From a bacterium (lineage in GTDB: Bacteria; Fibrobacterota; Fibrobacteria; UBA11236), in NCBI GenBank assembly GCA_900299345.1, contig OMJM01000039.1, positions 1-46,760 of the forward strand: 46,760 nt of DNA, given 5' to 3'. The notes beneath the pieces were generated by a model. The model worked only from the letters and a program-made list of their open reading frames with translations. It did no database searches and was not told where the DNA came from. How positions within the stretch are numbered: position 1 is the first letter of the stretch; each line of letters opens with the position of its first letter. Both the position numbers and the translations under genes were made by a program. Of this stretch, positions 1 through 46,760 are shown in pieces.

Positions 1-257
1 GCCCGGGCGCGACGGTGAACCAATGCACGGGACGCTCTGCCACCGGGGATCTTCGCCGGCAGATTTTCGATGTGGATTTTGAAAGCATGGAAGGCGCGGC
101 ATTTGCGCTCGCCGCGACCGTGCTCGGGATTCCGTGCATGGAAGTGCGCGCCATCAGCAACATCGCCGCGGATCGCGACATGCGGCCGGAAAACGTCCAG
201 ACCGCGCTGAACTCCCTGCGCGCCTTCTGGGAAGCGCACCGAAGCAAGTTGATGTGA
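1..257 (+). CDS. mqnB: Futalosine hydrolase, C-terminal part (5' end outside window)
   Basis: The frame is open from the first bases of the window and ends at TGA 255-257, so the gene starts upstream. The visible part, about 84 residues, carries the nucleoside-phosphorylase-fold signature ESMEGAAFA followed by PCMEVRAISNIA. This is typical of futalosine hydrolase and the related MTA/SAH nucleosidases, where the Glu of the SMEG motif contacts the ribose. MqnB removes the base from futalosine in the futalosine route to menaquinone. The following gene is mqnD, overlapping by 4 bp, which favours MqnB over a plain MTA/SAH nucleosidase. The family call is firm; the substrate rests on context. Confidence 0.85.
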   Translation, partial: PGATVNQCTGRSATGDLRRQIFDVDFESMEGAAFALAATVLGIPCMEVRAISNIAADRDMRPENVQTALNSLRAFWEAHRSKLM

Positions 258-1021
258 AACTCCGCGCCGGCATCTCCCCCTGCCCCAACGACATTTTCAT
301 CTTTGCCGGCTTGTTGCTGGACAAGGTGCGCGTTCCCATCAAGTTTGAATTCGTTTTCGAGGACGTTCAGACGCTGAATCGCATGGCGCAGAACAGCCAG
401 TTGGATCTGTGCAAGATCAGTTACGCCAATGCGCCACATTGCAAGGATTACACATTGCTTCGTTGCGGCGGAGCATTGGGCCGCGGCTGCGGTCCGCTGC
501 TTCTCACAGGAGGCAATGATTGGAACCCTCATGGCGAAGTATTGGTGCCGGGCGAACAGACCACGGCGAACTTTTTGCTCGACTTCTGGACCGACCGTCC
601 TTTGCGGAAGAAATTCGTTTCCTTCGATGCCTTGTACCGCGAACTGCTGAACAATCCGAAAGTGCAAGGTGTGGTGATTCACGAAATGCGGTTCACCTAT
701 GCCAAGGACGGCTTGCGGCTAATCCGGGATCTCGGCGAGCATTGGGAACAAAAAACCGGCTATCCGATTCCGCTCGGCGCTCTAGCCTATCGCCGCCGAT
801 CCGATATGCCCACGGCGGAAGAGATCGAAATCGCGGTGCGCGAGAGCCTCGATTGGGCTTGGGCCAATGAAGCCGAGGCGATGGCTTTGTGCGCGAAGTA
901 TTCGCAGTCCATGGATCCAACCGTGATGCGGTTGCATGTGGATCTGTACGTCAACGAGTTTACCAGGGATCTTGGAGAGACGGGAACAAAGGCCGTGGAA
1001 TTTTTTCTGTCGCGGTTATAG
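254..1021 (+). CDS. mqnD: 1,4-dihydroxy-6-naphthoate synthase MqnD
   Basis: A 255-residue protein of the MqnA/MqnD periplasmic-binding-like fold. It begins (V/M)KLRAGISPCPNDIFIFAGL, the characteristic MqnD N-terminus in which the SPCPND segment lines the active site. MqnD converts cyclic de-hypoxanthine futalosine to 1,4-dihydroxy-6-naphthoate in menaquinone synthesis. I place the start at GTG 254, because the conserved N-terminus begins there and the codon overlaps the mqnB stop as GTGA, suggesting translational coupling. The same frame is open further upstream from 134, but that part is only mqnB read out of frame. MqnA lies at the other end of this window. Confidence 0.92.
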   Translation: MKLRAGISPCPNDIFIFAGLLLDKVRVPIKFEFVFEDVQTLNRMAQNSQLDLCKISYANAPHCKDYTLLRCGGALGRGCGPLLLTGGNDWNPHGEVLVPGEQTTANFLLDFWTDRPLRKKFVSFDALYRELLNNPKVQGVVIHEMRFTYAKDGLRLIRDLGEHWEQKTGYPIPLGALAYRRRSDMPTAEEIEIAVRESLDWAWANEAEAMALCAKYSQSMDPTVMRLHVDLYVNEFTRDLGETGTKAVEFFLSRL

Positions 1022-1038
1022 GCTCCCGTCCCGCCATT

Positions 1039-1545
1039 TCAAATCCGGCGGAATCGCATGACGTAGTCGTCCATGACAAAACCGCCGCCGATGTCTTGAA
1101 CCAACTCTCCTGATTTGAGAAAACCGTATTTCTCGTACACGGCGATGGCAAGGGCATTGTGCTTGTTCACCCGGAGATGGATTTCCGCCGCGTCCAACCG
1201 TTCCGCTTCCTGCCGTACGCGCTCCAGCATTCCGCGTCCCACACCGCGGCCACGGAACTCCTTCAGCAAATAAAGCTTGTCGATCCGGATCGCTTTCCCC
1301 GCTTCTTCCAGTGCATACGCGAGATATCCGGCCGCCGTTCCGCCGACATGAACGGTTTCAAAGACTACGCCGGATCGCATCTCCTGTCTCAATGCATTCT
1401 CGCCGTACATCTTTTCCAACATGTACTCCACCTGTTCGCGGGAAATGATACCAGGATAATACTCCCTCCAGATTTTTCCGGACAGTTCTCGAATCACGGG
1501 GATATCGTCTTCTCCGGCGCGGACGAAGGATATTGAAGGATTCAC
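1039..1545 (-). CDS. GNAT-family N-acetyltransferase
   Basis: A protein of about 168 residues with the GNAT fold. The acetyl-CoA pyrophosphate-binding motif A is clear: LYLLKEFRGRGVGRGML, containing RGRGVG. The later segment ALAIAVYEKYGFLKSGE is the usual motif B region. The acceptor substrate cannot be read from the sequence. The start is uncertain: GTG 1545 has a GGA a few bases upstream and precedes the first domain residues, while GTG 1557 is an alternative and the frame is open back to 1629 inside the preceding DUF1697 gene. It ends 17 bp from the convergent mqnD stop. Confidence 0.8.
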   Translation of the reverse strand: MNPSISFVRAGEDDIPVIRELSGKIWREYYPGIISREQVEYMLEKMYGENALRQEMRSGVVFETVHVGGTAAGYLAYALEEAGKAIRIDKLYLLKEFRGRGVGRGMLERVRQEAERLDAAEIHLRVNKHNALAIAVYEKYGFLKSGELVQDIGGGFVMDDYVMRFRRI

Positions 1546-1570
1546 AGTTCGATCCACGTTTACGCAGTGT

Positions 1571-2113
1571 TCACGACGCGAACAATCCGGCAACCTTGGT
1601 GACAGTGTTCCAATTCCGCGCAGTGGCACGGGTCTTTAAATGTTTTTCGACGAAGTTGCCCGAGAATGTCGGCTTGGGATGTTTTTTGTGAATCGTGCAG
1701 AACACTTCGCGGCCGCTCACAGAATAGGTTTCCAACTCCCCGCTTAATCCAGTCAAAGCCTTCTTGGTTGCAACAGCAGGCTCGTCTTTTAGAAAAACAA
1801 CATAGAGCTTCCAGTCTGCATCTTTCGTTTTCTTCCCGAACGGGTCGCGTTTCAGAATTGCTTCGAGTTCGTTCTGAGTCCGCAGCATGACGCTGATTTC
1901 CAGCTTGAACGACTTATGCAAAGCCTTTTCAATCTTCGCTTCCAACGCAACCGCATCCAATTCGGAGGTTTCGAACAGGAGGTTGCCGCTGGCGATGTAA
2001 GTCCGGACGTTCTTGAATTTCAGGGATGAAAAGACTTTGGCCAAGTCCGGCATTTTGATGATGGCATTTCCGCCGACGTTGATGCCACGGAGGAAGGCTA
2101 TGTAGGGAATCAT
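1571..2113 (-). CDS. DUF1697 family protein
   Basis: A protein of about 180 residues starting MIPYIAFLRGINVGGNAII, which is the diagnostic N-terminus of DUF1697 proteins. The segment VRTYIASGNLLFET and the C-terminal RATARNWNTVTKV region are also typical. The family is widespread and cytosolic but has no established biochemical role. I choose ATG 2113 because family members begin directly with this block; an in-frame GTG at 2128 would add five residues. It lies 34 bp downstream of the UDP-glucose dehydrogenase gene on the same strand and may be co-transcribed with it. Confidence 0.85.
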   Translation of the reverse strand: MIPYIAFLRGINVGGNAIIKMPDLAKVFSSLKFKNVRTYIASGNLLFETSELDAVALEAKIEKALHKSFKLEISVMLRTQNELEAILKRDPFGKKTKDADWKLYVVFLKDEPAVATKKALTGLSGELETYSVSGREVFCTIHKKHPKPTFSGNFVEKHLKTRATARNWNTVTKVAGLFAS

Positions 2114-2147
2114 TTTATCCGCCACCACTAATTCTGGCGATTAAAAA

Positions 2148-3527
2148 TCAAAAATGTTTCAACGCCGCCTTCCCAATTGCAAACACATTGAACCCCATCT
2201 CAAACAGCTTCTTGTGATCCAGAATATTCCGGCCATCGAAGATAAACGCCGGGTGGTGCATTGATTTCAAAATCCGGGCGTAGTCCAGTTCCTTATACTG
2301 CTTCCACTCTGTCATGATGGCGATGGCATGCGCACCTTCGGCCGCCTTGTAGGGATCCGCCTCGAAAGAGAGATCCGGACCCGCCACGCTCTGAAGATCC
2401 TTCTTCGCATTCTCCAGCGCCTTGGGATCAGAAAGGACGATCTTCGCCTTCTCTTCCAGCAGACCCAGCGCCACAGAAATCGCCGGAGACTCGCGAGTAT
2501 CCCCGGTATCGGCTTTGAACGCAAAGCCGAGCAGGGCGATGCGTTTTCCCGCCACCGTGTTGAACATCCCGGCCAGCATATTGCGCACGAACCGCTTCTG
2601 CTGCCACTCGTTGATGCGGACCACAGACTCCCAGTACTCTGCCACTTCGGTCAGGCCGTAGGTCTCGCATATGTACACGAGGTTTAGAATGTCCTTCTTG
2701 AAGCATGAACCGCCGAAACCCACGCTGGCCTTGAGGAACTTGGGGCCGATGCGCGTATCCGTGCCGATGGCGTAAGCCACCTCGCCCACATCGGCTTCGG
2801 TCTTTTCGCACAACGCCGAAATGCTGTTGATGGAGGAGATGCGCTGCGCCAGAAAGGCGTTGGCCGTGAGCTTGGAAAGCTCCGCGCTCCACACGTTGGA
2901 TTCGAGAATCTTTTCGCGCGGAACCCAGTGCGCATAGATGTCCACAATGGCCTTGCGCGCCTCCAAGCCCGAGGGGGTCTCCTGCGAACCGATCAGCACA
3001 CGATCTGGATTCTGCAGATCCTCCACCGCGCTGCCTTCGGCCAGGAATTCAGGATTGGACAAGACCTCGAAATGAATGCCCTTGGTGTTGGCGTCGAGAA
3101 TGCGCTCCATGGCCTCAGCCGTGCGCACGGGAAGTGTGGACTTTTCCACGATGATCTTGGGCGCGTCGGAGTTCGCCAGGATTTGCCGCGCAGTCTTTTC
3201 CCAGTACTGCAGATCCGGCGCGCGTCCCGCGCCCTGCCCGAAGGTCTTGGTCGGCGTGTTCACGGACACGAAAATGATGTCCGCCTCGCGGATGCCGGCG
3301 TCCACGTCCGTGGAGAAAAACAGGTTCTTGCCCCGGGACTCCTTGACCAGCGCATCCAGTCCCGGCTCGTAAATCGGAATGATGTCGCTGTTCCACGCGT
3401 CGATGCGTGCCTTGTTGATGTCCACGACCGTGACCTTGTAGTCCGGGCATTTCCGGGCGATCATGGTCATGGTGGGGCCGCCCACGTAGCCGGCGCCGAT
3501 GCAGAGGATGTTTTTCTTGAAGCTCAT
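2148..3527 (-). CDS. ugd: UDP-glucose 6-dehydrogenase, animal/plant-type
   Basis: A 459-residue NAD-dependent enzyme that oxidises UDP-glucose to UDP-glucuronate, a precursor for surface polysaccharides. The N-terminal Rossmann motif GAGYVG spans residues 11-16. The central block contains SNPEFLAEG, and the catalytic cysteine is C275 in [12 protein letters not shown]-terminal UDP-binding domain follows, with [16 protein letters not shown]. Length and several blocks ([32 protein letters not shown]) resemble the eukaryotic form, in which the catalytic Cys is at nearly the same position, more than the short bacterial Ugd/TuaD type. The start ATG at 3527 gives a complete Rossmann strand. No polysaccharide cluster surrounds it. 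Confidence 0.95.
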
Positions 3528-3546
3528 GAGGCAACAAGAAATAGAA

Positions 3547-3846
3547 TTATCCGGATAGTTCGACCAAGGTTGCGCCGGGGTTTTGGAAGTCGAGGCGGTA
3601 CCGTTTCACCTTGCGTTTCCACGCCGTCGCCAGCATCCGGTGCAGGCTTTTACGGATGGAATCCGGGGCTGCGTTGGAATGCCCATGTACCAGCCGAACA
3701 ATAGCACCGGGCTTGTGACGCTTGAACAGCTGCTCCGCCGCCACCATGGCTTCATCCACGGCCATGCCATGTAGATCGAGCTCCTCCGCCACTGCGAAAT
3801 CGTACACAACGGGCGTGGAAGATTTTCGGGGTTTGCGCTGAGCCAC
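3547..3846 (-). CDS. Small Smr-domain protein
   Basis: A 99-residue protein that is mostly an Smr domain: [12 protein letters not shown] is the LDLHG motif, and [19 protein letters not shown] is the second conserved block, usually HGxG. Smr domains are nucleic-acid endonuclease or binding modules found at the end of MutS2 and as stand-alone proteins. Here the second motif reads HGHSN rather than HGxG, so nuclease activity is uncertain. The start GTG 3846 lies 2 bp after the TAG stop of the upstream DUF3810-like gene, and a purine-rich GGAAAAGAAG precedes it. This fits translational coupling. Confidence 0.8.
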
Positions 3847-3848
3847 GG

Positions 3849-4838
3849 CTACTTCTTTTCCACGAGAGGCTGGAGGCGATGTACGGTGGCATAGAACGGC
3901 TGCCGTGGATTCCATGCCTCTTTGGCTTCACGGTCCCCGTACTTTCCTCCGGAGTTGCGCAGATTCCACTTCTCGGCCCAACGTCGTAAAAAAGAAATCA
4001 CAGGCTGATGCTTTTCGGTCTCCTTGCGCAACTCCCGCATCCGCTTTCCCTCCGCGATCAAACTGTCCGGCCAGCGGATTTTGAAACCGGCCTTTTCCAG
4101 AAAATGAATGTCAGCCAATCTTTGAAATCGCGGATCGGAAATGCGGCTAAGCGCCAACTGGGTCAGGATTTCCGCATCCATCTCGCGCGTAAATCCTTTG
4201 GCGTGCGCCGCTTCGTGACACGCGGCGATTAAACGCCAATGACGCGATGTGGGAAGATCGCTCCGATGCACGATGGCCAGTTCCCCAAAAAAGGGATCGT
4301 GAAACGCCGGCCCTCCATACACGAGTCCGAACGTCGTTGTGATTGGCCCCATGGATTTGAAGGCGTGCACGTTGCGGCCTGGAGGAAGCCCCAAATCGGA
4401 CAAAACCGTGTCGAGGCTGTGGTCGCAGGTGGCCAAAGCCTCGCGCTCTGTCAGTGACTGGTATGCTCCCCATTCAAACAAGGAGCGCAAAGAATCTTCC
4501 CTGCCGTGTACCCACGCCTTGAATTCTGCTTCTCCCAAGCTGTCGGTGCCGAATTCTTTCGTGATCGATGAGCGCCATGCCGAAGGCGCAAGACTCAGGG
4601 GAAACGCTCCCTGCCCCAAACCCAACGCCAGCAGAAAAACTGGGCCCAGCAGGAAGGAAATCTTTTTCAAGAGCGGACTTGTCTTGTGGCGGCGAATCAG
4701 CGCATAAATCCAGAAAGCCGTGGCCACACTACCGACCCATAGTGCGGTCTCAACCAATGAGAACGGAATGGAATCGGTGATTGAACCCTTGAACCGCGAA
4801 AGCGGAAGGCCGATCACCCGCCAATAAAGATCAAACAC
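3849..4838 (-). CDS. DUF3810-like membrane protein with HEAAH zinc-protease motif
   Basis: A 329-residue protein with two hydrophobic N-terminal segments (about residues 28-48 and 61-82), then a soluble part. The latter contains CHEAAHAKGFTREMDAE, an HExxH motif at H208-H212 with acidic residues just downstream, as in zinc metallopeptidases. The layout and this motif match the DUF3810 family as I know it from Bacteroidota-like genomes; function is not established. The start is GTG 4838, only 3 bp after the stop of the upstream lipoprotein gene, so the two are probably translated together. No clear Shine-Dalgarno is seen for this start. Confidence 0.6.
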   Translation of the reverse strand: MFDLYWRVIGLPLSRFKGSITDSIPFSLVETALWVGSVATAFWIYALIRRHKTSPLLKKISFLLGPVFLLALGLGQGAFPLSLAPSAWRSSITKEFGTDSLGEAEFKAWVHGREDSLRSLFEWGAYQSLTEREALATCDHSLDTVLSDLGLPPGRNVHAFKSMGPITTTFGLVYGGPAFHDPFFGELAIVHRSDLPTSRHWRLIAACHEAAHAKGFTREMDAEILTQLALSRISDPRFQRLADIHFLEKAGFKIRWPDSLIAEGKRMRELRKETEKHQPVISFLRRWAEKWNLRNSGGKYGDREAKEAWNPRQPFYATVHRLQPLVEKK

Positions 4839-4841
4839 AAA

Positions 4842-5837
4842 TCAGGGAAGGTACTTGCGGCCGGAACGGCCATCAGCCAGCTTCAACTCCAGATAATCCG
4901 GCACCGCATCCTTGGGCAGCTTGAACGTCACGCCACCCACTTCGGATTCCTTGTTGAGTTCGATGGCCACCTTGTTCTTGAAGCCCTGCATCGTCTGCGC
5001 GGGTTCATATGAATTACCCTGCTTGTCCACCAGACGGAAATCTGTGCCGGTAAACTCCGCAGGTCCCGAGGTGAGATTCCACACCTTGGCACCGATCAGA
5101 ATCGGGGATTTCTTGGCGTCATATTTCATGACCGCGATCATTAGACCGTATTTATTGATGCGGGCATCCACCTGATCCAGCAAGCCAGGCAGGTTGTAAT
5201 ACAGGTAGGTATTGAGGTTCTTCTCGTTAATCTTCGTCCAGAGGGCTTTCATCTCATCGGTCTCTCCACCCACGGTCAGCATCAACTGATTCATCATGTA
5301 ATCCGCAACGACACTGGCATTGTCGTCGGACTCATTAAGCTTTCCTTCAATCTCGGAAAGTTTGCCCACCACGAAATTCTTCTTGAGGTTCGCGACCTTC
5401 TCCTCAATGCCTGGCGTCTTGCCCGGGAAGGCAGCCGCCGTGTTCATCCACATGAACGCTCGTTCTTCGAAAAAGGCCGTGCCCTTGTCGAGCCGGCTCT
5501 TGCCGACTTCGAGCATCACGTCCGATGCCTGGGCTTCAAGCGCAGGATCGGGATGCTGCTTCAACAGGCTCGTCACGCTGTCGCGCATGGCGTCCATAAG
5601 TTCGGGATTGGGATAATCCTCGGCGCGCGTGCGCAATAATTCGATATAGGCCTTGGTATAGTTGCCATACTCCGACAAACCACCCGAGGATATGGCGCTC
5701 TCGTACTGCATCAGAGCACCTGCAGGATCTCCTGCCTTCAGGTAGGTGTCACCAGCGGATTCAAGTTTCGACTTGCATCCCATGAGCGTCATTGAAACGA
5801 CAAAACCCACTCCGAGAATCCGTAACTGATGATTCAT
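4842..5837 (-). CDS. Lipoprotein with tetratricopeptide-like N-half
   Basis: A 331-residue exported lipoprotein. The signal peptide ends in the lipobox LMGC, with the lipidated cysteine at about residue 21. The following segment, AGDTYLKAGDPAGALMQYESAI, looks like a single tetratricopeptide helix pair, and the middle is helical. The last 100 residues (KVWNLTSGPAEFTGTDFRLV and GNSYEPAQTMQGF) resemble the immunoglobulin-like DUF4352 type of extracellular domain. I prefer ATG 5837 over ATG 5843, because AGAGGA sits 6 bp ahead of the former and only 1 bp ahead of the latter. It lies directly upstream of the DUF3810-like gene. Function unknown. Confidence 0.75.
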   Translation of the reverse strand: MNHQLRILGVGFVVSMTLMGCKSKLESAGDTYLKAGDPAGALMQYESAISSGGLSEYGNYTKAYIELLRTRAEDYPNPELMDAMRDSVTSLLKQHPDPALEAQASDVMLEVGKSRLDKGTAFFEERAFMWMNTAAAFPGKTPGIEEKVANLKKNFVVGKLSEIEGKLNESDDNASVVADYMMNQLMLTVGGETDEMKALWTKINEKNLNTYLYYNLPGLLDQVDARINKYGLMIAVMKYDAKKSPILIGAKVWNLTSGPAEFTGTDFRLVDKQGNSYEPAQTMQGFKNKVAIELNKESEVGGVTFKLPKDAVPDYLELKLADGRSGRKYLP

Positions 5838-5973
5838 GGCCATTCCTCTTTTTTGTCGTTGAACGTCGCTTATTGCAAAAAGGTGCTGTTTTGAAACATA
5901 GCGTAATCCTGATAAGCCCGCGAGGTCTTTTTCATTGCAAAAAAAAGACCGGTGAGAGTACCTTTGGCTGGGA

Positions 5974-6047
5974 GGGCCCATAGCTCAGTTGGTTAGAGCA
6001 GACGACTCATAATCGTCCGGTCCTCCGTTCAAGCCGGAGTGGGCCCA
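5974..6047 (+). tRNA. tRNA with CAT anticodon, probably Ile2 (lysidine type), otherwise elongator Met
   Basis: A complete 74-nt cloverleaf. The acceptor stem GGGCCCA pairs with TGGGCCC, and the D arm is GCTC/GAGC. The anticodon stem GACGA/TCGTC has loop CTCATAA, giving anticodon CAT at 6008-6010. The T arm CTCCG/CGGAG has loop TTCAAGC, and the discriminator is A6047. CCA is not encoded. CAT can be Met or the Ile2 tRNA modified by TilS. C4-G69 and C5-G68 in the acceptor stem and the overall anticodon arm resemble bacterial Ile2 tRNAs, so I lean to tRNA-Ile2. Confidence 0.93.
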
Positions 6048-6096
6048 TTTTCTTTCCCGGCCTTCAGCATCTCAGGCCTTTTTCCGGAGGAAAGCC

Positions 6097-6672
6097 TTGA
6101 AAAAAATCGTCTTTTACGGCGACGGCTTGCTCTGCAACCCGGACGGCTACGGGGAGCAAATCGCGGATTTGCTGACGCTACGGCACCCTGAAACCGCTTT
6201 CCAATCCTTCCATTACGGGGAAACCGAGCTGACATTGCAAGCCGCCCGGAAAGACGCCGCCTTGCATGTGCTGGGAAAAGCCCCGGATTGGGTGTATCTG
6301 GGGTTGGGTCACCCGGATCTTCTTCTTTCAACCTCTGAAGCAACCATGCTCGGGCATCTGGATGACTTGCTCAAACTGATTCTGCAAAAAACCCGGGCCC
6401 ACATTGTTCTGGCATCCGTCTGCGAAGCGTTTCTTTTCGAAGAGGCGCAGAAAGAGGCCGCCCGTTCCTACAATGCGAAGCTTTCGTCGCTTATGGACGA
6501 GCGTGTTCTGTTTCTGGATCTGAATTCACGCGTGAACGAGTTCCTCATTCATCACAGGCGGGGTTCAGGCGAAAAAAGGGCTTTGCACAGCTCTCCTTTG
6601 AAATTGACATCCATGGGCCGGGTTTTTCTCTCGCATGCAGCATTGGAAAGCCTGCCCTGGTCCAACCTTTAG
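6097..6672 (+). CDS. SGNH/GDSL-like protein lacking catalytic residues
   Basis: A 191-residue protein whose first strand and loop (MKKIVFYGDG) match block I of SGNH hydrolases, but the nucleophile Ser of GDS is Gly10. Block III, normally GxND, reads GHPD (71-74), so the oxyanion Asn is also missing. No clear DxxH is visible near the end. I infer a non-catalytic member of the SGNH fold, or a protein that only resembles it. The start is TTG 6097: a strong CGGAGG lies six bases upstream, and the domain begins immediately. It sits 49 bp downstream of the CAT tRNA. No signal peptide. Confidence 0.6.
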   Translation: MKKIVFYGDGLLCNPDGYGEQIADLLTLRHPETAFQSFHYGETELTLQAARKDAALHVLGKAPDWVYLGLGHPDLLLSTSEATMLGHLDDLLKLILQKTRAHIVLASVCEAFLFEEAQKEAARSYNAKLSSLMDERVLFLDLNSRVNEFLIHHRRGSGEKRALHSSPLKLTSMGRVFLSHAALESLPWSNL

Positions 6673-6714
6673 TACTTTGACCCCTCAACCTTGGGCCTTG
6701 GCCCGGAGCATCGC

Positions 6715-7053
6715 ATGGCCGCCGAAAACGAAGACAATCACGACCGGTTCCTCCGCAAAAACCTGGCTCTGAGCCGGGCTTATGAGATCTCCCGCAAGGA
6801 CAAGGTCAAAGAGAAGGTCGTCCGCGGCGAACAACAGCCCGTGGTCACCATCTGCTATCGCTGCAAAAAAGAGCGCCCTTGCCTGAAATACCACATCACG
6901 GAAACAGGGCGACACGAAGGTGCGGTATCGGTGTCAAACGAGTATGTGCCGTTGTGTGAGGAATGCGCACCCAAGAAGAAGAAATCCGCGGATGAGCTTT
7001 CTCCCAAGCAGATTTCTTCACTATTGCGCGGGGCGAAACACGGCAGGTTCTGA
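6715..7053 (+). CDS. Small Cys-rich protein, possible zinc ribbon
   Basis: A highly charged protein of 112 residues that I do not recognise. It has a CYRC pair (C47, C50), a further Cys at 56, and a CEEC pair (C81, C84). The two CxxC knuckles about 30 residues apart could bind one zinc ion. The N-terminus is rich in Lys/Arg/Glu and the C-terminus is basic (APKKKK, RGAKHGRF), which would suit nucleic-acid or ribosome contact; that is inference. ATG 6715 is chosen because GGAG lies about 6 bp upstream; TTG 6691 is an alternative. It ends 7 bp from the convergent nrdR stop. Confidence 0.6.
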   Translation: MAAENEDNHDRFLRKNLALSRAYEISRKDKVKEKVVRGEQQPVVTICYRCKKERPCLKYHITETGRHEGAVSVSNEYVPLCEECAPKKKKSADELSPKQISSLLRGAKHGRF

Positions 7054-7060
7054 TTTCTGC

Positions 7061-7510
7061 CTACGGCTGAAAGACGTCGATTTCCTTTAAAAATTCCCTG
7101 ACTTCCTTGAACTTGCGGTACACCGACGCGAATCGGATGTACGCGACTTCATCCACATGATAGAGCTGGCGCATGGCCAGTTCACCGATCTGCTTCGAAG
7201 TCAACTCGCCGTCGGCCATGGCTTGCAACTGGTTTTCGATGTTGTCCGCCATCTGCTCAATGGTTTCCGCGGAAATGGGTCGCTTGGCGCACGCCATCTT
7301 CAACCCTTCGAGAACCTTGTTCCGATCGTAAGGCTCGCGTTGACCATCGCTTTTGACTACCATGAACGGGGTCGTTTCAACGTATTCGTAGGTGGTGTAA
7401 CGTTTCCCGCATTTCAGACATTCACGCCGTCTCCGGACAGCCTTTCCGTTCCGGCTGCCGCGTGAGTCCACGACCTTGTCTTCTTCGCCTTGACAATAGG
7501 GGCATTTCAT
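7061..7510 (-). CDS. nrdR: Transcriptional repressor NrdR
   Basis: A 149-residue protein matching NrdR in length and order. A zinc ribbon with C3, C6, C31 and C34 (MKCPYC ... CLKCGKRYTTYE) is followed by an ATP-cone domain (FMVVKSDGQREPYDRNKVLEGL) and the helical end with VAYIRFASVYRKF. NrdR binds ATP/dATP and represses ribonucleotide reductase genes. I start at ATG 7510, where the zinc ribbon begins, although the frame is open to 7552. No ribonucleotide reductase gene is in this window. Confidence 0.97.
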   Translation of the reverse strand: MKCPYCQGEEDKVVDSRGSRNGKAVRRRRECLKCGKRYTTYEYVETTPFMVVKSDGQREPYDRNKVLEGLKMACAKRPISAETIEQMADNIENQLQAMADGELTSKQIGELAMRQLYHVDEVAYIRFASVYRKFKEVREFLKEIDVFQP

Positions 7511-7524
7511 GATTTTGAGGGCGA

Positions 7525-7552
7525 AATATACCCATCCTTTATCAACATCCAA
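7525..7552 (-). promoter_or_regulatory. Possible promoter for nrdR
   Basis: On the minus strand, TTGGAT (7552-7547) and TATATT (7530-7525) are separated by 16 bp, close to sigma-70-type boxes. The start would fall about ten bases ahead of the nrdR ATG, leaving almost no leader and no Shine-Dalgarno. This is pattern matching only; the gap 7511-7664 between nrdR and the divergent gene is AT-rich and holds several other plausible boxes. Confidence 0.3.
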
Positions 7553-7664
7553 ACATTGAAAAATGCTGAAAACCCTTTAAAATAAGGCTTAAATCAATGC
7601 TTTAAAACGAATTAACACGATTTTAAACAATCTATCAACAACAGGGATAACTAGCTTTAAATGC

Positions 7665-7961
7665 ATGAGCGAACGATGGTTGATTGGAGCGGCGATCCTA
7701 GTGGGCTTTTTATGGATTCGTACCCGTGCGCGGGCTCTGCGGGGTGATGAGGAACGAAGCCGGAAAGCCCTGTTTGGGGTCTTTTTGGTGCTGGCTCCAC
7801 TGTTGCTGATTGGAAAGCAGATCTTCGATCGGCTTCCCTTTGATCGCGTCACAAATCTCGTAGTGGAACTTGTCTCGTTGGTGGCAATTTTCGCGCTGAC
7901 AGGATTTCTGTTTCTGCGCGGCGGGCCTCAAAAAGAAACCACCGAAAACAGCACACCCTGA
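7665..7961 (+). CDS. Small hypothetical membrane protein
   Basis: A 98-residue protein with three hydrophobic stretches: residues 5-18, 36-53 and about 66-86. Between the first two is a charged loop (RTRARALRGDEERSRK), and the C-terminal tail is polar. I do not recognise a family. It starts at ATG 7665 after an AT-rich 154-bp gap shared with the divergent nrdR, and ends 7 bp from the convergent APC transporter gene. A TTGAAA (7556-7561) and TAAAAT (7578-7583) pair spaced by 16 bp lies upstream and may drive it. Confidence 0.55.
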   Translation: MSERWLIGAAILVGFLWIRTRARALRGDEERSRKALFGVFLVLAPLLLIGKQIFDRLPFDRVTNLVVELVSLVAIFALTGFLFLRGGPQKETTENSTP

Positions 7962-7968
7962 CGCTGGA

Positions 7969-9996
7969 TTAGTTCCGCGCCTTGACGCGGATGGGCAGGA
8001 TGAGAAATGGAATGCCCAGATGGTAAAGTCGGCGTTGCACGGCAAACACGGCGTTGTTGTAGAACAAGCGCGATACGAAACTTTCTTCCGGAAATACCAG
8101 CTGTCCCATGAAGAACACCGCTTGCGGAAAGCGGGTCATGATTTGCGGCGCAAGCTCGGCGCTGCCTTCCACCACGTCGTGGCTCAGAGCTGAAACGGCT
8201 TCTCCGTAATATCCGTGGCGGCGGATGAACTGGACGTACTCCTCCAGCTCCGAATTCACGTGCTTCTTCAGGTTTTCGATCTCGTCCTCACCCTTGAAAT
8301 TCCCGGCGTCGATCAATCCGATCTCGACGAAGATGAAGTTCTTGTAGGTGCCTCCGAAAAGTCGAATGATGGAAAATAAGGTGTGCAAACCCAGGCCATC
8401 GAAGCCGGACACGAAAAGCACGGCCGTGCGCGCCTTGGGATCGTATACCGGCTCCTTGACTTCAGTTTCCTCGTGTCCCATGATCCGGTCGAAGGAATTT
8501 CCGTTCGAGGACATACGGGCGGCCTGCACGAGATTGTCCATGCGCTTGAGAACCTTGCCGATGGTGTCGTAATGACGGCGCACCAGCATGGCGAGGCCGA
8601 TCAATAGCAACAGGATGATCAAGGTGATCCAACCACCCTGGAAGAACTTGATGACAGTGACCATGACAAGAATAAAGGCACACAACAACAACGCCGTCGA
8701 AGCCGTTAGGAATCGTCGTTTCCAGTGCTCAACGCGCGACTTGTTCTCCCACCAATAACGCACCAAACCGGCCTGTGAAAGCACAAAGGTGATGAACACG
8801 GTGATGGAGTACAACACGACCAGGAACTGGACAGAAGCTCCCGTCAGCACCAAAAGCAGCGCGGCCGCACAACCCATGATGAGCACGCCGTTCTGCGTCA
8901 CCAGACGATCACTGAGCAAGGTGAATCGGGTGGGAAACCAGCGGTCGATGGCCATGTTCGCCAGCACGCGCGGACCGCCTAAAAACCCCGCCTGCGCTGC
9001 CACGAAAAGGATTGCGGCTTCAGTGAACAGTGAAACCCAGACAAAGACATTGCCCACGGACGGCGACCACGAGGAAGTCAACGTGGTGAATAACACAGCG
9101 TTCAAAGTCTTTCCGGGAACCGGCTGTAAGCGGTAAAAGACATAACAGACCATCAACCCAAGCACCATGAAAGCCAGCGAAGCGGCCATGTACACCATGG
9201 TGCGTTTGCCGGTTTGCACACGGGGCTCACGGAGAATCGGCAGCCCGTTGCTCACGGCCTCAATACCGGTATAGGTACCGGCACCCATAGAATAAGAACG
9301 AAGCAGTAAGGCGAAGATTCCTATCAACCCGATGTTCTGGTATGTGGTGTGGAAATCGTGCCCCGTATCCCGGACCAACGAGGGGAACTCCCACAGATGC
9401 CCGGAGATGCCATAAATCACGGCGAATGTATGCGTAATGACGAAGATCATGAAAATGGGAACCAGAATCAGCACCGATTCCTTGACTCCACGCAAGTTCA
9501 TCACAATGAGCAGAAGCAGAGCTCCCAAGTTGAACACCAGTTTGTAAGGAAGCCATGATTCAGGAACAAAACTGAAAATGGCGTCGGCTCCTGATGCCAC
9601 TGAAATGGTGATGGTCAGAACGTAATCGACCAGCAAGGCACAACCGGACACCATTCCCCAACGTGGTCCCAACAGCTTACTGGCCACAAGGTATCCCCCG
9701 CCTCCGGCCGGGAATAATTCGATAAGGTGGGAATAGCTGGCCGAGATGACGAGAACCGTGAGAGCCGATCCTAAGGCAACGAGCAAACCAAGACGACTAT
9801 GATCCCCCAAGGCCCGGAAAGCTTCTTCAGGACCATACGCCGAACTGGACAGACCATCCGCGCCAAGCCCGACCCAGGCAAAAAAAGCGATCAAAGAAAG
9901 ATTGTGGAAAACGCGCGAATCAGAGGGGTCGAGGGAACGTCCCACGATCCGAACCTTCAACCACTGGATGGGGTTAAAAGGCCTTTTAGGAGCCAT
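7969..9996 (-). CDS. APC-superfamily permease, KimA/YdaO-like
   Basis: A 675-residue integral membrane protein. The N-terminal segment contains GLGADGLSSSAYGPEEAF, followed by about 12 hydrophobic helices to near residue 480 and a cytosolic C-terminal domain of roughly 180 residues. The (S/A)DxLSSxAYGxE-type motif and long soluble tail fit the APC-superfamily group that includes the potassium importer KimA. In that protein the tail is the site of second-messenger control. The substrate here (K+ or amino acid) cannot be read from the sequence. It starts at ATG 9996. The 101-bp gap to glgX shows no obvious terminator. Confidence 0.8.
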   Translation of the reverse strand: MAPKRPFNPIQWLKVRIVGRSLDPSDSRVFHNLSLIAFFAWVGLGADGLSSSAYGPEEAFRALGDHSRLGLLVALGSALTVLVISASYSHLIELFPAGGGGYLVASKLLGPRWGMVSGCALLVDYVLTITISVASGADAIFSFVPESWLPYKLVFNLGALLLLIVMNLRGVKESVLILVPIFMIFVITHTFAVIYGISGHLWEFPSLVRDTGHDFHTTYQNIGLIGIFALLLRSYSMGAGTYTGIEAVSNGLPILREPRVQTGKRTMVYMAASLAFMVLGLMVCYVFYRLQPVPGKTLNAVLFTTLTSSWSPSVGNVFVWVSLFTEAAILFVAAQAGFLGGPRVLANMAIDRWFPTRFTLLSDRLVTQNGVLIMGCAAALLLVLTGASVQFLVVLYSITVFITFVLSQAGLVRYWWENKSRVEHWKRRFLTASTALLLCAFILVMVTVIKFFQGGWITLIILLLLIGLAMLVRRHYDTIGKVLKRMDNLVQAARMSSNGNSFDRIMGHEETEVKEPVYDPKARTAVLFVSGFDGLGLHTLFSIIRLFGGTYKNFIFVEIGLIDAGNFKGEDEIENLKKHVNSELEEYVQFIRRHGYYGEAVSALSHDVVEGSAELAPQIMTRFPQAVFFMGQLVFPEESFVSRLFYNNAVFAVQRRLYHLGIPFLILPIRVKARN

Positions 9997-10097
9997 GTCT
10001 GTTGCGGACTCTCCGGGCCGTGTTCTTCAAAGCGCAGCGAAATCTATATAAATCGCTCTGTCTCAAGGCCGTCGTTTAACTCCGTTTTGACCCAAAA

Positions 10098-12302
10098 TCA
10101 TCCAATCCGAACGGTTTTCAGCAATACGCTGGAATAGGGCATCGTGACATAACGATCGACGAACGGTATTTCCTTGGGATGACCCACGGGCTGAATATCG
10201 TCGGGTGAAGATTTCGCGGTATCAACGGCAAGCGCCCATCTCGATGGAGGTGGAAGTGCTGGCAGGCGAAACACTTTTTCCTCGTTCTCTGTATTCAAAA
10301 TCAGATAAAACCAGGGCCCTTCTTCACCGGATTCGATCTGCACAGAAAACTTTCCATGCACCGCTAAAGGTCTCAATAAAAATGCCGCTTGCCGGGTTTC
10401 AGAAACATGCTCCGCAGGCCACGGCTTTCCGTTGCTGTCCCACCCCTGCCAACAGCGACCCCAAGCGCGGTTCGGAACGAAAGCCCATGTGTTCAGGATT
10501 CCGACATCATCCTTCCATGCCAAGGCTTCCCGGAAAAAACGGAGGAAGCCCGTCTGGGTTTCCGTAAGGTTCCAATCATGCCATGACACAGCGTTGTCTT
10601 GGCAATAGGCATTGTTGTTCCCGGACTGGGTGCGAAGCGTTTCGTCACCCCCCAGCAACAGGGGAACCCCACGCGCCAATACATTGAGCAAAAGAAGATT
10701 GCGAGCCTGCCGCTGCCGTAACGCTTCAACGGCCTCTCCCCCGCCCTCACCTTCATGTCCGCAATTCCAGTTGAAGTTGGCGCTGCTTCCATCCCAGTTG
10801 CTTTCGCCGTTGGCTTCATTGCGTTTGTGTTCGTAAGTGACGAGGTCGCGCAAGGTAAAACCGTCATGGCAGGTGACGAAATTGATGCTGCTCCACGCTT
10901 CACGTCCATGCCCCTCATACAACTCTGGAGAGCCTTCAAGCTTGTCGCGCAATGCAGATAATGTCCCCGCTTCTCCCTTGACCCAACGACGGAGCGTATC
11001 GCGGAATCCTCCATTCCATTCCATCCAGCCGTCGGGGAAACGTCCCACCGCATAGGCTTCCATATCCCAAGGTTCCGCGATGAGCTTGACCCGTCGAAGT
11101 ACAGGATCCTGCGCAATCGCCGCGAAGAATGGCCCGGATGCCTCAAACTGGTTTCCGTTCTGCCGTCCCAATACCGTGGCCAAATCAAAGCGGAAACCAT
11201 CCACATGAAATTCCTCGACGAAGTACCGCAGGGAATCCAGCGCCATGCGCACAACCACCGACCGTCCAAAATCAAGAATGTTTCCGCACCCTGCATGATT
11301 GCGATAGTGACGCAAGGGCGCGTCCTCGGGCCCGGTCAGCGCATAATAGGAATGGTTGTCCAACCCGCGCCACGACAAAGTCGGGCCCAACTCCGTGCCT
11401 TCAGCAGTGTGGTTATACACCACGTCGAGAATCACTTCGATGCCGGCACGGTGCAGTTCACGCACCATGAGTTTGAACTCATCGATTTCGCAGCCTGGTG
11501 CACTCCGGGTGCCATAACTGGTTTCCAATCCGAAGAAGCCTGCGTTGTTGTAACCCCAGTAATTGGACAACCCTTTGTTCACAAGAACGTCTTCGGAATA
11601 TTTCGCATGCACAGGCAGCAATTCCACCGCATTGATGCCAAGCGATTTAAGGTGGGGGATTTTCTCAATCAACCCGGAAAAGGTTCCGGGATGCGCAACA
11701 CCCGAGGACGGATCCGCCGTGAACCCGCGCACATGCATCTCGTAAATCTTTAATCGTTCCCGTGGAATGGCGGGCGGCCGATCTCCCTGCCAGTCGAATC
11801 GGCTTTGCGTCACCACGCACTTGGGCATGAAAGAATGGCTGGGACGGTGATCCAGAAACAAATCTCCATCCTCGATGCCGGGCAAGTGTCCGGCTAAAAC
11901 ACCTTCAGGATTTCGAAAAGTTCCGTGCAACGCGCGCGCATAGGGATCGAGCAGGAATTTGTGCGGATTGAAACGATGTCCGCGCCGGGGATCGAAGGGG
12001 CCCTCGGCGTAAAAGCCGTAGAGTTGCCCCGGCTCCATCCCGGGAGCGAACCCCTGAAAAATGTGCTGCTCGCAGGTAGGCAGTGGAAGAACGTCCACAG
12101 GATCCGAATCACCTTCGCGGAACAGCGCCAGTTGGATGCACGTGGCATGACGCGACCAAACGCCGAAACTCACTCCACCGGGCAGAATACGTGCGCCCAA
12201 TTCCGCATTGCGGATCGGTTCCAAGGTCCGCAACTTGCGCGGACCGGGAATGGGGACTGAAATTTCCATGACGAGTGCGGGTGCCCTGAGATTAGCATTC
12301 AT
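10098..12302 (-). CDS. glgX: Glycogen debranching enzyme GlgX (isoamylase type)
   Basis: A protein of about 734 residues of glycoside hydrolase family 13. An N-terminal CBM48-like domain (GGVSFGVWSRHATCIQLALF) precedes the (beta/alpha)8 barrel. Barrel motifs are DVVYNHTAEG, the nucleophile region DGFRFDLA (Asp about 373), the acid/base LIAEPWD (Glu about 410) and VTCHDGFTLRDL (His-Asp about 479-480). The domain order and length fit GlgX/TreX, which hydrolyses alpha-1,6 branches of glycogen. The start is uncertain: ATG 12302 has CGGA upstream, TTG 12317 and ATG 12269 are alternatives. No other glycogen gene is nearby. Upstream lies tRNA-Ser on the opposite strand. Confidence 0.95.
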   Translation of the reverse strand: MNANLRAPALVMEISVPIPGPRKLRTLEPIRNAELGARILPGGVSFGVWSRHATCIQLALFREGDSDPVDVLPLPTCEQHIFQGFAPGMEPGQLYGFYAEGPFDPRRGHRFNPHKFLLDPYARALHGTFRNPEGVLAGHLPGIEDGDLFLDHRPSHSFMPKCVVTQSRFDWQGDRPPAIPRERLKIYEMHVRGFTADPSSGVAHPGTFSGLIEKIPHLKSLGINAVELLPVHAKYSEDVLVNKGLSNYWGYNNAGFFGLETSYGTRSAPGCEIDEFKLMVRELHRAGIEVILDVVYNHTAEGTELGPTLSWRGLDNHSYYALTGPEDAPLRHYRNHAGCGNILDFGRSVVVRMALDSLRYFVEEFHVDGFRFDLATVLGRQNGNQFEASGPFFAAIAQDPVLRRVKLIAEPWDMEAYAVGRFPDGWMEWNGGFRDTLRRWVKGEAGTLSALRDKLEGSPELYEGHGREAWSSINFVTCHDGFTLRDLVTYEHKRNEANGESNWDGSSANFNWNCGHEGEGGGEAVEALRQRQARNLLLLNVLARGVPLLLGGDETLRTQSGNNNAYCQDNAVSWHDWNLTETQTGFLRFFREALAWKDDVGILNTWAFVPNRAWGRCWQGWDSNGKPWPAEHVSETRQAAFLLRPLAVHGKFSVQIESGEEGPWFYLILNTENEEKVFRLPALPPPSRWALAVDTAKSSPDDIQPVGHPKEIPFVDRYVTMPYSSVLLKTVRIG

Positions 12303-12354
12303 CCACGTTCCGGGCAAGCGGTGATATTCCCGGGTATGAAAGCCTTCCAGTTTT

Positions 12355-12362
12355 GCTAAAAT
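12355..12362 (+). promoter_or_regulatory. Possible extended -10 element for tRNA-Ser
   Basis: The bases TGCTAAAAT (12354-12362) form an extended -10 element (TGn followed by TAAAAT) about 20 bp ahead of the mature tRNA-Ser end. No convincing -35 box is seen at the expected distance, which is common for extended -10 promoters. Weak, pattern-based call. Confidence 0.3.
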
Positions 12363-12381
12363 TCCTCTCCCTTGAGGCTCA

Positions 12382-12468
12382 GGAAGGGTGGCCGAGCGGT
12401 TTAAGGCGTCGGTCTCGAAAACCGATTTACGGGAAACTGTAACGTGGGTTCAAATCCCACCCCTTCCG
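12382..12468 (+). tRNA. tRNA-Ser (anticodon CGA)
   Basis: An 87-nt class II tRNA. The acceptor stem GGAAGGG pairs with CCCTTCC, and the discriminator is G12468, as in serine tRNAs. The anticodon stem TCGGT/ACCGA has loop CTCGAAA, giving anticodon CGA, which reads UCG. A long variable arm containing a TTAC/GTAA stem follows. The T arm is GTGGG/CCCAC with loop TTCAAAT. CCA is not encoded. The tRNA ends 4 bp from the stop codon of the convergent AsmA-like gene. Confidence 0.95.
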
Positions 12469-12472
12469 CGCC

Positions 12473-15136
12473 TCAAAATCCAAGATTCTTCAGAACTTTT
12501 TTCCCCTGTTTTTTGACTTCGTTCACGGCTTTCTTTTTTTCCGCCTCGGCTCGGGCGCGAGCTTCCGCTTCCAGCTTTTGTTTCTCGGCCTCGGCACGCG
12601 CCTTCAATTCGTTTTCCTTTTGCTTCAGCGCGTCCGCCAATGCCGCTTTGGCCGATCCCGCGCCTTCGCGCGCCATGCGCGGAGCATCCAGTGAAAACGC
12701 CGGCTGAGTCACGGTTCCCTTCACGAGGAAATACAGCAAAGCGTGGCCGCTTTTATCCATCGGAACCAAAGAGACGTTTGCCGCAGGGACGGAAGCCAGC
12801 TTCGCGAGCTGTCCGGTCAATGTGCTGGAAGCGCCACCCACCAGTTTGGAAACACCCGGCGGCAATGCTTGCGTCAACTGCATATCCAACGCATTGTCGA
12901 ATCCAACCTTGCCTGCCGCTTGCAACGAACCCACAGGAGAGGATTCAATACGGAAATCCTTGACCAACAGATTGCCCTGCTCCACTGCAAAGTCGCCTTT
13001 CATGTCGCCAAAGGTCAACTGACGGAATCCCAATGCGGAGCTGACGCTCGCCAACGCTCCGGACAAACTTTTGGTCAGGCTCGATTCCATGATTTTCCCG
13101 TCCACGACTTCCATTTTCACCGTGCCGGTCAGATTGTCCGCGAATTGATCGGGAAGTCCCTGAGTGGCCAAATCGGCGTTCAGGTTGATCTTGCCGAAGA
13201 GGACACTGTCCGTTCCGGCCAGTGACTTGAAAAGGCGGTTCTTCAGCGGCACGCGATCGTTCAATCGTGAAATGAAATCATTGGCCTCCACGCGCGAGAC
13301 AATCGATTTGAACGCGACCCCCATGTCCGTCGGGCTTTTCGGGATCAACGTCAAAGTCGATGTAATGGCCCCATTGTACAATCCGCCCTTCAAATCCGTC
13401 TTGATTTCTTTTGCGCGCACGGAAGTTTGCGATTGGAACTGGGTCATCTCCAGCCCCATCAATCGTGTGCGCCCCAAATTGATTGACACGTCCGCGTCGA
13501 TGGGCGGCAACTCCGGATACACCCGCAGTGGTTGGCCGCTATCCGCTTTTGCCGTTGTGGTGGAGGGTGGTGGCAGCAGCTCATCGAGTTCGATCAAATT
13601 GGAACGTACGCCGATTTTTGCATGCGCGCGGCCCTTTTGTTCGGGGAGCACCATTGCGATATAGTTGGAAATTTCCGCGTTAAGATCGAGATCAGATTTC
13701 CCCACCCGCAGTGCCAGTGTTTCGACCAGCTTCTCATTATCGATGGTGATTTTCCCATCCAAAGCCACCGGCGGCTTGCCGGGAAGATTCACCTTGACGG
13801 ACTGGATCTGCACGTCGCCTGTGGCAGAAATCTTTTGCGGGTTCGTTGCATCGAGCGGACCTGACGCTTTCAATTTCACGGTTTCCATTCCGGAAAGGCT
13901 CATGCTCTTGTCCAGAAGGCCCATGCGCTGGGCGAGGGCTGCTAGAGCACCCAGATCCAGCGAGGCATCCACGGAAAGGTTTTCCAAGTAAGGGATTTTT
14001 TCGCGAAGAGATGAAACCAGGGCTGCAACGCGCACCGGATGGGGACCCATGTCGAGATCGAGCTTCGCCAGCCGCAAGGAATCGTGACGGATTGCGAGAT
14101 CGACTTCAAGATGTTCGATGGGAAGAGGTACCTCGGAATGACTCAGCGAGGCGCCATGAACCTGAAGTTCGGCTTCGACATCGGGTTTGGAGGCGCTGTC
14201 CAATTTACCGCGCAAATGCGCGCTGAACGACGCAGTGCCTGCAGCCTTGAGCTTGGAAATTTCGGGCGACAAGGTGGCCGGAACTTCTTTTAACACCGAG
14301 GCCAGCGAGATGGAAGGAGCGGAGACGCGGATATCCGCTTCGGGAACCTCCGTACGGAAACGCGAGATCGAGCCGCTCATTTCAGCATGGATGTCCTGGA
14401 ACGTCAATTCAATCTTGTTGAGCGTCAGCAATTGTTGCGGAAGATTCATATTGAGGTCGTGGCGAACGGCAATGTGAAGATCACCCTTGCTCAGACCGGA
14501 TGTCCGATCCTCAAATGCCAGCTTGGCGATTTCCAGAATGCCAGAACTGTGGACTCGCTCCAGCTTTGGATCGAGCTCGATCGACATGTCCTGATGGATT
14601 CCCCCCAGCGACAGCTCTCGACCCGTCTTCGCATCCCGGTAGCGAACCTTGCCCTCTACGATCACAAAGGACTTGAGTGCCAAGGCCACCGGTAGTTCGA
14701 CAGGACCGGCAGGTGCGGCTGCTGTGTCCGCCTTGCCCCCCAATCCTTCCAGATTGTTGTGACCGTCCGCTCCTACTTCGTAGAGAATTTCCGGCGACAC
14801 CAGTTTGATCTGGTTGATGACGGGAGCAAACCGCAACAGGGAAAGCAGACTCAACGAAAGATGCACCTCACGCAGCTTGATCGCGGGTTCCATGGAAAAC
14901 CCCGGGGCGTTAGCCACATTGATTTCATTCACAACCACCTTTAAAGGAATCAAACGGACATCGATGCTTCCCACATCCACGGAGCGGCCAACGACTTTTG
15001 AACCTTGCACGTGGATGATTTCTCGAATTTTTGCGGGGGGCAATGTGATTTTCACAGCGGCATAAAGACCCAGCGCCAACAGCACAATCACCGCGAGTCC
15101 AATCAAAATCAGCCGCTTGGTCTTTTTCACAGGCAC
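12473..15136 (-). CDS. AsmA-like inner-membrane-anchored envelope protein
   Basis: An 887-residue protein with one N-terminal membrane helix (KRLILIGLAVIVLLALGLYAAV), followed by a long beta-rich region typical of the AsmA/TamB/YhdP group. The part near residues 30-110 contains the usual start VGRSVDVGSIDVRLIPLKVVV. Residues 640-800 form the AsmA C-terminal-like block (LTGTVKMEVVDGKIM and GSLQAAGKVGFDNALDMQ). Such proteins bridge the periplasm and are linked to phospholipid transport or outer-membrane assembly. The last 60 residues are an Ala/Glu/Lys/Arg-rich coiled coil (KARAEAEKQKLEAEA), which is unusual at this end. Start at ATG 15136, just below a terminator hairpin. Confidence 0.85.
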   Translation of the reverse strand: MPVKKTKRLILIGLAVIVLLALGLYAAVKITLPPAKIREIIHVQGSKVVGRSVDVGSIDVRLIPLKVVVNEINVANAPGFSMEPAIKLREVHLSLSLLSLLRFAPVINQIKLVSPEILYEVGADGHNNLEGLGGKADTAAAPAGPVELPVALALKSFVIVEGKVRYRDAKTGRELSLGGIHQDMSIELDPKLERVHSSGILEIAKLAFEDRTSGLSKGDLHIAVRHDLNMNLPQQLLTLNKIELTFQDIHAEMSGSISRFRTEVPEADIRVSAPSISLASVLKEVPATLSPEISKLKAAGTASFSAHLRGKLDSASKPDVEAELQVHGASLSHSEVPLPIEHLEVDLAIRHDSLRLAKLDLDMGPHPVRVAALVSSLREKIPYLENLSVDASLDLGALAALAQRMGLLDKSMSLSGMETVKLKASGPLDATNPQKISATGDVQIQSVKVNLPGKPPVALDGKITIDNEKLVETLALRVGKSDLDLNAEISNYIAMVLPEQKGRAHAKIGVRSNLIELDELLPPPSTTTAKADSGQPLRVYPELPPIDADVSINLGRTRLMGLEMTQFQSQTSVRAKEIKTDLKGGLYNGAITSTLTLIPKSPTDMGVAFKSIVSRVEANDFISRLNDRVPLKNRLFKSLAGTDSVLFGKINLNADLATQGLPDQFADNLTGTVKMEVVDGKIMESSLTKSLSGALASVSSALGFRQLTFGDMKGDFAVEQGNLLVKDFRIESSPVGSLQAAGKVGFDNALDMQLTQALPPGVSKLVGGASSTLTGQLAKLASVPAANVSLVPMDKSGHALLYFLVKGTVTQPAFSLDAPRMAREGAGSAKAALADALKQKENELKARAEAEKQKLEAEARARAEAEKKKAVNEVKKQGKKVLKNLGF

Positions 15137-15172
15137 TCCTTCATATCCGATAAAAACGACGGGAACAAATTA

Positions 15173-15202
15173 AAAACCCCGCCCTTTTCAGGGCGGGGTT
15201 TT
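15173..15202 (-). terminator. Rho-independent terminator after the lipoprotein gene
   Basis: A perfect 12-bp stem: AAAACCCCGCCC (15173-15184) and GGGCGGGGTTTT (15191-15202) with a 6-base loop. Read on the minus strand it lies 22 bp after the lipoprotein stop at 15225, and the G+C stem is followed by a T run. It separates that gene from the AsmA-like gene. Because the stem is flanked by A and T runs it could work in both directions. Confidence 0.9.
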
Positions 15203-15224
15203 AGAAAATCAATTCCAACCGAAA

Positions 15225-15770
15225 TTACGGGGTACGCTTGTAGCTGAACGCCACGAAATCAAGGTTGTCAGCGGAAGTCTCGGTTACCGTCTTGATCTTG
15301 ATCACGGCGTACTTGGAACCGCCACGGATTTTCGCAAGGATAATGTCTCCCGCTGCGAGAACCTTGGTGGTTGCCGAAGGCGTTCCGGCCTTGTACCCAC
15401 GGATCGCGGTACTGTCAGTGGCGGAGTCGTAGCTGAATCCCGCCGCGGCCGTCACAAACATGGTGCCATTGGTGGAAGTCCATGTCTTGGGAAAAACAAT
15501 GGCGCTCGTGCCAACACTGGACATATCCTTGGCATCCTTGATGGAATCAGACTTCGAAGCAGAAACAGCAGAATCACCAAGCAAATCAAAGGCGCCTTTC
15601 TTGGGGCCTTGCAAATTCCAAATGGTGTCGTTCATGCTTTCAAAAGCAATCTTGACAGCAGGATCCGTCGGCGTGCTATCCTTCTTGTCGTCGGTCAAGC
15701 AACCGGTCAACGCCATGGTGGCAACAGCCAAACCGGCGATTAAAAGTTTTTTGGTGGACAATGCGTTCAT
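15225..15770 (-). CDS. Small lipoprotein of unknown function
   Basis: A 181-residue exported lipoprotein. The signal peptide MNALSTKKLLIAGLAVATMA is followed by the lipobox LTGC (Cys24). Next comes a short acidic linker (DDKKDSTPTDP) and a soluble domain of about 150 residues with several beta strands, which I do not recognise. ATG 15770 is chosen because GAGGAG lies 7 bp upstream and the signal peptide begins there. It has its own strong terminator downstream and a 70-bp gap upstream to uvrB, so it is probably transcribed alone or as the last gene after uvrB. Confidence 0.8.
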   Translation of the reverse strand: MNALSTKKLLIAGLAVATMALTGCLTDDKKDSTPTDPAVKIAFESMNDTIWNLQGPKKGAFDLLGDSAVSASKSDSIKDAKDMSSVGTSAIVFPKTWTSTNGTMFVTAAAGFSYDSATDSTAIRGYKAGTPSATTKVLAAGDIILAKIRGGSKYAVIKIKTVTETSADNLDFVAFSYKRTP

Positions 15771-15840
15771 GTTGTTCTCCTCGATGTGGTTTCTGCGTAA
15801 CGTAAAGTAATACGAAGCGGGGTAAAATGTACAACAGAAT

Positions 15841-17880
15841 TCAGATCCGTCCACTCCGTTTTTGTGGTTTGGAACCTGATTTTCCCTCTTTTTTAGTCAA
15901 ATTCAGCCCTGTTCCTCCCTCTTCCAGCTCGCGGATGCGGTCCCGCAACAGCGCTGCATGCTCGAATTCCAAGGCATCGGCGGCTGCGGCCATCTCCCTG
16001 CGCAACTCGCCGATATCTTCGGTGCCATATTCCAAGGCCTGCTCAGCCACCCGCAAAGAACGAATGTCTTCGGCCTCCTCTTCCGGAGTGATCTGCAGGT
16101 AATCGTGAATCTCGCGTGACACGCTGCGGGGGGTGATTCCGTGCTCGACATTATACGCTTCCTGCTTCTCACGCCGCTTGGCGGTTTCCCCCATCGCATA
16201 ACGCATGCTATCGGTCATGTTGTCGGCGTAGAGCAACACTTTCCCGTGCGCATTGCGCGCAGCGCGACCGATGGTCTGGATCAAGGAGCGGTTGCTGCGC
16301 AGGAAACCTTCCTTGTCCGCATCGAGAATGGCGACCAGCGAAACCTCGGGCAAATCGAGCCCTTCACGTAAAAGATTGATTCCGACGAGAACGTCAATGA
16401 CGCCTTCGCGCAACTCCTTCACAATTTCGGCGCGCGCCAACGTGTCGGTGTCGGAATGCATGTAGCTGACCTTGAGTCCAGCGTTCTCGAGGAACTCCGT
16501 GAGATCTTCCGCACTGCGCTTGGTCAAGGTGGTGATGAGCACGCGCTCCTTCGTAGCCACGCGCGTATGAATTTCATGAAGCAGGTTGTCTATCTGTCCC
16601 TTCACAGGTCGCACTTCGACTTCCGGATCGAGCAGACCAGTGGGCCGAATCACCTGTTCCACCACGACCCCGTTGCATTTCTCCAGTTCGTAGTCCGCGG
16701 GTGTGGCAGAGACGAACAACGTCGGCGGCATGCGACTTTCGAATTCCTGAAACTTCAGCGGCCGGTTATCGAGCGCACAGGGCAGCCGGAACCCGTAATT
16801 GACAAGACTTTCCTTGCGTGAGCGGTCGCCGTTGTACATGGCCCGAATTTGCGGGATGGACACGTGCGACTCGTCCACGATGAGCAGATAATCGTCGCCA
16901 AAAAAATCCATCAAGGTGGGCGGGGGCGATCCGATGGGACGATCCTCGATGATGCGACTGTAATTTTCGATGCCGGAACAAAATCCGACTTCTTTCAACA
17001 TTTCCATGTCGAATGCCGTGCGCTGGTTGATGCGCTGCGCCTCCAGCAGCTTGCCCTCGGAGGTGAACTTTCGGGATTGTTCGTCGAGTTCGGCACGAAT
17101 GTCGCGCAGAATGCGATCCATTCCCTGCTCGCTCGTCACGTAATGACGCGCCGGGTAAATGAGGGCTTCCGCCATCTCTCCCTCGTCTTCACCGGTGAGA
17201 ATGTGGATGCGCCGGATGCGCTCGACTTCGTTCCCAAAGAATTCGATTCTGTAGGCGAAGTCGTCGTACGCCGGGCGCACTTCCACCACATCCCCGCGGG
17301 CGCGGAACGTTCCTCGCTTGAACTCGATGTCGTTGCGGGCGTAATACACGTCCACCAAACGGCGCAACAGGGCTTCACGCCCTTCCCCGGCACCGACCTT
17401 CACCTCCACCATCATCTTGCGGTATTCGGCAGGAGCGCCCAGACCGTAAATGCAGGACACCGAAGCCACCACCACCACGTCGCGACGCGACATCAGGGAG
17501 GCCGTGGCACGCAAACGCAGCTTGTCGATCTCCTCGTTGCGGCTGGAATCTTTTTCGATATACGTGTCGCTGACGGCGATGTAGGCTTCGGGCTGGTAAT
17601 AGTCGTAGTAGCTGACGAAATATTCGACCGCGTTGTGGGGAAAGAAGGCCTTGAATTCTTGATAGAGCTGTGCCGCCAGCGTCTTGTTGTGAGAAATCAC
17701 CAGCGCTGGTTTGTCCAGCTCGCGGATGACGTTGGCCATGGTGAAGGTTTTACCGGAACCCGTCACCCCCAGCAAGGTTTCATGACGCGAACCGGCGCGG
17801 AAATCCGCGACCAACCGTTCAATGGCCTGCGGCTGATCGCCCGCAGGCTGGTAGGGAGCTTCAAGACGGAAGGAGGACAT
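15841..17880 (-). CDS. uvrB: Excinuclease ABC subunit B
   Basis: A 679-residue DNA-repair helicase-like protein, the damage-verification subunit of nucleotide excision repair. Walker A is GVTGSGKT (38-45). The damage-probing beta-hairpin region contains [15 protein letters not shown], and the Walker B region reads [10 protein letters not shown]. Helicase motifs V/VI are in [14 protein letters not shown] and QTIGRAARN. The C-terminal UVR domain ([18 protein letters not shown]), which binds UvrC, is intact. Length is normal. The start ATG 17880 follows GGAAG. It lies 40 bp downstream of a TPR membrane-protein gene and may share its transcript. Confidence 0.98.
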
Positions 17881-17920
17881 TCGGAACTTCCGTGAGGCGC
17901 GGATGCCTCAACTTTGTCGA

Positions 17921-18637
17921 TTAAATCGAGGCGAGCAACAATGCGCCGTTCTGGGCCTCACGTGTACCAGGATAAGCCTTTTGAAGCTTCTCCACTGTGG
18001 CCTTGACCTTGTCGGTCTGCCCCAACTCGCGATAGCACAGAGCCTGCTTAAACAGGGCGTTGGGCACGGAAGGAGTCAAATCCACTACTTCCTTGCCGGC
18101 CACGTCTTCCTTGGGATTACCGGTGCGGCGCATGGCCAAGGCGAGGTATTCATCTAATGCCTGCACCGCCTGAGCATAATCCTTCTTCTGCATGTAGCAG
18201 GCTGCCTTGCCGTGCAATGCACCGGAATACACGAGAACGGAGGACTTGCTCCCCTTGCTCACATTGCCATAAGCCTGTAATGCCTGCTCGTACTTCTGCT
18301 GTTCGTAATACACCTTGCCAAGGAACAGGTTCCCCTTGTCCTTCGCCAATCCGGAAGGGCCCTGGGCGAGGAATTCCTTCAACGCACCCTCGGCGTCCAT
18401 AAAGCGCCCTTGTTCCAGGGACACAAAAGCCATTCCCAGCTTCTTGTTGTCCATGATTTCGCTTTTTTCGCGATTGTAGGTCCACAGGTAATACAAGGCG
18501 ATGACAACCACGACGGCACCCAGAACGCTCCATATTTTTTTGTCATGGCGCGGATAAAAATCCTCGCTAAGCCACTCCCACGTCGAGGAAGATTTGGCGG
18601 GTGACGCAATGCCGGGGGTCTTGACTGGATTTTCCAT
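17921..18637 (-). CDS. Membrane-anchored TPR protein (YfgM-like)
   Basis: A 238-residue protein with a cytosolic N-terminus of about 34 residues, one membrane helix (IWSVLGAVVVVIALYYLW, about 35-52), and then tetratricopeptide-like repeats. These include GNLFLGKVYYEQQKYEQALQAY, HGKAACYMQKKDYAQAVQAL and ALCYRELGQTDKVKATVEKL. The topology resembles YfgM-like periplasmic chaperone-type proteins; the exact partner is unknown. ATG 18637 is preferred over 18655, since AGGA lies 6 bp upstream of it. It precedes uvrB by 40 bp. Confidence 0.75.
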   Translation of the reverse strand: MENPVKTPGIASPAKSSSTWEWLSEDFYPRHDKKIWSVLGAVVVVIALYYLWTYNREKSEIMDNKKLGMAFVSLEQGRFMDAEGALKEFLAQGPSGLAKDKGNLFLGKVYYEQQKYEQALQAYGNVSKGSKSSVLVYSGALHGKAACYMQKKDYAQAVQALDEYLALAMRRTGNPKEDVAGKEVVDLTPSVPNALFKQALCYRELGQTDKVKATVEKLQKAYPGTREAQNGALLLASI

Positions 18638-18735
18638 GCGAATTCCTGCTCCCAAACAACGGGAAAAACGGGTTCCAAAGCTAACTCTTGCTTGAATCCG
18701 GGTAAAGTCGCAGGGAGCTATCCTTCCATTTCACC

Positions 18736-19479
18736 ATGCTTGAGTCACCCGTCGTCGTCCCCGTTTTAGAAAATATTCCCGGAATAAGGGCTTTTTTCAC
18801 CACGCGCAAGGGTGGTGTGAGTGTGGGCGCCTACCGTTCCTTGAACCTGAGTTACGCCTCCGGAGACGATCCGGACAACGTGCAACAGAACTGGAATCGA
18901 TTGCTGGAGTCCCAAGGGTTGGCAGGAAAATCCTTGGTGCGACCCCAGCTTTGCCATGGCGCTGCCGTTGCCGAAATCACCGCAAGCCCCTCCTCGCTTG
19001 AGAATACCGATGCGGTGTTCACGCGTCAGACGGACCAAGTCCTGACCGTCACCATGGGCGACTGCCTTGCGGCTTTGATCGCCGATGCAGAAACACGCTG
19101 CGTGGGTGCGGTAAATGCGGGATGGCGAGGCAGCCGGGAAAATATCCTCGGTTTGACTTTGGAAAAACTTTTCCGTGAGGGACATTGCCTTCCCGCTTCG
19201 ACATGGATTGCGCTTGGGCCGTGTCTTTCACAGGAACAACTGGAACTCTCCGAAGAAACCGCTCGCACACTGCCGCAGGCACATGTCACAGAAAAAGGTT
19301 ACCGCTTTTATTTCGATCTACGCGGATGCAACCGCGCCCAAGCCGAAACCGCTGGAGCTGTTCCCAATCAAATCACCGTGCTCGATGGCTGCACCCGCAC
19401 CGATGCGGAAAATTTTTTCTCCTACCGCCGCGACGGTGCGGCCTCGGGGCGCATGGCCGCCTGCATTGCTATTGTGTGA
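18736..19479 (+). CDS. pgeF: PgeF/YfiH (laccase-domain) family protein, one metal ligand changed
   Basis: A 247-residue protein of the DUF152/YfiH family, with FFTTRKGGVSVGAYRSLNLSYASGDD at the N-terminus and later NAGWRGS. Characterised members are zinc/copper proteins acting on purine nucleosides or peptidoglycan precursors (PgeF clears mis-made UDP-MurNAc-Ser). Two of the three usual metal ligands are visible: H74 in QLCHG and C110 in GDC. The third His, normally just before AGWRG, is Asn127 here. Start ATG 18736. It is followed 14 bp later by an outer-membrane-like gene with its own Shine-Dalgarno. Confidence 0.85.
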   Translation: MLESPVVVPVLENIPGIRAFFTTRKGGVSVGAYRSLNLSYASGDDPDNVQQNWNRLLESQGLAGKSLVRPQLCHGAAVAEITASPSSLENTDAVFTRQTDQVLTVTMGDCLAALIADAETRCVGAVNAGWRGSRENILGLTLEKLFREGHCLPASTWIALGPCLSQEQLELSEETARTLPQAHVTEKGYRFYFDLRGCNRAQAETAGAVPNQITVLDGCTRTDAENFFSYRRDGAASGRMAACIAIV

Positions 19480-19493
19480 CCTTCGGAGGTTTT

Positions 19494-20249
19494 ATGAAAA
19501 TCGACTGGCTTAAATCCCTTTTGCTCCTCGGTGCTTTGGCGACACAATCCCATGCCATTTTCGGCATCGGGATGCATTGGGCGCCGGCTCCGGGCCTCGA
19601 AGTAAAAGCTTCGAAAGACACCATTGCGCAGGGCATTAATCACACGGTGTTGCTGGATGAGAAGGGCCTTTCCGGCGTGCAGGGTTTCGGCCTCAAACTT
19701 TGGCTCGATGCTTTGCCGTTGGTGGATGTCGAAGTGACCGGGAATCTCCAGTTCGGTTATTACGACGTGGCATTGCAATCCAGCAGCGCCACCTCAAGCA
19801 CTCCAGTCTCATTCGATCTCGGCGTCCCGGGGTTGGAAGGCAAGCCCTTCTTCGCCCGCGCCTATGGTGACGCAGCAGTGCTCTACCCCTTTCTCAAATT
19901 TCCCCCGTTGGTCAACTTGATCAAGATTTATGCCGGTGGAGGGTTGAGCTATGGAACGGCCACCCCAATCGTCACTCCCAAGTTCGCGAAGGACGCCCTG
20001 ACCAAGGCGAACTATGATGCGACCACGCAAGATGATGTTGCGGCGGCACAGATCATCGTGAAGGCGGCCGAAAATGCAGACTTCGAAACCGGATTGGGTT
20101 GGTTCCTGCAACTCGGTGCGCACGCGAAGCTTCCGATCCTGCCCATCGTGGCGTATGCGGATCTGAAATACGCATTTCCCGGAACGAATCCCGCGCTCGT
20201 GGATGGCGATGGATTGACTTTGGAATTGGGCGGAGGATTGGCGTTCTGA
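19494..20249 (+). CDS. Exported outer-membrane-like protein, unknown function
   Basis: A 251-residue protein with a clear signal peptide (KSLLLLGALATQSHA). The rest is rich in alternating and glycine-containing strands (GNLQFGYYDVALQ, IKIYAGGGLSYGTA) and ends LELGGGLAF with a terminal Phe, as in outer-membrane beta-barrels. I do not recognise the family. The start ATG 19494 is set by CGGAGG four bases upstream and by the signal peptide; the frame is open far upstream, but that overlaps pgeF. Its TGA touches the convergent propeller gene's stop with no bases between. Confidence 0.65.
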   Translation: MKIDWLKSLLLLGALATQSHAIFGIGMHWAPAPGLEVKASKDTIAQGINHTVLLDEKGLSGVQGFGLKLWLDALPLVDVEVTGNLQFGYYDVALQSSSATSSTPVSFDLGVPGLEGKPFFARAYGDAAVLYPFLKFPPLVNLIKIYAGGGLSYGTATPIVTPKFAKDALTKANYDATTQDDVAAAQIIVKAAENADFETGLGWFLQLGAHAKLPILPIVAYADLKYAFPGTNPALVDGDGLTLELGGGLAF

Positions 20250-21686
20250 TTAAGGCAGATACGATTTGGTCTTGAGGCGCATCACGCCCAAGTCGGTCCC
20301 AATCCACAACAAGCCGTCGCGGACGAACAGGCTTTGAATCTTCGTTCCGGGAATGCCGTCGGAGAGATTGAAGTCCGCCCACAGCCGCGTTTTCATGTTG
20401 AACACCCGCACGCGATCCGATCCGGCGGCGAAAAGGTTGTCCCCGTCGAACAAGATTCGGAACACGTTGGGAAGGTCGAATAGGATTTTGGCCGGCTGCC
20501 GGCGCGGTTTCTCGTAAACTCGATCTCCTGCTCCCCAGTACAGACTCGTGTCGCGGAACCCGACCGTGGGCACGCTCGCGCCGAACGCATCAGGCGCATC
20601 CTGTTTGGTCACATCGGTGATCGATTTCCAGCCGTTTTTGGTCTGCACAAAAAGGCCCATGCTCGTAGCGGCCCAAAGATCACTGTCCTTGGCGCTGAAG
20701 TCGCGGCCCGCCGGTGAAATCCCGATGGGCAGTTCGCTGTTCTTGAAGTTGCCATCGGGATCGTCGAGCACGGCTACTCCCTTTTCCGTACCTGCGTACA
20801 AACGATCGAGATGCGGGTAAAGACGATATACCTTGAGATCCGTCGAACCCTGCATGCGGCGGAACAACTTGAACTGGTTCGTCTTCAGATCCTGCCGCAC
20901 CACGCCTTTGGCCGTGGCCAGCCACAGGTAATCACGCCACTGGAGGATGTCGTAAATCGTCGCGTCGGGAAACTCATAATCCTGTTGCGCCGCATCCACA
21001 CGCCATTCAGACAGATCCGTTTTGGCCCGCACCAATGCCCCGGCGGAGTTGGCCGATCCGAACCACACGTTTTTTCCGTCGGTGAATATGGAGGCGGTGG
21101 AGGCGTCGTACAATCCAAACCACGTGGAATTCGCTTCCTTGCGACGGGCGGAACCGAGAAACGCGCCGTGTCCGCCGGTAAGCAGCCAGAGATGATCGTA
21201 ATCGAAAACGATGGTGGACGAAACGTTGGCACGGCGGTTCCAGCGATCACGAACCGAAGCTGAAGTGGCATCCGTGAGATATGCGTAATCCGCGCCGAGC
21301 ATCAAGCCCGTCAAATCCCCGGGGGCCGCTCCGGCCGGAGACGTTCCCTGCATTTCACTGGCGGATCCCGAGACGCGCCGGAATGCCGGGTTGTATTCCA
21401 GGATCGATCCTCCGGCTGTAGCCATGAGGAGTTGATTTCTTGACGGATTGTATGCGATATTGGAGACACCCAAACCGGCGGCGATATTGTCCATCCATTG
21501 CTGGCGGCGATAGTCGTACATCAACACCCCGCCCTCGGTGAGGACATAGGCGATTTTGTCGTCGGAGACGATCTGGGTGGGGTTGCGGTGGGCGCTGATG
21601 AACAGCATGTCCTGCGGCTGCAGGTTGGCGGCGAAAGAGAACGTCAAAGCAGCACAGACAATCAGCAGGGCTCTCGATGTTCTCAT
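20250..21686 (-). CDS. Exported beta-propeller-like protein
   Basis: A 478-residue protein with a signal peptide (RALLIVCAALTFSFA). It carries repeated blade-like segments: IAYVLTEGGVLMYDYRRQQW, LYAGTEKGVAVLDDPDGN, LWAATSMGLFVQTKNGW and LLWIGTDLGVMRLKTK. These resemble the seven-bladed propellers of two-component regulator periplasmic domains and similar proteins, but no histidine kinase follows. It probably acts in the periplasm or outer membrane. Start ATG 21686 with GGAG upstream. Divergent from the DUF2809-like gene with a 56-bp gap. Function unknown. Confidence 0.7.
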   Translation of the reverse strand: MRTSRALLIVCAALTFSFAANLQPQDMLFISAHRNPTQIVSDDKIAYVLTEGGVLMYDYRRQQWMDNIAAGLGVSNIAYNPSRNQLLMATAGGSILEYNPAFRRVSGSASEMQGTSPAGAAPGDLTGLMLGADYAYLTDATSASVRDRWNRRANVSSTIVFDYDHLWLLTGGHGAFLGSARRKEANSTWFGLYDASTASIFTDGKNVWFGSANSAGALVRAKTDLSEWRVDAAQQDYEFPDATIYDILQWRDYLWLATAKGVVRQDLKTNQFKLFRRMQGSTDLKVYRLYPHLDRLYAGTEKGVAVLDDPDGNFKNSELPIGISPAGRDFSAKDSDLWAATSMGLFVQTKNGWKSITDVTKQDAPDAFGASVPTVGFRDTSLYWGAGDRVYEKPRRQPAKILFDLPNVFRILFDGDNLFAAGSDRVRVFNMKTRLWADFNLSDGIPGTKIQSLFVRDGLLWIGTDLGVMRLKTKSYLP

Positions 21687-21742
21687 AGTGTGACCGCTCC
21701 GTTTTCCAACGGACAGAAAATACATGCTATTGTTGAAAGGCC

Positions 21743-22141
21743 ATGATTGCTCAAATACGCAAACGCAATCGGGTTTCCCTCACCATCACCTTGCTTGCCG
21801 TGATCCTTCTCGGCCTTGCATCGCGAAAATACCCGTTCCTCTTCCCCGCCTTCCTCGGAAAATATCCCGGCGATGCCTTATGGGCCATCATGGTCTATCT
21901 CGGTCTTGAACTCCTCATGCCCAAGGCATCCATCGGATTCATCGCAACATGTGCCTTGGCGATTTCCTACCTCGACGAATTCAGCCAATTGATTCAAACT
22001 CCGTGGCTCAACGCCATCCGCAGCACGGTACCGGGACACCTGATTCTCGGAACTTCCTTTTCATGGTGGGACATGCTCGCGTATAGTCTCGGCATCGCCT
22101 TAGCCGCCAGCGTGGGACATTTGTTGGGCAAGTTTCGCTGA
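21743..22141 (+). CDS. DUF2809-like membrane protein
   Basis: A 132-residue protein with about four membrane helices. The segments ASRKYP, GDALWAIMVYLGLELL and SYLDEFSQLIQTPWLNAIR resemble the DUF2809 family (VanZ-like small membrane proteins) in order and spacing. Function is not established. The start ATG 21743 is the first in frame; ATG 21724 is out of frame. It precedes the SRPBCC operon by 116 bp, where a promoter is visible, so it is probably a separate transcript. Confidence 0.65.
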   Translation: MIAQIRKRNRVSLTITLLAVILLGLASRKYPFLFPAFLGKYPGDALWAIMVYLGLELLMPKASIGFIATCALAISYLDEFSQLIQTPWLNAIRSTVPGHLILGTSFSWWDMLAYSLGIALAASVGHLLGKFR

Positions 22142-22197
22142 TTCTGGCCATAAATCGACCGAACCGCCACTCTCCCAAAAAAATTTTCGAAAGTCTC

Positions 22198-22226
22198 TTG
22201 ACATTGGGGCTTCATCTCTTTATTTT
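22198..22226 (+). promoter_or_regulatory. Promoter of the SRPBCC/ArsR/MFS operon
   Basis: TTGACA (22198-22203) is a consensus -35 box, followed after exactly 17 bp by TATTTT (22221-22226), a -10 box. The ATG of the first SRPBCC gene lies at 22258, with GAAAGG seven bases before it. The -10 box is also the first part of a 22-bp inverted repeat listed separately. This is the best promoter match in the window. Confidence 0.75.
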
Positions 22227-22242
22227 ACCATTTGGTTAAATA
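22221..22242. promoter_or_regulatory. Inverted-repeat operator, likely bound by the ArsR protein
   Basis: Two 10-bp arms, TATTTTACCA (22221-22230) and TGGTTAAATA (22233-22242), are inverted with 9 of 10 pairs matching and 2 bp between. The site covers the -10 box and likely transcription start. An ArsR-family gene is second in this operon, and ArsR repressors usually bind such 12-2-12-like palindromes over the -10 region. Binding is inferred. Confidence 0.65.
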
Positions 22243-22257
22243 AAGAAAGGCCTTGAT

Positions 22258-22764
22258 ATGACTCACTCAAACCCCCATCAATCCAACTCCAAACTGGACC
22301 TGGTCCTTGAACGCATTGTAGACGTTCCCCGCGACCTAGTCTGGGCGGCTTGGACCGTTCCAGAGCACATTGTGAAGTGGTTCACCCCGGTCCCGTGGCA
22401 AACCACCGAATGCCAAATCGACCTCCGTCCGGGAGGCATCTTCCGTACCGTCTTCCGCTCCCCCGAAGGCGAATCCTTCTCAAATGTCGGGTGCATTCTC
22501 GACACCGTCACGAATGAAAAACTGGTCTGGACCTCCGCCCTTGGCCCCGGCTTTCGCCCGTCCAAGAGCGCCTTCCCCGGCGTTCCCCTGATCACCGCGA
22601 TTATTTCACTGGAAGATCACGGCAAGGGAACCAAATACACCGCCACCGTGTTGCACGAGACCGAAGAAGATCTCAAGAAGCACGAAGAGATGGGATTCCG
22701 CGACGGTTGGGGTACGGCATTGGATCAACTTGTTGCCGCCATCAAAAACGGAAACATCAAATAA
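22258..22764 (+). CDS. SRPBCC (AHSA1-like) protein 1
   Basis: A 168-residue protein of the START/Bet v1-like AHSA1 family. It has the typical opening [30 protein letters not shown], the strand [16 protein letters not shown], and the C-terminal helix [17 protein letters not shown]. The fold makes a hydrophobic cavity for lipids or aromatic ligands; many bacterial members are uncharacterised. Start ATG 22258 with GAAAGG upstream. It is the first gene of an ArsR-regulated unit and is followed by the regulator after 10 bp. Confidence 0.9.
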
Positions 22765-22774
22765 TTGAACTGAA

Positions 22775-23140
22775 ATGATTCCGCAGGATTTGCATTCCGA
22801 TCGACTCAGCCCGGTGTTCGCCGCCTTGGCGGATCCGACACGGCGTGCAATTCTGGCGCGGCTCAGTTCGGGCGAAGCCTCGGTGACGGAATTGAGCGAA
22901 CCGTTCAAGATGTCGCTGCCGGCGATCTCGAAGCACCTCAAGGTACTGGAACGCGCCGGGTTGATTACGCGCGGCCGCGAAGCCCAATGGCGGCCCTGCA
23001 AGCTGGATGCGGGACCGCTCAAGGACGCCTCGGATTGGGTCGAACACTACCGCCGATTTTGGGAAGCCAGCCTTGACCGGCTCGATGATTACCTCAAAGA
23101 ACTCCAACGAAAGGAAAAACAAAATGAATCACCCCAATAA
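22775..23140 (+). CDS. ArsR-family transcriptional regulator
   Basis: A 121-residue winged-helix regulator. FAALADPTRRAILARL is the typical first helix, SVTELSEPFKMSLPAISKHLKVLERAGLI is the helix-turn-helix and recognition helix, and the wing follows (TRGREAQWRPCKL). The only cysteine is in the wing, and the usual ELCVC-like metal site in the recognition helix is absent, so it probably does not sense metals. ArsR regulators paired with AHSA1/SRPBCC genes are common. It likely represses its own operon through the inverted repeat at 22221-22242. It overlaps the next gene by 17 bp. Confidence 0.92.
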   Translation: MIPQDLHSDRLSPVFAALADPTRRAILARLSSGEASVTELSEPFKMSLPAISKHLKVLERAGLITRGREAQWRPCKLDAGPLKDASDWVEHYRRFWEASLDRLDDYLKELQRKEKQNESPQ

Positions 23141-23642
23141 CGCCGTCACCGGAGAAGACTTCATCATCTCCCGCACCTTCAACGCCCCGCGCGATCTGGT
23201 CTGGAAAGTCTGGACCGAACCCGCACATATCGGAAAATGGATGAATCCGTTCGGCGGAGAAATGTCCTTCGCGAAGATGGACTTCCGCTCGGGAGGCATG
23301 GCTCACTATTACATGGCCACACCGGATGGCGGCAAGATGTGGGGTCTCGTCAAATACCTCGAGATTGCCCAACCGGAAAAAGTGGTTCAGATTCAATCCT
23401 TCGCCGATGCCGAGGGCAATATCATCAGCCATCCGATGTCGGCAACCTGGCCGAAGGAAATGCATTCCACCGCTGCATTCACCGAACAGGATGGAAAAAC
23501 AACGATCACGATCACGTGGAGACCGTACAACGCGACGGAAGTAGAACAGCAGACCTTCGACGGTGCGCGTCCGGGAATGACGCAAGGCTGGACCGGTTCG
23601 CTCGATCAACTCGAAGTCTATCTCAAAGAAATGCAGGCCTGA
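23124..23642 (+). CDS. SRPBCC (AHSA1-like) protein 2
   Basis: A 172-residue AHSA1-like protein: FIISRTFNAPRDLVWKVWTEPAHIGKWMNPFGGEM, then MDFRSGGMAHYYMATPDG and the C-terminal helix GWTGSLDQLEVYLKEMQA. It shares the family plan with proteins 1 and 3 of the operon but is clearly diverged. Start ATG 23124: AAGGAAAAAC lies upstream, the codon is within the ArsR gene (17-bp overlap), and the domain begins soon after. The next gene starts after a single base. Confidence 0.9.
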   Translation: MNHPNNAVTGEDFIISRTFNAPRDLVWKVWTEPAHIGKWMNPFGGEMSFAKMDFRSGGMAHYYMATPDGGKMWGLVKYLEIAQPEKVVQIQSFADAEGNIISHPMSATWPKEMHSTAAFTEQDGKTTITITWRPYNATEVEQQTFDGARPGMTQGWTGSLDQLEVYLKEMQA

Positions 23643-23643
23643 C

Positions 23644-24102
23644 ATGAATACGAATTACGAAGAAGGAACCTTCGCCACCGATCGGGAGATCATCAGCGTC
23701 CGGACATTCGATGCGCCCATTGAACGGGTGTGGAAAGCGTGGACCGATCCGGAACAACTGAAGCTGTGGTGGGGGCCGAAAGGATTCACCAACACGTTTC
23801 ACGAATTCGATCTGAAACCCGGCGGACACTGGCGGTTCATCATGCACGGGCCGGATGGCACGGACTACAAGAACCACAGTGTGTTCGTGGAAATCGTTCC
23901 CCAGGAACGGATCGTGTTCGATCACATGGCACCGCGATTCCGTGTCACAGCAACATTTGAGACCGTGGGAGAACGCACACGCCTGATCTGGACAGGAGTC
24001 TTCCCCACCGCCACAGAACTTGATAAGGTCAAGGGATTCGCGGTCGAAGGAAATCGGCAGAATCTCGACCGACTCGAAGCATTGTTGGCAAACAGTAACT
24101 GA
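23644..24102 (+). CDS. SRPBCC (AHSA1-like) protein 3
   Basis: A 152-residue AHSA1-like protein: IISVRTFDAPIERVWKAWTDPEQLKLWWGPKGFTN, FDLKPGGHWRFIMHGPDGTDY and the end helix EGNRQNLDRLEALLA. This is the most typical member of the family in the operon. Start ATG 23644, one base after the preceding stop (TGACATG), so translation is likely coupled. A 77-bp gap with a hairpin follows before protein 4. Confidence 0.9.
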   Translation: MNTNYEEGTFATDREIISVRTFDAPIERVWKAWTDPEQLKLWWGPKGFTNTFHEFDLKPGGHWRFIMHGPDGTDYKNHSVFVEIVPQERIVFDHMAPRFRVTATFETVGERTRLIWTGVFPTATELDKVKGFAVEGNRQNLDRLEALLANSN

Positions 24103-24112
24103 AAAGAAACAT

Positions 24113-24138
24113 GGCATCCCGTCCAGGGGCGGGATGCC
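24113..24138 (+). other. Stem-loop between SRPBCC proteins 3 and 4
   Basis: GGCATCCCG (24113-24121) and CGGGATGCC (24130-24138) form a perfect 9-bp stem with an 8-base loop, 11 bp after the stop of SRPBCC protein 3. No T run follows on the plus strand, so it is not a standard terminator. It may protect the upstream mRNA end, partly terminate, or mark a processing point, allowing the last two genes a different level. Confidence 0.55.
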
Positions 24139-24179
24139 TGAAAAACACTACTTTCTCAAAACTCCGAATGGGAGGAACT

Positions 24180-24707
24180 ATGATCAAGAAAATTCTGATT
24201 GCACTCGCTGTCATCATCGCGGCCGTTCTCCTCTTCGCCGCCACGCGACCCGACACATTCCGTGTACAGCGTTCGGCGACCATTCAGGCTCCGCCGGAAA
24301 AGATCTACTCCATCATCTCTGATTTCCAGCAATGGAGTTCGTGGTCTCCGTACGAGAAGCTCGATCCGGGGATGAAGCGGACTTACGGGGATATCACAAA
24401 CGGCAAGGGCGCCGTTTACAGCTGGGAAGGCAACAACAAAGTGGGCGCGGGCCGCATGGAGATCACGGAGGTAAATCCACCTTCGAAAATCACCATGACG
24501 CTGGACTTTTATAAACCGATGAAGGGCCACAGCTTCGCCGAGTATTCGCTACAACCCAAAGACGGTGGAACCGAAGTCACCTGGGCCATGTATGGCCCCC
24601 AGCCCTATCTCGGCAAGGTGATGTGCTTGTTTTTCAACATGGACAAAATGGTCGGCGGACAATTCGAGCATGGGCTCGCCCAACTCAAGACCGTGGCCGA
24701 GAAATAA
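24180..24707 (+). CDS. Membrane-anchored SRPBCC (polyketide-cyclase-like) protein 4
   Basis: A 175-residue protein with an N-terminal membrane helix or signal anchor (KKILIALAVIIAAVLLFAAT), then an SRPBCC domain of the polyketide cyclase/dehydrase type. That domain includes RSATIQAPPEKIYSIISDFQQWSSWSPYEKLDP, YSWEGNNKVGAGRMEITEV and QFEHGLAQLKTVAE. Unlike the first three, it is not AHSA1-like in its start. Start ATG 24180 follows a strong GGGAGG. The anchor suggests action at the membrane next to the exporter encoded downstream; this is inference. Confidence 0.88.
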   Translation: MIKKILIALAVIIAAVLLFAATRPDTFRVQRSATIQAPPEKIYSIISDFQQWSSWSPYEKLDPGMKRTYGDITNGKGAVYSWEGNNKVGAGRMEITEVNPPSKITMTLDFYKPMKGHSFAEYSLQPKDGGTEVTWAMYGPQPYLGKVMCLFFNMDKMVGGQFEHGLAQLKTVAEK

Positions 24708-24719
24708 TCAGGAGACACA

Positions 24720-26153
24720 GTGACACATAATCTTGACGCCCGCAAGCGCTGGCTTGCATTGATAGTTCTTTGCTTTGGCGAATTGATGATCGTGCTTGAC
24801 ACGACCATCGTCAACGTCGCATTGCCCTCCATCCGGACCGATCTCGGATTTTCCGAAACGTCGCTGGCCTGGGTGGTGAACGCCTACATGCTCACCTTTG
24901 GCGGCTTCATGCTGCTGGGTGGACGGCTCGGCGATCTCTTCGGTCACCGCAAGCTGTTTCTGTCCGGTATCGCCTTTTTCACCTTGGCCTCGCTCGCTTG
25001 CGGAATCGCTTCTTCGCAAACCTTCCTCGTGGTGGCACGTGCGATACAGGGACTCGGTGGTGCCGTGGTGGCTGCGGTCGCGCTGTCGCTGGTCATGAAC
25101 CTGTTCACCGAGCCGGTGGAACGGGCCAAGGCAATGGGCATCTATGGATTCGTGGGCGCCGGGGGCGGAAGCATCGGCGTGTTGCTGGGTGGTTTCCTGA
25201 CCGGGGCGCTCGATTGGCACTGGATCTTTCTCGTCAATCTCCCTCTCGGCATCCTCGTCATCGTACTCTCACTCATGCTACTACCCGCGAGCAAAGGATT
25301 GGCGACATCCACAAAACTCGACGTCTGGGGTGCCGTCACGGTAACGTCGTCGCTCACTTTGGCGGTGTATGCCATTGTCAATGGCAATCAAGTCGGCTGG
25401 CTCACGGGTCAGACACTCGGCATGCTCGCCGCCGCTCTGGTGCTATTGGGAACCTTTCTGAGAATCGAAGCCAAAGTTGAAGCGCCCCTCATGCCCCTCA
25501 GCCTGTTTCGCCTGCGCAACGTTTCGACCTCCAACATCGCGGGCATCCTGTGGGCCGCCGGCATGTTCGCCTGGTTCTTCCTGTCCGCTCTCTACATGCA
25601 GCTGGTGCTGGGTTACACGCCTTTCCAGATTGGCCTCGCCTTCCTTCCCGCCAATCTCATCATGGCAGCCTTCTCGCTCGGTCTTTCCGCCAAAATGGTG
25701 TTGCGGTTCGGCATCCGCTGGTCGTTGACGGTTGGATTGTCGCTCGTGGCCATCGGGTTGTTTCTGCTGGCCCGCGCTCCGGTCAACGGCACTTTTGTCG
25801 CGCACGTTCTCCCCAGCATGCTCATCCTCGGCTTCGGCTGCGGAATTTCCTTCAATCCCATGCTGCTCGCAGCCATGAGCGACGTGCCGCCGGACGAATC
25901 CGGACTGGCGTCGGGTGTGGTCAACACGGCGTTCATGATGGGCGGCGCGCTCGGCCTCGCGGTTCTCGCCAGCATGTCCGCATCGCGCACGATGAATTTG
26001 CTCGCTTCCGGCAGCGATCATCTTGCCGCTTTGACGGGCGGTTACCATTCGGCTTTTCTGATGGGCGGAATCTTCGCCGGACTGGCGGCGATCATCAGTG
26101 GAACATTTTTGCGGGTGAGTGCTTCGGCGGCGAACGCGGAAGCAATGCACTAA
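24720..26153 (+). CDS. DHA2-family MFS exporter (EmrB/QacA type)
   Basis: A 477-residue protein with about 14 membrane helices. The first helix contains the DHA2 signature VLDTTIVNVALPSI, and motif A is GGRLGDLFGHRKLF. GAGGGSIGVLLGGFLTGALDWHWIFLVNLPLG is the helix 5 antiporter motif C region. DHA2 transporters are drug/proton antiporters. The start is GTG 24720, with AGGAG upstream and the preceding stop 12 bp away. As the last gene of the ArsR/SRPBCC unit it probably exports the compound, or its derivative, to which the operon responds. Confidence 0.93.
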   Translation: MTHNLDARKRWLALIVLCFGELMIVLDTTIVNVALPSIRTDLGFSETSLAWVVNAYMLTFGGFMLLGGRLGDLFGHRKLFLSGIAFFTLASLACGIASSQTFLVVARAIQGLGGAVVAAVALSLVMNLFTEPVERAKAMGIYGFVGAGGGSIGVLLGGFLTGALDWHWIFLVNLPLGILVIVLSLMLLPASKGLATSTKLDVWGAVTVTSSLTLAVYAIVNGNQVGWLTGQTLGMLAAALVLLGTFLRIEAKVEAPLMPLSLFRLRNVSTSNIAGILWAAGMFAWFFLSALYMQLVLGYTPFQIGLAFLPANLIMAAFSLGLSAKMVLRFGIRWSLTVGLSLVAIGLFLLARAPVNGTFVAHVLPSMLILGFGCGISFNPMLLAAMSDVPPDESGLASGVVNTAFMMGGALGLAVLASMSASRTMNLLASGSDHLAALTGGYHSAFLMGGIFAGLAAIISGTFLRVSASAANAEAMH

Positions 26154-26165
26154 TTAGCTTGGTGA

Positions 26166-26747
26166 TTACCCTATCACCAACGGCATCAACTCTTCCCACA
26201 CTTCCGCAAGTCCTGTTTTTTTCTTCGAACTCACTGGCAGCGGAAGCTGCGATAAGCCGTGATGCTTCTTGATTTCCTGCAGCGCCTTGTCCAGCGCGGT
26301 CCGCGCGAGATGATCCGACCGTGCGGCAAGAACCTGCAGCGGAATCTCCTGATCCAAAATCCACTCCAGCGCCGCGTGATCCACCGGACTGTCCGGCACG
26401 CGGGGATCGACGAGATACAGCACTCCGCGCAGGGACATTGAAGCGTCGAAGAAAGCGCGCAGGACGATCTCCATCAACTCCTTGCCCTCATGCCCGACCT
26501 TGGCATAGCCGAATCCAGGAAGATCGACCAGATAGAAGGCATCGTTAATGCGGTAGAAGTTGATGAGCCGGGTTTTGCCCGGCTGTTGACTGGATCGCGC
26601 CAGCGACTTGGAGTTGCACAGGGCGTTGATAAGGGAAGACTTTCCCGCGTTGGAACGGCCCGCAAGGGCGATTTGCGGCAGTCCGTCTTTCGGAAAACCG
26701 GAGGCGTCGGGAGCGGACGTCTCGAGCCGGGCAGAAAGGATTTTCAT
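26166..26747 (-). CDS. engB: Ribosome biogenesis GTPase EngB (YsxC/YihA), altered G4 motif
   Basis: A 193-residue GTPase for late large-subunit ribosome assembly. G1 is GRSNAGKS (30-37), G2 lies in QQPGKTRLINFY, G3 is DLPGFGYAKVG (75 on) and G5 is SSKKKTG. The G4 motif, normally TKxD, reads ARSD (142-145): the guanine-binding Asp is kept but Lys is Arg. Length is normal. The ATG start overlaps the recR stop as ATGA, so the two are translationally coupled. Confidence 0.95.
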   Translation of the reverse strand: MKILSARLETSAPDASGFPKDGLPQIALAGRSNAGKSSLINALCNSKSLARSSQQPGKTRLINFYRINDAFYLVDLPGFGYAKVGHEGKELMEIVLRAFFDASMSLRGVLYLVDPRVPDSPVDHAALEWILDQEIPLQVLAARSDHLARTALDKALQEIKKHHGLSQLPLPVSSKKKTGLAEVWEELMPLVIG

Positions 26748-27352
26748 CCAGCCAGATTCACGCGACCATCGAGCGCGCGCTGCATGGTGATCTCATCCAC
26801 AAACTCGAGATCACTGCCGGCAGGCAGTCCGCGCGCCAGCCGGGTGACCTTGAGCGGACGGTTCTGCAAACGTTGCACGATGTAGGACGACGTTGCTTCG
26901 CCTTCCGCGTGCGTGCCCAAGGCGAGAATGACTTCCGTCACCCCGCGGCCGCAACGATCGAACAAGGACGCCAGATTGAGTTCCGAGGGACCAATGCCGT
27001 CCAACGGCGAAAGGACACCGCCGAGAACGTGATAGACCCCGCGATACGATCCGATACGTTCGAAGGCCGTGATATCCGCCGGACGCTCCACCACACAAAC
27101 CACTGCCTTGTCGCGGCGGGGGCTGGAACACACGGCGCAAAGGTCTGCCTCGGCGTGGTTTCCGCATTCGGAACAGGGTTTCACCCCGCGGCGAGCTTCG
27201 ACCAGAGCCCGGCTCAAGGCCTCGACCTCCTCCATGGAGGACCCGAGGATGTGATAGGCCAGGCGCTGGGCCGATTTGCGCCCAATGGAAGGCAGTCCCG
27301 CGAGGCGTTCCACAAGGGTCTCCAGCAGCGAGGAACGGGACGGGGAAATCAT
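26744..27352 (-). CDS. recR: Recombination protein RecR
   Basis: A 202-residue protein of the RecFOR pathway. An N-terminal helix-hairpin-helix (LAGLPSIGRKSAQRLAYHIL) precedes a zinc finger with C60, C63, C72 and C75. The Toprim domain begins at VVCVVERPADITAFE, and the Walker-B-like end contains LARGLPAGSDLEFVDEITMQRAL. RecR helps load RecA on gapped DNA. ATG 27352 is chosen because the helix-hairpin-helix begins soon after; the open frame extends to 27505 but adds no family sequence. Confidence 0.97.
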   Translation of the reverse strand: MISPSRSSLLETLVERLAGLPSIGRKSAQRLAYHILGSSMEEVEALSRALVEARRGVKPCSECGNHAEADLCAVCSSPRRDKAVVCVVERPADITAFERIGSYRGVYHVLGGVLSPLDGIGPSELNLASLFDRCGRGVTEVILALGTHAEGEATSSYIVQRLQNRPLKVTRLARGLPAGSDLEFVDEITMQRALDGRVNLAG

Positions 27353-27389
27353 GGGTTGAAAATAGTTTTTTTGATAGTTTACCCCCGCC

Positions 27390-27408
27390 TTCCGGACCCC
27401 GTCCGGAA
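27390..27408. promoter_or_regulatory. Inverted repeat upstream of the Bat operon
   Basis: TTCCGGAC (27390-27397) and GTCCGGAA (27401-27408) are perfect 8-bp inverted arms with CCC between, 22 bp ahead of the first Bat-operon start and 38 bp from the divergent recR start. It may be an operator or a leader hairpin; no U run follows, so a plain terminator is unlikely. Confidence 0.5.
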
Positions 27409-27430
27409 TCAAACCGCGTTGAAAATCACT

Positions 27431-28375
27431 ATGGTCTTGGTGGACAAACAAATTCTCCGGATGACGGCGGCGGCCATCGGCTTGATGGTATCCTCGCACG
27501 CGCAAACTTTCGTGCAGCCCGCACCTGCCACTGTGGACAGTTCCACAGCTTCAGTCGCACCTGTCGAAGCAGTCCAACTCTCCGCCAAAGGTTCTTTCCA
27601 GTCGGATCACGTCGCCGTGGGCGACACCCTCATTTATCGATTGCTCGTGGAATGGAAGGATGAGCGCTTGCCCGTGGTTGTGCTCGCTCCCGAGAACATG
27701 GAAACCCCGGGCTTCAAGATTGCGGATCAAAGTACGGCTCACCGCAAGACCGTGGAAAACGGCGAAGTGCGCAATACCACCGAGTTCACGTACAAACTGG
27801 TTCCCAAGGTTCCGGGTGCGGCGAAGGTCAGCGCGCTGAAACTCCGCTACCTCACCGGCTTCTCGAACCGCGAGGAAGCGTTGTACGTTCCCGCGTCCTT
27901 CATCGATGTGGAACCTGCGCATGTCCCGCTGTGGAAGCGATGGTGGTTCCAGCTGATCGCAGGCATTGTCATACTCGCGGGCCTCATTTGGGGCGGACGT
28001 CGCGCTCTGCAAACGGCCAAGACAAATCAGCAGAAGAGCCAAGCCACCAAGAATCGCGATTTCTCACCCGACGTCAAAGCCTTGAGGGGCCGCTGGAATA
28101 CTGCCGACAGCCGCGTGTGGCTGGAAGATGCGGAAAAAGTTTGTCTGGAATACCTGCGCCATCAACTCGGAAAGTCCGCACCGGAAAATCCGAAATTCGA
28201 ACTGCTGCTGGAAGCCTATCTCGCCCGCCACTCCGGAGAAACGGGTGAATGGAGCAAGTTGCGCGAAGCCTTTCACCATGCACGCTACGCAGGCGGACGC
28301 AAAGAACCGTATGAACTGCAAGACACCTATCGAACCCTGAAAACCTGCCTCCACATCCAAGGAGATAACGAATGA
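27431..28375 (+). CDS. BatD-like membrane protein (first of three) in the Bat operon
   Basis: A 314-residue protein. The N-terminal region ILRMTAAAIGLMVSSHAQT looks like a signal sequence. A periplasmic beta domain follows (about 50-160), with VAVGDTLIYRLLVEW, then a membrane helix (171-188, WWFQLIAGIVILAGLIWG) and a cytosolic helical domain of about 120 residues containing VWLEDAEKVCLEYLRHQLG. This order equals that of the protein at 30295 and of BatD. It overlaps moxR by 4 bp (ATGA). ATG 27431 is chosen; ATG 27461 is an alternative, and neither has a good Shine-Dalgarno. Confidence 0.7.
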   Translation: MVLVDKQILRMTAAAIGLMVSSHAQTFVQPAPATVDSSTASVAPVEAVQLSAKGSFQSDHVAVGDTLIYRLLVEWKDERLPVVVLAPENMETPGFKIADQSTAHRKTVENGEVRNTTEFTYKLVPKVPGAAKVSALKLRYLTGFSNREEALYVPASFIDVEPAHVPLWKRWWFQLIAGIVILAGLIWGGRRALQTAKTNQQKSQATKNRDFSPDVKALRGRWNTADSRVWLEDAEKVCLEYLRHQLGKSAPENPKFELLLEAYLARHSGETGEWSKLREAFHHARYAGGRKEPYELQDTYRTLKTCLHIQGDNE

Positions 28376-29373
28376 CAACCACGACAAAACCGGACATGCA
28401 AGCGTTGACCGAACGGGTCCGCAACGAAGGCGCGTTCCTGCGCAAGATCCTCGACGAAGTTGGACGCACAGTGATCGGGCAGAAACACATGCTCGAAAGC
28501 CTGCTCATCGGCTTACTGGCTGACGGGCACGTGTTACTCGAAGGCGTTCCAGGTCTGGCCAAGACCACGGCGGTCAAGGCGATGGCCTCGGCCATCTCCG
28601 GACACTTCAGCCGCGTGCAGTTCACGCCCGATCTGCTGCCCGCGGATTTGGTGGGAACCATGGTATTTAATCCCAAGAGCGGCGATTTCCATGTCAAGCG
28701 CGGCCCGATCTTCGCCAACATCGTGCTGGCGGACGAAATCAACCGCGCTCCCTCCAAAGTTCAGTCCGCACTGCTGGAAGCCATGCAGGAAAAACATGTG
28801 ACCATCGGCGACACGACCTATGATCTGCCCAAGCTGTTCCTCGTGCTGGCCACGCAGAACCCGCTGGAACAGGAAGGCACCTATCCCCTGCCCGAAGCGC
28901 AGGTGGATCGCTTCATGCTCAAGGTGGTGTTGAACTATCCGACCAAGGAAGAAGAAAAGGCCATTGTCAATCTCGTCTCCGGACAGGGACTCCACGAAGC
29001 CATCCACATGGCTTCCGAAGAGGACGTGCTCAAGTGCCGCAAGCTGGTAAACGAGATTTACATGGACGACAAACTGCTCGACTATATCGTGAACCTCGTG
29101 GCCGCCACACGCGACCCGGCCGGGGTCGGCATCAAGGATCTGGCCAACCTGATCGAGTACGGCGCCTCGCCGCGTACAAGCATCAGCCTGGCCAAAGCAT
29201 CCAAGGCGCACGCGTTGCTGCGCGGCCGCGGCTACGTGACGCCTGAAGACGTGAAAGCCGTGGGCATGGATGTGATGCGTCATCGCGTCATCCTGACCTA
29301 TGAGGCCGAGGCTGAGGAAATTTCGACGGAGAATGTAGTGCAACGCATCTTCGACAGCGTGGAGGTTCCGTAG
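28372..29373 (+). CDS. MoxR-family AAA+ ATPase
   Basis: A 333-residue AAA+ ATPase. Walker A is GVPGLAKT (58-65), and Walker B ends in DE (121-122) within NIVLADEINRAPSKVQSALLEAMQE. Sensor regions LATQNPLEQEGTYPLPEAQVDRFM follow. MoxR ATPases act with VWA-domain proteins as chaperone-like machines that remodel or load metals on partners. Here it is followed by three VWA-type genes, the standard Bat-operon arrangement. The TAG stop at 29371 overlaps the first base of a palindromic repeat. Confidence 0.95.
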   Translation: MTTTTKPDMQALTERVRNEGAFLRKILDEVGRTVIGQKHMLESLLIGLLADGHVLLEGVPGLAKTTAVKAMASAISGHFSRVQFTPDLLPADLVGTMVFNPKSGDFHVKRGPIFANIVLADEINRAPSKVQSALLEAMQEKHVTIGDTTYDLPKLFLVLATQNPLEQEGTYPLPEAQVDRFMLKVVLNYPTKEEEKAIVNLVSGQGLHEAIHMASEEDVLKCRKLVNEIYMDDKLLDYIVNLVAATRDPAGVGIKDLANLIEYGASPRTSISLAKASKAHALLRGRGYVTPEDVKAVGMDVMRHRVILTYEAEAEEISTENVVQRIFDSVEVP

Positions 29374-29393
29374 GGGCGGACAGCGTCCGCCCC
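29373..29393. repeat. Palindromic repeat, copy 1 (overlaps moxR stop)
   Basis: Arms GGGGCGGAC (29373-29381) and GTCCGCCCC (29385-29393) with AGC between, followed by GTAAG. The first G is the last base of the moxR stop codon TAG. A related palindrome lies at 30330-30355. It resembles the short REP-type repeats with GTAGGGGCG ends that occur between genes in many bacteria, and could form an mRNA stem between moxR and the DUF58 gene. Confidence 0.8.
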
Positions 29394-29414
29394 GTAAGAG
29401 AAATCCGCCGCCCT

Positions 29415-30302
29415 ATGATTCCATCCGAAATTCTTCGCAAGGTCCGTCAGATCGAGATCCGCACACGCAGTGTGGTGAATTCGGTATTGTCCGGAGCCTA
29501 TTCCTCCACCTTCAAGGGACGCGGCATGGAGTTCGCCGAAGTGCGAGAATACCTGCCCGGCGACGAGATACGCTCCATCGACTGGAACGTGACCGCACGT
29601 CAGGGCCATCCCTTCGTGAAGAAATACGTGGAAGAGCGTGAACTCACAGTGTTGCTGGTGGTGGATGCCTCTTCATCCGGTGAGTTCGGCAGCCAGCGCG
29701 AGATGAAGGGCGAGGTCATGGCGACCATCAGCGCGCTGCTCGCATTCTCAGCCATCAAGAACAACGATCGCGTCGGCCTGCTCATCTTCACCTCCAAGGT
29801 GGAGAAATACATCCCGCCGCAAAAAGGCAAGAAGCACGTGATGCGCGTCATCCGTGAACTGCTCTATCATGAGCCGGAAGAACGCGGCACGGATCTAGGC
29901 GCTGCTTTGGAGCAGGTGAACCGATTGCTGAAGCGCCGCGCCGTGGTCTTTCTCGTGTCCGACTTCGCTTCCGCCGATTTCCAACGCCCCATGCGATTAC
30001 TGCAACAACGGCACGATGCCGTAGCTATCACCGTGGTCGATCCGCGCGAACGCGATTTACCGGATGTCGGTTTCCTGGAACTGGAAGATGCGGAAACCGG
30101 GGAGATCGTACTGATCGATACGGGCAGCCCGGAATTCCGCGAGACCTTCCGCAAGGAAGTGCAGACGGAGAGCTCCCATTTGCGTCGCCTCTTCCGCCGC
30201 ACCAATACGGACTTCGTCGAGGTATTCATCAAACCCGATTACGACGATACGATTCAACCCCTGCTCGATTATTTCCGCAAGAGGGCCAAGAACCGTGGGT
30301 AA
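29415..30302 (+). CDS. DUF58-family protein with VWA-like metal site
   Basis: A 295-residue protein. The DUF58 signature is REYLPGDEIRSIDWNVTARQGHPFVKKY (44-71). A VWA-like domain follows, with a MIDAS-type DASSS (84-88). DUF58 proteins lie beside moxR in nearly all Bat-type operons and are thought to be MoxR clients. Start ATG 29415, 41 bp after moxR, with the palindromic repeat in the gap. The C-terminal helices (DDTIQPLLDYFRKRAKNRG) end where the next gene's GTG start overlaps. Confidence 0.92.
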   Translation: MIPSEILRKVRQIEIRTRSVVNSVLSGAYSSTFKGRGMEFAEVREYLPGDEIRSIDWNVTARQGHPFVKKYVEERELTVLLVVDASSSGEFGSQREMKGEVMATISALLAFSAIKNNDRVGLLIFTSKVEKYIPPQKGKKHVMRVIRELLYHEPEERGTDLGAALEQVNRLLKRRAVVFLVSDFASADFQRPMRLLQQRHDAVAITVVDPRERDLPDVGFLELEDAETGEIVLIDTGSPEFRETFRKEVQTESSHLRRLFRRTNTDFVEVFIKPDYDDTIQPLLDYFRKRAKNRG

Positions 30303-31263
30303 ATGGGAATGGGAATTGCGCACCACTGGTACGGGCGGACGGCCGTCCGCCCGTAAGTTGGTCATTGCAATCATATCATTCATGGCCGCCACGTTCGGCA
30401 CCCCTGTCGTGGATATCACCGCCAAGGTGGATCGATCCGAGATCACCATCGGCGATCGCATCCAATACGAAATCGACATCACCTACCCTTCGACCGGACA
30501 CGTGGAACTCCCTGCCGTGCTGGGCAATCTCGGCGCGTTCGAAGTCAAGGAGTACAAGACGGAAAACAACAAGATGCAGGATGGGCGTACGCTCACAAAA
30601 CATCTATTCACTATCTCCACATTCACTGTCGGCCCTTATACCCTGCCGCCGCAACGCGTGGAATATCGCGAGGGTACTGATACCGCCACGCTGGCTCTGT
30701 ATACCCAACCCACCGAGATCAAGGTCAAGCGCACCGCACCAGAGAACGTCAAGGACATTGCCGACATCGCGGATGTCGCGGATCTTCCCGAGCCTCCACC
30801 ATGGGGTCTTATTGGGGTGGGCGTACTGTTGGCTGGACTTGCGGGATATTTTCTCTGGCGCAAGCTGAATCCCAAACAAGCAACTGTCGGCGATGCACCT
30901 CGTCTGCCGCCCTACGAAGAAGTCTTGAAACGTCTGACCGATTTGCGCACTGCTGACCTCCCGAAGAACAACCAATTGCGCGAGTTCGCTTTTGCCTTAT
31001 CCGAAGTCCTGCGGAATTACGTGGGACGGCGTTTCGGCATCGAGGCGCTGGAATCAACGACCGTGGAGTTTCTGGAAAAAGCCGCCACGCTTCCATTGAC
31101 GCAGGCGCAGCAGGAATGGCTCCATATTTTCTGCGATGCGCTCGATCCTCTCAAGTATGCCACGGCAGGCATCGCATCGAGTGAAGCCGAACGGTTAATG
31201 AACGAACTACAGGAGTTCGCGGAACAAACCAAACCACGTCCCGAACCGGAGCAAGGGAAATGA
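30295..31263 (+). CDS. BatD-like membrane protein (second of three)
   Basis: A 322-residue protein from GTG 30295. A hydrophobic signal-like segment (LVIAIISFMAATFG) is followed by a periplasmic beta domain (DRSEITIGDRIQYEIDITYP to about 145). A membrane helix lies at about 170-187 (GLIGVGVLLAGLAGYFLW), with a cytosolic helical domain holding LREFAFALSEVLRNYVGRRFGIEALE. The start overlaps the DUF58 stop by 8 bp, with GAGGG upstream. The second palindromic repeat is then translated as part of residues 12-21. TTG 30358 or ATG 30382 would avoid this but lack Shine-Dalgarno sequences. Confidence 0.7.
   Translation: MGKWEWELRTTGTGGRPSARKLVIAIISFMAATFGTPVVDITAKVDRSEITIGDRIQYEIDITYPSTGHVELPAVLGNLGAFEVKEYKTENNKMQDGRTLTKHLFTISTFTVGPYTLPPQRVEYREGTDTATLALYTQPTEIKVKRTAPENVKDIADIADVADLPEPPPWGLIGVGVLLAGLAGYFLWRKLNPKQATVGDAPRLPPYEEVLKRLTDLRTADLPKNNQLREFAFALSEVLRNYVGRRFGIEALESTTVEFLEKAATLPLTQAQQEWLHIFCDALDPLKYATAGIASSEAERLMNELQEFAEQTKPRPEPEQGK
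30330..30355. repeat. Palindromic repeat, copy 2
   Basis: A perfect 26-bp palindrome: TACGGGCGGAC (30330-30340), GGCC, and GTCCGCCCGTA (30345-30355), followed by AG. It shares GGGCGGAC, GTCCGCCC and GTAAG with copy 1 at 29373-29393. It lies at the junction between the DUF58 gene and the next gene, in the 5' part of the latter if GTG 30295 is the start. Confidence 0.8.
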
Positions 31264-32258
31264 TTCTGCCGCATTTCCAGAATCCGTGGGCCTTCGTGCT
31301 GCTGCTCTTGATTCCATTGCTGGCGTGGGATTATTTCCAACGGCACCAGAAACGTCGCGCGAGCATCCGTTTCCCTTCTCTGTCCGTGGTCAAACGCATG
31401 CCGCAGAGCACCGCATATCGTTTCCGTCATATGCTTCTCTTTCTCCGCCTTGCAGCGGTATTCCTGCTTGTGACGGCGCTAGCGCGGCCACAGCAAGGCG
31501 AGGCGTTAGAGGAAGTTTCCGCGCAAGGCGTGGACATCGCCCTCATCCTCGACATTTCGAGTTCCATGCGCACGTTGGATTTCAAGCCCAAGAACCGCCT
31601 CGTAGCCGCGAAAAAGGTGATTGAAGATTTCATCATGGGACGCAAGCACGATCGCATCGGTCTCGTCGTATTCGCGGGTCACAGTTACACCCAATGCCCG
31701 CTCACTTTGGATTACAATGTGCTGGCCGAGCTATTGCGCAAGGTGGACTTTGGCCACGTGGAAGACGGAACCGCCATCGGGACCGGTCTGCTCAACGGCA
31801 TCAACCGCCTGCGCGGTTCCACGGCTAAGAGCAAGGTGGTGGTGTTGCTCACCGACGGGCAGAACAACGCCGGCGAAGTGGATCCCGTGACTGCCGCACG
31901 CGCCGCTCAAGCGCTGGGGATCAAGGTATACACCATCGGTATGGGCAAGGACGGCGATCAGCCCATCGAAATCGATGACCCGGTATTCGGCAAGCGTATT
32001 GTTTCTGTGCGCACCGACGTGGACATGTCCATGCTTCGGCAAATCGCGCAAATCACGGGCGGAAAATCCTATCGGGCGCAGGACACGCATGCGCTGGAGG
32101 AGATTTACGGGGAAATCGACAAGCTGGAAAAATCGGAAATCAAAACCACCAGTTACTACCGCTATCACGAGCTGTTCATGACGCTGGCGTATGCGGCGTT
32201 GCTGTTAATCCTTGCCGAAGCCATTCTGGCGAATACCCGATTCAGGAAAGTCCCATGA
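31260..32258 (+). CDS. batA: VWA-domain membrane protein (BatA-like)
   Basis: A 332-residue protein with two N-terminal membrane helices (10-25 and 58-75), a VWA domain, and a C-terminal helix (LFMTLAYAALLLILAEAIL). The MIDAS motif is complete: DISSS (98-102), a Thr in EDGTAIGTGL, and LTDGQ further on. VWA domains of this family face the periplasm and bind partners through a divalent metal. It overlaps its upstream gene by 4 bp (ATGA) and the next VWA gene by 4 bp. Which of the two VWA genes is batA is set by order only. Confidence 0.9.
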   Translation: MILPHFQNPWAFVLLLLIPLLAWDYFQRHQKRRASIRFPSLSVVKRMPQSTAYRFRHMLLFLRLAAVFLLVTALARPQQGEALEEVSAQGVDIALILDISSSMRTLDFKPKNRLVAAKKVIEDFIMGRKHDRIGLVVFAGHSYTQCPLTLDYNVLAELLRKVDFGHVEDGTAIGTGLLNGINRLRGSTAKSKVVVLLTDGQNNAGEVDPVTAARAAQALGIKVYTIGMGKDGDQPIEIDDPVFGKRIVSVRTDVDMSMLRQIAQITGGKSYRAQDTHALEEIYGEIDKLEKSEIKTTSYYRYHELFMTLAYAALLLILAEAILANTRFRKVP

Positions 32259-33280
32259 GGTTTGGAAATCCCATCGCCATCTGGCTTCTGCTTGTGCTTC
32301 CGCTGCTTGCGGCGTTCTTCGCATGGGCCTTCTGGCGCAAGTCTGCCTTGTTGCGACGTTTCGCTGAAACCGAGATGCTGAAACGCATGGTCGCGGGCAC
32401 TTCGAAGACCCGGCAGTTCGTGAAGATGGGATTGCTGCTGCTCGCGGTATTTTTTCTGCTGCTCAGCCTGGCGCGGCCGCAATGGGGTACGAAGATGGAG
32501 TTGATGAAACGTCGCGGCCTGGACGTGGTCGTAGCCATGGACGTATCTAACTCCATGTATGCCGAAGACATCAAGCCGAACCGCCTCGCGCGCAGCAAAC
32601 AGGAAATCCAGCGCTTCGTGGAAAAACTGGGTGGAGATCGCGTGGCGTTGGTGGCCTTTGCGGGTGACGCATTCCTGCAGTGCCCGCTCACCTCGGATTA
32701 CGCCGCGTTCCGCATCTTCCTCGACGTGCTCGACCCGAACCTCATCGAAACACAGGGAACCGACATTGGCCGCGCCATCGAAACTTCGCTCAAAGCCTTC
32801 GACGTCCGCGATCGCAAGCATCGTGTGCTGTTGCTCCTCACCGACGGTGAAGATCACAGCGGTGAGGCGGAGCGCGCCGCGGAGGAAGCGGCCAAGGAAG
32901 GTGTGATGGTGTACACCGTGGGCATCGGCCTTCCTTCCGGCGTTCCCATTCCCGTGGACAATGGCAACGGGCAGGTGTCGTACAAGAAGGACGCGGACGG
33001 CAACATCGTGACCAGCCGCATGGACCCGGATCTTCTGGAACGCATCGCACAAAAAACGGGCGGAAAGTTCTACCACGCTGAACCCGGGCACTATGAGCTC
33101 CTCGACGTGCTCAAAGAAATCAACGGCATGGAGAAACGCGAATTCGACGAGGACAAATTCACCCGCTTTGAAGACCGCTATCAGATTCCCCTGGCCATCG
33201 GCCTCGCCTTGTTGGTGGCGGAAATGCTGATCTCGGATCGGCGTCGCCGCAAACGCGAGTGGACGGGGAGATTCTCATGA
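32255..33280 (+). CDS. batB: VWA-domain membrane protein (BatB-like)
   Basis: A 341-residue protein of the same plan as the gene before it: an N-terminal helix (IAIWLLLVLPLLAAFFAWAF), a second at about 57-71, and a VWA domain with MIDAS DVSNS (96-100) and LTDGED. A C-terminal helix (IPLAIGLALLVAEMLI) follows. Within the VWA core it is a diverged paralogue of BatA. It overlaps BatA and BatC by 4 bp each, so the genes are translationally coupled. Confidence 0.9.
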   Translation: MRFGNPIAIWLLLVLPLLAAFFAWAFWRKSALLRRFAETEMLKRMVAGTSKTRQFVKMGLLLLAVFFLLLSLARPQWGTKMELMKRRGLDVVVAMDVSNSMYAEDIKPNRLARSKQEIQRFVEKLGGDRVALVAFAGDAFLQCPLTSDYAAFRIFLDVLDPNLIETQGTDIGRAIETSLKAFDVRDRKHRVLLLLTDGEDHSGEAERAAEEAAKEGVMVYTVGIGLPSGVPIPVDNGNGQVSYKKDADGNIVTSRMDPDLLERIAQKTGGKFYHAEPGHYELLDVLKEINGMEKREFDEDKFTRFEDRYQIPLAIGLALLVAEMLISDRRRRKREWTGRFS

Positions 33281-34083
33281 GATCCTTCCGCTACATCGTA
33301 ACCCTTGCGTGCCTGCTCGCATTGCCTGAAGCCGGACGTGCCGAAACCACGAGCTTCTTCACCAAGCTGCTGCGTTCGTTCGGATTGCAAAGCTCTCCGG
33401 CCAAGGATGGAAACAAGGCCTACCACAAACAGGATTACGAAGGCGCGTTGCAAAAATACGGTGAAGCATCACTGGATCAACCCAATACACAGACGTTGGC
33501 TTACAACACTGGAAACGCCGACTTCCGCAAGAAGCGTTATGCCGAGGCCATTGCAGCCTACGGCAAAGCCTTGAACGGCAAAGATGCGGGACTGGCGGCC
33601 AAAGCCCATTACAACATGGGCAACGCCTTTTTCCGCAAGGGCGAAGCGGCCTTGCAGTCCGGGCAGCAGGACGGCCTCTCCGATTACCGCGAAGCGCTGG
33701 CACATTACAAGAAGTCTCTGGAGATCAACCCCTCCAGTTCGGACGCCAAGCGGAATGTCGAGGTGACGCAAATCCGCATTAAGGAATTGCTGGATCGCCA
33801 GCAACAGCAACAAAAACAAAATTCGCCGCAACAAAAGCCGCCCGAGCCCAGCGAGAAAGCCAAGGAGGCTTTGGCGCGCGCGTTGCAATTAGTGCAGCAA
33901 CGCCGCTACGACGACGCCAAGGCCGTGTTGGAACAGATTCTGGCCGAGGATCCCACGGCCGCTTCGTACAAAAGCCATTTACAACGTCTCGACGACGTAA
34001 TGAAAATCCTCCGGGGTGAAAAACCCTCCGCGCCGCTCCAACAGGATCCACGCGCGCAACAGGGCGGGACGGGAATCATATGA
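33277..34083 (+). CDS. batC: TPR protein (BatC-like)
   Basis: A 268-residue exported protein. The signal peptide (YIVTLACLLALPEAGRA) is followed by tetratricopeptide repeats: AYHKQDYEGALQKYGEA, TGNADFRKKRYAEAIAAYGKAL and AHYNMGNAFFRKGEAAL. A Gln/Lys-rich linker and a last repeat (ALQLVQQRRYDDAKAVLEQIL) complete it. BatC proteins act as periplasmic scaffolds for the BatA/BatB complex. ATG 33277 overlaps the preceding stop and has GGGGAG upstream. Confidence 0.85.
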   Translation: MRSFRYIVTLACLLALPEAGRAETTSFFTKLLRSFGLQSSPAKDGNKAYHKQDYEGALQKYGEASLDQPNTQTLAYNTGNADFRKKRYAEAIAAYGKALNGKDAGLAAKAHYNMGNAFFRKGEAALQSGQQDGLSDYREALAHYKKSLEINPSSSDAKRNVEVTQIRIKELLDRQQQQQKQNSPQQKPPEPSEKAKEALARALQLVQQRRYDDAKAVLEQILAEDPTAASYKSHLQRLDDVMKILRGEKPSAPLQQDPRAQQGGTGII

Positions 34084-34712
34084 GACTCCTCGTTCTGGCA
34101 TTCCTATTCGCGGCCGGCTCCGTGTTCGCTCTGGGCCGCAGCGCCGAGGATTATTTCCACGGCGCCGCCTACAAATACTTGGCGGGACGTCATCAGGAAG
34201 CCGCCGTGGAAGTTGAAGAGGGGCTTCGGGAACATCCAGGAGATCCGAAGCTTCAGATGCTGAGCGATGTACTCAAACAAATGAAGGATCAGCAGCGCCA
34301 GGATCAAAACCAAAGTGGTGGCGGAGATTCCAAGCAGAATCCGAAAGACAAAAAAGATCAGAAGGATCAAAAGGACGGCAAGGACCCAAACAAGGACTCC
34401 CAGAATCAGGGCAAGGACGATCAGAAAAAAGATTCACAAGACAAAAAACAGGATTCCAAAGACAAACAAAATCAAGACAAGGATTCGAACAAAGACAAAA
34501 ATCAGCAACCACAACCGAAGCCTGAAGACAAGCAAGGCCAGCAGCCCAAGGATTCTTCCGGTCAGGGCGGACAGGCCCGCCGCATGCCCGGGCAGATGAG
34601 CAAAGACGAGGCGGAGCGGTTGTTAAATTCGTTCATCGATGAAGAGAAGAAGGCACATCAGGACAAACAAGGCAAGCCGGCTGAAGGCGGGCAACCCGAG
34701 CAGGATTGGTGA
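34080..34712 (+). CDS. Exported TPR fragment with long Lys/Asp/Gln-rich tail
   Basis: A 210-residue protein with signal peptide MRLLVLAFLFAAGSVFA. One tetratricopeptide-like hairpin follows (YFHGAAYKYLAGRHQEAAVEVEEGL). Then residues 66-160 are extreme low complexity: repeated Lys, Asp, Gln, Asn and Ser with many DKK, QKD and KDQ units. A small C-terminal helix pair contains MSKDEAERLLNSFIDEEKK. It resembles a shortened BatC. ATG overlaps at both ends with neighbours. The highly charged middle is probably disordered in the periplasm. Confidence 0.7.
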   Translation: MRLLVLAFLFAAGSVFALGRSAEDYFHGAAYKYLAGRHQEAAVEVEEGLREHPGDPKLQMLSDVLKQMKDQQRQDQNQSGGGDSKQNPKDKKDQKDQKDGKDPNKDSQNQGKDDQKKDSQDKKQDSKDKQNQDKDSNKDKNQQPQPKPEDKQGQQPKDSSGQGGQARRMPGQMSKDEAERLLNSFIDEEKKAHQDKQGKPAEGGQPEQDW

Positions 34713-36493
34713 TGCCGATGTCTAATCTCCGTTTCCTATCGCTTCCAATCCTTCTTCTTTCGTGGGGTTCGTCTTTCGCCGCCATTCAAGCTGGAGCGAA
34801 TCTGAGCACCAATCAGGTAATGACCGGCGAAGCCTTTGTCCTTCAAGTTCAGGTATCCGACGATAAAAAGGAAGAGCTGCCGTGGCCGCAAGTGGGCGGA
34901 CTCGAACACTTTCAAGTGTCCAAGAACACTTCAATGTCCTCCAGTTCGCAAACCACCATTGTCAACGGACACGTCAGTCAGAGCAGCGCCTACATCACCA
35001 CCTTCGTATATACGTTGACTGCCCAGCAGCCCGGAAATTTCACCCTCGGCCCCATCCGCTACGAGTTCAAGGATTTCAAGCAGGAACTCGGCAGCGCAGC
35101 CATTACCGTGTCCAAATCCGTGGCCGGGTTGGCGGCGCAATCCTTCCTGAGCAAGCGCAAGGCCTATGTCGGGGAACAAATCCTCTACACATTGCGCATC
35201 GTGCCCAAAGAAGGCGTGCAATCCATCAGCCTGCCCGAAGGCATGCAGAAGTTCATCGGTGAAAAATTCTTCTTCGAACAACTGGATAAAAACTTCACCC
35301 CCAAGATTGAGACCATCAACGGACAGCAGGTCAAAGTGTTCGATGCGCACATCGCGCTATTCCCATTGCTGGCGGGCAAGGCCAGCCTCGAAGGCATTCC
35401 GGTGGAATATCAGGTGGTGCGGCGACAACGGCGCGGCCAATCCATGTTCGATGCATTCGACGACGCATTTTTCGGCGGCGGCAACGTGATCACACAACGC
35501 GCCATCGCCGAATCCCAGAAGATGGAGGTGTTGTCTCTGCCTCCGGGCGCGCCGACAGGATTCACGGGTTCGGTGGGCCAGTATGCACTCTCCGCAAAGG
35601 TGGATAAAAATGCCGTGGCGGCAGGTGACGCCATCACCCTGACTGTCACCATCCGGGGCAATGGACAGCCCAAGTCCATGACCAAGCCGGTGATGCCCGA
35701 TCTGCAGGACTTCGAGGTCTTCGATCCCGAAGAAAGCAGTTCCAGCGCGCAACAGGGAAATACGCAATGGACCACAAAGGTGTTCAAGTATGCGCTGGTT
35801 CCCCACCGCCAGGGTTCCTACAAGCTTTCGCAAATCGCCTTCCCATACTTCGATCCTGAGCGCGGGGCCTACGCCCGCGCCGAATCTGCGCCTATTGAAA
35901 TCCAGGTCGGTCCGGGTAAGGAAGAGAATGCAACCTTCAGCCGCGCCTTGCCACAACGCGAAATTGCCGAACTGGGTTCCGACATTCGACACATCAAGAC
36001 CGATGTGGCGCGTTTGGAAAACGAAGGCGATCTCCCCTACCATCACGTCTGGTTTGCGGGACTGTTCACCTTGCCGCCACTGGCGTTGGCGGGCGCGTTA
36101 GTGTTGCGTCGCCGTCGCGACCGGTTGCGCTCCGATTCTGCGTTCCTGCGCAAAACGCAAGCGGGATCCAAAATGCGGCGACGTCTCAAGGAAGCGCAAC
36201 AAGCCCTGACTGCCGGTAAACCACGCGAATTCTATCAGGAACTTTCCGAGGCCCTGATCGGATTTGTCAGCGATGCGCTCAATCAGGAGTTCCGTGGCAT
36301 GACTTTGGACGAAGCCAAGACCGCGCTTGCCTCCAAAGGCGCGGCGGTCGGCACGATTGCGACCTACGAAACTCTCATGCAACGCTGCGACTTCGTCCGC
36401 TTCGCGGGCCTGAGCGCCTCGGCACTGGAGTTGAAGAGCGACATGGACTCCGCGGAAAAACTGCTGGAACAGCTGGACAGGGAGCTGGGATGA
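34712..36493 (+). CDS. batD: BatD-like oxygen-tolerance protein
   Basis: A 593-residue protein matching BatD in length and order. A signal peptide precedes several periplasmic beta domains, with NLSTNQVMTGEAFVLQVQVSD at the start and VDKNAVAAGDAITLTVTIRGNG near 300. A membrane helix (HHVWFAGLFTLPPLALAGALVL) follows, then a cytosolic helical tail with FYQELSEALIGFVSDALNQEFRGMTLDEA. The tail resembles those of the shorter proteins at 27431 and 30295. Start ATG 34712 in TGATG with AGGA upstream; TTG 34706 is possible. Confidence 0.9.
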   Translation: MPMSNLRFLSLPILLLSWGSSFAAIQAGANLSTNQVMTGEAFVLQVQVSDDKKEELPWPQVGGLEHFQVSKNTSMSSSSQTTIVNGHVSQSSAYITTFVYTLTAQQPGNFTLGPIRYEFKDFKQELGSAAITVSKSVAGLAAQSFLSKRKAYVGEQILYTLRIVPKEGVQSISLPEGMQKFIGEKFFFEQLDKNFTPKIETINGQQVKVFDAHIALFPLLAGKASLEGIPVEYQVVRRQRRGQSMFDAFDDAFFGGGNVITQRAIAESQKMEVLSLPPGAPTGFTGSVGQYALSAKVDKNAVAAGDAITLTVTIRGNGQPKSMTKPVMPDLQDFEVFDPEESSSSAQQGNTQWTTKVFKYALVPHRQGSYKLSQIAFPYFDPERGAYARAESAPIEIQVGPGKEENATFSRALPQREIAELGSDIRHIKTDVARLENEGDLPYHHVWFAGLFTLPPLALAGALVLRRRRDRLRSDSAFLRKTQAGSKMRRRLKEAQQALTAGKPREFYQELSEALIGFVSDALNQEFRGMTLDEAKTALASKGAAVGTIATYETLMQRCDFVRFAGLSASALELKSDMDSAEKLLEQLDRELG

Positions 36494-37248
36494 AATCTCT
36501 TATTGCGCTGTTGTTCGCTTTTGCGGCCATCACCACCCTCCATGCCACCGATCTTTCCGCGGCCACGGAGTTGTTCAAACAAGGAAATGCGGCATACGAG
36601 AAAGGCAGCTTCGAGGAAGCCGCCGCTGCTTATCAAAAGGCGGAAGACCTTGGCGTGGCCAATGCCCGCCTGTATTACAACCACGGCAACGCCCTGTTCC
36701 GCCTCAACCAGCTGGGTCCCGCCATCCTGAGTTACGAACGCGCCCGCAAGCTGGCGCCTCTCGACGAGGATATTGCTGCCAATCTCCGTTTCGCGCAAGC
36801 CCGGGTGGTGGACAAAATCCCGGAACCCGAACGCAACGTCTTGACCAAAATCCTGTGGGGCCTTCACTCCGCCTATTCCTTGCACACAGGTGTATGGATC
36901 GCCTTTGGATTGTTTGCGCTCGCCTTTGCCGGAGTTTGCGCGACACTGCTTCTGGCGACTTCCCGCTGGCTCTTCATCACCCTTTCGACAATCTCCGTAT
37001 TGGCGTTGCTCGCCTTCTCCCCTTCCCTGTTCTACAAGATTCATCAGCAGGAAAGCGAGGAGTACGGCATCGTACTCTCTCAATCCGTTGAGATGTACAG
37101 CGGGCCCGGAGAAAACTATCAGGTGCTGGCCAAGGTGCACGAAGGCACACGATTCGAAATCGTGGAATTACACGGCGAATGGCTGTCAGTGAAACTGGCC
37201 AATGGCAAGGGCGGTTACGTGAAGGCCGACCGGCTCGGAAAAGTGTGA
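36490..37248 (+). CDS. batE: TPR and SH3 protein (BatE-like)
   Basis: A 252-residue protein. The signal peptide (LIALLFAFAAITTLHA) precedes tetratricopeptide repeats (ELFKQGNAAYEKGSFEEAAAAYQKAE, LYYNHGNALFRLNQLGPAILSYERA). Two membrane helices follow (about 135-155 and 160-182), and a bacterial SH3 domain ends the protein (VEMYSGPGENYQVLAKVHEGTRFEI, GYVKADRL). TPR plus SH3 is the BatE layout. It closes the operon; a DUF423 gene follows after 1 bp. Confidence 0.9.
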   Translation: MKSLIALLFAFAAITTLHATDLSAATELFKQGNAAYEKGSFEEAAAAYQKAEDLGVANARLYYNHGNALFRLNQLGPAILSYERARKLAPLDEDIAANLRFAQARVVDKIPEPERNVLTKILWGLHSAYSLHTGVWIAFGLFALAFAGVCATLLLATSRWLFITLSTISVLALLAFSPSLFYKIHQQESEEYGIVLSQSVEMYSGPGENYQVLAKVHEGTRFEIVELHGEWLSVKLANGKGGYVKADRLGKV

Positions 37249-37249
37249 C

Positions 37250-37603
37250 ATGGCCTTTGTCCGCATCGGCGCATTGTTGGGATTCCTCGGCGTGGCATTC
37301 GGCGCTTTCGGCGCCCATGCGCTGAAAAACCGGTTGTCACCGGAGTCCATGCACATCTGGCATACGGCCTCATTCTACCATCTTGTGCATGCCGTGGTTC
37401 TGCTGGCACTGGGATTTTACAGCAAGACTTCCGGAAATACGACCCGGTTTTTGGGAAGTTTTTTTCTTGCCGGGATCGTTCTGTTTTCCGGGAGTCTTTA
37501 TACGCTGGCGCTCACCGGTATCAAAGCCTTCGGAGCCATCACCCCGCTGGGCGGCATCTGCCTGATGATCGGGTGGGGATGTCTGGCCTTGAAAAAGGCC
37601 TAG
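37250..37603 (+). CDS. DUF423-family membrane protein (YgdD-like)
   Basis: A 117-residue protein with four hydrophobic segments and the DUF423 start IGALLGFLGVAFGAFGAHALKNRL, then FYHLVHAVVLLALG and TPLGGICLMIGWGCLAL. Small inner-membrane proteins of this family have no confirmed activity. Start ATG 37250, one base after batE, so it may be the last gene of that transcript. Its TAG stop shares the palindrome CTAG with the stop of the convergent enolase-superfamily gene. Confidence 0.9.
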   Translation: MAFVRIGALLGFLGVAFGAFGAHALKNRLSPESMHIWHTASFYHLVHAVVLLALGFYSKTSGNTTRFLGSFFLAGIVLFSGSLYTLALTGIKAFGAITPLGGICLMIGWGCLALKKA

Positions 37604-38871
37604 CCCTTCCAAGTTCTGGCGGACAGGTCTTTGACCTTGTCCTCATCCACTTCGACGCCCAAGCCCGGGCCTTTGGGAATTTTCACCCGACCACCCGTGA
37701 CGGTAATAGGTTCCTTGAGAACGCTGTCGCCAAGGAACTGCGGCCCGTTCAAAGCCGCGGGACGCTTGAGTCCATAAGCGCCGTACAGAATCAAAGAAGC
37801 CGCCAGCGAAATATCCGGATCGGTCAGACCGCTTCCCAGGAACAGCAGGTTGTTCTTCTCCAGCAGATTCAACTGGGCCACCGCCGAAGTGAGGCCACCG
37901 CAGCGGGAGGGCTTCATGGCAATGCCGCTAAGCATTTTCAATTGGATGAACTCCGAGACTTCAACCGGGGATACACAACCTTCGTCCATGATGATGGGAA
38001 GGGCTCCCTGTTTGACCAGCTGCTGATAGCCCGAAATGTTGTTGGGGTGCAAGGCGCCTTCGAACACCGCTACGCCGGCATCTGCCAGCTTGGGTGCCAT
38101 TTCCAATGCCGTGGCCACATCATAACCGCAATTGGCGTCCGCCCACAAAAATCCGTCGGGAGCGGCCTTCTTCACGATGCGGCACAAATCGAGATCGTAT
38201 TTCGTGTCCGGTGCAATCTTGATGTTGAAGTTCTGGTAACCCCTGTCGCGTCCTTTTTGCATCAGCGCTTCGGTCTCGCCCAATTCCTTGGGATTCAGCG
38301 TCCAGCTCAACAGGAGATCATCAGGCGTTTTGCGGCCCCACAGTTCGGCCACGTTCTTCTTGAGGGCCTTGCCGATCAGATCGTACAGGGCGATATCGAT
38401 TCCCGCCTTGGTGATCGGATACGACGTGGAAAAATCCGAAGCCATCTCCTTGGTCATCGTATGATGGATGTCCTCGAGATTGAAGACATCCTTGCCGATC
38501 AAGACCGGGACGAGATAGTTCTTCAGGCACGCGACGGCGCCCTCAAGGGTTTCGCCGCTCCAACGCGGGATGGGAACGCTCTGTCCCCAACCCACTGTTC
38601 CGTCGTTCGCGGTGATCTTGAGAATGACCGAAGGCCTTCCACTGCCGCCAACCGGGCCTTCGAAAAACTTGAAACGCATCACCATCGGGTACCAGACCGG
38701 GTAGATGTCGATCTTTTCGATGGTCAGCTTCGTCCCATGGGCAAAGTCGGGATACATGGGGTCGTGCGAGGTCATCGGAGCAGGGGCTGCATCCGAAAAA
38801 ACATTCTTTGCATCCAACAGGCCAGCCAGTCCGGCGAGGGCCACACTCTTTGAAAATTCACGGCGATCCAT
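37600..38871 (-). CDS. Tat-exported enolase-superfamily enzyme (muconate-lactonizing/epimerase-like)
   Basis: A 423-residue protein. A twin-arginine signal opens it (RREFSK at 3-8, then VALAGLAGLLDA). The enolase-superfamily lid and barrel follow, with metal and catalytic sites visible: NIKIA (Lys after strand 2), LWADANCG (Asp), VFEGAL (Glu), IMDEGC (Asp) and AMKPSRCGG (Lys opposite). Such enzymes abstract a proton alpha to a carboxylate: epimerases, cycloisomerases and dehydratases. Export is rare for the family. It lies 13 bp after the barrel gene and likely shares its transcript. Confidence 0.85.
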   Translation of the reverse strand: MDRREFSKSVALAGLAGLLDAKNVFSDAAPAPMTSHDPMYPDFAHGTKLTIEKIDIYPVWYPMVMRFKFFEGPVGGSGRPSVILKITANDGTVGWGQSVPIPRWSGETLEGAVACLKNYLVPVLIGKDVFNLEDIHHTMTKEMASDFSTSYPITKAGIDIALYDLIGKALKKNVAELWGRKTPDDLLLSWTLNPKELGETEALMQKGRDRGYQNFNIKIAPDTKYDLDLCRIVKKAAPDGFLWADANCGYDVATALEMAPKLADAGVAVFEGALHPNNISGYQQLVKQGALPIIMDEGCVSPVEVSEFIQLKMLSGIAMKPSRCGGLTSAVAQLNLLEKNNLLFLGSGLTDPDISLAASLILYGAYGLKRPAALNGPQFLGDSVLKEPITVTGGRVKIPKGPGLGVEVDEDKVKDLSARTWKG

Positions 38872-38884
38872 ATTATCCTACGCC

Positions 38885-40441
38885 TCAGATGCCGAAGTTA
38901 ACGCTGACGACGTAGTACCAGTCCTTGGGTGTGCGCAGCATACTGGGACCGGTCCAGTATCCAGGAAAATACGTGTCCTGCGCGCGGAAATGGTCATTCG
39001 CCACCTGGGCGCGCACCGAAATGCCCGTGATGACTTGCTTGACAGCGTACAAGGTCCACTTCCAGTCGTCACGGTGATTGTCAAAGTCGTCCTTCAGCAG
39101 CACCGAGTAATAGTCCTGTTGGGCCGCGTTGGGCTTATTGCCCAAGCCTCCGCCATTGTCCTGACTGTTATTGTCGGGAACCGCGTTGTAAGCATAAGCC
39201 GGATTCAGCTTGGCCTGCTGGCTGCCCATATCATCGGGATTACCGTTCCGGAAGTATTCGACTTCGAAGGAGAGCGTGTTCAACAGACGGAATGTGGGCA
39301 AATTCACCCCCAGCATGATCGGCATTCTTTCGGTGCGATCATCGTAGACGCCGGGATAGTTTTTCACGCCCAACAGATCGACTTCGCCGTACACCTTCAG
39401 GTCCTCAGGATTGAGAATGGCGATCGGCATCATCTTCTGGATGTTGAATGAGGCGCGGGCCATGAGCTTGATGGCCTTGAACGTGAAATAGTCCACAGAG
39501 GGATTATAGTGCGCGATCACCGAATCGGCTCCCGCGACTCCGTTGACCAGGTCCGCGTCCCAGTTAGTGTCAATGGAAGGAGCCAGAATCTTGTCGATAT
39601 CTCCATAACCCGCCACGATGTGCTGGCCGGCTGCATAGTGCAGCGTATCACCCGTAAGCGGGTCGACGGCGTTGATGGCTGGAAGATTGTCGAAGGTGTA
39701 AACAGAATTGTTCCTGGTCTTGGGCGAGGTGACCTTCCCCTTGATCGGGAGATAGTGATAGAGCGACACGCCCGCACCGATCTGGAAGGGTCCCTTGGTG
39801 TATTCGCCCACATAAGCGGGCGTAAAGTCTCCGGGGGGACGGAAGTCACGTTCGCTGTACAGCAGGAAGCTGTGCTTCAAATCACCATTCAACTGCGAAA
39901 GGCTGAACTCGATTCCAATCACCTTGGCCAAGGCATTGTCCATGATGGACCAACCGCCTGTGACCGCGAAGGTGGGATATGCGCCCGCGCGAAACAGGTA
40001 CTCACCCAAGTTCTTGGAATCGGGGTTGTACTTGTAGCCAAAGTACCCCACCCGCAAAGCACCCCAGGATTTGTCGGGATCACCGAATTTGTACAGGGCC
40101 TGGGCTTGACTGATACCGGGACCGAATTTCACGCCATAACCGGCGCCACCGCTTTGGATCACCGTAGGATAGGAGTTGTAGAAAACGCCGCCCGCCCCCA
40201 CCTTGATGTTCAAACGTCGGTTGACGAGGACTTCCTGCGTAAGACTGACACCAACCTGTGAGAGATAATAGTCGTCTGGATCCACACCGATTACGCGCGA
40301 CCCTCCGACAATCTGTCCGGTCTCGATCTTGGTGCCAATCACGAGAGGCTTTCGCTCAATCGTGTCAGGCTGAGCAGCCGCAAAAGCTTCTCCGGAAAAA
40401 AGGGCGAAGCCGGTTATCAGGGAAACTATGTGATTGCGCAT
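38885..40441 (-). CDS. Large outer-membrane beta-barrel-like protein
   Basis: A 518-residue exported protein. Signal peptide (SLITGFALFSGEAFAA), then long stretches of alternating aromatic and polar residues (GALRVGYFGYKYNPDS, FRAGAYPTFAVTGGW, QIGAGVSLYHYLPIKG). It ends YYVVSVNFGI, an aromatic-rich end as in outer-membrane barrels. No known substrate. Start ATG 40441 with AGGTGG upstream (GTG 40453 is an alternative). It precedes the Tat-exported enzyme gene by 13 bp and follows a terminator-like hairpin. Confidence 0.75.
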   Translation of the reverse strand: MRNHIVSLITGFALFSGEAFAAAQPDTIERKPLVIGTKIETGQIVGGSRVIGVDPDDYYLSQVGVSLTQEVLVNRRLNIKVGAGGVFYNSYPTVIQSGGAGYGVKFGPGISQAQALYKFGDPDKSWGALRVGYFGYKYNPDSKNLGEYLFRAGAYPTFAVTGGWSIMDNALAKVIGIEFSLSQLNGDLKHSFLLYSERDFRPPGDFTPAYVGEYTKGPFQIGAGVSLYHYLPIKGKVTSPKTRNNSVYTFDNLPAINAVDPLTGDTLHYAAGQHIVAGYGDIDKILAPSIDTNWDADLVNGVAGADSVIAHYNPSVDYFTFKAIKLMARASFNIQKMMPIAILNPEDLKVYGEVDLLGVKNYPGVYDDRTERMPIMLGVNLPTFRLLNTLSFEVEYFRNGNPDDMGSQQAKLNPAYAYNAVPDNNSQDNGGGLGNKPNAAQQDYYSVLLKDDFDNHRDDWKWTLYAVKQVITGISVRAQVANDHFRAQDTYFPGYWTGPSMLRTPKDWYYVVSVNFGI

Positions 40442-40480
40442 ACTTCCAACCACCTTTCGACGAGGATCAAGGAAAAGGAT

Positions 40481-40506
40481 GGGAAAGCCTACCTGCGGGC
40501 TTTCCC
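40481..40506 (-). terminator. Terminator-like stem-loop after the ThuA gene
   Basis: GGGAAAGCC (40481-40489) and GGCTTTCCC (40498-40506) form a perfect 9-bp stem with an 8-base loop. On the minus strand it lies 7 bp after the ThuA-like stop and is followed by ATCCTTTTCC, a fair pyrimidine run. It separates the dehydrogenase/ThuA pair from the barrel/enolase pair. Confidence 0.6.
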
Positions 40507-40513
40507 CAAGGAA

Positions 40514-41698
40514 CTATAGAAGAACAATACGGCGCGTGAAGGGGGCCTTCATGCTGGCGGTATGCACCTGTAGATAATAGATGCCCGGCTTGAGAATGTT
40601 GCCGAAGGAATATTCGTGGCTTCCTTCGCCCCGGAAACCTGCCATTTTTGAACCACGCGTATTGAAAATTTCAACGCTGTGAGATCCCGGCTGGGAAAAC
40701 ACAATCTTGAAGGCATCCGACTTGATCTTGTCACTGGCGTTGTCGGGAATCCAGAAGGTGCTGGTTCCACGGGGGGTAACGCACGCACCAGCCACCTGAT
40801 GGGTGGCCTTCTTGTTGTACTCCACGTAATTCGAGTCCTTGCAGCCGTTATACCCAGCCAGAAAACGCATGGTTCCCACGAAACTGGAATCCGCGAACGT
40901 CTTCAGTGCACCCGTAGCCGTGGCCAACACCGTCGTATGATACATGCCGTTCAGGGCGAAACGGCCGCCGTCGAAATCGCGAATCCACGCAAGGGGATGA
41001 TCCTCGCCCATGGTGGAATTGAAAGTGCCGGTGAATTTGGAATCCGCAGTCGTCCACATCATCCGGGTACCCGGCAGACCGCGAGGATTGCCCACATAGG
41101 TATACCACTCATCACTCCAACTGAAAGATTGGCCAGCGGTATATTGGGTTCCATAGATGGCGCTCAATGCCTCCGCGTCGACATATACCGGACCCGTCAC
41201 GCCCGCCGCCGCATAGGTGTTGTAGTCCTTGCCCATCATGTTGATCCACCAGGTCCAGGGAATGCCTTGGGAGGTCGTCGAACTGCGGACACACTGATGG
41301 AAACACGCCAACCCTTTGTTGCCACCCTCGTACCAGCGTTGCATGCGGTTGCCCGTAGCCGTATCGATATGTTCGTACATACGGTACACGTTATACCAAA
41401 CGACCACGTCATATTTGTCGAGACTGACCTGGCTCAGCGGAGAGGTGCTGTTGGTGAGGTTGAAAGTATCGAGAGTCGCCACATTGGCCGCTATCAACTT
41501 CGCCATATAGGGGAAATTAACAGGCGTCGAAGTGTTATGATCGCTGCCCCACCAGCCCTTCATCAGGGCGAACTTGGCGGTAGGCATGCGGGCCGTGACC
41601 GGACCATTTTGCGACAGGGACTCTCCAATCGTCATTCCGAGACAGACGGCCAGAAAAACGACCGTCTTCGTTTTGCACACAAACATTCGCTGATTCAT
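40514..41698 (-). CDS. Exported ThuA-like protein with C-terminal sorting-type domain
   Basis: A 394-residue exported protein. After a signal peptide (VVFLAVCLGMTIGESLSQ) comes a ThuA-like domain (KFALMKGWWGSDHNTS, DKYDVVVWYNVYRMYEH, GNKGLACFHQCVR). Domains of this type occur with sugar dehydrogenases, but no sugar-binding residues can be assigned. The last 60 residues form a beta domain (HSVEIFNTRGSKMAGFRG, KPGIYYLQVH, FTRRIVLL). Their plan is that of type IX secretion (type A) sorting domains. Start ATG 41698 with GGAG upstream. It follows the dehydrogenase gene by 18 bp. Confidence 0.8.
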   Translation of the reverse strand: MNQRMFVCKTKTVVFLAVCLGMTIGESLSQNGPVTARMPTAKFALMKGWWGSDHNTSTPVNFPYMAKLIAANVATLDTFNLTNSTSPLSQVSLDKYDVVVWYNVYRMYEHIDTATGNRMQRWYEGGNKGLACFHQCVRSSTTSQGIPWTWWINMMGKDYNTYAAAGVTGPVYVDAEALSAIYGTQYTAGQSFSWSDEWYTYVGNPRGLPGTRMMWTTADSKFTGTFNSTMGEDHPLAWIRDFDGGRFALNGMYHTTVLATATGALKTFADSSFVGTMRFLAGYNGCKDSNYVEYNKKATHQVAGACVTPRGTSTFWIPDNASDKIKSDAFKIVFSQPGSHSVEIFNTRGSKMAGFRGEGSHEYSFGNILKPGIYYLQVHTASMKAPFTRRIVLL

Positions 41699-41716
41699 GA
41701 TGTATCTCTCCGTTTT

Positions 41717-43726
41717 TTATGGCCGCGCCACGCTGGAAATCCACTTCTGGCCGGCGGCATTGCTCACTTCAATCCAGCGCATGCCATGGCCCAACGTGGA
41801 CGCAGACATCACAAATTCATTCTGATTATTCACATTGACGCTGGACAATGTCCGTCCGGAAGCTTCCAATACACGCAGGACGTAAGCCCCGGGATCCGGC
41901 AACGCGACGGACAAACCATCGCCTTTCCAGCGGACGCTCAAGCCTTGTGAACCATCGCGATTGCGAGGAACCAGCGCGGTGGCGCTGGTTCCCGCATCCA
42001 CACCGGGTCCGAACTTGTTGAGCGTGTACCATGCCACACCACCGCCGGTGCCATCGCCCCACATGGAATGACCCGAAACTGCGGCAATGCCGGTCACATT
42101 GAACTGCACTGTCGATCCCCATGTCCTGTCCTCAACGCTGTTGGGCGTGGTGACCGTCGGGCGTTGTATCAGACCGGAAATGGTCAACGTCGCGCGCGTC
42201 TTGTCCGAGTTCAAGGTCACATCGCTGACGTTAAGCGTCGAAACGCCCGGAAGTTGATAACCCGCACCGTAGCTTTGATCGTTCGCAGAACCGCCCTGCA
42301 AACAGCCCCATTGACGCACCGTGAAATTGCTGGTTGCAGCCGAAACAATCGGTTCGGTGAACTCGATTTCCATCTGGTTGGAACTCTTGGAACGAATGGC
42401 CTTCATCTCGAAGACCGTGGTGTCTTTGGGAACCAGACGCACTAAACCATACTGCAATCCGCCTACGAAACCGTGGGATCCCTGGCTTTCAGTTCCGGGT
42501 GAATTGCCTCCGCCCAGATAGACATAGCCGTCAGGACCGTACGAAAGACTGTGCACGTTGGTTCGGAAATCGGGAAGCACTCCGGCGATGGCGGCCGCGC
42601 TGTTGTTTCCCGTTCCCACACCAAAACCCTGGCTGAAGGGAAAGAGCGCGCCTTGATAGACGAAATCGCCTGAAGTTCCCACAGGAATCTTTTCCAAGAA
42701 CACCCGGTTCAAGCCGGTGGTGTGATCGACTCCCACCAACATCTGATTTTTGAAGCGACCATCCTTTAACGTCAACATATCCGTGGCGACACGGGCAACC
42801 GTGGGATTTGTCGCGGTGCCTCCAGTGGGATTGCTGCCATAGGGGAAGATAATGGCGGGAGCCGTCCGCAGTTGATTGTCAAAAGGCGTCTTGGGATGCC
42901 CGAAGAATCGTCCTTGCCGCACGTGGTACATCGCGGAGGCTGGTTCAAAGCTGCCCTGATTGTCCGTGTACATCATTTCGCTGTCGGGGCTCCATGCGAG
43001 ACCAACCGGATTGCGGATTCCACAAGCGAACGAATCCGCAACGGCTCCATTCTGGGAAACTTTCCAGACACATCCCTTGCCGCGGTAGATATTAGCGGTC
43101 GTAAACTCGGACACACCGCCGGGAATCAATCCCATTCCCACCGTGGCGTAAAAGAAACCGCTTTTGTACAACAGTCCGCCCACCCATGTGCGATACCCGG
43201 AACCAGAGAGTCCACTGTTGTAACCCAACACACCCTTGTAAAGCACGCTCTTCGTATAAGTCCCGCCACCAGCCGGAGTCAGTTTGGTCAAGCCGTCCTG
43301 GTTGTCCACCACGTAGATGCTATCACCGACAGCAACCGCACCCGTGGGCATTTGATATCCCGTGGAAACCTGTGACACGGTGACCGACGCATTGCTTGAG
43401 GCTGCGGGAATGCCGGTGAACATGTACCCATTCGAAATACCGAGGCGGTTGGCATCATTGCCGCCTGCCGCATTTGAACTCATGCTCGCGATGAACAGGC
43501 GACCATCGGGAAGCCAAGCCATGCCGCCTGTGTTCGGAGCTGCGGTGGCTCCCGAAGTCGTCATGCTCGAGGGCCGCATGCTGACAATGCTGTACCCGGG
43601 ATGAACACCCGGCACCAAATAGAAGGGACGCTGCCCCCAACTTCCATGTTGGCCGCAAAGAACTCCTGCCAATGCAAGGAGCCAGATTTTGGAGCTACCG
43701 GCCTTGGAGAAATTGATTCGAATCAT
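41717..43726 (-). CDS. Exported sugar-dehydrogenase-like beta-propeller protein with C-terminal sorting-type domain
   Basis: A 669-residue exported protein. A signal peptide (IWLLALAGVLCGQHGSWG) is followed by a propeller like that of glucose/sorbosone dehydrogenases: GGMAWLPDGRLFIASMSSNA, TGYQMPTGAVAVGDSIYVVDNQDGL, RNPVGLAWSPDSEMMYTDNQG and SLSYGPDGYVYLGGG. The catalytic His cannot be fixed by eye, so activity is uncertain. The C-terminal 80 residues (GAYVLRVLEASGRTLSSV, GMRWIEVSNAAGQKWISSV) form a beta domain like a sorting domain. It is paired with the ThuA-like gene. Start ATG 43726. Confidence 0.75.
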   Translation of the reverse strand: MIRINFSKAGSSKIWLLALAGVLCGQHGSWGQRPFYLVPGVHPGYSIVSMRPSSMTTSGATAAPNTGGMAWLPDGRLFIASMSSNAAGGNDANRLGISNGYMFTGIPAASSNASVTVSQVSTGYQMPTGAVAVGDSIYVVDNQDGLTKLTPAGGGTYTKSVLYKGVLGYNSGLSGSGYRTWVGGLLYKSGFFYATVGMGLIPGGVSEFTTANIYRGKGCVWKVSQNGAVADSFACGIRNPVGLAWSPDSEMMYTDNQGSFEPASAMYHVRQGRFFGHPKTPFDNQLRTAPAIIFPYGSNPTGGTATNPTVARVATDMLTLKDGRFKNQMLVGVDHTTGLNRVFLEKIPVGTSGDFVYQGALFPFSQGFGVGTGNNSAAAIAGVLPDFRTNVHSLSYGPDGYVYLGGGNSPGTESQGSHGFVGGLQYGLVRLVPKDTTVFEMKAIRSKSSNQMEIEFTEPIVSAATSNFTVRQWGCLQGGSANDQSYGAGYQLPGVSTLNVSDVTLNSDKTRATLTISGLIQRPTVTTPNSVEDRTWGSTVQFNVTGIAAVSGHSMWGDGTGGGVAWYTLNKFGPGVDAGTSATALVPRNRDGSQGLSVRWKGDGLSVALPDPGAYVLRVLEASGRTLSSVNVNNQNEFVMSASTLGHGMRWIEVSNAAGQKWISSVARP

Positions 43727-43898
43727 TGCCTACCCCGTTTCCCTCTTTTCCCTAAATCTACCGTGTTTCTAAAAGGGTTGAATGGGGAATTTTCCTTAAA
43801 AAATGCTGAAACTCACCATTTTTTTACGGTTCCAGAAACATCTCGAAAATCTATGGTATAAAACGATCCGATGCTAACGGGATTGATACCACCTATGT

Positions 43899-44825
43899 TC
43901 AGGTGCTGAAGGCTTTGGAATCCGCAAGAAAACCCTTCATGCCTTCATCACTGAGAGGGTGATCGGCCACGGTTTGCAGCACATTGGCAGGCACTGTGAG
44001 AATATCCGCACCTGCGAGCAGGCACTCCGTGAGTTGCACCGGATTACGAATGCTGGCCGCGAGAATTTCCGTGGTGATCTGATAGTTGGCGAACACCGTG
44101 GCGATCTCGAAAATCAAACGCGCACCGGAATCCTTGATGGCGCCGCCCGCAGCGACATATTCGCTGTTCGCGACACGGTCGCCCGCAACGACTCCTTTTT
44201 CACCTATGGAATACAAGCTGTTCCCCGCCGCCTTGGCAGGATCATCATTCTTGTTGATGTAATCCGGGACACGGCCAAGAAAAGGCGAGATGTAGGTCGC
44301 ACCGGCATTCGCAGCCCAGAAGGCTTGCGTTGTGTTGAAAATGAGAGTGACGTTGGTCTTGATGCCCTTTTCCCACAGCCTGCGAATCACCTTGAAACCC
44401 GTGAACGGATCGCCGCCCGGAACCACCGCCGGATAACCGCCTGCCGGAACCTTGATCACCGCATTCGTTCCCAACGCACCGAGTTCGCTCGCCTGCGCCA
44501 CCATTTTTTCCTCGGTCAGCTCGGTGAGTTCCAACGAAACCGGAAACGGATTCAGCAACGCACAAAGATCCTTCATGATTCCCTTGGCTTCATCCCATGA
44601 CTTCGCCCCGGATTTCTTCAGCAAGGTGGGATTGGTGGTAATGCCGTGGATCAACCCTGCCTTGAGCAATGGTTCGATGTCGGCACGCACCGCAGAATCA
44701 CAAAAGATGCGCGCGCCCTTGGAAGCGGGATGGCGCAGATTATTGCCCGGTTTGTCTGCATTGATCACGGGCATGATATTCTTGCGGGCAAACAGAGCGC
44801 TGCTGTTGATGGAAGGCATAAACAT
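43899..44825 (-). CDS. Transaldolase-family enzyme
   Basis: A 308-residue protein of the transaldolase/fructose-6-phosphate aldolase family. TTNPTLLKKSGAKSW (63-77) and NVTLIFNTTQAFWAANAGATYISPFLGR (158-185) are signatures, and K125 in NAVIKVPAGG fits the Schiff-base Lys. Such enzymes transfer or release dihydroxyacetone units. It has about 38 extra N-terminal residues and an insertion (GGYPAVVPGGDPFTG) right after the Lys, so it is not a standard TalB or FSA. Start ATG 44825 with CCGGAG 7 bp upstream. Confidence 0.85.
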   Translation of the reverse strand: MFMPSINSSALFARKNIMPVINADKPGNNLRHPASKGARIFCDSAVRADIEPLLKAGLIHGITTNPTLLKKSGAKSWDEAKGIMKDLCALLNPFPVSLELTELTEEKMVAQASELGALGTNAVIKVPAGGYPAVVPGGDPFTGFKVIRRLWEKGIKTNVTLIFNTTQAFWAANAGATYISPFLGRVPDYINKNDDPAKAAGNSLYSIGEKGVVAGDRVANSEYVAAGGAIKDSGARLIFEIATVFANYQITTEILAASIRNPVQLTECLLAGADILTVPANVLQTVADHPLSDEGMKGFLADSKAFST

Positions 44826-44864
44826 TTGGAAACTCCGGTTTTTTTGCTGGTGTAAAAACCAAAA

Positions 44865-45218
44865 TTACAATATCGGATCCGGCACGGTCACAATCGCGTC
44901 CTGCCCTTGCAGGATTAGAGGAAATCGCATGAGCGCTTCTCCCCGACAGGGCCCGGCATCGCAAATACCCGTGGCCGGATCGTACTCCGCGCCATGGGTT
45001 TTGCACACGATGCGTTCGTATTTGGCGTAATAGAATTCGCCATCGCCAAAATCCAGCGGTATGGGCCAATGGCGACACTTGTTTTCGTACGCATGAAACT
45101 CGCCATTCCAAAGGATGACGAAACCTTGCAGATCGCCATATTTGGAAGGATAGGAGAACGTGCGGGTTTCACCCTGTCCGAGTTCCGCGACTCCCTCAAC
45201 CTTTATTTGCAATCCCAT
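44865..45218 (-). CDS. Rieske-type [2Fe-2S] ferredoxin
   Basis: A 117-residue soluble Rieske protein. The cluster ligands are C48 and H50 (CRHWP) and C72 and H75 (CKTHGAEYD). Such small proteins pass electrons to oxygenases or other redox enzymes; no oxygenase gene is next to it. It starts at ATG 45218 with no Shine-Dalgarno, and a TACAAT box lies only 12 bp ahead. It lies 39 bp upstream of the transaldolase gene. Confidence 0.92.
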   Translation of the reverse strand: MGLQIKVEGVAELGQGETRTFSYPSKYGDLQGFVILWNGEFHAYENKCRHWPIPLDFGDGEFYYAKYERIVCKTHGAEYDPATGICDAGPCRGEALMRFPLILQGQDAIVTVPDPIL

Positions 45219-45230
45219 TCAACAAAAAAT

Positions 45231-45236
45231 ATTGTA
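45231..45236 (-). promoter_or_regulatory. Possible -10 box for the Rieske gene
   Basis: TACAAT on the minus strand, 12 bp ahead of the Rieske ATG at 45218. Transcription would start about 5 bases before the ATG, giving a nearly leaderless mRNA. No convincing -35 is seen in the coding sequence of the divergent hydrolase. Weak call. Confidence 0.35.
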
Positions 45237-45247
45237 AAGTGCGCAAA

Positions 45248-45898
45248 ATGCCAGTCGTACATCTGTTGCCGGGTTTCACTTTGGATCGCGCATGCTATTC
45301 CAAATTGAACCTCCCCGAGGAACAATTCCGTTTCACCGACTTTATTCCTGTGGAAGGCAACGAAACGCTTCCGGAATATGCCTTGCGCATGGCTGAAGCC
45401 ATGAAATTCAAGTCGGGGGATATCGTGGGCGGACATTCGCTGGGTGGAATGCTGGCCTTGGAAATCGCGCGGCAACGCCACGCCTCGAAAGTGTTGCTGC
45501 TATCCAGTTGCACTCATCGGCGTTTCGTCCACCAACCTTTCCGAACGAGCATGCGGCTTGCACGTCTTACTCCCGTCGGAGCCATGCGCTCGTTTTTTAT
45601 CCATCTGCCGGTTTTTCTGCGTGGGAAAGGTCTGTACGATCTGGATTCGGAGCAGTTCATCCGCGAAATCGTCGAACGTTTTCCCACGGAGCTTTTTCAG
45701 ACGTTGCCCGGACTCGTAGTGCGGTGGAAGGGTTGCGAACCCGCGGCCCCTTGTGCGGCCATGCATGCGGAAAACGACTGGCTGATCCGTCCGCCATCGC
45801 ATTTGCCGGGATTAAAGCTGCTGCCGGGCAGTCATCACATCATCATGGTGTCACAACCGGAAGCTGTCCGGAATTTCCTGATGGAACAGGCGAACTAA
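45248..45898 (+). CDS. Alpha/beta hydrolase
   Basis: A 216-residue alpha/beta-hydrolase-fold protein. The oxyanion strand is HLLPGFTLD, and the nucleophile elbow GHSLGG places Ser64. The likely acid is D177 (HAENDWL) and the base H196 or H197 (LLPGSHHIIM). No specific substrate is evident. ATG 45248 is chosen; GTG 45239 would add three residues. There is no Shine-Dalgarno for either. It is divergent from the Rieske gene with only 29 bp between, and its stop overlaps the mqnA stop. Confidence 0.85.
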   Translation: MPVVHLLPGFTLDRACYSKLNLPEEQFRFTDFIPVEGNETLPEYALRMAEAMKFKSGDIVGGHSLGGMLALEIARQRHASKVLLLSSCTHRRFVHQPFRTSMRLARLTPVGAMRSFFIHLPVFLRGKGLYDLDSEQFIREIVERFPTELFQTLPGLVVRWKGCEPAAPCAAMHAENDWLIRPPSHLPGLKLLPGSHHIIMVSQPEAVRNFLMEQAN

Positions 45899-46701
45899 CC
45901 GACGAAACGCAACGCCGGAGCACCAAACAGCAACCCAGCTTCACGGCACAGTCCGTAAAAATCTTTCAAGGCCGCTTCATGCTGCGAAGTCAGCGCATAA
46001 TCCGTGGTTTGAAAAAAGTCCAGGGCTTCGTTCATGGGCATGGGTAATGGATAGTGACGGTTCCATGTTTTGAGTGCGGCGACTGGATCCGCGAAAAAGG
46101 AATCCAATGAATCACGAAGATGCTTCGAGTATTCCATCAGTTCGGTTCGGCGGGTTTCCCATGCTTCTGAACGTACGATCCACAGGCCAAATGGGAGGGG
46201 CGTTCCGCGCCACGACTGCCAGACCTCGGCCAAATCGTAGCGATACAACCATCTCCCCGAACGTGACTCCCGTAAGGCATAATCACCAATGGCAACCAGC
46301 GCAGAAGCATTTTCTGCCGGGCCAACGAGTGACGGCGCAACTTTGAATCGAAACTGGCACAGTACACGAAAGAGTGCATTCGATGTTTCAGAATCCGGAG
46401 AAAGCGAAACAGATTTTCCGTTCAACTCTTCCCATGGCATCTGTGAAAGCAAAAGCACTGACTTGACCTCTCCCCGGCCCGAAGTGCACAAGCCTGGAAG
46501 CAATCGGTATTTGTCGGCGTGCAACGCATACTCAAAGCTGGAGGAGGGAGCACAGTCGATCTGATTGGACGACAGCAATGTATTGAGAAGGCGGGGCGAA
46601 CCGTCGGCAAAACGGACGCCTGGCAAGCCGGAGAGAGAGTTGTGGAAGTATGGAGCACACACCAAAAACGGGATGCGGCCCACGCTCAATGCCGGAGTCA
46701 C
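45895..46701 (-). CDS. mqnA: Chorismate dehydratase MqnA
   Basis: A 268-residue protein of the MqnA/MqnD fold. It starts (M)TPALSVGRIPFLVCAPYF; typical segments are the early LLSSNQIDCAPSSSFEYAL and later LVAIGDYALRE. MqnA dehydrates chorismate to 3-enolpyruvylbenzoate, the first step of the futalosine route to menaquinone. Start GTG 46701. It complements mqnB and mqnD at the left end of the window; the radical-SAM steps (MqnE, MqnC) are not in the window. Confidence 0.9.
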   Translation of the reverse strand: MTPALSVGRIPFLVCAPYFHNSLSGLPGVRFADGSPRLLNTLLSSNQIDCAPSSSFEYALHADKYRLLPGLCTSGRGEVKSVLLLSQMPWEELNGKSVSLSPDSETSNALFRVLCQFRFKVAPSLVGPAENASALVAIGDYALRESRSGRWLYRYDLAEVWQSWRGTPLPFGLWIVRSEAWETRRTELMEYSKHLRDSLDSFFADPVAALKTWNRHYPLPMPMNEALDFFQTTDYALTSQHEAALKDFYGLCREAGLLFGAPALRFVG

Positions 46702-46760
46702 AGAATCATTATTCCCGCAACCGGATTTCCTTCGCGGTCACACCCTTGCTGTTCGAACCC
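46698..46760 (-). other. End of an upstream gene cut by the window edge (frame unresolved)
   Basis: Two minus-strand frames are open from the window edge towards mqnA. One ends at TGA 46700-46698, overlapping the mqnA GTG as GTGA, and reads EQQGCDREGNPVAGIMIL at its end. The other ends at TAA 46711-46709 and reads GSNSKGVTAKEIRLRE. Either could be the tail of the preceding gene; fewer than 21 codons are visible, so no product can be named. Confidence 0.2.

Follow-up and report, generated by a model that had tools for sequence, protein, structure and literature searches.

The locus examined here raises the question of whether four adjacent genes, all predicted to encode exported proteins, form a functional unit and, if so, what reaction sequence that unit carries out. 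The window, i.e., the whole analyzed stretch of 46,760 nucleotides (contig OMJM01000039.1, assembly GCA_900299345.1), comes from an uncultured Fibrobacterota bacterium (UBA11236) with a small genome of 2.24 Mb. The first-pass annotation placed a propeller dehydrogenase, a ThuA-like protein, an outer-membrane barrel and a Tat-exported enolase-superfamily enzyme side by side on the minus strand, and all four open reading frames are indeed present there, separated, from the propeller gene to the enolase-type gene, by gaps of 18, 60 and 13 bases.

Conservation of the four-gene block

The gene order propeller, ThuA, barrel, enolase-type is the same in all 4 sampled congeners, in three neighborhoods, and because of this constancy the four genes behave as a unit. 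The contexts are considered different since searches of the orthologous loci with 9 flanking window genes gave no match. Thus, the neighborhood search in relatives supports the earlier proposal that the genes form one module. The four genes are not always found together, however: a sister-genus genome (G007) carries ThuA-barrel-enolase twice, with one copy damaged; at locus L026, which has these three genes, no propeller gene was found in the 20 kb examined; and the enolase-type gene occurs alone in Hydrogenedentota-type loci. A literature search, largely among openly accessible papers, found no published report of the gene set or the barrel family. With regard to the earlier statement that no pathway with this exact set is known, a partly similar operon from a soil metagenome clone is in print (PMC5342196; discussed below).

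Propeller, ThuA protein and type IX secretion

The propeller-type protein (41717–43726, minus strand; 669 amino acids, exported) appears to be of the GSDH/PVC type (TIGR02604-like). The window protein matches the Pfam GSDH profile with an E-value of 0.0018 and 18 bits, against a cut-off of 25; TIGR02604 matches 2 of the 5 family members (best E-value 0.0089), and so does DUF7133 (best E-value 0.066), so that the family stays below all curated cut-offs tested (GSDH, TIGR02604, DUF7133). A conserved R-N-P stretch of the GSDH type is present. The predicted structural model is of low confidence (pLDDT 48), and the 50 Foldseek matches listed are mostly propellers, with TM-scores on the query of at most 0.26, which weakly supports the assignment. 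PDB sequence searches started with this protein and with the ThuA protein yielded nothing useful.

The ThuA-domain protein (40514–41698, minus strand; 394 amino acids) is assigned to PF06283 with an E-value of 1.1e-16 and 62.1 bits, above the cut-off of 33.4; the domain is found in all 5 family members, and the family contains conserved histidines. Its C-terminal residues 331–391 (40526–40708, minus strand) match the type IX sorting tail TIGR04183 with an E-value of 0.0042 in the window protein and above the cut-off in 3 of 3 congener orthologues. The translocon protein SprA is encoded in all 4 genus genomes, so the type IX system, the absence of which would have spoken against the first-pass annotation, is present. 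The combination of a sorting tail and SprA identifies the ThuA protein as a predicted type IX cargo. That annotation attributed sorting-type tails to two proteins, and its statement holds for ThuA but finds weak support for the propeller, the tail of which has no library match in the 5 family members. A home-made tail model matches 2 of 5 propellers (not including that of the window), none of the 5 enolase-type proteins and none of the 25 barrel proteins.

The barrel family and its neighbors

The third gene (38885–40453, minus strand) encodes a putative outer-membrane beta-barrel, as judged from its strand pattern and C-terminus. The listed start is GTG, but translation more likely begins at the in-frame ATG at 40441. 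The protein contains a secretion leader, an alternating strand pattern, many aromatic residues and a conserved WYY near the C-terminus. These features fit the barrel proposed earlier, but the fold itself finds no support: a structure prediction from a 4-row alignment reached a pLDDT of 27 and was discarded, and the strand count did not set the protein cleanly apart from controls. No Pfam, NCBIfam or PDB match was detected, including in a PDB profile search.

The barrel belongs to an expanded family, a paralogy that escaped the earlier reading, with 24 genes in its own 2.24-Mb genome and 39 clusters across the four congeners. In the congeners, where about 4% of matches would be expected within 3 kb of a barrel cluster, this proximity is seen for 19 of 40 matches to 3-keto-disaccharide hydrolases, for 14 of 30 ThuA matches and for 25 of 94 type IX tails; pooled P values overstate the significance because the four congeners are mutually related. 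In the window's own genome alone, the numbers are 5 of 11 for the 3-keto hydrolases (binomial P 1e-4) and 3 of 5 for ThuA (P 1e-3). For GSDH propellers as a class, the linkage is not clear-cut: of 52 matches, 4 are found up to 3 kb away (P 0.13, not significant) and 7 up to 5 kb away (P 0.02). Pfam-confirmed neighbors include 3keto-disac_hyd, GSDH, ThuA, Gfo/Idh, Nuc_H_symport, a multihaem cytochrome and GH43, and several of the hydrolases next to sister barrels carry type IX tails. The putative barrels form an undescribed, lineage-specific family tied to predicted surface sugar enzymes.

This neighborhood invites a strict 3-keto-glycoside route, in which a dehydrogenase oxidizes C3 of a glycoside, ThuA acts on the resulting 3-keto compound, and the enolase-type enzyme carries out beta-elimination on a 3-keto glycoside that bears a carboxylate (a uronide). 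Rhizobial ThuA is linked to 3-keto sugars. The 3-keto-disaccharide hydrolases, Gfo/Idh and Nuc_H_symport genes at sister barrel loci are compatible with such a route, and elimination of 3-keto glycosides by metal-dependent enzymes is known (PMC10628242). In the window, however, there is no 3-keto hydrolase gene within 5 kb of the barrel, and Gfo/Idh is absent among the four scanned genes beside the block. Known enolase-superfamily enzymes require a carboxylate, which also counts against this route, and the known eliminases of 3-keto glycosides, to our knowledge, do not belong to that superfamily. Hence we consider the strict 3-keto route unlikely.

The enolase-type enzyme and the proposed pathway

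The last gene of the block (37600–38871, minus strand) encodes an enolase-superfamily protein with MR_MLE_C (PF13378, E-value 3.4e-39) and MR_MLE_N (PF02746, E-value 1.5e-15) domains, both above the cut-off. The metal site is complete, and K218, D245, E271, D296 and K320 are present in all 17 rows of the orthologue comparison; the two lysines map to the second and sixth strands, whereas the first lysine of the K-x-K motif is replaced by N216. The two-domain architecture, three acidic ligands and two lysines place the predicted enzyme in the muconate-lactonizing subgroup. The nearest structures in PDB searches are muconate and chloromuconate cycloisomerases (1nu5, 3i4k), which share the fold, the metal ligands and the lysine pair, whereas the window enzyme has N-x-K in place of K-x-K, a twin-arginine leader and its own GSGLT(D/E)PD and NGPQFLG stretches. 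With 147.6 bits against a cut-off of 334.95 for TIGR02534, it falls outside the muconate cycloisomerases proper. The leader (38780–38871, minus strand; RREFSK in the translation) contains R3 and R4, which are conserved in all 5 Fibrobacterota rows, and TatC is encoded in the host genome (E-value 4.1e-64); thus, the enzyme is a predicted Tat substrate, in agreement with the first-pass annotation.

That annotation also envisaged epimerisation of a sugar acid or similar compound; neither epimerisation nor a sugar-acid substrate is directly supported here, and the nearest structures are muconate cycloisomerases. In an alternative reading, the link to sugars is misleading, and the exported enzyme epimerizes dipeptides or racemizes amino acids, with peptides from the cell wall or from foreign sources as substrates. 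The matches do include structures of dipeptide epimerases and N-acylamino-acid racemases (3jva, 1jpm, 2zc8), but muconate cycloisomerases outscore them in both PDB searches. Dipeptide epimerases carry a D-x-D motif after the last strand; at the site judged equivalent by eye rather than by alignment to an epimerase, the window enzyme has AALNGPQ. Given, in addition, that the gene is grouped with those for ThuA and a GSDH-like propeller and that one orthologue adjoins an alpha-L-fucosidase gene, this activity appears quite improbable.

The 12 compared Hydrogenedentota-type orthologues show 58–65% identity and the same active-site letters, most of them with Tat leaders, which suggests transfer of the gene between phyla. 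In the tree, all rows from Fibrobacterota group in a single clade (96/100), whose position among the Hydrogenedentota-type rows is not resolved, so that the topology fits transfer in either direction. The 17-row comparison and subsequent steps do not include L045 or L046, both incomplete at contig ends, or L047 (25% identity, Chitinophagaceae), and the tree also omits L014; the orthologue scan under-samples relatives because it used two exact motifs. Neither barrel, ThuA nor propeller genes were found near the Hydrogenedentota-type enolase loci, and the barrel family is absent from all 13 Hydrogenedentota-type genomes with an enolase-type orthologue. Genes of PF14100 adjoin several of these orthologues (Pfam-confirmed at L033, L034, L040 and L041, recognized by eye at L037).

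The solitary occurrence of the enolase-type gene in another phylum, together with propeller scores below every cut-off, would agree with a non-catalytic interpretation, under which the propeller and ThuA would only bind or sense compounds at the cell surface, the barrel would serve as a general porin, and the enolase-type gene would be a cross-phylum passenger. This is improbable in view of the constant gene order in different contexts, the joint presence of three of the genes in the sister genus, the conserved R-N-P stretch and ThuA histidines, and the catalytic set that is intact in every compared enolase-type orthologue.

Our best reading of these sequences, to which we give slightly less than an even chance, counts the block among roughly a dozen surface loci in this genome, each centered on its own barrel, that would process glycosides extracytoplasmically and independently of soluble cofactors; in the window locus, a putative exported cofactor-free lyase or cycloisomerase would have been added. 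In the corresponding scheme, for which we infer the reaction order, the substrate, the barrel fold and transport role, and the propeller cofactor, the type IX system would bring ThuA to the cell surface and probably does the same for the propeller. The propeller would oxidize a sugar or oligosaccharide there using a bound cofactor, ThuA would rearrange or cleave the oxidized product, and the barrel would admit the product into the periplasm. The Tat-exported enzyme, needing only a divalent metal, would act there on the acid-sugar product: with K218 or K320 as the base, removal of the proton next to the carboxylate would lead to elimination, opening or cycloisomerisation, and inner-membrane uptake would follow. 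If so, oxidative glycoside breakdown would not be confined to the periplasm but would also take place at the cell surface, and an exported cofactor-free enolase-superfamily enzyme would join it.

The SusC/SusD loci of Bacteroidota comprise many paralogous outer-membrane barrels, each with its own surface protein. The expanded putative barrel paralogues described here likewise adjoin their own surface proteins but are about 450–550 amino acids long, show no TonB-dependent receptor or plug domain in any of the 25 members scanned (Pfam, E-values up to 1), and have type IX-tailed enzymes as partners. More tentatively, Fibrobacterota outside the rumen family might possess their own SusC/SusD counterpart, in which barrels are paired with proteins that cleave glycosides oxidatively and are displayed by the type IX system (3-keto hydrolases, ThuA and propellers), with the window locus as a branch that employs a cross-phylum enolase-superfamily enzyme as a periplasmic cofactor-free lyase or cycloisomerase. 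As to sugar entry through the outer membrane of Fibrobacterota, a proteomic study of F. succinogenes reports that a MalA-like barrel protein could not be identified (PMC6851124), and the barrel family is a candidate for this role in the phylum outside Fibrobacteraceae.

Two published systems resemble parts of the scheme. For proteins with DUF1080 (PF06439), action on 3-keto sugars is known or proposed, and the pathway of Caulobacter (LacABC/CCNA_01705) and Bacteroides (BT2157) combines extracytoplasmic oxidation and cleavage (PMC9007349). PF06439 hydrolases also adjoin the sister barrels, but that pathway is periplasmic and membrane-bound and includes such a hydrolase, whereas here type IX tails are present on several hydrolases and on ThuA, a separate barrel belongs to each locus, and no PF06439 gene lies within 5 kb of the window barrel. 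The soil metagenome clone Lac161 (assigned to Verrucomicrobia) has one putative operon in which genes for a TIGR02604-type propeller dehydrogenase, a PF14100 protein and a member of the enolase superfamily are combined, and glucose release from lactose is reported for two of its proteins (PMC5342196). The similarity lies in the pairing of propeller and enolase-superfamily proteins and in PF14100, shared with the Hydrogenedentota-type loci. In the available part of the report, a barrel, ThuA and a type IX tail are not described, and the enolase-superfamily protein is called OSBS-like.

In the interval between the thuA and barrel genes, a pattern scan detects a nine-pair hairpin (40481–40506, minus strand), possibly an attenuator or message stabilizer, with weak support because terminator-like sites in the region number 11 against 8.9 expected. 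At both copies in the sister-genus genome, AraC-type regulators (recognized by eye) are divergent from thuA, and sugar-ABC-like genes adjoin one of the two.

Conservation of the four-gene block

The block (37600-43726, minus strand, on contig C39 of a 2.24-Mb genome in 91 contigs) consists of four ORFs separated by gaps of 18, 60 and 13 bases. Gene 1 encodes a propeller-type protein with weak similarity to the Pfam GSDH profile (members of this family also show weak TIGR02604 and DUF7133 similarity); gene 2, a protein with a clear ThuA domain and a type IX tail; gene 3, a putative outer-membrane barrel without a family match in profile searches; and gene 4, an enolase-superfamily enzyme with a twin-arginine leader. 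The thuA/barrel intergenic region contains a nine-pair hairpin (40481-40506), possibly an attenuator or message stabiliser. Inspection by eye of the adjoining plus strand (29415-37248) shows a Bat-operon-like run of genes for DUF58-like, two VWA-type, TPR, BatD-like and SH3-type proteins.

Among the 61 genomes searched, 11 gave any match to the enolase-type enzyme. Orthologues occur in all three of the other congeners sampled and in a single sister-genus genome; the matches elsewhere are distant paralogues (23-28% identity). The three congeners carry the same four genes in unchanged order. Queries with nine window genes that flank the block gave no match at the congener loci, and the neighbors identified there by eye differ (ftsA/ftsZ-like genes upstream of the block in one congener; pyruvate-carboxylase-like and prolyl-tRNA-synthetase-like genes common to two), so that the block occurs in three contexts. 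The grouping of the four genes in the first-pass annotation is correct, and the block is a real unit.

The sister-genus genome contains two partial copies. One (locus L026) includes the ThuA, barrel and enolase-type genes; divergent from its thuA lies an AraC-type regulator gene, and zinc-dehydrogenase-like and sugar-ABC-like genes are close by (regulator and neighbors recognized by eye). The other (locus L027, 1548-5268) includes these three genes and a diverged propeller gene (26% identity); its thuA is split into two frames, and its shortened enolase-type gene lacks the stretch between residues 195 and 253, the site of K218 and D245. This copy is either decaying or mis-assembled.

The enolase-type enzyme and its relatives

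The nearest structures are chloromuconate and muconate cycloisomerases (PDB 1nu5, E 9.7e-37, in a single-sequence search; 3i4k, E 1.5e-53, with a 17-row profile). Residues K218, D245, E271, D296 and K320 are kept in 17/17 compared rows, and the first lysine of the K-x-K motif is N in all 17. The stretches GSGLT(D/E)PD and PAALNGPQFLG are common to all rows, with one letter of the former unread at locus L034.

A genome scan identified 18 loci: 3 in Fibrobacteres/Fibrobacteria, 13 in genomes labelled Hydrogenedentota or Hydrogenedentes, 1 in an uncultured organism, and a distant one in Chitinophagaceae. Identity to the window protein is 58-65% across the 12 compared Hydrogenedentota-type rows, nine of which have a twin-arginine leader; the leader is absent at loci L039, L040 and L041, the last of which starts at a contig end. 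The tree places the Fibrobacterota rows together in a single supported clade. The distribution fits transfer between phyla, in either direction. The barrel was detected in 0/13 Hydrogenedentota-type genomes, a weak result taken by itself given that this set includes no known positive.

In four Hydrogenedentota-type loci, a PF14100 (DUF6807) protein is encoded just downstream of the orthologue (L033, 9169-10125; L034, 4085-5056; L040, 9386-10423; L041, 1184-2128). One locus encodes a Gfo/Idh oxidoreductase, and L039 an alpha-L-fucosidase (9303-10619) directly downstream of its leaderless orthologue, a hint of a fucose-related substrate.

An expanded family of putative barrels with surface partners

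The barrel family with its surface partners is a broader and more novel point than the pathway guess. The profile detects 24 barrel genes in the window's own genome (23 ORFs and the window gene; 37 match pieces), many in tandem, with runs of two to four at L136 (contig C4, 2-6850), L131 (C56, 6837-17525) and L130 (C54, 11267-15814). Contigs C4, C35, C56 and C91 either are short or start or stop within or close to these runs, a pattern suggesting that the repeats interrupt the assembly and that the genome has more than 24 barrel genes. Across the phylum, matches occur in 38/167 genomes and 21/40 genera, six of the 38 being marginal (E 2.6e-5 to 9.1e-4) and from a family taken as Fibrobacteraceae. 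Scans of 25 members gave no meaningful match in Pfam or NCBIfam, and the profile has none in the PDB. The leaders, alternating hydrophobicity, 13% aromatic residues, near absence of cysteine and a conserved WY(Y) close to the C-terminus are consistent with, and not proof of, an outer-membrane barrel.

Barrel matches of the four genus genomes form 39 clusters, and about 4% of the matches to each family below would be expected within 3 kb of one. The observed counts are 19/40 for 3-keto-disaccharide hydrolases (binomial P 4e-17), 14/30 for ThuA (P 3e-13), 25/94 for type IX tails (P 5e-15) and only 4/52 for GSDH (P 0.13, leaving out weak extra pieces); these pooled values assume independent matches, an assumption that orthologous loci violate. 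Within the own genome by itself, 5/11 hydrolases (P 1e-4) and 3/5 ThuA proteins (P 1e-3) lie near a barrel. A type IX tail is encoded within 3 kb of 23/39 clusters, and relatives of the window propeller occur at two sister barrel loci (E 9e-75 and 3e-51). Pfam analysis of 20 chosen neighbors confirmed the GSDH, ThuA, 3keto-disac_hyd, GH43 and Gfo/Idh families, together with sorting tails, a multihaem cytochrome and a nucleoside-type symporter.

The export machinery is present: SprA in 4/4 genus genomes (E 5.2e-143 in the own genome), and 25 type IX tail matches (E up to 1e-3) and TatC in the own genome. The ThuA tail scores above the cut-off in all three congener orthologues; the putative tail of the propeller is recognized by neither profile library. 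A home-made model, derived from the C-termini of eight tail-bearing proteins encoded near sister barrels, matches 2/5 propellers, 5/5 ThuA proteins, 0/5 enolase-type enzymes and 0/25 barrels.

A possible extracytoplasmic pathway

The partners appear to share a chemistry that needs no soluble nucleotide: the propeller would rely on a bound cofactor and the enolase-type enzyme on a metal alone, alongside ThuA and the 3-keto hydrolases. Such chemistry is suited to the surface and periplasm. We infer a route in which oxidation and cleavage would occur at the surface, the product would enter via the barrel, and the enolase-type enzyme would abstract a proton from a carboxylated product in the periplasm. 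The earlier proposal of an exported oxidation and epimerisation pathway is plausible, yet unproven.

The nearest precedent (PMC5342196) is a putative operon for a TIGR02604 propeller, an enolase-superfamily protein, a PF14100 protein and a second propeller-type protein, two of which released glucose from lactose; an enolase-superfamily protein is thereby tied to a propeller dehydrogenase and sugar cleavage. The Lac161 clone of that paper has the PF14100/enolase-superfamily pairing seen at L033, L034, L040 and L041. In other published work, DUF1080 proteins are regarded as 3-keto hydrolases, one being proposed as periplasmic (PMC9007349), 3-keto glycosides undergo metal-dependent beta-elimination (PMC10628242), and the Fibrobacter outer-membrane importer is left open (PMC6851124). 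At L130 (3085-9551), consecutive genes encode a barrel, a 3-keto-disaccharide hydrolase, a multihaem cytochrome and a nucleoside-type symporter, and a Gfo/Idh gene is divergent from them; the arrangement resembles a full locus for oxidation outside the cytoplasm, electron carrier included.
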